Assembly (NCBI GenBank): GCA_002803225.1
Contig: NXFV01001370.1
Span: forward strand, 21,629 to 85,628
DNA: 64,000 nucleotides
From: Gamarada debralockiae
Taxonomy: Eukaryota; Ascomycota; Leotiomycetes; Helotiales; Hyphodiscaceae
Direction: 5' to 3'
The notes under the pieces are model-generated. The model was given only the letters and a program-made list of their open reading frames with translations, was not told the DNA's origin and did not search any database. Below, piece after piece: positions 1-64,000 of the stretch. Each line of letters begins with the position of its first letter. Position 1 is the stretch's first letter. The position numbers were made by a program, and so were the translations under genes.

Positions 1-1841
1 GGAGCTCGAGGGCACGAGGGACTGGTGATGTGCTTTCAAAACGTGATTTGAGTCTCAAAGATGAGCTGTTTACGGTTGGCCTTTGACCTGAAAAGCCAAC
101 CGCAACGAAATACAGAATCAAAAATAACCACTATTTCCATTATCTTGAATCACTGAAATTACAGAATTTTAGCCCATCAGGCCACCAAGAGTTTATTCCT
201 CAGGCTATCTCACAAAACAGTGGATCTTTTTACACCAAGCTTTCTGATCTCCGCCGATTTTTCAACGATTTCGGCAACGCTCCTGCTCGGGGAAAATTTC
301 CGCGGCGCATTTAGATCTCATATCGGCCTGCCGATCTCACTCACTAAAAATATTAGAACGATTAATTTTGCACATCAAAGGTCCAGAACGCTGCCACGTA
401 AGTTCCATCATGTGAGCCGGCTGGCTAACTGAGCACTTATGCGCACCAAGTACATAATAGTTTTTGTGCGCCATTTGTGAAGAGCCTATGAAGATGACAT
501 AAAAGATGGGGGAGGGCCTGCATAAGAGTTTTCACTGCTCCATAGTGACGAGAGTGGAGATTGGATAACCAAAGCCTAACTTGTGCAGATTTTTTGTGCC
601 TGCATTGGGGCTTCATGCTCGGCGACACTATCTTCTCTGCTTTCTTGAAGGTTTGTTTGAGTTGGAGGGTCACCTATGTTGCGGATTGGAGGACACTGAA
701 ATCCTGACTCTTTTGCTTCCTACCGTGCCTTGCTGTCGGGGGGCAATCGGACGGAATCTTCCTTGCTTTTTTGTTGAGTTTTTCGTTGTCCGATGCTTCT
801 GACGTACCTGCAGACGTGGACACGTACTGTACCTGCACAAGATGATGATAGTGGAGGGGTGGAGCGAATGGACGACGAGTGCATGCATGGAAAGCGAAAT
901 TCCTTGTGAACTCATGTGAACCTCGAGTGTCGTTCAATTTTAGTTCTGGTCGGCGGCCTCGAGGCCTTTTAATGAGGCCATGCGGCCTGTGGTGAGAGAC
1001 TGGTTGATGGGAAATGTCTATTTCAGCGTCAACGGCCTCGAATTGGCGGCCATGTTTTGTCGGAACATAAGCGCGCAGTGACCTAGTTGGCCAGTCATCG
1101 TACCGTTCCGTCGGAATGATTCAGCCTTGACAGGACGTCATCCGATAGAGTAATGTTACTCGTCCTCGCTTTGAATCGCCCGGAAAGTATCAACGCTTTT
1201 GCTGGAATGCGTCAGTCTCGACTTACCAAGGAATGCGACGACGTGTCCTGGTCCGGCCCCGTCAGAAAGTCTCACTGACTGTTGCTGAATCAACTGTCCA
1301 GTCATCCCTATTCCCAACAATAACATACTTTGAAGCATAGTACTGCAGGTGCTCATCCTCGGTCTACGAACCACTCGGAAGCGTGCAATGACTGAGCATT
1401 GCTCGAAACCAGGCAGGGTGACCTGGCCAACTTGGCCGCTGAATTAATTCAATCTGAATGATCGAACGCCTGTTGGTAGACGATGCCAGCGAAGCATCTC
1501 TTGTTTGTCCCGCTATGGAGTACTTGGGGTCTAATGCCACCTCAGCAGCGGCAAATTCGAGTGGCCGTCGTGATGGAAAACCAACTTGATCAAGAGAACT
1601 GCGAAAGGAAAAGCAGACCCAATCGAATACACCGTCGAACGAAACCTGAATCACTTACATTCAGTCCTTGTTCGAGGTCTCTTGATCCCGACAACCAACA
1701 GTCCCCAAGCCCATGTACGAATAACGAACAAGAAAATGAGCCAGATTACAGTATATTCTTGTATTATCCCAATCTACCATATCCAGTTGCCCATCCATCT
1801 AGACTTTACTCCAAACAAAGTACCTAACGCCTATAGCCTTG
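1..1841. other. Non-coding stretch, no gene seen
   Basis: Only short overlapping reading frames on both strands, none with a recognisable domain, signal peptide or spliceable continuation. The part at about 930-1050 is rich in GGCC/GGCCTCGAGGCC-type palindromes, but I see no element boundary. The right end is the 3' flank of the Atg14-like gene. Confidence 0.6.
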
Positions 1842-3437
1842 CTACCTAGGCTTCAACTTCGTCCAGCCACTGGTGCCCTGTTTCCTCTCACCATCACCAG
1901 GTGCCATCTCCCCAGCTTCTGTCACAGTCTTCATACTCATGAAGCTCTGCATACCCAGTCCCAGTCCCAGACCTCTTTCTCCTTCTCTTCTAGTCCCAAC
2001 AACCACTCCGTCGGTTTCCATCTCATCGTCCACTGCCCAAGCATCTTGATCCAACATCTCCCATTCTGCATTCGCGACTTCGCTCATGAGTTTCGCTTTG
2101 AGTCTGTCGGCGAGCTTCATAGGGCTCGGTAGTTTCCAGCTTCGTATGAAGTCTGTGCCATCTGCATTTCCAAGGAACGAGTGTGCGGTGCCATGGGAGA
2201 AGCGCCCCATGACTGAGCCAGGAGCCTTCTGGTCTTCCGCCTCACTCTCGCCATTCCGACCGCTACTTTTTGTGGGTGTAGACTGAGTAGACGGTACGCG
2301 GCTACCTGGGGAGGGACGAGGTTGTGAGCCGATCAGGAGATTGAAGAAGTTCTTTCCGATGTTGCAGACGTCTTCGAAGGTACTGTTATCGCCCACTGGT
2401 ATCCCTTGACTTTTGCAGAGCCACGCGATATCGTACGCAAGGAGAGTGACGGCTTCTAGAAACAAGCCATATCCGGCCGGGTCTTCGGTCGCTAGTATAG
2501 GGAGAGGTTTCGATATGAAAAGGGGTCGTGGACGTGGCTGGTTGGGCTGCTCAGCAATATGCCGCGATGCTGTAGGGCTGTTGTTGGACGAATGTCCCGG
2601 TGTAGTCCCTGGAAAAGGCACATTTGTATGTTTGTATGAGGCTAGGAGGGGGAAGATCGTGGGGAGAGGGTAGTCTCGATGAGGGAGGGTGATTTCGGCA
2701 GGGAGGCGAATAGCTAGGTAATGCGTAGATAGCATCAGAAGATGCACGATGTGAGACAAAGCTGTTGAGATCTGTGCCGGACTCGCAGCTGCAAGAAAGT
2801 CAGTGTTGCTTCTTACGAGACACAAAGGAGACTTACTATTCAAGGACCTCAAGTCCACGATCCCTATTCCTCCTATTCGGTATTCTTCCAGTCCACCATT
2901 CCGTCGTACTCGCCGAAGCCCGTACAATTTCGCAGCCTCGCCGCACAGAAACGCTCTCGATGAGGCCGTAAGATTGTGTGTCTGGTTCCACTTGTATTTC
3001 GTCATACGAATCGACTTCTCGACCTCCTCAGTCTGTCTCGTTCGCCGTGCCTCGATCCCATTTGATGCAGTTGCAAGTTCCGACTTTCTGCGAGAGATCA
3101 CAGCCTTTTTCTTCGCTAGCTCTTCCCTTGCCTTGTCAACCTTCACTCGCAACTCATCCGCATGTGCGATGATCTGCTGCATCCTATCTACGGCTTGATC
3201 CTTCTCAGAAATCAGTCTGTTAACATCCGCCAGATCTGCTGCCGCCTTATGTGGGTGTGCATCGTCGTTATTCGGCTTCGATGCGAGCAGAGACGTGATT
3301 TCTCGATCGAGGGCATCCTTCTCGAGGAGGATTCGGGCATTCTGGATTCGAGGATCGTATAGTTGGTTCCGGGCATCAGTCGGACATAGAAATGGTAGCT
3401 TGCGTCCCCCGGTTCGAAAGCAGATGTCGCACTGCAT
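1842..3437 (-). CDS. atg14: Atg14/UVRAG-family autophagy protein (PI3-kinase complex subunit)
   Basis: Proteins of this family (PF10186) are coiled-coil subunits that direct the Vps34 PI3-kinase complex to autophagosome formation sites or endosomes. I chose the ATG at 3437 because the protein then opens with MQCDIC, the conserved cysteine motif, followed by LCPTDARN and DPRIQNARILLEKD, the usual N-terminus of fungal Atg14. A heptad-rich coiled coil spans about residues 30-150. A conserved segment near residues 300-380 contains GLFLEAVTLLAYDIAWLC. The C-terminus is rich in charged and Gly residues. An intron at 2789-2836 (GTAAGT to TTGCAG, 48 bases, CTGAC branch site) is a multiple of three without a stop, so it can be missed; removing it restores a clean join into ASPAQIS. 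The spliced length is about 515 residues. Vps38/UVRAG is the main alternative. It is divergent from the gene at 3914. Confidence 0.8.
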   Translation of the reverse strand: MQCDICFRTGGRKLPFLCPTDARNQLYDPRIQNARILLEKDALDREITSLLASKPNNDDAHPHKAAADLADVNRLISEKDQAVDRMQQIIAHADELRVKVDKAREELAKKKAVISRRKSELATASNGIEARRTRQTEEVEKSIRMTKYKWNQTHNLTASSRAFLCGEAAKLYGLRRVRRNGGLEEYRIGGIGIVDLRSLNSKSPLCLVRSNTDFLAAASPAQISTALSHIVHLLMLSTHYLAIRLPAEITLPHRDYPLPTIFPLLASYKHTNVPFPGTTPGHSSNNSPTASRHIAEQPNQPRPRPLFISKPLPILATEDPAGYGLFLEAVTLLAYDIAWLCKSQGIPVGDNSTFEDVCNIGKNFFNLLIGSQPRPSPGSRVPSTQSTPTKSSGRNGESEAEDQKAPGSVMGRFSHGTAHSFLGNADGTDFIRSWKLPSPMKLADRLKAKLMSEVANAEWEMLDQDAWAVDDEMETDGVVVGTRREGERGLGLGLGMQSFMSMKTVTEAGEMAPGDGERKQGTSGWTKLKPR

Positions 3438-3913
3438 CTCGCGAAGCCTATGAAGGCTCGGTGTGTCGGGCTTGTTCAGAGGCTTGTGAATGTCTAGGAG
3501 CAATCAAAGAGCGTAAGGCGATGCTCGAGCGGTCAAGCCGATGCATAGCTCAGTTTTGTATGGTTTGGAGAGGCGGTACAAAGTATTACATGGATATCAT
3601 GTTGTGTGAATGCGAAGCATCCCCAGGTCCGAGAATAGCGTAAGGCTGGCGCTTCGAGTACATTCACCGACGTCTCATGCCGCAGTCTGTTATCGCCTTA
3701 TCAAGAGCGCTAAGGGAGTCATGTGACGCGTGGCTATTTCGTGTTTGGAAGTCGCGCTTAACCTCGTTCAAACCGAAAACAACAATCTTTCCACAAAGAC
3801 CTTGTTGCTCTTTCCAACTTTCAGTGTATGAAGAAATTTTCATACCGGCTTCCTTTCTATCGACCTTCCAAAGACCCTCGACCTCTCTGATTCGCACATT
3901 TGACTCATTTCTC
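3438..3913. promoter_or_regulatory. Divergent intergenic region
   Basis: 476 bases lie between the start codons of the Atg14-like gene (minus strand) and the coiled-coil gene (plus strand), so this interval must contain both 5' leaders and core promoters. An open frame from 3677 runs into the plus-strand gene but has no conserved-looking content. No specific regulatory motif is clear. Confidence 0.4.
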
Positions 3914-4681
3914 ATGTCCTCAACACCTCCAGAAACACCACTGAAGCCTACCATGGCAGTCGACAATGAAAACCTCACCTCTAAGGCTCAGTCATCAGAT
4001 ACGCCCTCGGAAAGTGATGCCAAGAGGCCAGCAGCTGAAACTCCGTCAAAGGACATCAAACAATCCAGACCTCGTTCAGAGGTTCAAGTTCCATCCACTC
4101 CTCCACACGAAGACCATGAAGACGGCCCAGTCGGCAAGAATGCTCCCCAAGTAGAGCAGATCCGCTCAGAAACTTCAGAAGATCCGACTGAGATGACCAA
4201 GGACGACCGTGAAGTTGAGACTGAAGGCACTGAACCCGACTCCAATACCGAAATTACACCAATGGATTGGTCGGACTTCGAGAATCGCTACAGGGATGCT
4301 ATAGAGAAGGCAAATGAGGAAGAGGACGCACTCCTTGCTGAATTTGAGAAATATGTCGAGGTGAGTCAATCATTCTTATTATTCTTTCTGATGCTAATGA
4401 GCCATGAAGGTATTCAGAATCTGGTCTCTGGCCACAGCTCAGCGTGACAATGACAGAGGTTGGAAGCGGCGAGTATCCAAGACATGTCTCATTGTACGTG
4501 GCTAATGCCCATCAGATTGAAAACCCGACAGCGATATGTCCAGTTGGCCGAGGTAAAGTTGGAGGAGAAAAAGAAGCATTGTGAGTGGCATGCGCCTTCA
4601 TGGCAGTCATCAAGCTAATTCAATTCAGACGAGGAAGTTGTTCAAGCATTCCAGAAGGCGTTGGAATTGCTGCGTCGCTGA
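3914..4681 (+). CDS. Small acidic protein with C-terminal coiled coil, unknown function
   Basis: I do not recognise a named family. Three introns give a coherent product: 4361-4409 (GTGAGT to GAAG, CTAAT branch), 4473-4531 (GTATCC to ACAG, CTAAT branch) and 4581-4628 (GTGAGT to TCAG). Spliced, the protein has a disordered Thr/Ser/Glu/Pro-rich first half, then MDWSDFENRYRDAIEKA, an acidic EEEDALLAEFEKYVEV, VFRIWSLATAQRDNDRGWKR, and a helical end with AEVKLEEKKKHYEEVVQAF before LLRR and the stop. A start at 3953 (ACCATGG context) is equally possible. For the second intron a GC-AG alternative (4469-4514) also keeps the frame, but places the acceptor too close to the branch site. The amphipathic C-terminal half suggests a structural or adaptor protein; that is inference. 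Confidence 0.65.
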
Positions 4682-6223
4682 TCTCGGCTTATCTTGTTGC
4701 CTCACAACTGTGGTCTATGATCCGGCAATTTCATTGAGTCAATGGTGTGTAGAAAGGTTGGGCACATCGGCTGGGTATGTTCTTGCAGGCGTTTGGAGGG
4801 TAAAATGTGGGCAGGCAGGTTGTCATTTGCTTCCAAGATACCCATCGTACATTTTTTGCTTCTTGCAGCACATTACGATCTCCTTGCCCAAAATCATATC
4901 GTGGCCAATAGTTTTCTGCGTTCCGTGCCAATTGTGAGCAGGCATTTCATCAAGCTAATCCTCGAGAGTTATCGGTAAGGCTTGGCAACTCATTGTCGGC
5001 TGCACTCAATCGGTCAACCTATCTCATTATATAAAGAAATCAGACCCTCTGGGTGAGACTTACATTGTCAACCGCCCAATCCAGCACTCTCCCGATGGAA
5101 ACCTTCAATAGAGTAACGAATAGTAGGTCCGCTCACGACTTCCCACGATCAGCAATCTACAGACTTTTCTCTGTCCAAAAACTCCGACATCAACAAAGGA
5201 CATCCGTCATCTCTTACCTTTTGCATGGCCTGCGATTGACACATCGAACAGCCACTGTGCAGAGACACGACCTAGGGAGGATGGTCTACTGACAGTCCTA
5301 GGACAGTCCGCCAACGAGAATAAGGCATCTCTTTTCCAGCCACTCCTAAGGTTTGTATGAATTGATGAAAAGGCCTGGAGAAGATCTAAGATGGAGGCTG
5401 ATGGCTTGGAGATTTCTTTGGAAGAAATGGCAATAGGAGGTGGGTACCATCAATGTAAGGAGAAGCAACCAAACGCAATCCAATATGTCGAGTGATGATC
5501 CAGATTCACCATAGCTGACAAAGAGTCATATTTGTCTGTATATAAAAGGACCTGCTCACGAATCTTTCGTTGGGAAACAGCTGATTCTGGATACCGTCGC
5601 AACCGCCAAAGATAGAACCTGGGCTCACTATTCGTACCTACAAAAGCAGCCAGGTCAGAGAGTTTTCCCCTTCTTTAATTCAACGTTGCAGTTCTGTTTT
5701 GAAGCTGAGCTTGAAGCATGGACTTCAAGCTGTGAACTTGTGATATCGCGACAACTTGATGATCGACATCGACATTCAGCTCGCTGACAATCAAACATCC
5801 CTGGCCAATTTTTCATGCTACACGCCATAACACCGGAGCTGAAATCTTTCTGGGTACCAAATTAACTTGCATTACCGGGCGGGCAGAGGGTAACGTGGGG
5901 ATTCTTCTTCGGAGTGTTCAGTAAGTTTGATGAACTGTAATGTGCCTGTAATGTAAAGGCGCCTCGTGGTCTAGATCACATAGGAACATGGAGGTCCCAC
6001 GATTCCACAACGGCCCTCGTAAATTTGGTTCACTTAGATTGTGTACTCGCTTTTCAACATCTGCGTTCTTGAATGGCCCATGTAGATTGATTCTTGCAGT
6101 CCATCGCATTCATTTCAACTACCTGAGGCGTGAAACCCAAATTTTGAATAAGTCATCATCATAAAACTTCTCAAACGAAGCCAAGAACCCCTAATTAATG
6201 CCTCTCCCATCAACAATGAACGC
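4682..6223. other. Non-coding stretch between genes
   Basis: No frame with domain-like content on either strand; the longest open frames are under 120 codons and low in complexity. No tRNA or transposon end is apparent. The right end is the 3' flank of the decayed lipase. Confidence 0.5.
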
Positions 6224-7663
6224 TCAAGTAGGAACATCCTTTTGAGCATAGGGTATAATGGCAGGCTCCGTCAAAGTCTTGTTAGGATATGACTAAATAT
6301 AAAGCGCAGCAATAGTGATGGCCGCCTAAGTAGCAAGCACATTCTTTAAGCTCAACCCATTTGGCACGATCTTCTGGCACTCACCAATGACATTGATTCT
6401 GCTCAATTGTCCAGGTTCTCCATTGACAAGGGCATCCTTCGCGAGAGCGAAGGTAAGGGGATTGTACAGGACACCCTCGTGGAAGTAGAGTGTTCCGGCT
6501 GGCTGGAAGACAGAGCAGGTTGCTTGGACCCCGGTGTTGGAGACACCTACGCGGCGCTCGTCGAGGATGAAGGCTGAGGCGCTGGCGCCTTGTTGGGGCT
6601 CAACGAATTCATCGAAGGCGGAGTATACTGATGCTGTGGGAACGTAGGCTGAGGCACCACCGGCGTTTCTTAGGGTGGCGATGAAGGTGGAGTTTGTACT
6701 CTTGCTGGATGGTTGTTAGCATTAAACTACATTTTGATACCGTGCAACTTACCTGAATGACAGAGGGAGCACAAGGAAGTTGAGGGAAGCCTGGCCACAA
6801 GAAGTAGGCGAGGAGAGTGCCGTAGTAGCCATCATTGATGGCGATGGCGTTGGAGACAATGTTTCTGGGTGATGGCTAGTAAGTGAAAGCCCATTGGCTA
6901 CCGATGGAACCAGGCTGACCAGGAGAGAATGGAAACATTCTTGTGGCTCGAGATGGCGGAGAGTAGCTCATGGGCGTAGACAGTGCATTCAGCGTTGACT
7001 TGGGATGTCGTTAAGCTGAGTACCTAGAATGCTGAGGTAGATTGGGTCGGCGTAGTCGGACCCAGCGAAATGCTTGCTAAAGTTGGAACCGAAGTTCTCT
7101 CCGCCGGTCGCAGCGGTACCGGGAATTAAGATGACAGGAGAACCTTGCCGTATTGGAATCCAGGAGGGATGTAGATGGCACCTCTCAATGCGCTTTCGGA
7201 GACAGAATAAGGGGCATCGTTGGCACCCTTCTTTGGGTAACGGGTGGGATTGCAGGGGCATGGTTAAGGTTATTGTTCGAGTTCTCAAGGGGCGACTCGG
7301 CGAGGGTATCGTTAACGAGATCCTCGGGTGCAAGACCGTTCAAGATAAATCAAGTCCGCTGACGAAGACGTCCGTGAGGTTTGCGGCGTAGACGCTTGTA
7401 CTGCTAGAGAGCGCGGCTGGAATGTTTGAAGGAGCTGGTGATGGGACGATGCCTTCGATAACATTCACGAGAATGGAAGATCCAGCAGCGAGGATAGCTC
7501 CGTCTTCCTCAAGACCAGTAACAATGGGTTAGATTTGCCCACTACTGATGACTGTGCTGGAAGCGGCAGCGTCTCTCTTGTTGGGAAGTTCTTCGGGTTG
7601 TGTGGGCATTGGGCGAGCCAACACCACCGCGGCGAACAAGGCCAAGTAGACGAAGCTCTTCAT
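6224..7663 (-). pseudogene. Decayed secreted CALB-like lipase
   Basis: The minus strand encodes the remains of a Candida antarctica lipase B-type secreted lipase. The ATG at 7663 opens a signal peptide (MKSFVYLALFAAVVLARP), followed by TGLEEDGAILAAG, then PVILIPGTAATGGENFGSNF (oxyanion-loop region), SDYADPIYLSILG, and SSHKNVSILSWS where the nucleophile motif should be. After an intron near 6704-6755 a long clean stretch runs through FDEFVEPQQG (catalytic Asp region) and GTLYFHEGVLYNPLTFAL (catalytic His region). At least four frame changes and stops break it: TAA after SSGQI, a TAG where the family has Trp, TAG after NVLAT and another TAG soon after. The total span fits a full-length gene of about 460 codons. 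A TATAAG sits near 7777-7784, about 115 bases upstream. Confidence 0.85.
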
Positions 7664-8742
7664 CTTGTCATGAGTTTCTTGGGATTCTGCAGCAAGGCTA
7701 CAAGGGAGGAAGCCAGGAGGAGACAAAGATGCAAGGATGCAGACGGGACGGCACAGACAAAATGACATCTGGGGATACTTATATCTCTGGGATGTGGCCT
7801 TTCTCATAAGGCTATCCACTGCCGCTACTGCAAGTAGTCTCAGAGATCGAGCCATCTGGTAAAAACCCGTCTTCAAGGACTCGGTTTGTTCTCGGTGTGT
7901 TTAACCTTTCAAGCCATACGGCTTCAAAAGTCGAAAACAAGAACTTCGGCAGATCACTGCTGTAGATGACATAGTTTCCACACCCCTTTCAATAACGGGG
8001 ACAACCCTTTCCCCAAACATCGATGCGGGGAAATACTAGTCTTGTTGTAGGTGGACCGAGGCGAACTAGCAGGAGCGGTCAGGTACTTGGTCAAGAACGT
8101 GCTTACACGCTGCAGTCCCTGAGTCCAGAAGAATTTAAATAGTAGAGACAAAAGGAATCCCGAGAGCTTTCATGAGATATATTTTACATCATCCAGAGCA
8201 TACAAGTAGACGTGGAGAAAGTGATACGGAGACTGTAAACAGCACCGGCAGCTTGGCATGACGAGCGCAGCTATGGGAGCAGGAAAATCCCTCTTTAAAC
8301 CCAGAAATCTACTCAAATAACATTAGAGATCTAGCAGTTTGAAGAGACCGAAGCCGTTTCGTAGATGGCCAGTTTTTGCGTCCAATTATCAATCGTTTAT
8401 CAAGTTCCAGTCCTTCTAGTCCGCGGGGGGTAATTCCGTGAACGACGAGGCCCGGAAAGATCAACGTCGAGGTTGATGAAAGTGGTATCACACGTGCAGT
8501 TGACGTATCGATAAGATTTGTTTGAACAGCGAGGCGGAGAGAATCTGAAGATCTTCAACTTTTGATGAAGAGATGTGCAAATCTTTTTGTGGTCAAGGCT
8601 CGAGCAGGTGATCTCGCGTTGAGCATGATGCTGCTCTAAAGTCTGCCGTACAAAATTCCCTTTTCTGGCAATTTCGTTCCTCGACTCTTCATGCAGAGAC
8701 GATGTGAGTAAGTCGCGTCTCATTCAAATCTTCGTTGCCAGC
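7664..8742. other. Non-coding stretch; divergent promoters
   Basis: Lies between the start of the lipase pseudogene (minus) and the acidic-protein gene (plus). Short frames only, no domain, no repeat that I can delimit. Confidence 0.45.
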
Positions 8743-9481
8743 ATGGCAGAGTCAGTTCTTCCTCCTCCAGATATTACGCCGGTAAGACACACGGTAATAG
8801 AATTATGCTCCTCAACTAACAAAGAACTAGGAGGATCTCTCAAATTTCCACAACGCGCACTTCTCCTCGACATCAGTGGATCATTTCACAGAGCACTTTC
8901 TGGGCACAGTGGAGGACGAGGAATATCAGGAAGAAGCAGAAGACGATGGGCTAGGATATTACGAAGATGGGGTGAAGCGTACCTTGACCGACGAACAAAT
9001 TGCGATTTTTAGGCACTCCGAAATCCAAGCTTTGCTGCGAGACCGTCGACATGCTGAAGAAGCGAAGGAGGACGAATATGAGAGCCCTATTATCGAATCC
9101 GCTGAGCCTCTACTCGATGAGGATACGCTGGAGGACAAATATAGGAGCCCTGCTGTCACTGAGTCTCCGATAGAGGAAGGAGAGTTTGAGGACGGCGAGC
9201 TTGACGATGACATCTCGATCCCACAGACTACAGCTCCTCAGCCCCCGCAAACGCGGAGCAACAAGAAGAATAAGCGGAAAAAGAACAGGAACGCAAAGAA
9301 GGAGCAGCGGCCCCGGCAGCCAAGTGGCTTTTTCAAACTGAATGTAAAGCCCGATCTGAGGAAACGAACTTGGGATAAGGTGGATACTGGGTTGGGAAAT
9401 CTGGATTACGATGAGGATAACAGCGCACCGGCTCCGACTCATACCGCACAGAGGAGGCGTATCTCCTACGATGATGATTGA
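8743..9481 (+). CDS. Acidic/basic conserved fungal protein (possibly DUF3807)
   Basis: Exon 1 is 8743-8781 (MAESVLPPPDITP); the intron at 8782-8830 (GTAAGA to ACTAG, CTAAC branch) is phase 0 and joins EDLSNFHNAHFSSTSVDHF. The middle carries a strongly acidic run, then DGLGYYEDGVKRTLTDEQIA and IFRHSEIQALLRDRR, which look like the conserved core. A Lys/Arg-rich cluster near residue 155 (NKKNKRKKNRNAKKEQR) looks like a nuclear or nucleolar targeting signal. The C-terminus has GFFKLNVKPDLRKRTWDKVD. Product of 229 residues. From memory the core resembles DUF3807, a fungal family of unknown function; I cannot verify that. The basic signal suggests a nuclear location. Confidence 0.75.
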
Positions 9482-10112
9482 GATGGCAAACAATTAGAAA
9501 GACATTGGATCATACCCACTCTACGAGAAAGGGTCCCTTGCGCGTCCTTCTTGCAGCAAGAGCGTTTGATTATCCACTATAGGTGAGCGATGCTTCTTCT
9601 ACCTCCCCCACCCCGAAGTCGAATGATGAAAATCATAGTATCGTCATCCTTAGTCTTACCCTGGCGGCTGTTTCTGGCTATTCCAGCTTCACGCGAGGTC
9701 TTGATGAAACAATAATCTTCTCTCTGAATGGCTTCATTTCTTCCGCAGAAAGTTAGACCACTTCCATAAAGCAGGAGCTAATTCTGAGACAACCATAGGT
9801 CCTCCCACCGGAAATCATCCTGCCTCAACGAAAAACTCGATCTCGAGTCGGTACATAGCATGGACTCCTGTGGTCAGAAACATGGGTATCCATTGGGTGG
9901 CGCTTCCTGGATAGCTAGAGTGTGATATCGGATCATGTAATAGTATGGCAAGCAACTTGCCATATGAGATGGCCCGAAAGGGACAATGTTCGTTGTAGAT
10001 TGAGGACAAGGCTGAATCACAGCCCTGTCCCGCGTTCGGCTAGAAATGAAACTATAGTTGTTCAACGCCACCCACCCATCTTTTCTTCATACTTTTGATC
10101 ATATACCGCAAA
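9482..10112. other. Intergenic stretch, nothing recognised
   Basis: Contains the 3' flank of the acidic-protein gene and the promoter of the next gene. No conserved frame, repeat or RNA gene seen. Confidence 0.45.
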
Positions 10113-11248
10113 ATGAGTGACCCACCAAGCTACGACGAAGATCTTCTATCCCGATTAAATGCCCTCAAAAAGTCGACCATTCAACTCGATTCATCAAAGT
10201 AAATCCAATTCAAACGGCACATGTACAAATGCTAAGCCTCGATAGACCCAAGCCCATCTTCGACACCACCTCCAAGCAGCCGACCCCAGAATCCGACCTC
10301 TCAACACGTCTTCGCAGTCTCAGAAATGGCTCTTCATCACCATCGCCATCGCCGTCACCAGCAGCTAAAGTTCCCCCGCCATCGCGTGCTACACCAGTGC
10401 CAACAGCCAGCCTCGACCTTACCGACGAAGACGATCCACTGCGCAGCACAGGAGGCATCGACGACAAAATCCTCGATGAGCTTTTAGCAGATCTCGGTCT
10501 AGATGATCAATGGAAACTGAATCCCGATGATCCGGATGATATCCAGAAGTTGCTTGATGAAGCCAAGAATTATTTACCCCGCGATGACGAGCCGCCGGAG
10601 CCAACTCCTAAAGAGGGCGAGAAGGGTAGCACCAAGGGGAAGAGGGATGAGTACTTGATTAGGGATCTTGATATGTCGGTCTTTGCTTTAGATGATGAGG
10701 ATGGGAAGGCAAGTGATGCAGTGCATTCAAGGCTGGTGGCTGAGTCAGGTGAAGCGCAGGATATCGTTCAGAGATTGTTGGATGAGGTGAATCTTGAGAG
10801 CCAGAACAATCCTGAAGCAGAAGAAGAGACTGTGGATGCACCAAGGAAGGACATAAAAGATGACGAGGAACTTTCGCTTCCCTCTGCTCCATCAAAACTA
10901 CCTGAGCCTTCCACAGCAGAACGAAGCCGGAAGTCGATCGATTTCGAATCTGACATCGCAGCACGAATGGCCGCATTGAGAGGATTGGGAGCTACGAACG
11001 AGCTTGGTCTACCTACAGCACCGACCTTCAAGCCAATAGATAAGCCTGTGAAAGGCGCGATGAAGAAGTATACGGACGAGGAGATTGAAAGTTGGTGCAT
11101 CATCTGCAACGATGACGCCACGGTGAAGTGCATGGGCTGTGATGGGGATCTATACTGTGCGAAGTGTTGGAAAGAGGGGCATATGGGACCTGATGTGGGA
11201 TTTGAGGAGAAAACACACAAGTGGACGAAGTTCAAGAAGCCTAATTGA
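10113..11248 (+). CDS. ANCHR/ZFYVE19-like protein: three MIM1-like motifs plus B-box-type zinc finger
   Basis: Exon 1 is 10113-10198 and exon 2 is 10246-11248. The intron (GTAAAT to GATAG, 47 bases) splits the codon for Lys29, giving 362 residues. The C-terminal region (about 313-341) has CIICNDDATVKC, MGCDGDLYCAKCWKEGH: a cysteine/histidine cross-brace finger very close to the C-terminal finger of animal ANCHR (ZFYVE19), a NoCut abscission-checkpoint factor that binds VPS4 through a MIM1 motif. Three segments here fit the MIM1 consensus (acidic-x-x-L-x-x-R-L-x-x-L-K/R): EDLLSRLNALKK (about 10-20), ESDLSTRLRSLR (44-55) and ESDIAARMAALR (263-274). The rest is disordered, Pro/Ser-rich and acidic. 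A role with ESCRT-III/VPS4 is inferred from these motifs. Confidence 0.8.
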
Positions 11249-11320
11249 GACAAGTGATCTGATAGTCTCAATCTACATACAAAGGCAAAGTGGTATCTCC
11301 AAAACTATGAGTCATGATTC

Positions 11321-12265
11321 TCAAATAAACCCAGTAAAAATGCCCCTTCTCCTTGATGCCTGCGCTCGGAATGCAGCGGCTCTACTCCCAAAAGCCACCG
11401 AATCCGGAATCTGGATAGCCTCTCCATATTCGATCTCCGCCTTCTCGGCCGCCTCGCTTTGAAACTCCTCCCCCAATCTCTTCGGCGGAGGCACCAATAT
11501 ATCCCGTCCCTCGCACGAAGTATACGTCGACAGCCATATCCCAACCACATCCTCTTCCTCTTCCTCCGGCCCATCATTGATTCTATTCTCCAATTGTACA
11601 TGCCGAGTCTCAATCGATATTCTTCTCCCCTTCATCAACCCCTTCAATCTACCAAAAAAAGACCTTCGTGGCTCCCTTCCATTCACCACGACAGTCTCAA
11701 CATAGCTATCCTCTTTTTTTGGCAATAAATGGATCTTCCACTTCATCGCAAACTGCCCCTTGTCTTCCGTCTCGCACGTATTCTTCGTTAAGTCCCAAAC
11801 GACACCCATCCTCAGCCCCTCTGGAACCTCAAGATACCCCGTCCTCCCATAAGTTCCCGACATTTGCTGCACATTACTCATAACCTTCACTTTCCGCAAC
11901 TTCTCTAGTCCCCCGCCGTTCCATAATAACATTCGACGCCATGACACCTCCTTTCTCCTAAAGACTTCGGGATGACGGCCCCATGGGAGGTCACGTAGGT
12001 CAGGGGCACCAAAATATTGCCAGCTCGGCTGGAAATGTGCTGGGAAAGCGGCTTTGAGGAATGGGTTGATTTCGAAAGGCTTGGGGGATAGGGAGGGTCG
12101 GAAGAAGAGCGCTTCTTGCAAAGTAGGTGTCCTAAGAATTGTTTTGTGCCAGGTGGGTGATACGAGGGGTGCGCTGAGGAGGAGGTCGTGGAGTGGGAGG
12201 TGGGCAAGGATTAGTGCGACGAGCTCAGGCGTGGAGAGGACTTCGAGGATGGGATTTCGTGCCAT
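11321..12265 (-). CDS. F-box protein
   Basis: Single-exon gene of 314 residues. Residues about 6-45 form an F-box: VLSTPELVALILAHLPLHDL followed by LLSAPLVSPTWHKTI, with the Leu-Pro pair and Trp typical of the fold that binds Skp1 in SCF ubiquitin ligases. The remaining sequence (QPSWQYFGAP, EVSWRRMLLWNGG, YGRTGYLEVPEGLRMG, DLTKNTC) shows no recognisable substrate-binding repeats, as is usual for lineage-specific fungal F-box proteins. It converges tail to tail with the ANCHR-like gene with 72 bases between stop codons. An antisense frame at 11459-11883 is a shadow of this gene. Confidence 0.85.
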   Translation of the reverse strand: MARNPILEVLSTPELVALILAHLPLHDLLLSAPLVSPTWHKTILRTPTLQEALFFRPSLSPKPFEINPFLKAAFPAHFQPSWQYFGAPDLRDLPWGRHPEVFRRKEVSWRRMLLWNGGGLEKLRKVKVMSNVQQMSGTYGRTGYLEVPEGLRMGVVWDLTKNTCETEDKGQFAMKWKIHLLPKKEDSYVETVVVNGREPRRSFFGRLKGLMKGRRISIETRHVQLENRINDGPEEEEEDVVGIWLSTYTSCEGRDILVPPPKRLGEEFQSEAAEKAEIEYGEAIQIPDSVAFGSRAAAFRAQASRRRGIFTGFI

Positions 12266-13211
12266 GACTTTGGGTTTTGGGGAATCGATGGAAAGAATTG
12301 AATGTGAGCTTTTGAAAGAGAAGTAGGTACTTTTTGATGTTTTTGGATGATTCTGGTGCCTGGTTGATTATGGAAGTGCGCAGTCGCGAGGCTGTGCAAG
12401 GCTGAGCCTCCTCTGGCGACTAAGACAAGGCTTTCCGGTGTACAAAGGCCGAACCGAAGGCGCAAATTTCGGGACAGGATTCTATATCTTCGATTCAATG
12501 ACGAACTATTGTCCTCCGTTTTGTCTTGGCCATTTCCGTTCATTCGCCAAATATATGATGACTAGAATGCTTTTGATTGAAGATGAATCAGCGGACACAC
12601 TCCCTTTTCATCTCAACAGTCAACCACCCCCTCGCCCCCTCCGAGTATTTCCAATTCTTGTACCTCTGGGTTCAAGTTATCGATGTAGATTTCGTTGTTG
12701 ATATGATTGTGTCTGCATCGGACTCTTGGCTGAAGTGTAGGTCGTCAAAACTCTGATTCCATTGCAGCACTCCCCCCATGTCCTCAAAATGGCATCCTTC
12801 GAAGCTTCCAATCCTTCGAAAAGGCATAAGCCTCTTGCAGCTTTCTCACTTCTCAGTAACTTGAAAGCTGTACGGTTGTACTTATAGTTGATGTAATCCT
12901 TTCAAAGCCCAGCATGTTCAGCATTCACAGAAATTATTCAACGAATATTTCACTCCTCAGAATAATCTACTTTGTGGAGATTTGGCCCATTTCCTATCAC
13001 TGCGATGAGTTTTGTCATTATGATATGCGTGGAGGTGAGAGAAAGAGCACTGCATTGACCTACTCTATTTCGCTGTATCCCAAATCCACTATCTCGCAGC
13101 TGTGCCCAAATCCCATAACGCCAAAGAACAGAAATATATCGGTATCGCAGAAGCAGTTCGTTCATTTGTTGATGGAAATTGAAGAAGTCGAATCGTACCC
13201 CGGAGGCAGAC
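12266..13211. other. Non-coding stretch
   Basis: Promoter side of the F-box gene followed by sequence without a supportable gene. Frames at 12438 and 12914 on the plus strand have no domain-like content. Confidence 0.45.
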
Positions 13212-13879
13212 CTAAACTAGGTTCAAGTCGACCTTGAATTTGCACTCTTCGTCCTTGGCGTGTACATGATAGGAGCAGACTGGAAGGGTGCTTGGATCCG
13301 GAGGCATTGCGCTACTACACATGAAAAGCATCAGGTCTGATGTCAAATCCCCATGCTTCATCAAAAGCGCGGTTATCTCTGCCATGCTGTGAAAACCTTC
13401 ATCCTTTGGGCCGTATGATCGGGACGAAGAGTCTTCACTGCCCACTGTCTCAAAGGCGAGCCCGGAGCTGTGAACTAACAGATCCAATTCATTCCCTCAA
13501 GATTGAATTCCTTGTTTTGCTTCTTGAAGGCGGAGTGCAGCAAAGTTATTGTATGGTCCATGAGGTCAGGAAGGCAGATCGCTTCCGCCCATCCATAAAG
13601 TTTGATTAGTTCACCGCGAACTTGGACGGCATCCAAAGCTTTGGGGAAGCATCCTCGGTAGACCCATTGAAGAGGATTCAAGGAGTTGGGGTTGACTTCG
13701 GGTAATGTGGTGACTTGATCAACAGTCTCCTTGAAACCGTTGCTGAACATCTTTGAGAAGTAGCCAACGTTGGTGCTGAGCATTTCTGTGTGGACTCGGT
13801 AGTGCTTTTTGGAAGGTCTGGCATAGATGTCGACCATGTCAATACCGAGGGTGTCGCCAAATCCGAACCGGGAGATCAT
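13212..13879 (-). pseudogene. BTB/POZ-domain protein, probably broken
   Basis: From the ATG at 13879 the product reads into a BTB/POZ domain: DMVDIYARPSKKHYRVHTEM, LSTNVGYFSKMFSNGFKE, LPEVNPNSLNPLQWVYRG and KLYGWAEAICLPDLMDH. Small fungal BTB proteins use this fold for dimerisation or Cul3 binding. After MNWIC there is an in-frame TAG at about 13475. Beyond it, TAPGSPLRQWAVKTL in the same frame and then CSSAMPPDP / LPVCSYHVHAKDEE in a neighbouring frame match the usual C-terminal half of these proteins. So either one stop and one frameshift have broken the gene, or an intron starting GTTAGT removes the stop (an acceptor that keeps frame exists about 80 bases on). The GSPLR similarity inside that would-be intron favours decay. 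Confidence 0.65.
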
Positions 13880-15306
13880 GACGCTTGGGTCTGGAGTCGA
13901 AGTTGGGTCGAGGTTGGATTCGGGGTTGAGGCTGAGGTTACCTTTTTGATGCTGTGCTTCTGGCTTCTTGACCAGTTAGGATGAGAGAGTAAAGTTGGGG
14001 TCCAGGGGCTCGCCAGAGCAGATATAAACAGGGGTTAGCTAAAGTGAAGAGGAAATCTTCAATGTGTTTCGATGGGGTGTCTTTGCTGCAGAGTTCTAGA
14101 ATTCCTCGACCAGACCAGCCCTCCTCTAAGACCAAAGGTCTTCTCAGGCACAGATGTTTCGAATTATGATGAGCCGGTTGGGATTGGAGTCGACAATTTG
14201 AGGTTAAAATCTTCAATGGAGGTCATCGTGGGAACATAATGGGATCTATATATGCTATTTCAATTGCTGACTCGGTTTTGACGATTAGAATTAACTTGAT
14301 TATGATTCAGATACGGGTGAGAAGACGGATGGCGTTTGATTATATAAAATCAACAATCATTTGAAACTGAAGGCTACGTGGAGGAAGATTTAATATTGGC
14401 TTGACATTTACCTTTGAAAATAATTTTTAACTTGTCTTAGGATGTTGTTATGACAAGGAGGTATTGTTGTCGTTTTGTAGCTGGTTGTTGAACTTACCCT
14501 ACCGCAAGGTATATTAAGGTGGGGTTTAGGTTGAGGGAGCGGGAATGGGCTTGGAATAATAAGCGGCGTCTTTGCTGATAGGTGGATCTCACTTCTAGGA
14601 AGATGCCGAGATCTTGGTAATAGTTGTAGTTGATTCAAGAAGTACTCTCTGCTTGGGAGGAGGACCTTGCCGTATATTATAGGGCCCGCCAGGGAAAATC
14701 TTCCTGAACGGACGGAAATACCATCATGCGATATGAAAAATGAATCATTGGGTGGGCTTGAATGATTGAAAAATGACATTCAGGATTACACATGTGATCT
14801 GTGGTCTGGCGCCTTCAATGGCTCAGTCAGTTGGGACGATTAAAAATGCTGCGATCTCATGATTAGGGCATCAGGAGCACAGAGTTTTGAATCACTGAGT
14901 AATTTTGAGCTATTGAAAAAGGTTTGGCTCAGGCATGATGGTGGGAACACAAACGCAGAGTTTTGAATCATTGACTACTCTTGAACGAATGAGCCATGCG
15001 GATCGTAGGATATCTGTAACATGGCTTTTCAAGGATGAAGTCGGTTTGAACGATTGAAAGTGAAGGGGATCCAGAGGTAAAAAGCATTCTGTAAAATAGC
15101 ATTTCAATCACTCGGAACATTTGAACGATTGAAAGTTGGCAGGATGGTGCATTTCTTTATTTATTCGATACAAAAACCAACCCCTCAACTTTCTACTTTC
15201 TACCCCAGAGTATGTAGCCTTGTGTTAGATTAGTAAACAAGCTATCTAGTATAGTGGGTTACTACGAGATATTAGATATTTGAAATATCTAATAGACAGA
15301 TTCACA
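13880..15306. other. Non-coding stretch with degenerate repeats
   Basis: No gene on either strand. The last third contains recurring TTTGAACGATTGAAAG-like motifs, listed separately, and leads into the copia fragment. Confidence 0.5.
14750..15136. repeat. Degenerate direct repeats with a GAACGATTGAAAG-type core
   Basis: Similar short blocks recur: CTTGAATGATTGAAAAATG near 14758, AGAGTTTTGAATCACTGAG near 14881, AGAGTTTTGAATCATTGAC near 14957, TTTGAACGATTGAAAGTG near 15044 and TTTGAACGATTGAAAGTT near 15119. Spacing is irregular, roughly 70 to 130 bases. They look like a decayed tandem array or repeated insertion scars. Confidence 0.4.
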
Positions 15307-15482
15307 ATGCCACTACTCTATAATAACCAATCGGCTATAGCACTAGCTAATAACCCTGAAAACTATGCTAAGAGCAAGTATATCGACGTCCAATTTCACT
15401 ATGTATAATAACTGCTAACGTACAATAAGATTACAGTCGATTACTGTCTAATATCTTATATATTTGTGGACGCACTTACACC
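15307..15482 (+). mobile_element. Ty1/copia RNase H remnant
   Basis: In one frame this reads LLYNNQSAIALANNPENYAK then SKYIDVQFHYV, two stops, and ITVDYCLISYIFVDALT. This is the C-terminal end of a copia polyprotein: the RNase H DNQSAI block, the HIDIRYHFI-type block and the closing region before the 3' LTR. There is no protease, integrase or reverse transcriptase left and no LTR directly next to it. It ends 14 bases from the stop codon of the large gene on the other strand. Confidence 0.8.
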
Positions 15483-15496
15483 TCCCCAATCTCTGT

Positions 15497-18400
15497 CTAG
15501 TCTGAGTCCTCATTCTCAGTCGACACATCTTCTACCTTTCTCCCCGGTACTCTGCTTTTCTCCTCAGTCAATATCGTGACACTGAATCCACGACAGGTGA
15601 TATCAGCCTCCCTGATCTTCCCCATCAAAGCTTCCAATTCTGCCTCATAAATATCCCGGATTAATTGTTGACGGCTTAACAACGCCATGTCCAGATATCG
15701 GAGCACGTGCACACAGAGTGCAATGAGTGACTTCTCATAGTTGGGCTCTAAGCTCATTCCCGGCCATTGTTGATACATGCTTTCTAAGACATTGTATCTA
15801 GCGACAAGAGTCGCGATTTCAGAGATGTTTGCAAGCGTCTTGTTGCTTCTCGGAATCTCTCCCGTCATCTCATCGGTTTCTCTCCCCTCCAAAATTTCCT
15901 AGATTCTGATTAGGTTTGCGGATAAAGGTGAAGAATATTTGGACTTACCCGTGCCAGAGTACATAAACATGTCCACACAAAGGCGCCAGTTTTAAAATCA
16001 AGCGTTCCTTGCATGACTTTGAGGACCTTCGAAAATCGATCGATCATCTCGGTAGCTGTTCTCGAGCTTTCATCTAGCGATTCGCCCAGATGAGGTTGGA
16101 CTTCATTGATGAATGGTTTGAGGCGGGCTACAGTTATACTAGCCACGGAAGCCATGGAAGCGTCTGGGGGGAGCGTGGCGTTACTATGAGCTTCGGACCA
16201 AGCAGTGGAAATGTTCTCGGATTTGTTGGGGTCGCAAGCGTGAAGCTCCTGAAATCCTCGCAACCAGAGATCACCAGACGCCGCATCATTCGTGCGTGAC
16301 AAAGACATGACCTTTGCCGCCAGCGCCTCTTTCCGTTGCTGCCAATAGTTCACTTTTGGCGACGAAATATTACCAATTTTGCCAACGGGTGAAAAGTTGG
16401 TGGTCATTGTCCTGACTAGGTAACGAGCATCAAACTTTGATGTCCCAGTGGCCGTCGAAATATTCCGTGGTGGCTGATCACCGCCATTCCCTAACTTCTT
16501 TTGCCGCTCAAGACGCTTCTTGTGGCGTTCCTCTTTCTTCTCTCGGAACTCTCTTCTCTCGTGTCGCATCTCGCCCGCCTCCTCGATTCCCAGCGCCGCA
16601 ATGCCAACAGAAGCCGCATCTTGCAATCTAGCTTTCGCCTTGAGTTTCCGTGCCTCTTCCGGAGTCATCTCTCCTTCCTGCACAGCCTTGTGACATGCTT
16701 CACGCTTCTCCATGCTTTGATAGATGTTGTGCGCGGCATGGATTGTTGCAGCAGTTGATAAACCAGCCGTAAGGAGCTGCTTGCCTTTCATCTTCTTCTT
16801 GCGCTTCTCGTCAGATAGATCCTCTCCAGACGCTGCCGAAGAGCTGCTCGATATAGATGAACACCATGGAGAATTATCTTGAGTGTGAGACGATCCAGGA
16901 ATATATGTCTCATCGGGAAGCTGTAGAGGCGGTAAGTTCTCTGGGGCGGGCAGATTCAAGAGTGTAGATTCAGACTCTTCTTCTGGGCGGTGTTCTTGTT
17001 GCTGAGGTTCTGCGTGTATCTGAAGAGAAGAAGCCGAAGATGATGCAGCGCGTCTCTCGAGGTCTTCAAGACGTCTCTTGAGCTTCTTGCCTATATGATT
17101 TATCAGTCACTGCGGGGAGCCGAATATGGCGGAGTTACTCACGGTAATTTCTTTGGGCAATTCGGTTTTGGATCCGCCTGCGCTCAGCAATATCGGAAAT
17201 CTTGGTCCAATCCTCATATGGATTTGCAGAGCTGCTGAAAGCACTGCTGGTACTGTGGGTGGTGATATGCGTACCCGCACTTACATTCTCTCCTACCTTC
17301 ATTTCCATGGAGGGTCCGACATTCAGAGTTTGGTTGAGAAGCAAAGACGATCCTGCTGGCATCCTGTGAGCTAGGGGGAGGGAAGATGGAGGACCCGTTG
17401 ATGTGGTCGGAAGTCGGTGACTAAAAGAATTCCGCAGTGGTTGACCGCCGTACTCCATCATTGACTGGCCAGGCATCTGGGAAGGCACATTCTGCGTTCC
17501 GCCAAGAGATGATAACGGAGGAATGTTAGCGGGAAAAGGGTGGTGGGAACCAACGCTGCCAGTGTCCACCGAACTGCCCATTCCAGCTTTCAGAAAAGCG
17601 TGGTCGGAGTCGAAGTATTTGCGTTCTTTCAGGTACTTAGATAGGTGGTCGGACTTGGAAGGGAGCTTGCCATTAAGTCGAAAGAGGCGTTGCTCGTCTG
17701 CAGAAAGGGTCTGTATTTTAAAATTAGCAACAAGTTCTGCGAGTAAATTTAGTAGCTGGATATAGGTAGATCACCTACCGAAATGTCGACCTTGTCCTTT
17801 TTGAGGGAGTGAAGCGCTATGTCTTGTTTCGAAATAGGTTCATTAGATGCAGGCTGCGTAGTTTCCTTTCCGCCAGAATCGTCCCGGTACGATATTTGAG
17901 CGTCGTAACCTCCACCAACAACTCTCAAATCCATACTCTTATAATCGTTATCACTGCGTCCGACTTGCGATGGTTGATTGCGTGATGTGCGTGATGTGCG
18001 TTCTCCTTCAAATGCTCCAAAGCTGAGGGCTCCTCCACTTTGGGAATCTTGTTCTTCGGCTATCCTCATAGCTTCCAGACCAGCCGCAGCCTCGAGATCA
18101 CTTTCGTCCTCGTCGTCCTTGTCGGATTTCACGTCCAGACTTTGAGGCCGCGTGTTGGCCGCACTGAAAACTTGGGTCTCTTCAGGAATCTCCAAGATCG
18201 GCAACGCATCCGGCTCTTCTGAATCCGATAGGTTGGTGACTAGTGGGGAAGGAATCGCAGGAGGAACCCACGTTGCTGATGAAGGTCTAGCTATACCTCC
18301 ACCCAGTCTCGACTTCGGTGGTTTCGCCTTTAAAACGCCATAGGTACAAAGTAGCGATTCGCCCCTTTTGGTGCAGTTTCCACATGGCTCAGACTTGTCA

Positions 18401-21400
18401 CATCTCAATCTGTTCGTAATCAGTATCAATGAGACATCAAATGCAACAAATATCTTAAAGGAACTTGGACTGACTTTCTCTGTCGGCACCGGTCGCATGC
18501 CAGCCGAACACCACTTCGACTACGTTTCTTTGGAACTCCAGGCTCGGGGACTTGAGCTTGAGTTTGACTTAACGCACCGTCCGCAAGCCCTGAAGTTGGT
18601 GGGGGCGTCCATCCCACATTGTAGATCACGTGTGCGATATCCTTGGCTGTATTTATGGTGTCGACGGCCTTCCTAAAGAGTCCTTCTGACACTACATTGT
18701 CTTCGTCCTCTTCGTAAGGCATGAACATACCCGAAGCTCTTCGCATGCCAGATGGTTCTCCCACAAGACTTGATGAGGATCCAGATGTATGAAGGTTCTG
18801 AATTCGTCTCTGAGTGACTGCCATGCTATCTTTGCGGTTGGTGAAAGTATTCAGTGGTTGCCAATCCATATTCGCGTCGTTATTATCCTCATCCTCATCT
18901 GATCCTAACAAGATCCTCGTAGAGGGTTTCGACGGTCTCAATGTTTCCTGAAGAGGAGATGGTGAGAGTTTCCCATCATTCCACGGTCCATCGCTGTGCT
19001 TCATAGCCGTCTCCTGATGTTCCAGTTCTTCTTCGTCTTGTTTTCTTTTGCTGGTAGACGCATTCGTCATCATGACCTGACTTTCTTTCGCCTCTTTTCT
19101 CTGTTGGGCGATGTCACTCATATCAAAGAGTAAAGGCTCATCATCGGCTTCATATGCACTGGTGAAACTGTATCTATCGCCACCCGATCGCTCATTTGTT
19201 GTTGACGGTTTTGAGTCTGTTGGTGGTGCAATGCCATGCCCTCCAATTCGTCCCAATCGTGGGCGATACGGTGAGTTTACAGCACCGCTCGAGAGCCCCT
19301 GTGGAATCTGGGGAGCTTTCGGCTCATGGCTGTCAGCAGCAAGGATTGATGGTGAATTTACTTTGTCAACCCTGTGAAGATCAAGAAAAGCACTTAGGCT
19401 AGGTGCCTCTCGATCATCCACTCCTAGACTGGTGCTTCGGTAAATGCCAAATGAGAGATCTTCCAAGTCATCTTCAAAGGCAAGATGTCTGGACTGCTGA
19501 ACGTCGACACTGGATGTTCTTCGGTTGTGTAGGTCGTACGATCTTGGTGAAGTAGGGATGTCAATCGCGTTTGTCGCAAGGTGCCCAGGTTCTGGACATG
19601 GGGCTTGGAGACGTTCGAATCCTGTGTGGCATCTCTGATCAGCAAGAGCATCACCTCGCAGGTTGGATCGAGAGAGAATATTGGACAGAGGGAACTTACC
19701 ATCATCGATATGTCTGTGGTGTGTGATAATTTCTTGGTGGATTGAAGGCGCTCGGATAGAAGCCGGGGGAGACGGAGATGAAGATGTTGAGGGTGCTCGA
19801 GTTTCTCGTTCTATGACCCTAGTTCGCAACACCGCGTCGGAAGTGGAAGAACCAGAGCGATAAACCTGGGTTGAGTCTCGCCGCCTCGAGGCGCTTCGAG
19901 TTCGACTCCTTCCTCTTGCCATGCGTTCTATGGGATCCGCACGATCCTGAGCATACTTCACAGCAGCGGCAGCGGCGATTCCCGCAGAGGCAAGCGCGAG
20001 AGCACTCTTGAGCCCAGCAGGGGAGGAAGAACGCGAAGATCTCGATCTTGAACGACCTCGATCCTCACGGTATCGACTGCGTGCCCTGGTAGAAACCTCT
20101 GCGCCAATAGCTCCGAGCGCTGCTCCGCCCACAACATTTCTCCCACGATGTTCCTCTCCAACCTGAATTCTGTGGTTTGTAATTAAAACAGCAGCGCCGG
20201 CACCTGCCAAAGCACCCTCTGCCAAGTGCCTCTTGTGATCGGGTCTGTGGGTTTTGTCCTCTGAAACCTTGATCAGTTCTCTCTTCACGATATAGTCTGA
20301 GTCATCACTGTAGTACTCTCTATCGCTGACCCAATCCCCGGGGACTCTTTTCGTCGTTTTCGACGTTGTCATGTCTCGGCAATAGTAATAGTCCTCATCG
20401 TCCCTCGCTTCGTCGCTTTTCAACTTGGCGACCAGTGTAGCCTTTGTCTTCTGCGCCTTGCTCTTCTTGGCTGGCTTGTTTGCCGCTTTCTCTTCTTTCA
20501 TCTCCTCGGTCAAAATGCTGGCAGTCTTCTTGACCTGGTCATTCGGGAGCTTCTTAGCCAACTCCTTGCTTTCCTTGGCAACTTTTCTCCGCAATCTGCG
20601 AGCCGAGCTCCCAGATTCATCCACACCTTCCGATATCACGGGTTCCAAGTCTTCATCATCGGTATTGCTTCCAATGCTCTGGGCCATCGTCCTCTTGCCT
20701 ATATTCCCAGGGCTCTGTCGCTTTCTTCTTTTCTCTGCTCGCTTCCTTTGTTGCTGCTTCTCTGCATCAGAAGAAGACTTCGGTGCTTTCCCAGAGACCT
20801 TGCTGTCCGGGTCGCTCACATCGTTCAAGACCTCGCGAGTCAACTCAACATAATCGTATGCAAACTCTCCAAGCTCAGCATCGTCGATACCGAGGACTTC
20901 GGCTCCCTCCGATGCGCGCAACGAGAAACGAGGAATGAGGTTCATTAGCTTCTTCGTCTTCCCAAATTTCAACTCTGTCTCTTTGACCTCGTCGGGTAAT
21001 GGCAACCGTCCGAATGTCCGCTCATGAAACAAGTTCGGCCGCGTCATATTCCTCGTCGATTTCAGGATGTCGGAGAAATATTTGTCATGGCTGATATCGT
21101 CGCTGTCATCTGTGATGGGCTTTGGCATCTTTATTGGCGTTGCGGGCTGCTCAGCGGCTAAACGTGTCTGAGCTATTTCGTAAAATTGACTGGGGTCAGG
21201 TGCAGGTAGACACGATGCCCAAGCTTCTGCGGCGTCTCTGGTCATATTGAATTGCTTCATCGCCAACTCAACAATATCGGCTCTCCATCCAGCGATGAGG
21301 ATATTACTTTCGCTTTCTGCTCCTGGGGGAGGCGTGACTGGAGCCTGTAGATATCCGGTAAATGGGGAGGGGCTAGGACCGATGTTGTCCATCCGTCCTG

Positions 21401-22370
21401 AAGCATCCTTCGCCACAGCGGTGCTTCTCTCAGAGGACTTGAAGTTTCCATATGGGGTGTCTGTTGGTTCCGAAGCCTCGTGGCCATGTCTGGAGAAGGC
21501 ACTGTAGAATGATTGGACAGATGCCATGGCTTCAGGAAGTTGACCCAGCGTATTGACGTTCGGCATAGCCATCGCAGAAATGAATATTGAGGTATCGGAC
21601 TGTCCTACCTCCCTTGGTACTTCCATGGCAAGAGTTTGAGTGCCGTATGTAAAGGAGGTTGCCGACGATGAGACCGATAGTGAAGTAACGGGCGGGCCCA
21701 CTTCCTTTTCCAGAGACTCCACGCTTCTCCGATCCTCTGAACTGGCATGACTTGTGGAAGCCGTAAGAGTCGTGCCAGACATGTCCTCCGACAAAGAAGT
21801 TTCAGACTTCTGACCCGCCGAAATACTTGCCAGCTTCCTCCTCGTCTCCTCCACCTCCTCGTCCGTCTCCTTCTTCAGCTGTTCATCCTTCGGTCCATCC
21901 AACAAACTCGGATTAGGCACACCCATCGCATCCATCATATGATCCGCCTTCAACGCACTCAACAAACTCAACGTGCCCATAAGGCTCAATTTCAAATCCC
22001 TCAGCCTCGCCAACAACTTCATGATTTCCTTCTCCTTGAACACCCATTTTACCCTCGCCAAGAAGCTCCCACTTCTCAATTTCCGCAAAATGCGATCGAT
22101 TTTGACACATATTGATGCACAATCACCAATGATCTTCGCCGTGAGTCGGTACAGCTGGTCGGAATAGCGATGCGTCTTGTCGTCCAGGAGGCTGGAGAGG
22201 AGATGCAACTCCTCGGCAAACGTCTCGAGATCTCGCGCTAGGTCTTTGATGTCGGATGGGGCGTTGGAGAGAGCATCGCCGACTTCATAGAGGGTTTTTG
22301 ATATAGAATAGACTGTCGCGGCTAGTTGCAGGACACTGGCGACGGAGCCGATGACCTCGAGGCCGGACAT
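15497..22370 (-). CDS. Giant predicted fusion: STAND N-terminal domain, DUF3824-like, Zn2Cys6, endosulfine-like, bZIP-like, helical C-terminus
   Basis: Six exons (22370-19700, 19621-18475, 18409-17779, 17710-17143, 17090-15949, 15898-15497) are in phase at every junction and give 2,186 residues. Order: fungal STAND N-terminal domain (about 1-150, MSGLEVIGSVASVLQLA); charged linker; DUF3824-like Gly/Ala helices and RS-rich tract (about 710-815); FRKAVDTINTAKDIAHVIYN (about 1225); Zn2Cys6 cluster ACDRCRQRKLRCDKSEPC with CGNC and LLC (about 1265-1298); endosulfine-like segment LSADEQRLFRLNGKLPSK, ERKYFDSDHAFLKAG (about 1484-1535), whose FDSGDY phospho-motif is altered; bZIP-type basic region RRRIQNRIAQRNYRKKLKRR (about 1660-1690) without a long zipper; EGEMTPEEARKLKAK repeat-type helices; and a DUF7708-like helical end without a NACHT P-loop. 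The intron at 19622-19699 (78 bases) has no stop. Two or three separate genes is the alternative, but no stop codon separates them. Confidence 0.7.
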
Positions 22371-23389
22371 GGTAGGAATTTCATGAGCATTCAGCCCAGG
22401 CCATCGAATGGATCATGGAAAGACAATTGTCGCCATACATGGTGAACATTCCATTCTAAGGAGTCGTTTGAAGAGAGGTGCATGGCGATGGAGGAAAGGA
22501 ATCAATTGTGTTGAAATGGTGTCGATGTGATCGCAAAGGCTGATTGTGGCGCAGTCGAGGCTGACTGGCGAATTTGCAGGGGCATGGACGATGCCTTTAC
22601 TCTACCTTCACCTCATGATTTAGACTTCCAGAGACTAGAATACAGGGAAAGCTTGAGGTCTAACGTATTCTTTTGTTGCGCTTGCTAGTGTGGGAGCGTG
22701 GAACTTAGAGATGGCTCTAATGCTAAGGCAAGAAATCGGTAATTTCGATCTTGCTCGGTGAAATTGTCAGTTGGGCGGGAAAAGACTCGATTGATTTCTA
22801 AAAATTAGGAGGGGGGACAACCCCTCTTATGCTACAGGGAGAAGCAAAAACGAGCTATACCCAATATGGCAGTTCCAACTAACAGAAATGTAGGAAGAGT
22901 GAGGTTGACTAAGTTGAAAAATACCCTTGGGGTCATTAGGACTTAGACTTTGCTGTTCTACACTAAGAAACAAACGGAGAAACCAGGGATTCTCTCTCTT
23001 CATCAACCCAGGAGAGATTGCCGCACAGCCAGGGCCGCTGGTGAAGTATTCAGCTATGGTCTTTAGATCAGGGAAGCTTAATGTCTCTCTAATCAGAGGC
23101 CAGAAGTAGTGTCACTTTAGTATAACACCTCTCTATAATCTACTACCCATTGGTATATAATGAGCCCTGTGGTCTATATATGTTGCTCTTAAGCCTGGCA
23201 GTAACCCTCTTGCCTATAGAAAACCCTTTCTCCTTCTCCCCTTGGGCGTCTATATATACTGCCTGTCATACTCTAATCTCGCTTAACCCTAGGGATATAA
23301 GGCTTTTAAAGCATATTAAACCTAATATTTATATCCTTAAAGTATATTTAATTAATTAAAAAGAGCTATATTTATTTAATTATGGAGTT
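22371..23389. other. Promoter of the large gene, then AT-rich repeat-like DNA
   Basis: The first few hundred bases are the upstream flank of the giant gene. From about 22800 the sequence becomes repeat-like. At 23108-23175 a stretch beginning GTCACTTTAGTATAACACC, with GGTATATAATGAGCCC further on, resembles the terminal repeat of a pogo/Fot1-type element, but no matching partner is visible. No gene. Confidence 0.4.
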
Positions 23390-23830
23390 GGTTTTAGTAC
23401 GAGTTAGCGTTCTAGAGCTTAGTCGTACGCAGGCCACCATGCTCCCTATGCGCTTACTTCATGCGACATACGTCCTAAACCGAAGCCTAAACTCATGGTC
23501 TATGTCCTTCACCCGCTTCTTGCCATGTTTCTTGTTTCCATGCTCACGTACAGCCTTCTGGTTCCGCGTCTTGAAGTCACAGTCCCGGCACTGGAATCCA
23601 TCGACAACGGGGAGAACAGGCTGTGGAGATGATCTGTCCCGTGGCAGTGGCACGCTCTGGGCGTTGTACGGCCACGGCCACTACTCGACATACTAGTCCG
23701 CCTGTCTGCGCACCTTGATTTTCACCTAGTGCTTATCGCGCAGATGGCGGCTGAGGGCGCCCGGGCTAAGCGCATGCTAGCAACCGCTGCCGTGGCATAG
23801 CAGCACATGATGTTCATCGTTTAATGTGAT
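23390..23830 (-). pseudogene. DUF3505-type zinc-finger gene remnant (repeat-associated)
   Basis: Read on the minus strand: LNDEHHVLLCHGSGC, then HALSPGALSRHLRDKH, and after a gap LPVVDGFQCRDCDFKTRNQK with AVREHGNKKHGKKRVKD. The two C-x2-C...H...H-like modules, the second introduced by a DG-x-x-C motif, are the pattern of the fungal DUF3505 (orsellinic acid/F9 cluster) domain, which is often found in repeated, subtelomeric RecQ-type helicase elements. Four TAG codons interrupt the frame (after HGSGC, after LRDKH, and on both sides of YVE), and a TGA follows YVA. CAG-to-TAG and TGG-to-TAG changes would explain the TAGs and fit RIP. No helicase part is present nearby. Confidence 0.65.
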
Positions 23831-24099
23831 CCACGGCTTCAATGCGTCGGGCACAGGCAGGAGCAGTGGCAGTGATTGATCTACCATCATAAATTTGCTC
23901 AAATGGTAAGAATTGGAGTGGGTCCGTTACATGGTAAAGAAGGGGGCAGTGGCACAGACCCCATCGCTTAATTTCCCCCACCCCCCAAAAACGCCATTTC
24001 TGGGTAATGGGGGGCGCCAGAAGGTTAGTCATAGTTTAGGAATGGTTGGTTGACTACAATTCAAGACCACGATCAGGCCAGCCAATTAAAGCTGTGCCT

Positions 24100-24850
24100 G
24101 CAGAAAAGTCTCAATTTTTTGAACCTTGAGTTGAAGGGCAGTGCAAACTGCCAACTTGCCTCAACAGCTCCATTCGCTCTTACTCAAGCTGTGAACGGGT
24201 CCACAATTATTGTTAAAGCCAATAAAAGACTCATATAGCTCAGGAGTTCAACTTTTTGATTCTTGATATCAAGAGCAGTGCACTACGTAGTTGCCTAGAG
24301 CTTCTCAGGGCCCACATCTGGCCCACTGAAGTCAATGAAAACCTGATTTAACAAGCAGTCTCAATTTTCGATTCTCTGGTTGGGCATCAACCCCGCATCA
24401 ACCTCGCATTGCGGGATAGTGAATTCCCTTCACGAAGCGAACGGGATTGAAAGCACGAACATCTGATTGTACCAATAGAAGGTCCTCCCGGGAAGAAGCT
24501 TCAATCTTTTGACCCCTGATTTCAAGGACAGTGCTATCTATTCCGATAAAACAGCAGTCACCTCACCCGAAATCTCCTGTCCATTATTCCCCTAGACGGC
24601 AGTCTCACGTCGATAAAAAGCCCATTTTCGGTAAGGAAGCGAATGGAAAGTATTCTGGGGGAACTTTGCCAACTTCCGGCTGCTACATTGAAGGGCAGTG
24701 TTCTCATACCCAACCTAGGCGACAGAGACTTTAGAGGGAGGAGAGAAAATAGCCAATAGAACAAAGCCCTAGTAGCAGCTCTTTAATTTTCACGCGTAAT
24801 TTCAAGGGGATGCAATACAGCAAGCCATCTCCTTCTGTTCCAATCACTTT
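24100..24850. repeat. Degenerate tandem array, unit about 130 bases
   Basis: A block with a T-rich start, then TTTTTGA, TTGATTTCAAGGGCAGTGC-like sequence recurs near 24108, 24245, 24357 (partial), 24500, 24690 (partial) and 24783. Between the blocks, sequences such as CTCACCC and CAAGCTG share loose similarity. The spacing of about 110 to 140 bases suggests an old satellite or tandemly duplicated element. The surrounding DNA (23831-25167) has no gene. Confidence 0.45.
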
Positions 24851-25167
24851 ATTTCAATCTCGAAACTTGGCAACATGTGTGAGTTCCCTTACAACTGCAA
24901 TGTTTTGAGGTTTACACGCAAGGCACAGCCAAGCTATATCTCGAAATACAGATTTTGATATGTGCTGACGACAGTCGCTTGCAAATTTTGCTGGCATCCT
25001 TTACATTTCGTTGGTTTGCTTAGACTTCAAACGTTGCATATACATTATATCACAACCTCTACAAGATATAGCACAGTTCGCAAGCTGCTTTTTCTTATAT
25101 TGCTCTCTACAACATCGTGACAACTGTCATAGTAGTCGGAATGGTTGTCCACGTTGCAGCGACTTTC

Positions 25168-28100
25168 TCAGGAGTGGAGCACCATAGCCTGACATTATAT
25201 CAGCTCTGATCAATCCAGCAAGTCTGCGGTCCCCAACTTACCTTGAGCTGTTGAAGTTGTTCGAGTCTCTGGGACGAGCTATTCGCATCGAATCCCCCAG
25301 ATGCAAGCCCGAGTTTCCTCTGTTGCTTATTCTTCACATTCTAATATCAAAGCATTAGTCATCAAAATAACCAAAATCTTGACTTCAGAGCTTACTTCTT
25401 CTATTGTTTTATCCATAACGTAGCGTATCACGGTCACGGGTCTCTCTTGGCCAAGTCTGAAAATCCGACCAATGGCCTGACTCTCGATAGATGGGTTCCA
25501 CTGAGGCTCGAGAAGGTAGATACGACTTGCGATGGATAGATTGTTGAGTCTGACCTGTAAGCTACGCTCATTGAAAGATAGGTGAAGAAGCCACTTACCC
25601 GACAGCTCCTGTACCCAAAGTCATGAACAGAACCCCAACTTCCGGGTCTCCTTGGATTCTGATAGAACTGTCTTGCGTTTTCCGAGAGAAAGAGAGCCGT
25701 CGATACGGCAGAATCGGACCCCATTGGCATTGAACAAACCTCCAGCGAGATCAAGACTTTTCTTCCAGTAAGAGAAAACAATACTATTCTGGTAGTGAGC
25801 TATGATACTATCACACGGAATCTTAGAGACGAGGTAAATACCTTTTCTCGTGCAGAGGGTTTCTTTGAATGTCTTTGAGCAAAGCTAACATTTTTGAAGG
25901 ATATGTTTTCCTTGAAGCAGTTCCTGACACGTAGTGTCCCATTTCTTCTCCAAGAACATTCCCCATACCATGCTCTTGATAGCAGAAGAGACATGTTTGT
26001 CTGCCATCTGATTGACTCTTTTCGAGTTCTTGTTGGTACTGCGAGATGCATTCGCCGCAGATCAGTTGACGACATTCGGTCATGTGGGCAAGATCTGGAC
26101 TCTCAAATACCCCTACCGACAGGATATCACAAGAGCAATACTTGCAGACAACTTCTCCGCTTTGTTGAAGAAGGCTCATGATTTCTTCCGGGTCCAAACA
26201 AGATGCTGAGGACCTGTCGTTTTCTTGTGGCAAGCCATTGTTGCAATATAAACGAAGTCGGAGCAAAGCTTCGATGATTCTTTGGTGCGTTTCCTTAGTA
26301 TTGTGGCCGCTTAATGCAAGATCAAGAGCAATCCTACCCTTGTGCGCAAGAAGGTTGTATTCCTGTCGCTCCAAAGCGGAAAACTGCAGTGTTCGCTCTT
26401 CCAGCTTCAAATCAAACAAAGACAAAATAGCCTTGCTACGCCGAAGACATATCGATCCGAGCAGGACACGGAGATTCTCGAAATCGGTTTGGAGATTAAT
26501 TTTTGATTTATGCGAAATGCCGTCAATGTAAAGATCGCTGGCTCCTGGAGGATTGGCACGCCCAGGAAGGCAACGAGCGCACCGAGATCTGCCAGCGTGT
26601 TTTGGATAGGGGTGCCAGTCAGACACCACCGAATATGAGCGGAGATTCTGTTCACAGCACGGAATTGTTTGGTCGACAAATTTCGAATCACATGTGCTGG
26701 AGAATCGTGAGCAGACGTACTTAGGTCAATAACTTGAGATCTTGGTTCTTGAGACTGCCGTACCTTCATCGATAATAAGGCGATACCATCTGATGCTTTC
26801 CAGGACGTTTCGTGACCGATTAAAGTCTGCAACCACAGTTCCATATGTGATGAGAACAACATCGTATTGGAAAAGATTGAAAGGACTTTTACGTCTATCT
26901 TGTCCATGATATTTGCAGTACCCTAGATTACCTCGAAAGACATGTCTGTGGATATCAGCCTTCAAACTTTAGAGATGTTAATGTCAGGAGGAAGTCAAAC
27001 TTTTCAATTTCCTCGATCCAGCTATCGAGCAGCACTATGTTGTATCAGTTCCATCAAGAGGACCCATCATTAGGAGGACTAGACTCACACGCAGAGGGTA
27101 CGATGATCAATGTGGTCCTGGCAGTGCTTGGACCTTCCCCGAGGGGCCCGATGCTGGACCGTCGCCCAGCATACTCGCTTGCTCGAGTAAGAGATCCCAT
27201 GATGGCACATAGCATGGTCAACGACTTGCCGAGGCCCATATCATCCGCCAAGATACCACCCAGGAAATCGTTTGGGGTTGGGCTTTTAGCTCCTGTAATG
27301 ATGTGCTGGTAACTATGATTCGGAACATTGTCAAAAGCAATTCGATGCTTCTCAGCTGTTCGGAGAGAGAGAGAGAGATGCTTGACTTACAATTGGAAAT
27401 CCTTGCCTGACGTCTGGCACTTCCAAAGGCTTCGTGATTCATGTGAGCTCGGAGTCTCACGTCGGACTATGAAATCAACTGCTTCTTTTTGGTGGCTAGA
27501 CCTCTCAGCTGTGGCATGTTAGGTTGGAATCATAAGACCTTTACCTTATCAACGGTGTCTTGATGCGATAATCCACATCTCCTTGAGTCAGGTACTCATG
27601 CCTCGGAAGCTGCTCTAGAAGTCCATCAAAATCCGTAAGTCCGCCGTTCAAAGCCGACAGCTGCTCCTTTTCTGATATGCCTGAAACTCCGACTGTGGAG
27701 ATCTGCGAATTTGGAAAGACAGGCGTTTCCTTCACTTGTACGACGCCGGGAAGGTGGAGGTATTGAGGGTTATCATAGGGAAGGGAAGTGGTCCCCTGGT
27801 GAGGAGGCTGTAGGAAAAGCCCAGCTCGGGATAACCCTCTTGCCGTCGTATCCAGCTCGCATCGTGGACTTAAAATATTTACGTCCAGGCTAATACAGCT
27901 TGGTTTCGAATCTTTACCGGCTATACAGATTCTGTCCTTCCAGTCGTTGCAGCCTACCAGAGCGATATATTCCAAGCCTTGGAAACAGGGCAAGCCGGTC
28001 AACGAGCGAAAAAGCCTGTTGTTCAAAAGTCCAAAAGCACGCCCTTCTTTCGTCTGCAGTACGCAATGTTTTTCATTAAACGAACATTGGAGAGTCAGGA

Positions 28101-28555
28101 ACGTTTGTGGTTCCGTGATAACGTCGCGGAAGTTCAGATCTTCTGCGTCCAAACATTCGACGTCCAACCCATCATCCAACTGGACCTTCACATCACAAAG
28201 CTGGGATAGTCAGCACAGTGATTCGTGACGGTAAGAGTGTTCTTTTCACATACCGCTCCGTAACAGACTTCAATATGTTTAGGAGCACCCTCGGGCCTTT
28301 CAATCAGTGACACCATAGGTTTGTAAATGGCCGAGTCTGCGAAGATCACCTCTTGAAAAGCATTCTGGCTGTATCCTGCGGGCAATGAAGGATCCAAGTC
28401 GAACTCTGGCCCACAAGAATAGAAGCTATGATCGTTGGCGAGGTACATATTGGAATTCTGGCCTTGTTGGGCTTGCCACAAATGTTGAACCGAGGAACTT
28501 GGGTGACGGTTGGAGAAAGAGTTGGTGGCCGGCACGACATCTGAGATTGCAGCTA
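25168..28555 (-). pseudogene. Rad5/HLTF-like SNF2 helicase with RING finger, frameshifted and 5'-truncated
   Basis: Read on the minus strand with several introns (for example 28201-28253, which is phase 0). Visible: ATPase motif I in LGGILADDMGLGKSLTML, motif Ia IIVPSALLLDSW, a DEGT (DEAH-position) box in YRLIIDEGT, motif III CLTGTPIQNTLADL, a RING-like cluster (VCKYCSCDI, HMTECRQLICGECIS, CLFCYQEHG), motif IV SIVFSYWKKS, then motifs V-VI FMTLGTGAVG and SQAIGRIFRLGQERPVTVI. This is the Rad5/HLTF-type layout of SNF2 DNA translocases that remodel stalled forks. Two single-base frame breaks remain after splicing, near 26530 (between EPAIF and YIDGIS) and near 25657 (between KTVLSE and QGDPEVGVL). 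No ATG precedes 28448 in frame, and the frame runs into copia sequence at about 28555, so the original start is lost. Confidence 0.8.
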
Positions 28556-28656
28556 CTTCTACAGTTGCCCTTATTCTTGTTCCTGCTCTTGCGCTAGGTC
28601 GTATGATACTCTGCTTCAAAGCTAGTACGACCTTGACTGCCTAGCTGCTGGGGGAG
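28556..28656 (+). mobile_element. Copia 3'-end fragment, first copy
   Basis: About 100 bases ending in a polypurine tract (GGGGGAG). It is nearly repeated at 28776-28874: both copies contain ATGATACTCTGCTT and AAAGCTAGTACGACCT followed by GACTGCCTA. It is the region just before a copia 3' LTR and abuts the SNF2 pseudogene. Confidence 0.6.
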
Positions 28657-28775
28657 CTGTTGACCTGGGAGTTCTGTTGACCTGGGAGTGCTGTTGACCT
28701 GGGAGTGCTGTTGACCTGGGAGTGCTGTTGACCTGGGAGTGCTGTTGACTTAGGGGAGCTGTTGACCTGGGGGAG
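28657..28775 (+). repeat. 17-base minisatellite, seven units
   Basis: Seven head-to-tail units of CTGTTGACCTGGGAGTG. Units 2-5 are identical, unit 1 ends in GTT, and units 6 and 7 end in GGGGAG. It lies between two copies of the copia 3' end; each unit contains a purine run followed by TGTTGA, resembling the junction of a polypurine tract and an LTR start. Confidence 0.9.
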
Positions 28776-29008
28776 CTGTCTCTTACAGTTGCTCTTGCAC
28801 CTGCTCCTGTACTAGGTCTTATGATACTCTGCTTTAAAGCTAGTACGACCTAGACTGCCTATCTGCAGGGGGAGTGTTAAAACACTGTCGAGTGTTCCTA
28901 GTGCATCTGGCCTGTTAGGTCGGACTATCTAATCAGGACTAGTGTATTATGTGACAGAAAAATATCTTCAGCCCCTTAGTCTAGTCTTAATCTTTAACCC
29001 TTTCAACA
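28776..29008 (+). mobile_element. Copia 3' end, polypurine tract and short LTR
   Basis: The second copy of the copia 3' end runs to a polypurine tract GGGGGAG at 28868-28874. Immediately after it, an LTR-like segment begins TGTTAAAACACTG and ends CCTTTCAACA at 29008. The ends are inverted (TGTT/AACA) and the LTR would be 134 bases. No internal region or second LTR is visible downstream, so it is a fragment or solo-type remnant. Confidence 0.6.
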
Positions 29009-30172
29009 CTGCCTAACTTGTACCTGTTGCTCTACGTGGTCATTACCGTGTCAATAGCAATTCCTTTATACCTCTCGAGTATATAAGTACATATATATAA
29101 TACCTAAGAGTCCTAGCTAAACAATTGATGGGTTTTGAGAATCAAGACAGCTAGAGTAGCTGACGACACTAGATGTAGTAGCTACAAAGGGCTAATAGGA
29201 CGGACGCGAAGCTTATGATTTGGGTACACACACATTAGGTTAAGCTGGGAAATTAAGGGTTAAATTAGTTATATTAAAATAGGTTTAGGTTGTGTTTAGG
29301 GCATGTTTCTATTCTTATGCTTAAGGGACAGGCACTTATTAGGGGGGGGGAAGGACCTTCTGTTTCTCCAAAGCCTTCTTGTGTCCAATCATACCAGGCT
29401 TGATGACCCGGTTTGCATCGTACTTCTGGCGGAGATCTGGATCGCTCAACACAGCATGTGCCTTCTCAGCCTGAGCCCAATCCTCCTTCACCTGCTCAAT
29501 AACCCTACCGTCCTTCGACATCCACTGGTTCTTGCCAATCTCGGAATCCGGAGAGTACAAGCTTGCTACTAACCGTTAGTCAATCGCTCAATTCAAGTCA
29601 ACGATTGAGAACAAAACTTTGGAGCGGAATCCCCGCATGATTGAGTTGGCTGCGACCGCAGGGTCCACGCCCAAGTCCTTATAGTAATCACGCTCGTAGT
29701 CAATGACTAGCTCCTCATTTTCGGCTTCCGGCTCCTTGACACCCTTGACTTCATTGAAGTTTGCAGGCCAGTAGTTGAAAGAGAAGGCTTTGGCATCATC
29801 GTAGATGTGGCGGAGGTAATCATTGGAGAGAATGTCGTATGCCTCTCGCTAAGTTGGGGTGACTTCTTCGAGAACGCGGAGGCGGTTGAACAACACGGTC
29901 TTGGAGGCATCGCGAGAGATTCCAAGCTCTTGGTAGTAATCTCTCGAGTAGTTAAGAACAGTCGTATCCTTGGCATGGGAGAGATCTGGGGCATTGGTAT
30001 TGACTAGTTGTGGTGGAGTAGGAGCCGACGTCTGGGATGGCTGCAGAAGGGAGACGATATCCATGCGGGTGGGAGAAGCGCTCTTTTGGGAAGACGCAGT
30101 GTTCTTGGATTGAGCTGGCTGCACAGGCATGCCGAGACTGGCTTGGGAGGTTGCGGTGTGACGAGAAGAAGT

Positions 30173-30180
30173 CTTTGTTC
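30173..30180. repeat. Target-site duplication (left), CTTTGTTC
   Basis: Eight bases CTTTGTTC directly before the left terminal repeat of the hAT element, identical to 35054-35061. Confidence 0.9.
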
Positions 30181-33100
30181 CAGGCTGGTCAACGATTCCT
30201 GAGGAATCGATTCCTTAGTAATTAATACTGGGATCGGAATCGAATCGGAATCGATCGATTACCTATCGATTATTCAGTATAGAACACTAATTTTCTAACC
30301 CCGCTCTCTCTTCTCCCTCTGATCTTTATATGTACTACTTATATAGTCATAGATTTTGATACAAAATTATCCTTTTCGACTTCTTTAGTCACTCCTTCGA
30401 TAACCTAAGACTTAGTTCATACGAAAGTATCTAAAAAATCAGCACAAACTAGAAAAGACATCAATCCCGTATAGTAACACAGTCGCGCAGCAAACGATAG
30501 AGAGAACACAAAGCATTCTTATTGTATACACTATACGGAGGACCTAATCTTTATATAAATATTAGTATAAATATACGAAAACACCTTATAAAACAACACG
30601 AGATTCACCCTCCAATTATACGAAGTCGAGTCGAATTAGAAGCAACTGCCCAATTATAACGATTATACCTTAGTACGAAAAGAGATAGTAACAATATAAA
30701 CGAGTTTGATACTTTAGTTTTTCAAGAATATCTTAATTAAGAGGTAATTGATAAAGCTTTAGTTTTATTGGTCGTTATACGAAACCTTCCTTTTCGAGCT
30801 ATCGAATGGCCGGAATTATATACCCTTTGTCAAGCAATGAACCTTAAATTGTCTAGTTCTATTACAATAGCGCACTCTTCGTTAGCAAGGAAGGTTAGCT
30901 CTTCTTGGCAGACTTATTAAGATACCGTACAAAAGAAGCTTTAGTTTGCAATATCGAGTATTCATTTTTTACTTAATATTTGGACGTCTCCAAATTGATA
31001 TTTACTCCTCGGTATATACGCTCATTTCGTCGCCTATATACAAGAGTATTTCAAAGCTCTCCTTGCCCTTCTAACAGTAGCAAATCACACAAGAGAGAAG
31101 CAATTTAATACTCTCTTGCTAGTTCTCGTAGATTATAGTATTATACGGAAGATTAGAGTAGTTATAGGTAATAATTCTAATATAAACGATACTCTTTATC
31201 GTGCTATTAAGGACTATCTATAGGAACATAAAGTAATTGAATAGAATACGAAATATCGACGAATTCGTTATACGGGCTATATTATTAATCTATTTGTTCA
31301 AGCCTTCTTGTTTTAATCTTTGATTGAGATAGACTAACTCGAGGTATATAATTACAAAGAAGAATAAGGAGAACTCGAAGATATAGAAGATTAACGATAC
31401 GTTTTTTAACTATTAGGGCTACTTAGTAAGCTTTATAATATCGTCATCTATATTTGCAGTTCTACTGGTCGTACAAAAGAGTTTGTAGTAATAGCAAGTC
31501 GAATGATTCTACTTGACAACTGAACGAAATGGAATAGCTAGTATCTATTGCTAGTTGTTGCTATTAATAAGGAAGCACCCCTTGATATATATACGAAGTA
31601 ACACTTCTTAGATCTAAAGGCTAATTACCTTGATTCTGCTAATTAGGAGAGACTTTGTACTATCAAGGTATTCCTTTAGCTATTTCACTGTACAACTCTC
31701 GAGACTAAAGGAGATAAGGCTACGATTGATTGTGTTTTATTTATAATGGATATTCTTGTTTATTACTTTTAAACTTCACTTATAAGTAATCTCTATCCCT
31801 TTTGAGAAGAAAGTTATACTAATTTCGTATAAAGAACAACTTCTCTTTAAACAATAACTTTTAAGCTTGAATTTAAAAGGGATAGGAGACCTTCAATAAG
31901 TATTACTACAAAATAGACGACTTTCTATACTATACTACCACTCTTATTCTTTATCTAAACCGCTGTACGAAGTATATACACGCAAATTAGAAGCCAAAGT
32001 AGGTTAAACCGATCTTGAAAAAGGTTAAAGAGCTATAGGAGATATATCGAGAGAACGCTTTAACTTCACTTGAGCCTATTGCTAGATCGCCCTTGAAACG
32101 AGAGCCTAATATATTTGATTAAATTGCCCAAGATTTGAGAAAGTATACTTGACTAGCTAGTCAAGACGAATATAAAGACTACTATAATAGTAAACTATAT
32201 AATATTAGTAAGATGCAAGCACTTGAATAGTGGTACCAAGATTAATAACGAAAGCGCTAGCCAAGACTATTATATATAGCAATCGATATTCTTTTAATTC
32301 TTGTAATAAGCGCTGAACTAGAGCGTGTATTTTCAGGAGTATGTTGTATAATAACATAGGATAAAGTATAGTTAGGAGAGGAGATGATCGAGAAGAGAGA
32401 GTGTTTGAAGTATTAGAAACGAAGTAGTATTTTGTACGAAACGATTTAAGTCTTTTAGTCTAATAAATAGCTTTGTCTACTTTTCTTTTGTTTTTCTTTA
32501 ATTAAGTTAGTGTGTATTATAGATAGCGAAGATAATTTAGACACGAGAGCCTAGAATACCTATAGTAAGTATAGAGATGTTCTTGGCCTTGTTTTGAGCT
32601 TAGCGTCGACGTGGTTTTACTTATGGCACTGAACAAAGATAGAACTCCGTAAAGAGAACTACTAGGGTGGGAACTCAATTCTATTGTACTAAAAATAGCG
32701 AAGTTACAATTCCCCTTACTTAGCGTCGACGGAGAACGAATTCTCTGGCACTAAGAATCTTTGCATATTTGAGCTAGTACTAGCTATTTTAGACCTCTTA
32801 CGGCATGGAGAGTGTAGTTAGGGACTTAGATACTTAGTAGAGGCAGGGAGGAAGAGCAAAACGCCGAATCGCAGACAGAATTGAGTACCCAAAAAGAATA
32901 AGGAGGGAATTACCCCCCTTAAAAAAGAATGAAACGAGTCTAATGAGAGACTGCCACCCCCTCCTTAGTCTGGTGTAATTGAATTTCAACTCTGCACTAG
33001 AGGAGTGCACAAGCCCATTGGGAGAGTTTAACGGCCATTCCGTAGGTAGTAGCAATCTCTCATCAGACAAGTCTGAACCTGGATAAGAGTTAGCTAACAC

Positions 33101-35053
33101 AAAAGTTATAGTCGATCCGCTAGGACCTAAAAGAAAAGATAATAAAACAGTAAACAAAGACAAAAGGAAAGATCCAGGGTCTAGTCTAAGGAGAGAGGCT
33201 AGTCTAGCTAGTCTAGTGAGTCTAGCAAGCCTAGGAAGTCCAGAAGGAGTTGGCTAAGGGAGCGGGAGGTCTGTTTGCTTTAGCAGAAAAGAGATAACAG
33301 GGAAGGACGGGGGTTTTGACAAGACATGGACACGCAGAGGGCCGAGGCTTGCCGTAAGAGAGATTATAGTGAGGGCTTAGGAGAGGCGACTTAGTAACTA
33401 AATATTGTATTTTCCCGAAGGAAGTGCGTTTGAAGAAGTATCTAAGAGGCGTCTATATGTTTCCGAGTACGTCGTTGTGTACTAATGCCTTGTTAGGAAG
33501 GGAATACTTCTCGTTGAAGCCTTCACCCACCTACCCAAGAGTGTGTGTTCGAAGAGAGGTCGACCTTTGTGTGGTAACGTTAATATAGCGAGGTTGATTC
33601 GAGGGGAAGGGAAGGAAAGAAGGAAGGAAGGAAAGGAGTTTTTGTTCGAAGATCGAATTGAGGGCGAGGAGTATATTCGAGGAGTATGAATTGAGGGCTA
33701 GAAGGATCGAGGATTTTGATTTAAGGTGAAGGCGAAGCTATATGCGTGGTTAGTCTGAAGTTAACTTGAGGGGAGAGGAAAAGAGAAGGAACTTCCTAAC
33801 GTTGTCGATTACAAAGGAGGTAGAGACGTTGTCGATCGATGAAAAGAACCTTAAGGAATGTTAGATTGTTTATATAGCGAGAGGGAATATAACTTCTAAG
33901 GAGGAAATACGCTGCAGGGCCTGAGGTCGAAGTGAAAAGGTCGAAGTGAGAAGGTCGAGCTCTGGACTGAAGGTCTGTTAGTAATAATGACGGAAAGGAA
34001 ATACTTAATTGAGCTAGGGCGAGATCGAGTTAATGGCGAAAGAAAGAAGATAATATTATCGATAGAGTTGTTATTGAAGTCGATTAATTGAAAGTGTTGA
34101 AGTTGTTGAAGAGTTGAAGGAGTGAGGTTTAAAGGCTCTTCTTTTATAGGTGTTAGGTAGCGATTGTGAGAGAATAGGCAAGCTAATTGCAACTCGCTTA
34201 CATTGAAGTTTGTATTGATGTTTGCTTAAAGGCGACGAGGTTGACGTTATTGACGTTGTTGATATTGTTGAGGGACGATTATATAGCTGGCAGTATATCT
34301 AAGCTTTTGTCGAAGAATCCTTCTTTTCTAATAACTAGATTATCTATCTCTTTTATATATATATATAGTCGACAATTATATCTTTTGTTTTAGTTTCGGG
34401 TCGTAATTAAGTATTTGTCCTTCACTAGAGTCACGTACGATAACTAGTGTAATTTCTATAATATTAGCTAGCGCTGAGTAATTCATACATTTACTAAAGA
34501 GGCTAGCTAGCTAATCAATTAATTATTTCATTAGCTAGCGCGTTAGAGGCAAAAAAAAGCAAAAAAATATTAATACCTAGATTTCAATTCGAGTCAATTG
34601 AGTACCTTATTCAAGTGTTAAATCAATTCGTGAGAGTGTTTATAATTAGTTTATCTTTATTTATCCGCAGTAGTCAACAGACCTTAAAGAGGAATTCCTA
34701 GTAAAGGATTTTATCCTCTCAAATTTAAAGTTCGAAGGATAGTTAGATTTACTCACGTGCGACGCGCATGACACGCCAAAGGAAACTTTAATTAGTTACA
34801 CCAGCTAAGTATTTGTTTTTCAAAATCTCCTTATTTAAATATATATACCTTTTAACGAATTTTCCTAACATCGCGATTTTACGACTAACCCTTTGTATAC
34901 ATTAAAATAATTATTTCTAATCACGAGATTTTTGTTATACGAATTAGGACTAGTGCCTAGAGAATCGATACGGAATCGACCGATTCCGATCTGATATCGA
35001 TTTTTTACCGATTCCTTATCGATAAGGATTAGTAAGGATTTTTGACCAGCCTG
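30181..35053 (+). mobile_element. RIP-decayed hAT transposon
   Basis: Left end CAGGCTGGTCAA (30181-30192) and right end TTGACCAGCCTG (35042-35053) are perfect 12-base inverted repeats, flanked by an identical 8-base duplication: the hallmarks of the hAT superfamily. Both ends carry subterminal clusters of ATCGAT, GAATCG and GATTCC, likely transposase-binding sites (inference). The element is 4,873 bases, very AT-rich and holds a decayed transposase on the plus strand (about 30560-32460). The 2.5 kb after it (32460-35040) holds no recognisable gene, only short frames, an AGTCTAG repeat near 33180-33230 and a purine run near 33610; it may be a nested, also decayed element. Confidence 0.92.
30560..32460 (+). 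pseudogene. hAT transposase, decayed
   Basis: Recognisable blocks on the plus strand in order: LPFRAIEWPELYTLCQAMN near 30800, ISSIHFLLNIWTSPN near 30960, YLLLGIYAHFVAYIQEYFKA near 31000, VVIGNNSNINDTL, YTGYIINLFVQAFLF near 31290, a W-to-stop-rich NxKPKxVKP block near 31985, and the C-terminal hAT dimerisation block ISAELERVFSGV with LGEEMIEKRECLKY near 32310-32420. Nearly all internal stops are TAG, many at positions where a Trp is expected (TGG to TAG) or where Gln is plausible, which is CpA to TpA change on one strand or the other. No intact frame remains. Confidence 0.85.
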
Positions 35054-35061
35054 CTTTGTTC
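35054..35061. repeat. Target-site duplication (right), CTTTGTTC
   Basis: Eight bases CTTTGTTC directly after the right terminal repeat of the hAT element; identical to the left copy. Confidence 0.9.
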
Positions 35062-35577
35062 GGGAGGTGTTGACGTGAGCCCGTGGGCCAGTGGGTGGTA
35101 AGCGAGGGCGGTGGTATTTAGAAGGAATGTGGCAGCAGGAGTAGTGGAAGAGGGTGAGGTACGGAAGACAGTTGAGTGATGACTGCATCAGCAGAGAGGG
35201 AGCCGTCGGCGACTTTGTCAAATAATTGTTGGGTAGCGTTGAGCGATTCGAGAGGATGGGCGACTGGGTGAGCGAGCTGAACCGCAGTGCCAACAGAAGT
35301 AGTTGATGGAGCATTGCCAACAGTACTGATGAGCTTTGGGGGGCTACCGTTTCTTGCAATCTGTAAGGAACGTGTCAGTTCGAGTGTGTTCCGTTCTTTT
35401 CTCCTGCTGGTATCCGAGAAATCATGAGACATGACTTACTTGCTCAGGTGTTAGCTTGATTGTTGGATGCTTCCCAGAAATAATGAGATCATGGAAATCA
35501 ATGATTTTATTGTATTGATCAAGTTCGTATTGTTCGGCGGCCGTCAACTGACGCTCTTCCTCTTGTCGAGATGCCAT

Positions 35578-37284
35578 CGTCGTTGTGCAGGAGGGTTGCA
35601 AAGGCGATGCAAGAGCAAGAAATGTTGTTGCGAGGAGTAGAAGCCAGAGGAGGCGAGACGTTCAGAAAGAGGCGATGCGAAAGTTTTCAAGAGTGAATAT
35701 TTCCCAAAGCGAACTGTGGCGCGAATCGGAAAGTAAACAGCAGTCTCGCAGCTTGCCTAAGCGAGCCCCTTTTCTCGTTTTGCGAAACGCGATAAAAAGC
35801 GACAGCTGAACCAAACATTTAAGGATGCAAGTCAATCGCCTCGAGGTATTTGAAGATTCTGAGAGTATCTGAGAAAGTTCCTTACCAGTTTTGCAGCGTG
35901 AGAAGAAAGTATTTTTGGAGAAGAGGTCCGAATTAATATTCGCGGGCGAGGAGCGCTTCTGCCGGCCATGACTTGACCATACCGCACTAATGAGAAGATC
36001 TCAATCGCTGTGCCCATTCTAATGATATAAAGAGCTCCTTTGGATAGCACTCCGGTGCCCTTGATACCCCCGATCTTAACTTACTGAAGAGTAACGAGGA
36101 ACTGAAATCTCTGAGTGTCCAGGAGGTTCTGTCAAGCTTCCAATCGTTTATTCAGAATAAACCATTGGTAATTTATGTTCCTTTTATTATAGAGCATTAA
36201 AAAAAAAAGAACGCATCATCGCAATCATAAGTTAAAAGAAAGCCACAGCCACTTCATTTTATTACCAAATCCATCAACTACTCTTGCATCACTGAACTCC
36301 ATATAAAAGCCCACGAAGACCTGCTGTGGCTTATTTCATCAAATTAAAGGAGCAGTTACTTTCAATTCGGATTTCTCACGTTCAGACTGTTGCACGTGTT
36401 CGGCTTCACGATCGACCTTTTTACATGGTTGGCGCACGAACGGGCACTTGAACCTGAGCCACTTTGCTCTGTTTGTTGAAGCAGAATTGCTTATTTGAAT
36501 AGATACGACCCATAACGAGAGGGCGGTTCTAGGGGGTTGGGAGCCGAGTCCATTTTGACTGGCTTGGGGAAGTCATGACTGCAGCATTTCTAGGCTGGCT
36601 TAATGGACGAAAGCAAAAATTTTCTATTATGATTCAAAAGAGAGACAGAGGCAGGTGTGTTGGCGTATTAAGGGGTTTGGCGTCCACAATTCCTCCCCAT
36701 CCTCCTTCGCCCAAGTTGATCGCATCGAGACCCGATTTGCGTTCCTGTCTCTTCAATCCTCGTACATGAGCAGACCGAACGTCAGGAGATGGAAGAAACC
36801 CACGGGAGGTAGTATGACCTGAGCTGTGTCCGAACAGCACTATCAAGAAACTTCTGCCAATAAATTATCAAAGGTGGCAACATCCTCTCCTACAAAGCAG
36901 CTGTCGCACCGCACTTCCAATCTTTGCTACGAATTGAGAATACAACACATCGAACCTTGAAAACATTTCAGCGATAGAGGAGGACGACTGAAGAGGCAGA
37001 TCCAGGCACTCAAGTCACCGAAGCAAAGCTGATGATCGATACGTTCGCTCCACCGCTCAGTCGTTGGCGCGACCACTTCTTAATTCAAGAGAAGCACGTA
37101 AAGAACAATCATTTTTTCCAGTTGCTGAATTCACATATGGGCTTTAAAGCAACCAACTTCGGGAGAATCGTGTGGAGTTGAACTACAGTCTCACAAGCAA
37201 CATGATGCCCAGTTCTTAAAGGGGCTTCAGTTGATGGTACTTTTGTTACGAATTATCTATTCCCATCCTCCAGACTTCAACTAC
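35578..37284. other. Non-coding stretch
   Basis: Upstream flank of the split J-module gene and downstream flank of the dehydrogenase. Short frames only. An A-run lies near 36199. No RNA gene or element end identified. Confidence 0.5.
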
Positions 37285-38183
37285 CTATTTGGCAACATAT
37301 CCATCAACATCAGTGCTGTTGCTAATTTTCTCATACTTCTTGTAGTTCTCGCCATACTGCTGGATCTTTTCGTTGATTGCCTTATACGCATCGGTACCAA
37401 TAACGACTCTCAACGGTGGATCCTTCATGATCGCAAGCTCGTACATAGCCTTAGCACCCTTCGGTGGGTCACCAGCTTGTGTGCCATGTCTCTCACCCAT
37501 AGCCTTCTTCGCATCCATGTGATCGTACGCAGGATGTCTCTTCTCGGGGAAAGACATAGATCGTCCCGCCCAATCCGTTCGGAATCCTCCTGGCTCGACA
37601 CAAGTGAACTTGATACCCCATTCAGGCTTGACCTCCTTGCTGATAGCCTCGGTGAAACCCTCCACAGCCCATTTGCTCGCGCAGTAGATGCTGAAGAACG
37701 GTACACCCCTTTGCCCTCCGATCGATGTGACTTGTTGGATCAATCCTCCAGATGGTTTCTGCTCGCGCATAACCTCCATAGCTTTCTTTGTAACGCGGAG
37801 GAGACCGAAGAAGTTTACGTCCATTTGTGTCTTGATTTGCTCGGGCGTGAGCTCTTCGAAGACTCCTGCGAGTCCGTATCCGGCATTGTTGACCACGACA
37901 TCGATTCGACCGAATTTTTCGACGGCGGCTTCGAAGGAAGCGTTGACTTGGTCTTGGTCGGTAACGTCGAGCATGAGGGGGAGGTAGTTCTGCGATGCCG
38001 TTAGTGGGGGTCTGTAGTGGGGAAGGAGCGAATAAGACTTGCCTTGTCGTTTGTGCCGTTGAACTTGAGCGTCTCTGGCTTGCGTGCTGTAGCAATGGCA
38101 ATATCGCCCCTATCGAGGACCTCCTGCACGAGGTGATTTCCGAAACCTGTTGAGGTACCCGTGATGAAGAAGACGCGAGGCAT
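37285..38183 (-). CDS. Short-chain dehydrogenase/reductase (classical SDR)
   Basis: NAD(P)-dependent oxidoreductase of the classical SDR fold; substrate cannot be told. Exon 1 is 38183-38043, exon 2 is 37989-37285. The intron uses a GC donor (GCAAGT at 38042 to GCAG), phase 0, giving 281 residues. Visible motifs: cofactor glycine motif ITGTSTGFGNHL at about residues 7-18, DVT before the NNAGYG motif, the catalytic Tyr-Lys pair in FFSIYCASKWAVEGF, and the EPGGFRTDWAG segment that follows. No signal peptide or membrane segment, so probably cytosolic. A long frame on the opposite strand (37231-38004) is a shadow. The gene stands alone between repeats and the cyclase pseudogene. Confidence 0.9.
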
Positions 38184-39256
38184 GATTGTTGATGTTTGAT
38201 GTGTTGATTGATGTTACTGATTCAGAGTTGCTCTCGCTGCAGGTATATATGTGCGACTCTGCGGGGTTATCGAACTTAAGACGGACTTAAAGGTGGATTG
38301 CAAAGTAACAGGGAACGGGAGGCTGTTGATATACTTATTTGGGGCAATGCTACACTTGTGGAATTCCATAAAAGAAACCCCAATGGTACTTCAACCACGT
38401 CACAGACTGCCATCATTGAGCATCCGGGGCCTCGACCATGCAAGATCTAAAGTTCCGAAACCTCTTCGAGTGTACTTACTGTTCTCTATTAAGAAGGTTT
38501 GAGAGGTTATACCCGACCTAATGCTTCAATCGAGATGTTGGAAGCTCGGAGGTCAAGCTTCACCGCTTTCATGCACAACTGGCAGAATATTTCCCAATAA
38601 ATCTTCTCTAACAAACTATGGAATTAAATGACGGACGGTGATCTATGTGGTATCATAATACCTGGATTGTGCGTAGCACAGCTCCTGCAGCATTTCTCGC
38701 CACACTATCCGCGAAGCCTCATACAGCCCCCAACTTCTGCAGCCGTCAGCAGACTGCAGCTCCAATCTCCAGAATAACTCCAACAATGGATTTCTCTAAT
38801 ATTTTCCGTTCAAACATACAAGCTTCTGAATTGAAGCACCAAAGAATTGCTCAAAACAAGAGCCGCGCGGTTCCTGTTTGGCGGAGAGGAAAGTGCAACT
38901 CGCCTCGGATGTTCTCCAAACGCAAACGCGGGCAAGAACCGTCACCTTCAAGCCCATCGCCACGCCATTGACAGAAGAGCTTCTTGTCAGTCTGTCTCAA
39001 AAGAGAGGACATCCAATCACCTCTTACGAAAGCAAATTGCCATCCGACGATGTCACAGCTAAATCCCTAGCTTTCCAGCCTTTTCGTTGATCGACCCCGC
39101 AATGAGGGTTTGAGAAACCAGGTTTAACAATTTTGATGGGACCACGAATATTTAAAGCCCATCATACCACAATTGAACTGAGTCTAGAAAGTTTCCAAAC
39201 TGTCTCATTATTTTCTTGCTATTATTCCAAGTTGAAGGCACAAAAGATATTTCAAA
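38184..39256. other. Intergenic; short frames of uncertain meaning
   Basis: Three overlapping plus-strand frames at 38645-39090 could be pieces of one shifted reading frame (ITPTMDFSNIFRSNIQASEL, then VTFKPIATPLTEELLVSLSQ), but I recognise no family. Otherwise promoter regions. Confidence 0.35.
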
Positions 39257-39813
39257 ATGAAGGTTCAAGATCTCCCCGACTTCAGAGCATCCCCTCCGTC
39301 CACGATATGCCCCATGGCACAGCTTGGGGATTGTGGGACAAGAACGGAGAGCGAGATAACTGCGGTTCTCTGAATATTTGGACTCCCCAAATCGTCAAGG
39401 AAGCTCAGAAAGAGATACGCACCGGACAAAGTATTGCGCTTAACTCTACCCCTCCCCTCCAACTCAGAATCCTCAACTAACATTCTCAAAGCTGGGCAAT
39501 GGAATGTGTTCACGAGCCTGGTTTTGGACGAGAGGAACTCACTCACACCTTCAACGATCTCGGACCATTGGACTTCGTTTCCTTCGGCGATATCATCCAC
39601 ATCAACCAACAAGCTCGCAGTCAATGGGATAGGTTCCGTCACTGGGGACATCAAGAAGCAGAGCTCTATTATAATGGTCTGAAGCACGAGATAACGGACC
39701 CAAAACACTTCGAGAAGAACGGGATCCACAACTGGACTAAGCGCGGAGGAATCGTCAGATGCGCTGTCGCGTCCGTAATCAACTTATTAGCTTTTTGTCG
39801 ACGACGAGTGCTT
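39257..39813 (+). pseudogene. Cyclase-family (PF04199) metal-dependent hydrolase, truncated and shifted
   Basis: The fragments match the N-terminal half of fungal putative cyclases: MKVQDLPDF; in the next frame SIPSVHDMPHGTAWGLWDK, LNIWTPQIVKEAQKEIRTGQ, SIALN; then WAMECVHEPGFGREELTHTF, DIIHINQQARSQWDRFRHWG, EAELYYNGLK and IHNWTKRGGIVR. The HxGTHxDxPxH-type metal region is represented only by the degenerate QARSQWDRFRHWGHQ block. Lesions: a one-base shift after DLPDF, loss of the GT at the expected intron donor after SIALN (CT instead), and abrupt loss of similarity after GGIVR, about half the normal length of some 330 residues. Confidence 0.75.
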
Positions 39814-40102
39814 TGATTCCTGACTTCGATTAGAGCAGGAACAGAGAATGTGATACTGAGAAAGAAATGGGGCTTAGCCATATCCTGCTTGGCTCTCATT
39901 GGCTGTTCTATACGACAAGCGAGCTCATGCAACAGCGATTTGCGGCACGGCGTGTCAGCGTTCACATAAGCTTAATATCGAACTTCCAGCCCTCCGTCCT
40001 GGACTGCTTGTTCTTTTGGACATCGGAGCCTCTTCTGATCCCACTTATCCGCGCACCTGAGTTGCTGAATATACGAGACCCGAGAAAGTCAGCCCAACGA
40101 CA

Positions 40103-41681
40103 ATGTCTCCACCTGAGCCGCGGAGAGTACGGGCAAAAAAGCCCAAAACGAAGACCGGTTGCAAGACCTGCAAGTACGTGCCGAATCCTCATTTTCTTTT
40201 GGTGCTTGGCCCTGGCCGACAACCACTGCACTCATATTGTTCCAGGCTAACGCATTAGTAGAATGCGGAGAGTTAAGTGCGACGAAGGGAAACCGTCGTG
40301 CAAGAGGTGCCTCAAGTTTGGGGTTGACTGTGATGGTTATGACTCCAATTTCAAAGGATCAAAGCTTCCAGAGCGACCTCTTGTTAGGGATATTGTCCCT
40401 CGAACAAGTAATGGTACTCCCTTGCTCGCGCCTTCGATGGTGAGGCTTCCTTTCGCCACCTTCTTCCAGGACGGCCGAGAATATATGTATTTTCTCAATT
40501 ACCAAGAAGAAGCATCTCTGGAGCTTTCTGGCCCGTTCGACGCAAGGTTGTGGAATCGTGTGGTCCTTCAAGCTTGCCATAATGAGCCTTCCCTGTGCCG
40601 GCTGACTGCCGCGATTGGGGCCCTGAACAGAGCTTCGAGGCTGCGAGATTCTGGTTTCTACGAGGAAGAAGCTTGTTTGCATGAGAAATATGCACTCAGA
40701 GAGTACGGCCGAGCTCTGAAAGGCATCCAAGGAATGATCTCTGACCCCCACCGTCGAGATACCGCGAGAATAGCCCTGATTGCTTCGTTACTGATATTCT
40801 GTTTTGAAAATTTGCAAGGAGATTTTGACTTGGCGATCGCGCATATGGAGAGCGCGCTTCATTTGATGAACACACAGCTCTCTCAAGCCAGTCGTCAGTA
40901 TAAGCATCTGCAAAATGCCTCACCAACTCCATCGTTGGAGGATGATCTTGTGACAGCATTTGTGCGTATGGACAGTCATTTACTGTCGAGAACCGATAAC
41001 TCGGACACCAGATATGCGGGTTCGGAAGTCGTCAGGAACAGCATACTGGATATAAACTATGCCGCAGACGCCTACGATGTTCCATACAGATTCACCACGA
41101 TAAACCAGGCAAGAAGCTACCTGGAGCATATACAATTCCGCGCACTCCCCAGCCTCGCCCACGAGTTCAGCGTTCAGATCAGCGATAATCCCGATACGAT
41201 CAGTGAAACCGCAAAGAATTTGTGTATATCCCATTCCGAACAATTTAATCAATGGCGCTCAGCATTCGCACCTTTATACGCAGAAGCTTGCAAAACGGGA
41301 AGCGGCAAAGACTTCGTCGCGGCTGCCACGCTTCGAATTTCGGGTTTGTCGACTGAGATCACAGCACAACGGTTGGCTATCCGAGGACAGGTTGCTACAG
41401 ATCTCTATGAGTATGAATCTCGCGAAATTATTAACTTGAGTCGGCTGGTCATCGCTGATCCGAGTTTTCGAAAGAGCTTTGTGTTCGATTGTGGGATTGT
41501 ACCTGGTTTATTTATTGTTACTGTTATTTGCGAAAATTTGGGCCTACGGAAAGAAGCATTGCAAGTTCTGAAAACAACTGTGCCAAGGAGAGAGGGAACT
41601 TGGGATAGCACGACTCTCGTAACGGTGGCAGAACAGGTTTTGCAAATGGCGGAAGGTGGTGGCTTGGGAGGAATGGTTTGA
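40103..41681 (+). CDS. Zn2Cys6 transcription factor
   Basis: Exon 1 40103-40173 and exon 2 40262-41681, with an 88-base intron (GTACGT to TAG, CTAAC branch) splitting the Lys codon inside the zinc cluster: KTGCKTCK, then MRRVKCDEGKPSCKRC and CDGY. That is the full C-x2-C-x6-C-x5-C-x2-C-x6-C cluster (residues about 20-47), preceded by a basic stretch. The product is 496 residues. The rest is the helical fungal regulator region (RVVLQACHNEPSLCRLTAAI, LIASLLIFCFENLQGDFDLA), the layout of DUF3468-type fungal-specific transcription factors. It probably regulates local metabolic genes; the neighbours (cyclase, MFS, P450) are suggestive, but two of them are broken. Confidence 0.9.
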
Positions 41682-42083
41682 TGGCGATCAGGGAGATCAG
41701 CCGCAGGTTCAGGAGAAATCTTTCCCCGCATCACCGCAAAGTCGGGACCTTCTGCGCACTCAGTACACAACAGCCTCTCGGAAGATCCCTTTTATGTTGC
41801 ACTGATGATCAATATTACCGAACTTTCCCCTGCCACGACTTCAAATTCAACCGTTGGCCTAGCTTGTACGACCACCTGACCTCGTGTTGCGAGTTTTGCA
41901 TAAGCTCAACGACTTTTCTTCTGACTTCTATCTGAGACCTTGAAGCATAAATACGCATCAACGTGCTTGAATAAGGAGTTTCTGTTCAGTTACTATAAAA
42001 GACCATTTTCAATCAAGTTCCCTCCAATGTGGCACAGGACGGGATAATCTTCTCGAACCAACGCTCTATTCTATAATCGCAAT
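41682..42083. other. Intergenic, promoter of the small secreted protein
   Basis: No gene seen. Holds the terminator side of the Zn2Cys6 gene and the upstream region of the cysteine-rich secreted protein. Confidence 0.4.
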
Positions 42084-42539
42084 ATGATGCTCCTCGTCCT
42101 CATCACCATCGTTGCAATGGTGACAGTGATTGACGCCGCCTTCAGTTGCCCAAGCCCAGACATCGGAGCGTGTTGCGAAGCCTACGATCCCGGCGACCAG
42201 CTTGGCTACGAATGTTAGTTCCTCCTCCTTTCTACCTCTCCTGCATTGCATCCGCTTCTTCATACTTACCTGTCCTATAATATCAAAAACAAAACTAATA
42301 GTCGAGAAACAGGTGAAGAGACCACCCATCCCATACTTGGAAGCAATACCACGTGGTCATGCGACAACGATGTTGACACATTCTCTGAGTGCTGTAAGAA
42401 CCCAAGTGTAAGTCTGCTCCAGTTTGAAGCTTTTTCTACTTTTGACAAAAGAATAATTTGAGATGGGGATAAGGCTGATGATGAACAGCCGTCGAGCGCG
42501 TCACCATGGCCGAGTTGCACTCCGGGCAAGATCGCTTGA
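42084..42539 (+). CDS. Small secreted protein with hydrophobin-like eight-cysteine pattern
   Basis: Three exons (42084-42213, 42313-42407, 42489-42539), with introns GTTAGT...AAACAG and GTAAGT...AACAG, are in phase and give 91 residues. A signal peptide (MMLLVLITIVAMVTVIDA) is followed by eight cysteines spaced C-x7-CC-x12-C-x15-C-x9-CC-x13-C. The two CC pairs in positions 2-3 and 6-7 are the signature of hydrophobins, and the spacing is close to class II (about C-x9-CC-x11-C-x16-C-x8-CC-x10-C). The mature part is less hydrophobic than known hydrophobins, with acidic loops and one N-glycosylation site (NTT), so it might instead be an effector-like secreted protein. If a hydrophobin, it would coat the hyphal surface. 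No frame in the simple six-frame view covers it whole. Confidence 0.7.
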
Positions 42540-42895
42540 ATGGAAGGAGGGAAGCAGGAGAGGATTTTGAAAGGGGGCTGGCAACTTGGAGGATTGAAGT
42601 TCGAGGGATGCTATCAAATACTTTTACATTATAAAAGCACTAGATTTCCGTCTCGTGAGAAATGAAAAGGCGGTGCCACGCGGGCCTTCCTTCCTGGAAT
42701 TTGTGTAAAATTTGAACTTCGTAGGTACTGTACGTTCCTGTCTGCAGAGCGGCTCCTGTCCCACAGACAACTTTCACACACTCCATCGGGCATCCATAAA
42801 TCCTCTATCAAGTCCCGACTGTCATACCGAACCAGCCCTAGTCAGCTATCAATATTCCAGATAAGGTGCGGAAAACCGCCTTGTTCGGCACACCT

Positions 42896-43180
42896 TCAAG
42901 CCAACGACTGGCCGTCGATCAAACCTACGTATCCAAAAATGGCCATAATAGTATCGACTGCGGCATGTTTTTTCTGCCAATAGAACGTGAAAAGTGCTAG
43001 TCCTATGGCCGTAATACGTGCTGAACTCACGATCATGATGGATTGAGCTGGTTTGGAAATGGCAATGCGCTGTGGGAGACCGAATTCTAGTATGGCGTAC
43101 TCGGCGTTGAAGAATGGCATCAGTCCACCAAAGGTCGTGGCTGTAGCGACCAGAAGCGGGGGAACGTGCCCGAAGGCTAA
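42896..43180 (-). pseudogene. DUF4267-like membrane protein fragment
   Basis: Read on the minus strand: LAFGHVPPLLVATATTFGGL, PFFNAEYAILEFGLPQRIA, ARITAIGLALFTFYWQKKHA, AVDTIMAIFGYVGLIDG and a stop. This is the order of the small four-helix DUF4267 membrane proteins of fungi and bacteria (AEYAIxxFGLP, then a helix, then AVDTIM, then VDG). No ATG opens this frame; a 36-base intron-like segment (GTACGA to TTTAG) precedes it, but the upstream sequence does not give a convincing first exon. Either a short gene with an exon I cannot place, or a truncated copy. Confidence 0.5.
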
Positions 43181-43832
43181 AGTTTGCGAACATTGTGATT
43201 AAGATATCGTACCTGTGGATTGTCAAGTAGTTCTCGCTTTGCGACCAGGGATGACGGACGCGGTAGTGAAAGCTGAAAAAGGATGGCGCTATTCGGCACG
43301 GAAAGGACCGGAAGATTTACAGAGTTGAGAATGATACTGGGGCCGAAAGATGACCATTAATGATATCTTTAGATACTCGTAGACTATAGAAAGAGACCTC
43401 TAATCCCGAGATCCATCATGAGTGAGATTGTTCTCATCTGCGATTCCCCTTTCAAGCAAATATTTAGCGTGTTTTGGGATGCGATATGCCCTAGCCGAAA
43501 CGAGACAGGGCTTGTTCAGGGCCATGTCTCCGTCAACTATTGAAGGTAACGTCCGCGGGAACAGCAGCGTGCAAATATGGGCAAATACCTTATTCCCGAA
43601 AATTCCGAGTGGCGAGCTTCATTTCACTCCCACACGAGCGACGCAAGTGCCGAATTGCTTGTATAGGATCACGATTTTTGTAGGTCAGAGCGAGATGTGC
43701 GGAGCTTGACTTGATTTGCCTTTGAACAATGGCAGTGTATAAACCATGATTTCTTCAATTGTCGTGAGGGCTCATTATTGTCCCCTCAGTTTGATACCCA
43801 CTCAGTGTTTTATTCTTTTCGACACCAGCATC
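43181..43832. other. Intergenic, nothing recognised
   Basis: Short frames on the plus strand at 43422-43709 lack domain features. Includes the region upstream of the broken transporter. Confidence 0.4.
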
Positions 43833-45588
43833 ATGGCCCATCCGTCACCGGAAAACGAAGCGCAAAAATCTGCCATTCTGCCTCGAGCTGAACAGTCAAG
43901 GCCTGTTCCGCCATTTCAAGAAAAAGACCCAAATGTTGTGGGCTGGGATATCAACGATACAGAGAATCATGCGAATTGGTGTCGGAATCGAAAGTGGGCC
44001 ATTAGTCTCTGTATGGGCTTGATGACCTTTGCACTTTTGCCAGCAGTATTCAGCACAGCAACGGTGGCTACTTATTTGGCGTTTCTACTGAAGCGATGAC
44101 CTTGGGGGTCAGCATTTATGTGCTGGTAAGACAAATACCACTCGTGATTGTGAACAAAGCTGACGGCCGTGGAGGGTTTTGCATTTGGTCCTACGATATG
44201 GGGGCCATTGAGTGAACTTTATGGTCGACGAGTGAATATGCGATATTTGCGATCTCCCAAGTACCGGTCGCTGTTGCACAGAACCTTGAGACTTTATTCG
44301 CCTGCCGCTTCTTTGGAGGAGTCTTTGAAGCTGCACCTTTGGCAATTGTAGGAGGAGCTATGGCTGACATATGGGATCTTGTCGATCGTGGAGTTGCAGT
44401 ACGATAACATCCCACACGTTGAAAGAACCGCTGACACTTTAGATTTGTTAGTTTGCAGGAGCAACCTTCGTCGGCCCGGCGGCTGGTCCGATCATCGGTG
44501 GTTTCATTACACAGAGTCACCTGGGCTGGCGATGGACTGCACATATCACCATGATTATGGCAGCATTATTTGGCACAATTGGCCCGATCATCATTCCTGA
44601 AACTTACGTTCCGAAATTGCTACGATTGAAAGCTGCTGGACTTCGTCGCGAATCAAGAAATTGGGCTTTACATGCCAAGGTTGAGGAGTCCACTGTTGAC
44701 CTCCAAGGCATTGCAACAAAATATCCCTTTCGACCATATCGTGAGACCTATACCTTTTCGGCGTATCGAAGGCTGCCCCTGATTCGCTCTAGGAATGCTG
44801 GCCTTCGAGCCTATCTTGATACTGCTCACTGCATACATGGCTTTGGTCTATGGGGTACATTCGATGCATCATCGTCGCAGAAGTCACGCTAAAAACTCCG
44901 CAGATTCTATAACTATTCTTCGAAGCGATATCCTATCAGTTTCCAAGAAAGCCGTGGGTTGACGGAAGGATTGGGCGCCCTGCCATTCTTGGGATACAAT
45001 TGGAGTCTTCGCAGGCTGTGGCATAATAGCATACATCACGAAAATAAGGTTCAGAAGGAAGTTTTTGGAGCACGGTCGAGTGGTCCCAGAGGAGCACCTT
45101 CCGCTGATGAGTGCGATTTCTCAGTTTCCCACTTACGATTAGTGACTGACTGTGTTGTATAGTAATCGGGTCATTTCTATTACCAATCGGCCTCTTCTGG
45201 TTTGCATGGACTTCGGATCCGAAGATTCATTGGGCACCGTCTATCATTGCTGGAGTCCCTTTGGATGCAGGTGTCATCATGATTTTTATGCAATGCCTGA
45301 ACTACATCATTGATGTCTTCAAAGTCAACGCGCCATTTCAGCCAACATCTTAGTCCGATCAGTTATTTACGGGGCATTTCCTCTTTTTGCTTCAGTCATG
45401 TACCACCACCTAGGCGTCGCGTGGGCTACTAGTTTATTGGGATTCCTTACTGTGGCGATGCTTCCGGTGCCAATACTTTTCTTTACTTATGGCGAGAGAA
45501 TAAGGAAGCTTAGTCGAAGGACTAGTTCTCCTTCCCCCGCGTTCTACCCGACGAACGATGAATACTTCAGTTGCTATTGCTTAGAGTA
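43833..45588 (+). pseudogene. MFS drug:H+ antiporter-type transporter, several frameshifts
   Basis: The pieces in order on the plus strand make a DHA1-type major facilitator: NVVGWDINDTENHANW, RKWAISLCMGLMTFALLP, a frame change inside the first helices to STEAMTLGVSIYVL, an intron near 44131, FAFGPTIWGPLSELYGRR (the loop 2-3 motif), GATFVGPAAGPIIGGFIT, HLGWRWTAHITMIMAALFGT, the loop segment ETYVPKLLRLKAAGLRR, then further frame changes to LAFLTAYMALVYGV-like, LTEGLGALPFLG, LPIGLFWFAWTSD, APSIIAGVPL, MYHHLGVAWATSLLGFLTV and a stop. At least four shifts lie between the blocks, so no functional carrier can be made. Full length would be about 530 residues, related to polyamine or multidrug exporters. 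Confidence 0.8.
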
Positions 45589-47381
45589 GGATTTCGGATT
45601 ATTTCTAGATATGGAAAATACCTAAGTCTTTAAGGCTCGAAGTCCTCTGTCTCCAGTCTTGGCGTCCGGACGTGGGTGGCACTCTGCCATGCATAATCAA
45701 TCCTTAAGCGACGGATTTAAGGTAATAACCACTCCCCCCATAATACTTCGGTTGTTCTTGATTCAAATTTCTTGCTATCCTACATCTCGGAGCCATCTCC
45801 GTAGTCAACACCGAATCTTGTTTGCGTCTTGACATGCAATCACGTTAACAACTCTAGAACATTGAATTTTCATCGAAAGTCACGATGGAGGTGACTAGCG
45901 AGGGTATGTCATTCCCACCTTATTTTTACATGCTGACAATGAGTCCTAGAAATTATCACATCTGCCGAAGACGCACATGCGCCGGCCTTATCAACTTTGC
46001 TGCATGGGCCCTTAGACCAAGTAGCCTCCAAGTATCGGAATGTGGCGACTTCTCTTACGGAAACCGCCACGCTCGGAAGATACCCTGCTTTGTAGAAGGT
46101 CGAATTCAGTGGTGGGTCCCGAGATATACTCAGGTCCAGGGCCCGGTATAAGGTTTTCAAGAGATGTCAGACAACGATTGGGATTGCGTGGATATCGATG
46201 CATCTTGAGCGGTGTTGGAAGCATGTGCTGCAGATTACTTGCTAAATCCCTGATCGTATCACTCTTGATTCACTGTACTGACCCGTTGGCTGCTCGTGTT
46301 GATCACCGCCAAACGAGATTTACCATATCATTAATTTCGACAGCTATCCAAATTCCCTTCTACGCATTAGCTTGAGGTGATAGATACAGAGGGAAGGGAC
46401 ATGAAGAGTGTTGGCTACTCTTTGGTGGAGCTTGTGGATTAGTTTTGTTCTCCGCCTCCTAGAGCACCTTCGACCAAGCCCATCAACCACTAAACAACGT
46501 CATCCCTTTCGACTTAATCACTTGTGATCATGATCGTTCTAATCTATTCGGCTGCAGCACTTATCTCGTCCCATACTTTATCGTCGATCGATTTTTAAGA
46601 TCTACAATCACATGAGTAAAGCCACGTGGTTGAATCTGTGTCCGCACGGCCCATTTGGCCCCACAATTTGTGTATCTGCCTACTAAGACTTTATTCAAAC
46701 CTACAGAAGCCCGCCAGAACATTTCTGAGCATGCCAGTTGTGCATGCTTCTACTTTCCGAGCTTAATATCTCGTTGCTTCCGGGTTTTCATTTGAGTTCT
46801 ATATGGCTGATCGAAGCCTCGCATGCAAGTTCGATGTGCCAATGCAGCTAGAACACCCCTCCTCCGGCCATTTTTCAGTGCATTTTATATGCCAACACTA
46901 CTACTCAAAAATCTAAAAATTAAGCTGATAAGTATTTACTATAATTATTTCCTTAAATAATTACTCCTATTGCCTGTTTTAAATAATAATGTTTAGCTGG
47001 TTTAATAATTTATTAAATGATAAGTAAATAATAATACGGTAACCGAATGAATTAGTTAATATCAGTGTAAAATATCTTCTATTATATTAAAATAACTATA
47101 AATTCTAATACGGAGTTAACAGATTTTATAATAATAGAAGAAATTTAATATGATAAATAATTGTTAGATATATTTTATTATTTTTCTATGGGGTGTTGCT
47201 ATAGAAAACACTGCAAAAAGTGGCCGGAGGTACCAACAGGCGCCGAATTCAGCCTCGTGAGGCTGAACACAGACAAACATGTTTCGCAACCCGGATGCTT
47301 CGCCATTTGCATGGAACAACTTCCCTCTGTTGTCCTTTTCCCCTCTACATATGATAATGACACCGTTGAGCTAATGTCACG
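45589..47381. other. Intergenic, including a very AT-rich block
   Basis: An open frame with a possible intron begins at 45885 (MEVTSE, then SAEDAHAPALSTLLHGPLDQ), but it soon reaches a stop and has no known domain. From about 46880 to 47170 the DNA is nearly all A and T (for example TTAAATAATAATGTTTAGC), looking like RIP-treated repeat debris. The NACHT-ankyrin gene starts just after it. Confidence 0.5.
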
Positions 47382-50300
47382 ATGAGCTTTGGTTTCAGTA
47401 TAGGCGACTTCATCACGGCAATTGAGCTTGCCAAGAAAATCCGGAAGGAATTCGTCGATGCGCCGAGCCAATTCAAAGACATTTCCGATGAGTGTGTTAT
47501 CCAAGCAGATCATTAAGCAATGCTGACTACTTGATTCTATAGGGTCAGAAGCCTCTCGATCGTCCTTCAAGATATCGAAATCATCTTTTCGGAACGGGAG
47601 CTCAATGACGACCAGAACAAGGACCTGCAGGACATCGCCGATGGTTGCCGACATGTGCTTGCCAAGCTCGAACGAACACTAGACAAGTATGGGGAACTAG
47701 GGTCAGACACCGGAAACGTAGGCAAGAGAATCAAAAGAGTATGGAAGAGACTTAAGTGGGAGCCTGAAGACATCAAGGAGCTTCGGAGCCGCATTGCTGC
47801 GAACATTGGTTTACTAAACGCGTTCAACGGCCAACTTACTCGAGACAATGTGGTTACGTTAGTGCGGCACCAAGAAGATCAAGGACGTCAGACCATCCTT
47901 GACTGGCTTACCCCGATCGACTATGCCCCTCAACAGAGCGATTTCATAAGTCGGCGACAGGCAGGGACCGGCCAATGGCTGCTAGATTCGACAGAGTTCC
48001 AGATTTGGCTAGGCACCGACAAGCAGACGTTGTTCTGCCCTGGCATTCCAGGAGCAGGGAAGACAATCCTCACGTCAATCGTGGTTGACAATCTAAATGC
48101 ACGATTTTCCGACGACTCAATTATCGGGATTGCCTATATCTACTGTAACTTCCGGCGGAAAGATGAGCAGAAGACCGACGATTTACTTGCCAGTCTGCTA
48201 AAACAACTAACTGAGTGCCAGCCTTCTCTGCCAAGTAGCATAAAGGATCTTTATAACCGGCACAAAATAAAACGGACGCGGCCATCACTTGACGAAATCT
48301 CTAGATCTCTTCAGTCAGTGGTTACTATATATTCGAGAGTCTTTATTGTCATCGACGCGCTTGATGAATGCCAAGAATCCGGTAGCTGCCGAGCAAAATT
48401 CCTATCAGAAATATTCAGCCTCCAAGCCAACTGCCGACTAAACTTATTTGTGACTTCGAGGCATATTCCGGGGATCAGAGAAAAGTTCGAGGGGAGCATG
48501 TCAGTAGAGATTCGTGCTACTGAAAAAGACGTGCGAAGATATCTCGACGGACACATGTTCCAGCTGCCGGGGTTTGTTATTCGCAGTCCCGAACTGCAAG
48601 AGGAAATCAAGACTGAGATTGTTCAGTCGGTAGACGGAATGTATGTACTTTCTTTCCTATTTTGAACTCAAGTGTAATACTAATACATATTAGGTTTCTA
48701 CTCGCACAGCTTCATCTGGATTCGCTTATCGGAAAGAGGGCACCTAGAGCTGTCCGTATGGCTCTGAAAATGCTACCCACCGGGTCCAATGCATATGATC
48801 GTGCGTATAAGGTCGCGATGGAGCGAATCGAAGGGCAAGTTGAAGACCAGAAAAGGCTTGCAAAGCAGGTCCTATCATGGATTACTTGCGCGAAGAGGCC
48901 TCTGAGTACGTTAGAGCTTCAGCACGCGCTTGCAGTAGAGCATGGGGATACTGAGTTTGGCGAGGATAACCTTGCAGAAGTTGAAGATATAGTCTCTGTG
49001 TGCGCTGGATTGGTCATAGTCGACGAAGAGAGTAAAATCATCCACTTAGTCCACTACACAACACAAGAATATTTTGAGCGAACGCAGCAACATTGGTTCC
49101 CAGACGCAGAGACAGATATTGCGAGAGTATGCGTTGCATACCTCTCATTCAATGCTTTTAGCGCGGGATCCTGTGCAACAGATGAAGAGTTTGAGTCCCG
49201 AGTGCAGGAAAATGCCCTTTACGACTACACTACTCATTACTGGGCACATCATGTTTACAAGGCTTCGACTCGAAGCCAAGCATTAAGCCAAGAAATTGTA
49301 GACTTTCTCGAGAACGAAGGTAATGTCGAAGCATCGATCCAAGGTTTGGAAGCTCTTAAGCACTACCCACGACACCGATACTCAAACTACAGCCAAAGTT
49401 TTCCGAGGCGGGTGACGGGACTGCATTTGGCGGCATGCTTCGGGTTTAGGGAAGGAATAAAAGCTCTCCTTGAGAAGGGACTCGAAGCTGACTCGAAGAA
49501 CACAATTGGTCAGACACCGCTATATTTGGCGGCCTTAAACGGGCACTGGGCCGTAGTCCAGCTACTACTCGCGACTAGCAAGGTGGACGCCGACTCGAAG
49601 GATAACAATGGTCAGACACCGCTATCTTTGGCGGCCTTGAACGGGCACGGGGCCGTAGTCCGGATGCTACTCGCGACCGGTAAGGTCGACGTTGACTCGA
49701 AGGGTATCAATAGTCAGACACCGCTATCTTTGGCGGCCTTGAACGGGCACGAGGCCGTAGTCCAACTGCTGCTTGCAACTAATAAGGTAGACGCCGACTC
49801 GAAAGATTACTACAGTCGGACGCCGCTATCATGTGCGGCCGAGGAAGGGCACGATACGGTGGTCCAGCTGCTGCTCGCGACTGGTAAGGTCGACCCCGAT
49901 TCGAAAGATGACGGCGGTATGACACCACTATTGAATGCGGCTCAGGGAGGGCACGGTGCTGTAGTCCAGCTGCTGCTCGCGACCGGCAAAGTCGACGCCA
50001 ATTTGAGGGATGAAAACCTTGACGAGACCTCGCTTTCGTATGCTATCATGGGAGGGCACGATGCTGTAGTCCGGCTGCTCCTCGCGACGAGCAATATCGA
50101 CGTAAACTCGAAGGATGAGAGTGGTCGAACGGCGCTATCGGACGCAGCCAGGAGCGGGCACGAGGCCATAGTTAAGCTGCTGCTCGCGACGGACAATATC
50201 GATGTAGACTCGAAGGATGAGAGTGGTCGAACGCCGCTGTCGTGGGCGGCCGGAAATGGGAAAATGGCAGTGATACAACAGCTTCTTGATAAGGGGGCTC

Positions 50301-50905
50301 AACTAGAGTCTAAGGGTAACAGTGGACGGACACCTCTCTCTTTTGCAGCAGAAAACGGACACGAGGCGGTAGTAGAGCTCCTGCTCGCAAGCGATGGTGT
50401 CAATTTGAAATCTAAGGATTATATTAGTCGAACACCGTTATTGTTTGCGGCAGAAAAGGGACATATGGCGGTGGTGAATTTGCTACTCAAGAAGGATAGT
50501 GTCAACCAGAATACGGAAGACGAAGAGAGTTGGACGCCTGTATCATGGGTCGTAGAAAATGAGCTAAAAATGGTCGTACAACAGGTACTTCAGATGGATG
50601 GCGTCGGCTTAAACATCAGAGATGAATACGACAACACGCCGCTATTCTGGGCCGCGGAGAACGGGCATGAGGCAGTGGTGAAGCTGCTGCTCGAGAAGGA
50701 CGTTAAGCTGGAGTCGGCAAGTATAGCTGGCCACACACCACTATCCATAGCAGCAAGTAAAGGACACATGGCGGTAGTGAAGCTGCTGCTTGAGAAGGGC
50801 GCTGAGTTAGAGCCCACGGATTACGCCAGGGAGCAGACGCCGCTAGAGTGGGCGGCTAGTAATGGGCACGAGGCCATCGTCAATCTTCTTCAGTCCTGGC
50901 TCTAA
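47382..50905 (+). CDS. NACHT-ankyrin STAND protein (fungal NLR-like)
   Basis: Three exons (47382-47491, 47543-48640, 48694-50905) are in phase; the second intron has a perfect TACTAATAC branch site. Product of 1,139 residues. Layout: N-terminal fungal STAND effector-type helical domain (about 1-150, [20 protein letters not shown]), NACHT NTPase with P-loop [12 protein letters not shown] at about 204-215 and Walker [13 protein letters not shown] at about 302-313, winged-helix-like region ([28 protein letters not shown]), then about 15 ankyrin repeats to the end. Such proteins act in heterokaryon incompatibility and, it is proposed, in recognition of non-self. Repeats 2-8 are 34 residues long and very similar to one another in DNA, unlike repeats 9-15, which suggests recent repeat exchange. 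The AT-rich block lies just upstream. Confidence 0.92.
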
Positions 50906-51066
50906 ACAATATCCCCGCGATCTAAACCGTAGCCCTCCTATCCGGGAGGAAAAGAACAAGACGAGGTTTAAAACAAGATGCAAAGGAAAATAGCTTCAAG
51001 TCCGTCAATCTCACCAAACAACCACGACATCATGCAAGTGATCAAGCAGTGATCCGCTCCTAAGCA

Positions 51067-52662
51067 ATGCGAAGTTTTCTGAGAACTGAGAGAAAAGTTG
51101 AGCATCTTGATAGGGAAAATTCAGAAGTCGAAGGACTTCACCCAAAGACCGAGAAATCGGGCAAGACGCAGCATAAATTTAGACTTGGCCCGTGGGGCAT
51201 TCAAGAGTTGGCAACCAAGCCACGGAATCCCAAGTCAAAGAGAGCTCGCTCGGGGCCGGTCACAGAACCGCAGATTGATGAGGGAAGCATGGTTACTCCC
51301 GCGGCAGAGAACGCTGCTCGCCAACGATTGGTCCTGCCGAGCCTCAGATCATTGTACCTGACCAACTTCCATCATCAAACTTACTCGTCCAGACTTTTGG
51401 TGTAGAAAAAAAGTCGATCCCTTCGATTCTCTGCCCATCCCAGCGCCTGAGCGGACCCAGTTTCTCTTGAGCTATTGTAAGTTCGATCTGGCCCATGAAT
51501 GACTTGGAGTGTTTTATGACTCCATCACAGCACACACACAAATCACCTCCTCACTGATAATGACCTACCCGAAGCGAAAATGGTTCTGGCTAGCCCTCAA
51601 AGACCCTGCCTACCTTCACGCAGCTCTCTCACACTACACCGGCCATCTAAATCTCAGTCAACGACGTGGCGATCCACATGAAGCTCTCTGGCACAGAATG
51701 GAAGCTGTCAAGATCATCAATGAGCGATTGAGCAGCTCGGATCTGGCAACCAGTGATGGCACTATTGGGGCTGTATCTTGCATGATTAATTATGAATCGA
51801 ATAATGGGACGTTGGAGGATGTCCGGACTCATGTGATTGGTTTGGAGCAGATGGTCAAGCTGCGAGGGGGATAAGAGATAGGGCATTCTCGACAAATTTG
51901 CATCGTTTGGTGTCTTGGTATGTTGTCCGGAATCGATGAGGTTGAGGAGAAATTGACTTGTGGGACAGGGCAGATATTAACTCCGCGAACGCACTATCAA
52001 CCCTCCCGCTCTTCCCCTCTATTGAGGAAAGAGAATCTCGATGAGGCCCTGCTCTTCACACGTCACAAAACACCTACGTGGCAACTGTTGGGTCTCGAGA
52101 CCCGAAAACACCCGATCTCCAAGCAATCCTCACCGACCTCTGCTGTCTCTCCAATGTCTTTCCCCGCGGTGACCAGCGCCTCCCCTGGCGAACTGACAGT
52201 ATGTGGTATGCCGACATACTATACAACTGCAAGCGCTCCCAGATATTCCTCTCCTATATCCTTCCCCAAAACCTCAAAATGAAAGTTGAGGTAGCGTGTT
52301 CTCATGCAGCGGCTATTCCTGTGGATATTTTTCCCGCGGCGTCGGGGCCAACGCAAGAATTGTTGATACACTGCTTTCGAGATTGAAGAGAGCTTTGAGG
52401 GATGTTTCAGGTGATGAGGGGTGAGTGTTGATAGAGGATGATAAGGGAAGGAGTTGTTTTGGGCACTTTGGGTTGGTGGGATCGCGGCTGTAAGGAGGTC
52501 GTTGGTGCTTGGTTCGTTGCGCAGGCGGCGAGGATAGCTGGCCTTCTGAATGTTAGTGGATGGAAAGAGGTGGAGAGTATCTTGGAGGGTGTGCTCTGGT
52601 ATAGTGATTGGAGTCTTCCGTATGAGGCATTCTGGAACCAGATAAATGGCTCGTTGTCATAG
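51067..52662 (+). pseudogene. Fungal regulator of DUF3468 type without zinc cluster, broken
   Basis: Plus-strand pieces: HKFRLGPWGIQELATK with a basic segment; FWLALKDPAYLHAALSHYTG, RMEAVKIINERLSSSDLATS, DGTIGAVSCMINYESNNGTL, HVIGLEQMVKLRGG; after a stop TPDLQAILTDLCCLSNVFPR, SMWYADILYNC; after another shift ARIAGLLNVSGWKEVESILE. This is the order of fungal-specific transcription factor (DUF3468) proteins that lack a Zn2Cys6 cluster. A TGA lies before VFYDSIT, a TAA after KLRGG, and the frame changes at least twice later. The related intact regulator at 40103 does have the zinc cluster. Confidence 0.65.
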
Positions 52663-52756
52663 AACGCTGGAGTTTGGAGCCTAAGAGATGAGGTACATTC
52701 AACGTAGCTTACAACGGATACGCATATATGTGCGTGGAATAGATCCTTCCCTATTC

Positions 52757-54716
52757 TCACATTTGTACTCCTACTCTGACCTTCCACTGAACCATCACAT
52801 TAACCAACCGAATTGAGAACGTGCATCTTGTTTTCCGTTCCGCCTTCGGGTCTACATAGCTCCAATCGAAATTCATGAAGAGCATTGGAATCATCTTGGT
52901 GTAGATTGCTTGGGCGAGGTCTGTGAAATAGTTAGTACGTGAAGAGGGGCACTCGCGGGGTAACGTACGCTTTCCAGGACAAGATCGAGCTCCCGTCCCA
53001 AATGATATGTTGTAAGTTTCTGGCAATGCGTCAGTTTTCACGTTCAGTGGTAGGCCGGGGAGAGATTACCCAAGTATCTCAGTTGCGTGGCGCTGTACTC
53101 GAGCCATCTCTCCGGACGCCAATTGTCCGCATCCTCGCCATAAAGCGATTTGTCGCGACTCAGAACCCATGGATTGATCCCCACTGTAGTCTAATTTACA
53201 CAAACCTGTCAATGAATCGGCCCAGAAAATCTCGCGTCTGGTTTGCGACTTACGCCAACCGGTAGGAAATGACCCTCCACCTCCACGCCTCCCTCCGGGA
53301 CGACTCGAGGCAAAGGCATCCCAATCACATTGTGTAACCGCATACTCTCGCTGATACATGCATTCAAATAAGGCAAGGAGTCCTGTAGCTCTCTCAACTT
53401 TGGCGTCTTGCTCAACTTCCCGGCCTTGAGAGCGGTATCGATCTCAGCCTGAATCTTTTCCTGGCAGCCCGGATTATCGAGAATCTTGCAGATGAGCGTG
53501 CTCACAGTGATCCCAATAGTCTCCACGCCGGCACCAAAGTTGGTCAAGATCATGCTCGTCAGCCAGTGATCCTTGAGCGTTGGCTTCTCGGCTTGGATTT
53601 GGAGGAGCTTTCCCGCGATATCGGTTGCTGGCTCGGATAACGAAATTTTGCCTTTCTCTTCCATTCTCGGCTTTAACTGCCCAACTGCCCACTGTACACT
53701 CATCAGTACTTGGAAGCTAAGACGTCATTATTTCTTTTTAGCGAACTGCCCTGACTTACCCTGAACACATTCTCATGCACATCTCGGGATTCTTTCCTCT
53801 TAATTAGATCAAAGGCCTGGAGGCTTTTGATCTTACTCACCCATCCCTCGACAACAAATTTGAGGAACCAGGTGTTGAATCTATGGACCCAGGGAAAGAA
53901 CCCGACAAGATGCATATATTTCCAGGCATTGTGAACGCCGCTGACGGATCCGTCATCTTTGCCTACCTTCACGGCTCCTTTCGGTTTCGAGAAGGTCAAT
54001 ATGGATAGACAATCTTGCTCCCACTTAGTCGTGCATCCCAGACATCGGAATGTCACTCACCCAACGCAAAGAAATTGAAAAAGATATCAATATTCGTACC
54101 CTGACCCTCACGTTCTCTCATAATCTTGATATTCTTCTCTAAAATGGTGTTCAAGTTCCCCTCAACATCCTTCATAGAATTTTCCGTATAAGCAGGTCCT
54201 GTGACTCGTCTCTGAATCCGATATTTTTCCATATTCATCTCGGGTAGAAAGTTAAGTTGGTCTGGGCCAGACCATCCACAATCACTAGTGGCTATGTACC
54301 AATCACCCTTTCGAAACTTGCTCCCAGCTCCTAATAAAATAAGGTCAGCCATCGCAAATACCCCAACGAACTTTAAAGGATCAGAATGCCGGAATTTGGA
54401 TGGAGTATAACAAACCATAGACGACCCTCAAAGACTTTGGACTTGAAACCATGACTTCATGAGGTGATATGCGCACGATCGGCCCGTATTTCCGATGCAA
54501 GTCTATGTCGACCTGTTGTCTTTGGTATCCTTGCTGCTTCTGGAATATCCATAGTCGCGAAATGCTTGCCAAAAATGGGCCTTGGATGCTCCGAAGAGGT
54601 GTGGCTTCACGTGTATATAGGGCATACGTTATGCCTAGAACGAGAATCGTGACACCTGAGATGGCAGTGGAAGAGGAAAATGCCAAGTGAAAAGGCAAGC
54701 TGCTTGGTGAAAACAT
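52757..54716 (-). CDS. Cytochrome P450 monooxygenase (pisatin demethylase-like)
   Basis: Seven exons (54716-54416, 54330-54061, 54013-53760, 53691-53254, 53190-53070, 53019-52969, 52920-52757), all in phase, give 532 residues. I chose the ATG at 54716 since the frame upstream has no ATG. An N-terminal membrane anchor (AISGVTILVLGITYALYT) is followed by HRKYGPIVRISPHEVMV, the I-helix AGVETIG, the K-helix ESMRLH, NWRPERWLE and the heme loop FGTGARSCPGK with its Cys ligand. The heme, ExxR and oxygen-activation motifs are complete, so the enzyme is probably active at the ER membrane. The overall pattern (YGPIVRISPHEV, VYGAGSKFRKGDWY) recalls the pisatin demethylase group, which detoxifies plant phenolics, but the substrate cannot be read from sequence. 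Confidence 0.9.
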
Positions 54717-56581
54717 GTTGATAACTGTCTTCCTCTGCAAATGTCAATCTTCCGCTAGGATCGGGAAAGGATTCGACGATGAATGTTCGCAGCAACGTCG
54801 AGGTATTTTACTCGAAGTTTGCTTACGTTAGATGTGGAAGTACAGGAGTCAACCTAGTCGCCGACTTTGATAGCAAAATGACACCCCCCTGTCGAGAGAT
54901 GTCGAGATTCCTCCTTAACTCGTCTCACCCTATCTATATAGCTACCGTCGACTCCGGCATCTAGAATGGGAAGTTGATAAGCTTTGAGTTTGGCATCCGC
55001 AAAGTCGAAAGGCTTAGTGCTTATGTGAGTGATGCAGTGATGGGTCACGATAGCCAACCAGAATCCGGCAATGTAATCACCGGCGACCTTCTGTTGTTTG
55101 ACGAATCTATCGGCCCCTGTATTATATCAAACATAAGAAGGTACGGCAGGCAGTACTTGATTCGCATCAGGCATCCTCGCGGGGTCGGATTCTCAATTGA
55201 AGTCAATCAACTTTGATTGGAGATGAGGTATTGCACATCCGTACGAAGTATTTTCTTCCTACAAAAGTATTTTGGACTCCATGAGTATCACTTGATTGGA
55301 AATGGAGGAGGTAAGTGCCTCATGTAATGGCTTGTCTGAAGTTCAGATGCGGGGATGCGACAGTTTACAGTACCGCCTTTTATCTCCTCACAGCTTGGAG
55401 GGGAAGACTAGCTTGAGTTCCATCGATACCGTGCAGTCATGTGTCGCGTCCATATGCAACAAGCATGAAATAATCTCAAGTTCATCTGCCGACCTACAAG
55501 GTGTAGATTGACGGAAGATAGGACAAGGGAGGAGGAATCGGTGACGATTGAACCCGGGAAGCACTCGCTCCTGTACTCGAACACTGAGAGTCGCGATTTA
55601 GTGGGACCAGGTAGACCAATATCGATTGCCTGTTCGCTATTGTGCAAAGTGCCCATACAACTCTGTGAAGTCATAAAAGTTCGGAAAATCGCCTTTCAAG
55701 TTCGAAAATTTGAAAGTCATCACCATGCTGGGAGAAGTAATCCGGGGGCTCTGTTTAGTAAAATTTGGAAGCTTTTGAATGAAGCTAGCGTTATTAATCA
55801 GCTCATAGAGGCCCAATTAGACGGGTTTGGTCAAATCTTGCTCGAACGAGCTCAGAAACTCTCCACAACTTCTACCGTATTTAACCAACAATTCCCTTCT
55901 CTTGTTCTCCTCCTAATCGTTGAGAGTCAGTAATTCAAAATGCGAAACAGTGCGACAATGTTCACTTTCCGACAACGAAACCGCTTCGAAGGCATGCACT
56001 GCCCCGTGCTCCGAGACTAGCAATAACAATGTGCCATTAATTTCGTTTCTGTCACGGTATCATCCGGTTGAAGAGGTCAATGCGTTGATCAAAGTCGTCA
56101 CGATGCCTAAATGGACGATAGTTCGCCATGTGGTGTGGATGGTTTGCATGATTTGTCGCACGCTCTGCGTTTCAGCCTTGCAGGTCTCCCGTGGTTGACC
56201 CATCGAAAGGCAGATGAGGTTATTTTGACTGCCAGTAGCAGATCAAAACCTCGCCAATTAATCAATTGAAACGGCTCAAAGTCAACTCATTTCATTCCCT
56301 GGCCAAATGATTAAAAGTTTGAGATCATGATGCCCGACCAGGATAATGAGGGAATGCTCGTAAAATGCTTTCCCCGCAATTTGAGTTTTGATACGGCAAT
56401 GGCGGCATCCCCTGTGCCACACCTTCATGGGGGTGAACAAGTGAACCGTGAATGGTTTCATGATTTCTTCAGCATGCCTTCTCCATGAACACATACATAG
56501 AGATCGGATGGTAGATATCTTTGATTTCGTGGATGTCGCGACTCAAGGTGGATTCAAGACTTTCGCTCTTCATCAATCCCA
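54717..56581. other. Non-coding stretch
   Basis: About 1.9 kb without a supportable gene. Frames at 54974, 55508 and 55920 on the plus strand show no domain or spliceable continuation. No transposon ends found. Confidence 0.5.
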
Positions 56582-58917
56582 ATGCCTGACCCAAAGAGAC
56601 AAAGCCAGATTTTTATCACCATCGACTCCGTCAAATTACAATCTCCATCGCACTCACCAAGCTTTCTTCTGGACCTTTCAAAAACAGGTGAATCTGATTT
56701 AAAAACGTCGGAGAGCGCACCGGCGAAAAAACGTCCGAAGTCAACACCATGGACTTCTCGCCCGCAACCTTTGCACAAAAGTCTTCGAAACTGGTGGTGG
56801 TGGGATTTTGGTATTGATTCTGCTATTATATTGGTTTCTATGCCATTCTTCATCCTCGGCGCAACTGTGATAGTTTCCAATGGCAAAGAAGTCGACGAGG
56901 ACAACTTAGTGACTCTAGACCAAGCAATCAAAGGGGTGAGTCCCATCCTTCCCATCGATGGCTCTGACTAAATAACTTCTGAGGCGACAACCGCTTTCCC
57001 AAGTAAGCAATTCTCAGCCTATTTCACAATATCTCCTCCCGACTTCGGCTCCATCGAGGGCACCTCTGGGATTTATGACTTGTCAAAAGATACTTGACTT
57101 TAATCTTTCACCTTTTTTGAATGATTTCTAACTCCGAAATGTTCGCAGTCTGCTTTGCTGCTGTCACTGGACGAGCTGCCGTCAAGTTCGCAACCTGGAA
57201 GTTGGAGCAAGGCGCAACACTCGGACTTCTTGAACAACTGATGGGCAGCAGAACAGTTTCCAGTACCATCTTAACCAACCTGCATCTGCGATCATTTAAT
57301 CTGTTTGGCCTAGGACTCATCTTGTTGTGGTCTCTGTCCCCACTTGGCAGCCAGTCAGTTTTGCACATCCTGTCGATCCCACTAAGACCCATCTCAACCA
57401 TGACAAGTGTGGCGTACTTCAACTTGAGGCAACAAAGTTACGCAGCGCCCGCAGGTTATTTTAAAACCCAATGGTTTTCTGGTTTCGCCATCTTGTTCGG
57501 GGCATCCTTGACAGCTCCGAATTCCGTAAAGGAAGGCACCATGGACCTTTGGGGAAACCCCAAAATACCGCTCTATTCGAGCTTACTGTCTTCCAACGCA
57601 AAACCAGACAGTTCCGGTTGGATCCAGCTCTCTCAAATGAGCTCAACCCCTGTCTATTCATCTCTCTTTGGACTACCGCTCTCGGGAATTGGTCTCGGAA
57701 ACACGACGGTTTCCGTGGAGTCTGCATACCTCGAGATGACTTGTGATATCATCAACACCACTACCCAGTCGCCCACTATTGCACAACCCATCCGAACTGA
57801 CCTGATCTCAGCTAACGGCCCCTTTCTGGCTTTCGAAAATGTTTCAGCTACTGCGCCTTGGGCGATCGGTTACAGAGGTTCGGACATCGCGGCCGACAAT
57901 GGAAACGGCACTTCACCTTTCATTTATTCTCGATCATGTCCTGACTGTTTGCCTCCAAGTTACATGAATCGTTCCTTCGACTCTGGAACGTTTCTGTACC
58001 AAGAGTTCGATGGGCTCAATAATATCACATCTGTGTATTGCACGCCGTCGCAGGCATATGTCGAATCACAGATTCTCTGTGTGAAGACACCAAGCTCTCA
58101 AGTCTGCGAGGTAGTAGCTCAAAGGCCTTCCCAGCTTCCACACATGGCAACCACAGTCACCTACTTGAGCTTCCAGGAAGTTGTACTGGGAATGACTTCC
58201 CTTCTCTCGAATTCTACGCCACAGGTTGGCTACAATAATCGCATCCAAAGCTACATTTATGATCCCACATCTGAAATCGGCATCATCTCTGGTGCAAACT
58301 CGATTCTCAACAGCCTCACAGGAAGCACGCAAAGTCCACTCGCGCAACTGCCTCTTCAGGACTTTGGAGATCGATTCGGTCAAATCATCAACTCATTCAT
58401 TCATGCAAGCATGTGGAATGCGACGCCGTATATCACCGGTGCCTCTTTTGAAGGTCTCGTATCAAACCCGGTTGGAGGAAACAGCGCGAGTTTTATTCCA
58501 GCGACGATCTCGGACCTGGCAGCAATGATTCAAAATCAAACAGCAGTCTTCACTGTTCCCGCAGCATCGGCAAACTATGTACGAATTTATTCCTGCTCCT
58601 TCGCCTGGGTATCAGTCTTTCTATTGTGTACGTTTGCGATGCTGGCTTCGGCCATTCTCAGCGTGGTTTTCTCGAGAAAAACAGCTCTCCCGGATTATTT
58701 GGGGTATGTGAGCAGTCTTGCAAAAGAAAGTCAGTATGTGAGGATGCCGGATGGAGGTGCGAATTTGGATGGCATGGACCGGGCAAGGTTGATGAAAGAT
58801 TTGAAGATTAGGTTTGGTAATGTTAGTCCCGTTGACGGCAGGGTTGATGTTGGACGATTGGGCCTTGCGAGGATAGAGGATACAGCGAGGGTCAGAAAGG
58901 AGAGCTTTTACATATGA
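56582..58917 (+). CDS. Large glycosylated multi-spanning membrane protein, unknown function
   Basis: Three exons: 56582-56935, a 19-base micro-exon 56984-57002, and 57149-58917, in phase, giving 713 residues. A disordered cytosolic N-terminus is followed by membrane segments IDSAIILVSMPFFILGATVI (about 87-106), AFPICFAAVTGRAAVKFATW, LFGLGLILLWSLSPLG and WFSGFAILFGASLTA. Then comes a luminal or extracellular domain of about 400 residues with many N-x-S/T sites (GLGNTTVS, NATPYI) and Cys pairs (RSCPDCLPP), a last membrane helix VFLLCTFAMLASAILSVVF, and a short cytosolic tail. The micro-exon restores the join TTAFPICFAAVTGRAAVKFA. I know this layout from unnamed ascomycete proteins. A surface or vacuolar receptor or sensor role is only a guess. 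Confidence 0.8.
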
Positions 58918-59724
58918 AATGCAAGGATCGAATATGAAAAGATCGCGGAACGTGTCAGCTTTCGAGGGTTGGATTGAGCATGTTCATGATTAATCGCAAC
59001 TAGATCTGTGGAAGTCCGGCAACAACCCATGGTCGTACATGTCGGCCGCAGCCTCATCCTATAATTTTCAGCTCGAGGCTGACAAGGCAGGCTTGGCTCC
59101 AATCATTCGGGGATCAACGGCGATCTTGTTTGGCTCGCTTGCTTGGCACGCTTGCGGCCTTACTAAGACGATCCTTCCCCCACCAGGGGTTGACAAGTCT
59201 GTCCAGACACTCGAATAATTCGCACCCATATTTTCTCTACCAGCCACATCAACTAAATAACTGAAAGTAGATGGAAGTGTAGAGCAAATTGCAATGAATA
59301 ATTCTCTCAATTCAGAATTTTTAATTTGTGTTATGTTGAAAAGTTAAACCGGGGCTGTACTTTTTAAGTGCCCGGGCAGACTTGTCAATCCCTGGTGCCC
59401 GCAGGATCAACACCGTTGCCAATTTCGATAGCTTCACCGTGCGGGAGAACATCGCTATTGGATTAAAGTTGCGATTCGGGTGCGTTCCCGAGGCTAAAAC
59501 GCCAACTTCGGTGGGGTCGGCAACCAATGCCCGAGCTCACCAAATGCTGCATTCGGCTGTCAAACGTTTGTCCAGATCCTCCATGGCTCACGACTGTAAT
59601 ATTGAAGGATCACTGATGATGTCAGAATGCGAAAAGTATTAAGTTCCAGCTGCAGCCGCGTGAAGAATCCTACTTTTCCTGGTTGCTTTCCCTTCATTCT
59701 TTCTTTTTCTTCAGTCGCTTTAAA
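58918..59724. other. Intergenic, upstream of the multicopper oxidase
   Basis: No gene seen. A frame at 59382-59642 has no recognisable domain. The sequence before 59725 is pyrimidine-rich (TTCTTTCTTTTTCTTC), as is common just before fungal start codons. Confidence 0.4.
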
Positions 59725-62058
59725 ATGAGGGATTCTTTTCTTTCGCTTGGCCTGTTGGCTTCCAGCCTCGCCTCCTTCGCATGTGCGAACGGGAAGGCTC
59801 CAGTCGTTTTTCCGGTCACATTAACTTGGGCAAAAGGAGCACCAGATGGATTTGAGCGAGAGATGATATTTGTCAATGGGCAAATGCCTGGACCGACACT
59901 GAATCTTGAAGAGGGTGATGATGTTGAGGTGGGATTGATTGCTAGGGGAGGTTTCGCAAGGCTGACAAGATTATTTTAGTTCATTGTTGAGAATCAACTC
60001 CCTTTTGGAACCACGGTACATTTTCACGGAATTGAGTACGAAGACATCTCCTCTGGGACTCTAATATCCTTTACTAACGATTGGCAGACAATTGAACACT
60101 CCGTGGTCAGGTACGAAAAGTGAACTTGGTGATCTGTAGCATAGGCTAATTTCTCAGATGGTGTTCCTGGATTGTCGCAGGAGAAAATCGAGCCCGGATG
60201 TACTTTCAAATACAAGTGGACAGCAACTCAATATGGCACCTACTGGTACCATGGGCACAGCCAAGGCCAGCTCGAGGATGGCCTCTTGGGCGCTATCTAC
60301 ATCGAGTTAGCTTCCCTGTTTTGTCTGCGTCGGGATAAAATACTGATTCGTGCAGGCCAGCAAAGAACTCCCCCACTCCGTTCAGCATGATTTCGAACTC
60401 TACGAAGGATGTGAAACAGCTTGATCATGCCATGCGTCATCCCGAAATGGTTCTCCTGAGTGATTGGAGCCACTTTACAAGTGTAGAGCTCCGGAATATT
60501 ACTCTTGAAGCAGATATTGACTCTTTGTATGTGTTCGCACCAATTTCTAGTAACCCGCTGACAAGTTTAACTAGTTGTGGAGACTCGATGCTTATCAATG
60601 GCAAAGGGAACGTGAACTGCCCAGGCGTTCCTTTCCTCATGAGCCTGGTTCCCCCACCTCTATTGCCTTTGTTAGCTGGGCAGAACCTCACCGACAAGGG
60701 CTGTCTGGCTCTTACAAATACAGCGGCGCAGACAAGTTACCCTCATAATTTGGGAGATGTTCCGTTTGGACTATTCGAGGGCTGCAACGCCACGAATCCA
60801 AACCCCTATATCTTCAACGTAGATGCCAGCCAGGGTTGGGTGAGCTTGAACATAATCAGCGCTGCCAGTCTTCAGGAGATGGTTGTATCAATTGATGAGC
60901 ATCCAATGTGGGTGTATGCCATCGACGGACGGTTCATAGAGCCGCAGCTGGTGGATGTACGTTTTCCTACCCCCAATTTCTCTCAAGTACTAACGATTTT
61001 CTAGGCAATGACTCTCCAACACGGAAGCCGACACTCGGTCATGGTCCAACTCAACAAGCCAGCGAAAGACTACACAATCCGCGTAGCAAGCGATGGTTTG
61101 AACCAAAAAATCTTCGTTTCTGGCGTCCTCTCATACATCAACGGAACGCACACAAATACTCCGCAGCCATACATCAACTATGCGGGCGCGAACACCTCTG
61201 CAGATGTCACTTTCCTCACCGATGCGACGGTGGTGCCTTTCCCACCAGTTCATCCCGCTCAAGTCGCAGATCAGACATACAAGCTACTCGTAAACCGTAC
61301 TGGAGCTGCGTGGCAATGGACTTTGAACAACGATATGCCTTTCAATGAGTCGCTTGAAGACATCACGCCTTTGCTTTACAATCCTAATGGACTTGCGAAC
61401 ACGGGCTTGACGATCACGACGAAGAATGGAACTTGGGTGGATTTGATATATATTGTTACTGCTACTGGAGGTCTCCAGTAAGTCCTTGATCTCATTCATA
61501 TCGCGAGAAGATATCAACCTGACACGAAATAGGCCTCCTCACCCAATCCACAAACACTCAAACAAAGCACATATCATCGTAAGTGCTCCCACGAATCTGT
61601 ACCCAATACACCAAGATTTTGAGAGACGAGTGGCTGACTGCGATTTCATATTTAGGGCTTTGGCTCAGGCGATTTTACTTGGACGAACGTAGCCGAAGCC
61701 ATCAAAGACATCCCCGAGAGCTTTAACCTCGATAACCCGCCCTACAGAGACGGTGCCTACACTCTGCCGGCTTTGTCAGCGTCCACTTGGATGGCTATTC
61801 GGTATCAAGTGGTGAATCCTGGGGTATGTTATTCGGGCTTCCCAAGTTTTGTCCTGGCGAGTTTACTGAAATTGATTACTAGGCTTTTATGTTGCATTGT
61901 CATATCAACGGGCATTTGACTGGCGGCATGGGGTAAGTTGACTCTTGGAACAGGTAGAAGACATGGCTAACGGACCTTGCAGACTGGCGATTTTGGATGG
62001 CGTTGATGCTTGGCCTAAAGTGCCGCGTGAATACGGTCCTGGTGGAAATGGGTTCTAA
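59725..62058 (+). CDS. Secreted multicopper oxidase (laccase/ascorbate-oxidase-like)
   Basis: Ten exons (59725-59928, 59980-60035, 60088-60110, 60158-60305, 60356-60956, 61005-61477, 61533-61578, 61656-61823, 61883-61932, 61983-62058) are all in phase and give 614 residues. A signal peptide (MRDSFLSLGLLASSLASFAC) is followed by the copper signatures: L1 TVHFHGIEQLNTPWSDGVPG, L2 GTYWYHGHSQGQ, L3 PPHPIHKHSNKAH and L4 FMLHCHINGHLTGGMG. The L2 motif reads HGHS rather than HSH, and L1 has HFHG rather than HWHG, as in the broad ascomycete laccase-like and ferroxidase group. It oxidises phenols or metals using oxygen outside the cell; the natural substrate is not clear. A 23-base exon carries part of the L1 motif. 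It stands beside a broken GH28 gene. Confidence 0.92.
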
Positions 62059-62408
62059 TTGCGCCTTTGAATATTTAATTTTAATGTTTCACATAACAAT
62101 GATTGATCTTTTTCCAAGTTCCTTGACGTCCTACTCGCCAGTATTCTCCTCCGAAGTCCGAGTCAAAACGGGTAATAGTGCAAGTCGCCCCTTCCTTCCA
62201 CTGCAAGGCTGTTGCACATCACAGCTCTTTTTAGAAAACTCACAACTACAGGGAGGGAATGTACGAACAACGTTTACACACTTGGTTTGCAGAAGGGTAT
62301 CTTGGTGACGTATATATATTGCGCGGTAGTGAGAATTTTATTTCTCCTCCCACGTCTACCAAAGTTACTGCTCGACAACTTATCCAGATGATACGTTCAA
62401 ACCAAATT

Positions 62409-63752
62409 ATGATTCTGTCACGTCGCGTCAACGCATTCTTCCTCTACGGTGCCGCATATGGTGGTTACGTTGAATTCGGTGCTGGTTCCGACACATGAAC
62501 CGTCCATCCTGGACCAGACGGTTGTGACGACGCCGGAGCAATCCAGGACGTATTCTCTAAATGTGGCCAAACGGCTCCATTAATTTCTTCAACGCTACAT
62601 ATCATGAGGAAAGTGTCATAATACCACGGGCCTGAACAACTGCATCATTGACCTGAAAGGCACCATCGAGTCACACGCTGCCTATCAGATTCCAATATCA
62701 ATCGAGGGCCTTCTTCATCGATGGGAACAAACATTACTTTTGGAGGATATGGTTATGATACTTTGAATGGCAATGGCCAGGTGGGTATGATTTCGTCAAC
62801 GGTGTCAAGAATTACCCTGGTCGTCCTCACCCCCTCACAATTTGGCATACACATGACTCTTTACTTCAGAGCCTCCACTTCATCCAAAGTCAAATAGACG
62901 ATGGAGGTCATGTATTCGAGCAATGTGTCTCTACAAGATATCTTTATCAACAATACTTCGAACAACAATGTAAGTCTTCCACATTCATTCCACGAGATGT
63001 GAATATGAAATTGTTCCAGAGCAGTGATCAAAACTCTGACGTAGCGGACACTTTGTACTCAGAAGATATTATCTTTAGAAGATGGTATGTCGAGACCGGA
63101 GATGATCCTATCTCTGCGAAGCAAAACTCGAGCAACATCGTCATCGAAGACTGGTGTTTTCAAGGGAGGTCTTGCTGTTGCGCTTGGGAGTATTGGACAA
63201 TATCCCGGGGAATTCGAGTATATTGACGGAGTCTATGCCCAGAATATTACTTGCATCAGCACAGCGTCGGTCCCCTTCACCTTTTCACTGAGAAGCTTAT
63301 CGCAGACTTACTTTTCGGATAGTGAGGCAGAGCACATCAAGACCTGGACCGGGTTCAAAATGGCGTGCCTCCAAATGGCGGCGGTGGAGGTACAGGCTGT
63401 AAAGTACACTCATCCTCCATCTCTATTCTCTTCTAATATCTCTCCAGTTGTCCGCAACCTGGAGCTCAAAGATTTCACGTTTCAAAATAGCGCGTACATC
63501 TTCGCGATCGGGCAGTGCACGGCGTACAGCTTCAATTTCCGCGACTGCGACGGTTCGAAGATGCAGATATCAAATATCACTGTTGGACCCACCAAAGGAA
63601 CGCTTGCGTTTGAACCTGATGATGTGGAAACTGCAGTGCAGAGGTGCCGTCCCTTGCCTGGTGCGGAGTTTATGGGTTTGGGCCTTGAGTACCAGGGAAA
63701 AGAGGCGAATCCTGTATATCACTATAGTAATGTGGTTGGGCCAGTGTGTTAG
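62409..63752 (+). pseudogene. GH28 exopolygalacturonase-like gene, broken
   Basis: On the plus strand, in changing frames: SDT-stop-TVHPGPDGCDDAGAIQDV (TGA where the family has Trp), NNCIIDLKGTIE, MGTNITFGGYGYGTLNGNGQ, VWYDFVNGVKNYPGRPHPLT, VMYSSNVSLQDIFINNTSNN, an intron near 62970-63019, VADTLYSEDIIFRRWYVETG with GDDPISAK, a shift, then GGLAVALGSIGQYPGEFEY, IKTWTGF, LKDFTFQNSAYIFAIGQCTA, DGSKMQISNITVGPTKGTL and the stop. This is the order of fungal GH28 exo-acting polygalacturonases. The GDD catalytic pair is kept, but the NTDG motif reads NSDV. At least five frame breaks plus the TGA make it inactive. Confidence 0.75.
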
Positions 63753-63940
63753 GTGCACTCCTAAGAGTTGAGTGCAGAATGCAAGATTTGGAAGAGGCTT
63801 TATTGTGGTATCATGAATCAATTTTCTCTTTCTTGAGTGCCGTATGTGAGCAGCTCATCTGAGCAGGCCTGGTCATCCTGAGCAAGATTTACCACATCGT
63901 CATATGTTTTGACTTCTCGCTTTCTTACCAATCACACTTA
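63753..63940. other. Flank between GH28 pseudogene and transposon end
   Basis: No gene or repeat of its own. Ends in the TA dinucleotide that precedes the transposon repeat. Confidence 0.4.
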
Positions 63941-64000
63941 CAGTCAAACCTGGATATAAGAATCCTGTAGATAAGAATACCTGACCAATAAGAATATAGC
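63941..64000 (+). mobile_element. Pogo/Fot1-like (Tc1/mariner) left end, cut by the window edge
   Basis: After TA (63939-63940) the sequence reads CAGTCAAACCTGGATATAAG, and then AATCC with repeated ATAAGAAT. TA followed by CAGTC and an AACCTnGATATAA-type run is the usual terminal repeat of fungal pogo/Fot1 elements. The rest, including the transposase, lies outside the window. Confidence 0.55.

What the first reader, a model, noticed from the sequence alone, without database searches (positions are those of the whole stretch)
15497..22370. A single 2,186-residue reading path fusing STAND N-terminal, Zn2Cys6, endosulfine-like and bZIP-like segments
Six exons on the minus strand join in phase at all five introns with no stop between domains that normally live in separate proteins. 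A STAND N-terminal domain and a DUF3824-like region are followed by a complete Zn2Cys6 cluster, an endosulfine-like segment, a bZIP-type basic region and a DUF7708-like helical end without NACHT. Carrying two DNA-binding-type motifs, an endosulfine-like part and two STAND-type ends in one chain is very unusual. It could be a signalling hub linking non-self or stress sensing to transcription, or a recent run-together of two or three genes.
Basis: partly seen in the sequence, partly recalled or inferred. Interest (0 to 1): 0.85.

Follow-up and report, generated by a model that had tools for sequence, protein, structure and literature searches.

The report
Fungal gene patched from self-gene fragments
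This fungal gene keeps two fixed ends but has filled the space between them with in-frame DNA fragments, some with their introns, copied from many ordinary genes of the same fungus, possibly as baits for attackers.

Summary
The reading path is real: six exons, five GT-AG introns, 2,186 residues. It is not a run-together of two or three genes. Residues 1-391 and ~1941-2186 are conserved ends of a fungal protein family (39 homologues; C-end detected in 29 of 39). The slot between them is a mosaic: 1,229 of 1,549 residues match fragments of 14 genes on 14 other contigs of the same genome, at 47-82% protein identity. Donors include endosulfine/Igo1, an ammonium transporter tail, eIF3j, an Rgf3-type RhoGEF and a Myb protein. 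Homology runs through three introns inherited from three donors, so genomic DNA was copied. Three clear paralogues have middles from other donors, including HapB/NF-YA. Among relatives with 97-100% identical N-ends, middles range from fully alignable to unalignable. One disordered donor used as control is not tiled. The N-end is a predicted four-helix bundle weakly matching PF17111 (formerly Helo_like_N). Best reading: an immune-like sensor with a refilled slot of self-derived baits. The mosaic is shown; the bait function is inferred. A tolerant, near-neutral spacer is a serious rival.

The parts
21198..22370 (-). N-end, residues 1-391: conserved end, predicted four-helix bundle (1-148), weak PF17111 match, conserved hydrophobic first helix
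16288..21197 (-). Variable slot, residues ~392-1940, mosaic of captured fragments
20952..21104 (-). Piece 1, residues 423-473: tail of a predicted membrane-type protein on C675 (57%)
20791..20945 (-). Piece 2: C-terminal tail of an ammonium transporter, C911 (DNA 76%)
20578..20696 (-). Piece 3: unnamed protein, C197 (DNA 71%)
20428..20567 (-). Piece 4: eIF3j, C213 (DNA 76%)
19893..20345 (-). Piece 5: DUF3824 protein, C452 (DNA 69-70% in two blocks)
19593..19826 (-). Piece 6: arginine-rich protein, C604 (DNA 75%), includes intron 1 inherited from the donor
19622..19699 (-). Intron 1 (78 nt), homologous to donor C604
19111..19580 (-). Piece 7: C991, Atg13 by recalled features (DNA 75-78% in three blocks)
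18605..19023 (-). Piece 8: C138, Reg1-like by recalled motif (DNA 76%)
18337..18500 (-). Zn2Cys6 cluster, residues 1265-1297, straddles intron 2; no close donor found
18410..18474 (-). Intron 2 (65 nt)
17863..18125 (-). Piece 9: Rgf3-type RhoGEF, C60 (DNA 75%)
17500..17807 (-). Piece 10: endosulfine/Igo1, C171 (DNA 74%), includes intron 3; FDSGDY reads FDS-DHA
17711..17778 (-). Intron 3 (68 nt), homologous to the Igo1 intron
17428..17504 (-). Piece 11: Myb-type protein, C4 (DNA 74%); overlaps the Igo1 match by 5 nt
16983..17270 (-). Piece 12: bZIP-type basic region, C892 (DNA 85%), includes intron 4
17091..17142 (-). Intron 4 (52 nt), homologous to donor C892
16855..16919 (-). Piece 13: Fungal_trans-type factor, C760 (DNA 82%)
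16479..16813 (-). Piece 14: C901 protein (DNA 81%)
15497..16287 (-). C-end, residues 1941-2186 with intron 5 (15948-15899): conserved end, helical in the model of homologue P0029

Best explanation
The gene belongs to a family with two conserved helical ends and a variable slot between them. SHOWN: the slot is filled by sense, in-frame DNA copies of fragments of at least 14 ordinary genes on 14 other contigs of the same genome, three of them with donor introns; paralogues and homologues carry other fragments, different intervals of the same donors, or similar pieces in another order. INFERRED: the N-end is a HeLo-like, membrane-active or oligomerising four-helix bundle of the sort that heads fungal immune receptors. 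The slot displays copies of regulatory proteins (nutrient, stress, transcription, translation) as baits. When an attacker's protein, or a non-self partner's, binds or modifies a bait, the ends are released and start an immune or cell-death response. New fragments enter the disordered slot by DNA-level copying and stay if the frame remains open.
For: Mosaic map against own genome. Intron-through homology with three donors. Paralogues C385, C805 and C515 with the same ends and other donors. 39 homologues with the N-end, 29 with a detected C-end; Pfam domains other than the ends above cut-off in 10 of 39: eIF_4G1, Zn_clus, HLH, GATA. Middles far less alignable than N-ends in many close pairs. Atg13 pieces from different donor intervals, and Rgf3 copies closer to the donor than to each other. 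HapB pieces also in a C1019 gene without these ends. Control: a disordered 1,084-aa donor matches only itself and the window. dN/dS 0.10-0.43 in the 10 unsaturated of 14 pieces. Four-helix N-end with hydrophobic first helix; PF17111 at E <= 0.05 in 32 of 39; PF17111 listed as Helo_like_N in PMC9815663 (passages).
Against: No NACHT or NB-ARC match was listed for the window, the 39 homologues or the paralogue frames scanned. PF17111 is above cut-off in only 2 of 39. Fold searches gave generic helical bundles only. Younger copies show weak constraint (C515 HapB piece dN/dS 0.41; C385/C170 0.42; window C604 piece 0.43). Some close pairs keep the middle (B. calthae/B. cinerea 96% covered, B. elliptica/B. 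sinoallii 100%). No expression, binding or cell-death data.
Confidence: 0.5

Rival explanations
1. Tolerant spacer. The ends work on their own and need only a long disordered linker. Stray DNA copies from repair or replication that happen to be in frame are tolerated there; the identity of each fragment does not matter.
For: dN/dS near 0.4 for several pieces; middle predicted with pLDDT under 50 in homologue P0029; endosulfine motif altered; donors and pieces look mostly disordered (sequence).
Against: dN/dS 0.10-0.21 in 7 of the 10 unsaturated window pieces, below the ~0.5 expected for a drifting copy of a conserved gene; the same regulators recur as donors (Atg13, Rgf3, HapB); six cysteines of the zinc cluster kept.
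Confidence: 0.3
2. Competitor or scaffold. The pieces bind the partners of their donors and tune nutrient, stress and transcription pathways; the ends only localise or oligomerise the protein.
For: Donors are regulators: ammonium transporter, eIF3j, RhoGEF, Myb, endosulfine, HapB, SET/PHD, Rtt106 type; several pieces look constrained.
Against: Middles often differ between close relatives, which a pathway component would not be expected to do; the Igo1 phospho-motif is altered.
Confidence: 0.13
3. Transposon-made chimera: a Helitron- or Pack-MULE-like element collected the fragments.
For: Such elements are known (recalled) to carry fragments of several genes with introns.
Against: No inverted repeat of 16 nt or more in window 13500-24500; flanks of the four members compared are unrelated except for 222 columns just 5' in window and C385; all 14 pieces are sense and in frame. 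Helitron ends were not searched for specifically.
Confidence: 0.04
4. One reading: a signalling hub with two working DNA-binding domains, or a recent run-together of two or three genes.
For: Intact zinc cluster and a basic region in one spliced frame.
Against: Donors survive as separate genes on other contigs and only fragments are present; both ends sit together in 29 of 39 homologues.
Confidence: 0.03

Closest known systems
Integrated-decoy NLR receptors (plants; proposed for Sordariales, PMC12258605, passages seen)
   Same: An immune-type N-terminal domain in one chain with domains copied from the organism's own genes; that paper argues a kinase domain came from CHK-2.
   Different: No nucleotide-binding domain found; at least 14 donors in one chain instead of one; a fixed slot between two conserved ends.
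Fungal HeLo-like (PF17111) and Goodbye-like N-terminal domains of NLR/STAND proteins (PMC9815663, PMC10197012, passages)
   Same: Four-helix bundle with a hydrophobic first helix; PF17111 matches in 32 of 39 at E <= 0.05.
   Different: Above the curated cut-off in only 2 of 39; no NACHT partner; C-end matches NACHT_N in one homologue only, below cut-off.
Transposon-captured gene chimeras (Pack-MULE, Helitron; recalled)
   Same: Fragments of several genes, introns included, joined at DNA level.
   Different: Conserved protein-coding ends, all pieces sense and in frame, no element ends found.
Exon shuffling in NB-ARC-TPR genes of brown algae (only as cited in PMC10197012)
   Same: Immune-type genes that renew a variable part.
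   Different: Here the new parts come from unrelated genes, not from other copies of the family; the original paper was not held.
Endosulfine/Igo1, Zn2Cys6 and bZIP proteins
   Same: Homologous fragments; two above Pfam cut-offs.
   Different: Fragments only; endosulfine motif altered; no Fungal_trans domain and no Pfam bZIP match in the window protein.

Membership tests
Integrated-decoy NLR | NACHT or NB-ARC nucleotide-binding domain in the chain | tested here: not met
   No such match listed for the window (E <= 1) or for 39 of 39 homologues and four paralogue frames (E <= 0.05)
Integrated-decoy NLR | extra domain copied from another gene of the organism | tested here: met
   14 donors on 14 contigs, intron homology
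Integrated-decoy NLR | copied domain is bound or modified by an attacker's protein | not testable with these tools
   needs binding experiments
HeLo-like (PF17111) domain | score above the curated cut-off | tested here: inconclusive
   window 16.4 against 27.2; P0004 32.2 and P0029 33.7; 32 of 39 at E <= 0.05
HeLo-like (PF17111) domain | four-helix bundle with hydrophobic N-terminal helix | tested here: met
   helices 3-33, 39-63, 71-99, 103-148, mean pLDDT 75; hydropathy
HeLo-like (PF17111) domain | fold match to solved HeLo/MLKL-type domains | tested here: inconclusive
   only generic helical bundles listed
HeLo-like (PF17111) domain | membrane targeting and cell death | not testable with these tools
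   bench test needed
Endosulfine/Igo1 | Pfam Endosulfine profile | tested here: met
   56.7 bits, cut-off 29.8
Endosulfine/Igo1 | FDSGDY motif (importance recalled) | tested here: not met
   FDS-DHA in the window, FDSGDY in the C171 gene
Zn2Cys6 transcription factor | six-cysteine cluster | tested here: met
   34.1 bits, cut-off 21
Zn2Cys6 transcription factor | fungal-specific transcription factor domain in the same chain | tested here: not met
   no such match at E <= 1
bZIP transcription factor | Pfam bZIP match with zipper | tested here: not met
   none at E <= 1; basic region known by homology to C892 only
DUF7708 STAND-type end | Pfam DUF7708 match | tested here: not met
   none at E <= 1
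Pack-MULE / Helitron chimera | terminal inverted repeats (Pack-MULE) or element sequence shared by the copies' flanks | tested here: not met
   no inverted repeat >= 16 nt in window 13500-24500; flanks unrelated except 222 columns 5' in two members
Pack-MULE / Helitron chimera | Helitron end motifs and insertion site | not tested
   no specific search was made

The most novel reading that the evidence does not exclude
These fungi keep a germline 'self-bait library': a fixed pair of immune-type helical ends around a slot into which genomic fragments of the cell's own regulators are repeatedly copied, introns included, and turned over between related species, so that one sensor guards many pathways at once.
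Probability: 0.35. Interest if true: 0.95.

Novelty: categorically new. Interest (0 to 1): 0.86.

Why it matters
Integrated decoys are known as single domains on NLR receptors. A host gene with constant ends and a dedicated slot holding pieces of a dozen or more unlinked self genes would be a new way to build protein diversity, and possibly a new surveillance design in fungi. Because donors and copies sit in the same genome, captures can be dated, the mechanism read from junctions and introns, and the bait idea tested piece by piece. It would also explain database names in this family ('Sterol uptake control 2', 'GATA-type', 'Zn(2)-C6') that may rest only on a captured piece.

Tried and rejected
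Run-together of genes: rejected; donors survive elsewhere and only fragments are present. Artefact of gene models: rejected; single open frames hold an end plus foreign pieces (window 1,328-aa frame; C515 844-aa frame with HapB core and C-end). Assembly error: hard to reconcile with pieces diverged by 18-53% in an open frame. Low-complexity matches: the one disordered control gave no tiling. Transposon: no ends found, Helitron ends not specifically sought. DUF7708: no match. Fold searches with two models gave generic helical bundles; no HeLo, HET-S or MLKL entry was among the rows listed, which decides nothing. A PDB profile search with A2 matched mostly outside the N-end and was set aside. 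The C-end alone as query found only 4 proteins, against 29 of 39 by local BLAST. Zn_clus donor: only weak family matches, best 46%. C16 (L021) has weak, broken matches to both ends, perhaps a degenerate or 'empty' member; not pursued. Literature: nine searches listed no paper on such multi-donor mosaics; I saw listings and abstract openings, plus passages of PMC12258605, PMC10197012 and PMC9815663. The library holds no preprints and few subscription papers.

Limits: no cDNA. Only the window's own genome could be searched for donors. admit only proteins of limited length, and one search scored only the 7,982 candidates sharing most words. Orthology among members is not established and gene models are as deposited. 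dN/dS is pairwise Nei-Gojobori; 4 of 14 rows are saturated. Copy-to-copy and copy-to-donor identities cover different column sets. C805's donor C121 is known only from its search rows. The names Atg13, Reg1-like, PacC-like, Ahc1-like, caspase-like, the class Leotiomycetes and the meaning of FDSGDY are recalled.
Full report
1. Observation. The minus-strand path 22370-15497 splices into 2,186 codons and a stop with five GT-AG introns. Pfam finds Endosulfine and Zn_clus above cut-off and a sub-cut-off PF17111 at the start. The genome (G000, 54.3 Mb, 1,112 contigs) has two endosulfine matches: this one and a stronger one on C171 (96.5 bits), so the window copy is a second one.

2. The ends. Searching for relatives gave five proteins with the whole chain and 39 with the N-end region of one of them. 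The named ones come from Leptodontidium, Hyphodiscus, Phialocephala, Mollisia and a Mollisiaceae species, Cadophora, Coleophoma, Lachnellula, Rutstroemia, Botrytis/Botryotinia, Sclerotinia, Monilinia and Ciborinia (Leotiomycetes, recalled). All 39 match the window's N-end (P0038 from residue 20 on); 29 of 39 also show the C-end. Of the ten that do not, nine come from sources lgn, ena or jgi without species names, and one is P0023 of Sclerotinia nivalis. The window's own genome has matches to both ends at four more places: C385, C805, C515 and a weak, broken one on C16. N-end identities to the window are 76, 76, 52 and 37%; the first three have different middles.

3. The middle. Searching the genome with the slot in four pieces and mapping the matches gave 14 donors on 14 contigs: C675, C911 (ammonium transporter), C197, C213 (eIF3j), C452 (DUF3824 protein), C604, C991 (Atg13, recalled), C138 (Reg1-like, recalled), C60 (Rgf3-type RhoGEF), C171 (endosulfine/Igo1), C4 (Myb), C892 (bZIP type, from its sequence), C760 (Fungal_trans factor) and C901. 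They cover 1,229 of 1,549 slot residues. All 14 also match at DNA level (67-85%). Of the 13 neighbouring pairs of pieces, four lie within 12 nt of each other, one of them (Igo1/Myb) overlapping by 5 nt. Domain names come from Pfam unless marked: 8 of the 20 frames scanned there gave no hit at E <= 0.01 (L035, L058, L057, L028, L029, L030, L073) or only a sub-cut-off one (L034).

4. How the pieces came. Homology runs through three introns: intron 1 with C604, intron 3 with the C171 endosulfine gene (beginning near its probable start codon), intron 4 with C892. So the source was genomic DNA, not mRNA. A DNA search, which has no frame bias, found 15 matches: itself, 5 to paralogues and 9 to 8 donors; all 8 belong to the in-frame, sense map. 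By chance one piece in six would be sense and in frame. Synonymous differences from the donor (pS) run from 0.36 (C901) and 0.43 (C892) to 0.78, against 0.58 for the window/C385 N-ends, which suggests capture at different times; codon bias and saturation limit this.

5. Paralogues. C385 holds pieces of C197, C452, C644 (DUF7514) and C170; C805 pieces of a gene on C121 (76-80%, zinc-finger type); C515 pieces of HapB (C138 near 105 kb; 80% over 278 residues, 70% over 327 columns), of a SET/PHD gene (C411) and of an Rtt106-type gene (C156). A gene on C1019 that was not among the matches of either end carries a HapB core piece too, 69.5% over 128 columns; its other part looks caspase-like to me (recalled motif, no Pfam support).

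6. Homologues. Pfam domains other than the ends are above cut-off in 10 of 39: eIF_4G1 (P0001, P0002, P0003, P0006), Zn_clus (P0002, P0013, P0021, P0027, P0038), HLH (P0005, whose only PDB match at E <= 0.01 is Pho4) and GATA (P0026); 29 of 39 show none. Against the donors held here, 11 of 39 match at least one at E <= 1e-6. P0009, a metagenome protein, has an Atg13 piece 85-86% identical to G000's gene, placed before its DUF3824-type piece, the reverse of the window's order. P0003 and P0010 have Rgf3 pieces, P0011 a HapB piece. P0008 shares the stretch matching window 606-891 (73%), so part of the slot is inherited. Rgf3 copies match the donor at 61-63% over about 100-127 residues (P0003 only 39% over its full 285 columns) but each other at 32-34% over longer alignments. 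Atg13 intervals differ (donor residues 383-587, 315-628, 308-420). This is what separate captures would give, though faster change after one capture is not excluded for Rgf3. Among 17 Sclerotiniaceae-type members (136 pairs, the 45 with the most similar N-ends printed), pairs with N-ends 97-100% identical range from 100% to 0% of the longer middle covered.

7. Selection. Pairwise dN/dS of window pieces against donors is 0.10-0.43 in the 10 of 14 rows that are not saturated, 0.10-0.21 in seven. Paralogue pieces: 0.20-0.42 in the six unsaturated rows against donors, plus 0.22 for C1019. A drifting copy of a fully conserved donor would give about 0.5. So several window pieces look constrained, while C515's pieces (0.31-0.41) hardly do. 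Ends: 0.12-0.28 where not saturated. The 5' flank just upstream is 80% identical between window and C385 over 222 columns, although synonymous sites of the N-end differ at 58%.

8. What the ends are. The N-end model is a four-helix bundle. A hydrophobic first helix is kept in 38 of 39; P0038 lacks the first residues. PF17111 matches 32 of 39 at E <= 0.05 and is above cut-off in 2. PMC9815663 lists PF17111 as Helo_like_N and NACHT_N as a Goodbye-like profile (passages). [quoted passage not shown] In the model of P0029 the C-end is about eight helices; one homologue's C-end weakly matches NACHT_N (P0010, 22.7 against 30). Fold searches cannot decide.

9. Interpretation. Shown: conserved ends, a mosaic slot, DNA-level capture with introns, and different middles in paralogues and many homologues. 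Inferred: an immune-type sensor with baits. The strongest rival is a tolerant spacer; what speaks for it (weak constraint on some pieces, disorder, altered Igo1 motif) is given above. The Igo1 change also fits a bait that must not act.

10. Novelty. It works somewhat like an integrated-decoy receptor but fails a defining test (no nucleotide-binding domain found). It resembles transposon-made chimeras but shows none of their marks that I tested. Nine literature searches listed nothing like it, in a library without preprints. I rate the arrangement, constant ends around a slot of many self-gene fragments, as a kind of its own, with the function open.

Noticed in passing
window 47535-50902 (+): A fungal NLR in two overlapping frames: NPHP3_N/NACHT (139.6 and 28.3 bits), GPIID_WHD and ankyrin repeats, about 25 kb from the mosaic gene. 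Its first ~170 residues show no significant similarity to the mosaic N-end.
   Followed up: partly
L078 73-2175 (G000 C1019 near 67.9 kb): A different gene, caspase-like by a recalled motif, also carries a HapB core piece (CBFB_NFYA 80 bits), so capture may not be limited to this family.
   Followed up: partly
window 22389-22604: A 5' flanking block 80% identical to that of paralogue C385 over 222 columns, more alike than the synonymous sites of the N-end.
   Followed up: no
L021 (G000 C16 near 62 kb): Weak, broken matches to both ends about 500 bp apart with little between them: perhaps an empty or decayed member.
   Followed up: no
window 1845-3503 (-), 40251-41678 (+), 25826-26725 (-): ATG14 gene (368 bits), a Zn_clus + Fungal_trans_2 factor, and a sub-cut-off SNF2 match.
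   Followed up: no
window 30001-35000: Mostly AT-rich stretch, GC 0.32-0.38 in four of five 1-kb blocks, contents not examined.
   Followed up: no
P0002, P0016, P0026, P0037 (database names): Source names such as 'Sterol uptake control 2', 'putative binuclear zinc transcription factor', 'GATA-type' and 'fungal specific transcription factor' on members of this family may come only from the middle piece.
   Followed up: no
window 14858-15136: Short direct repeats (59 nt at 73%, 17 nt exact) just downstream of the gene.
   Followed up: no
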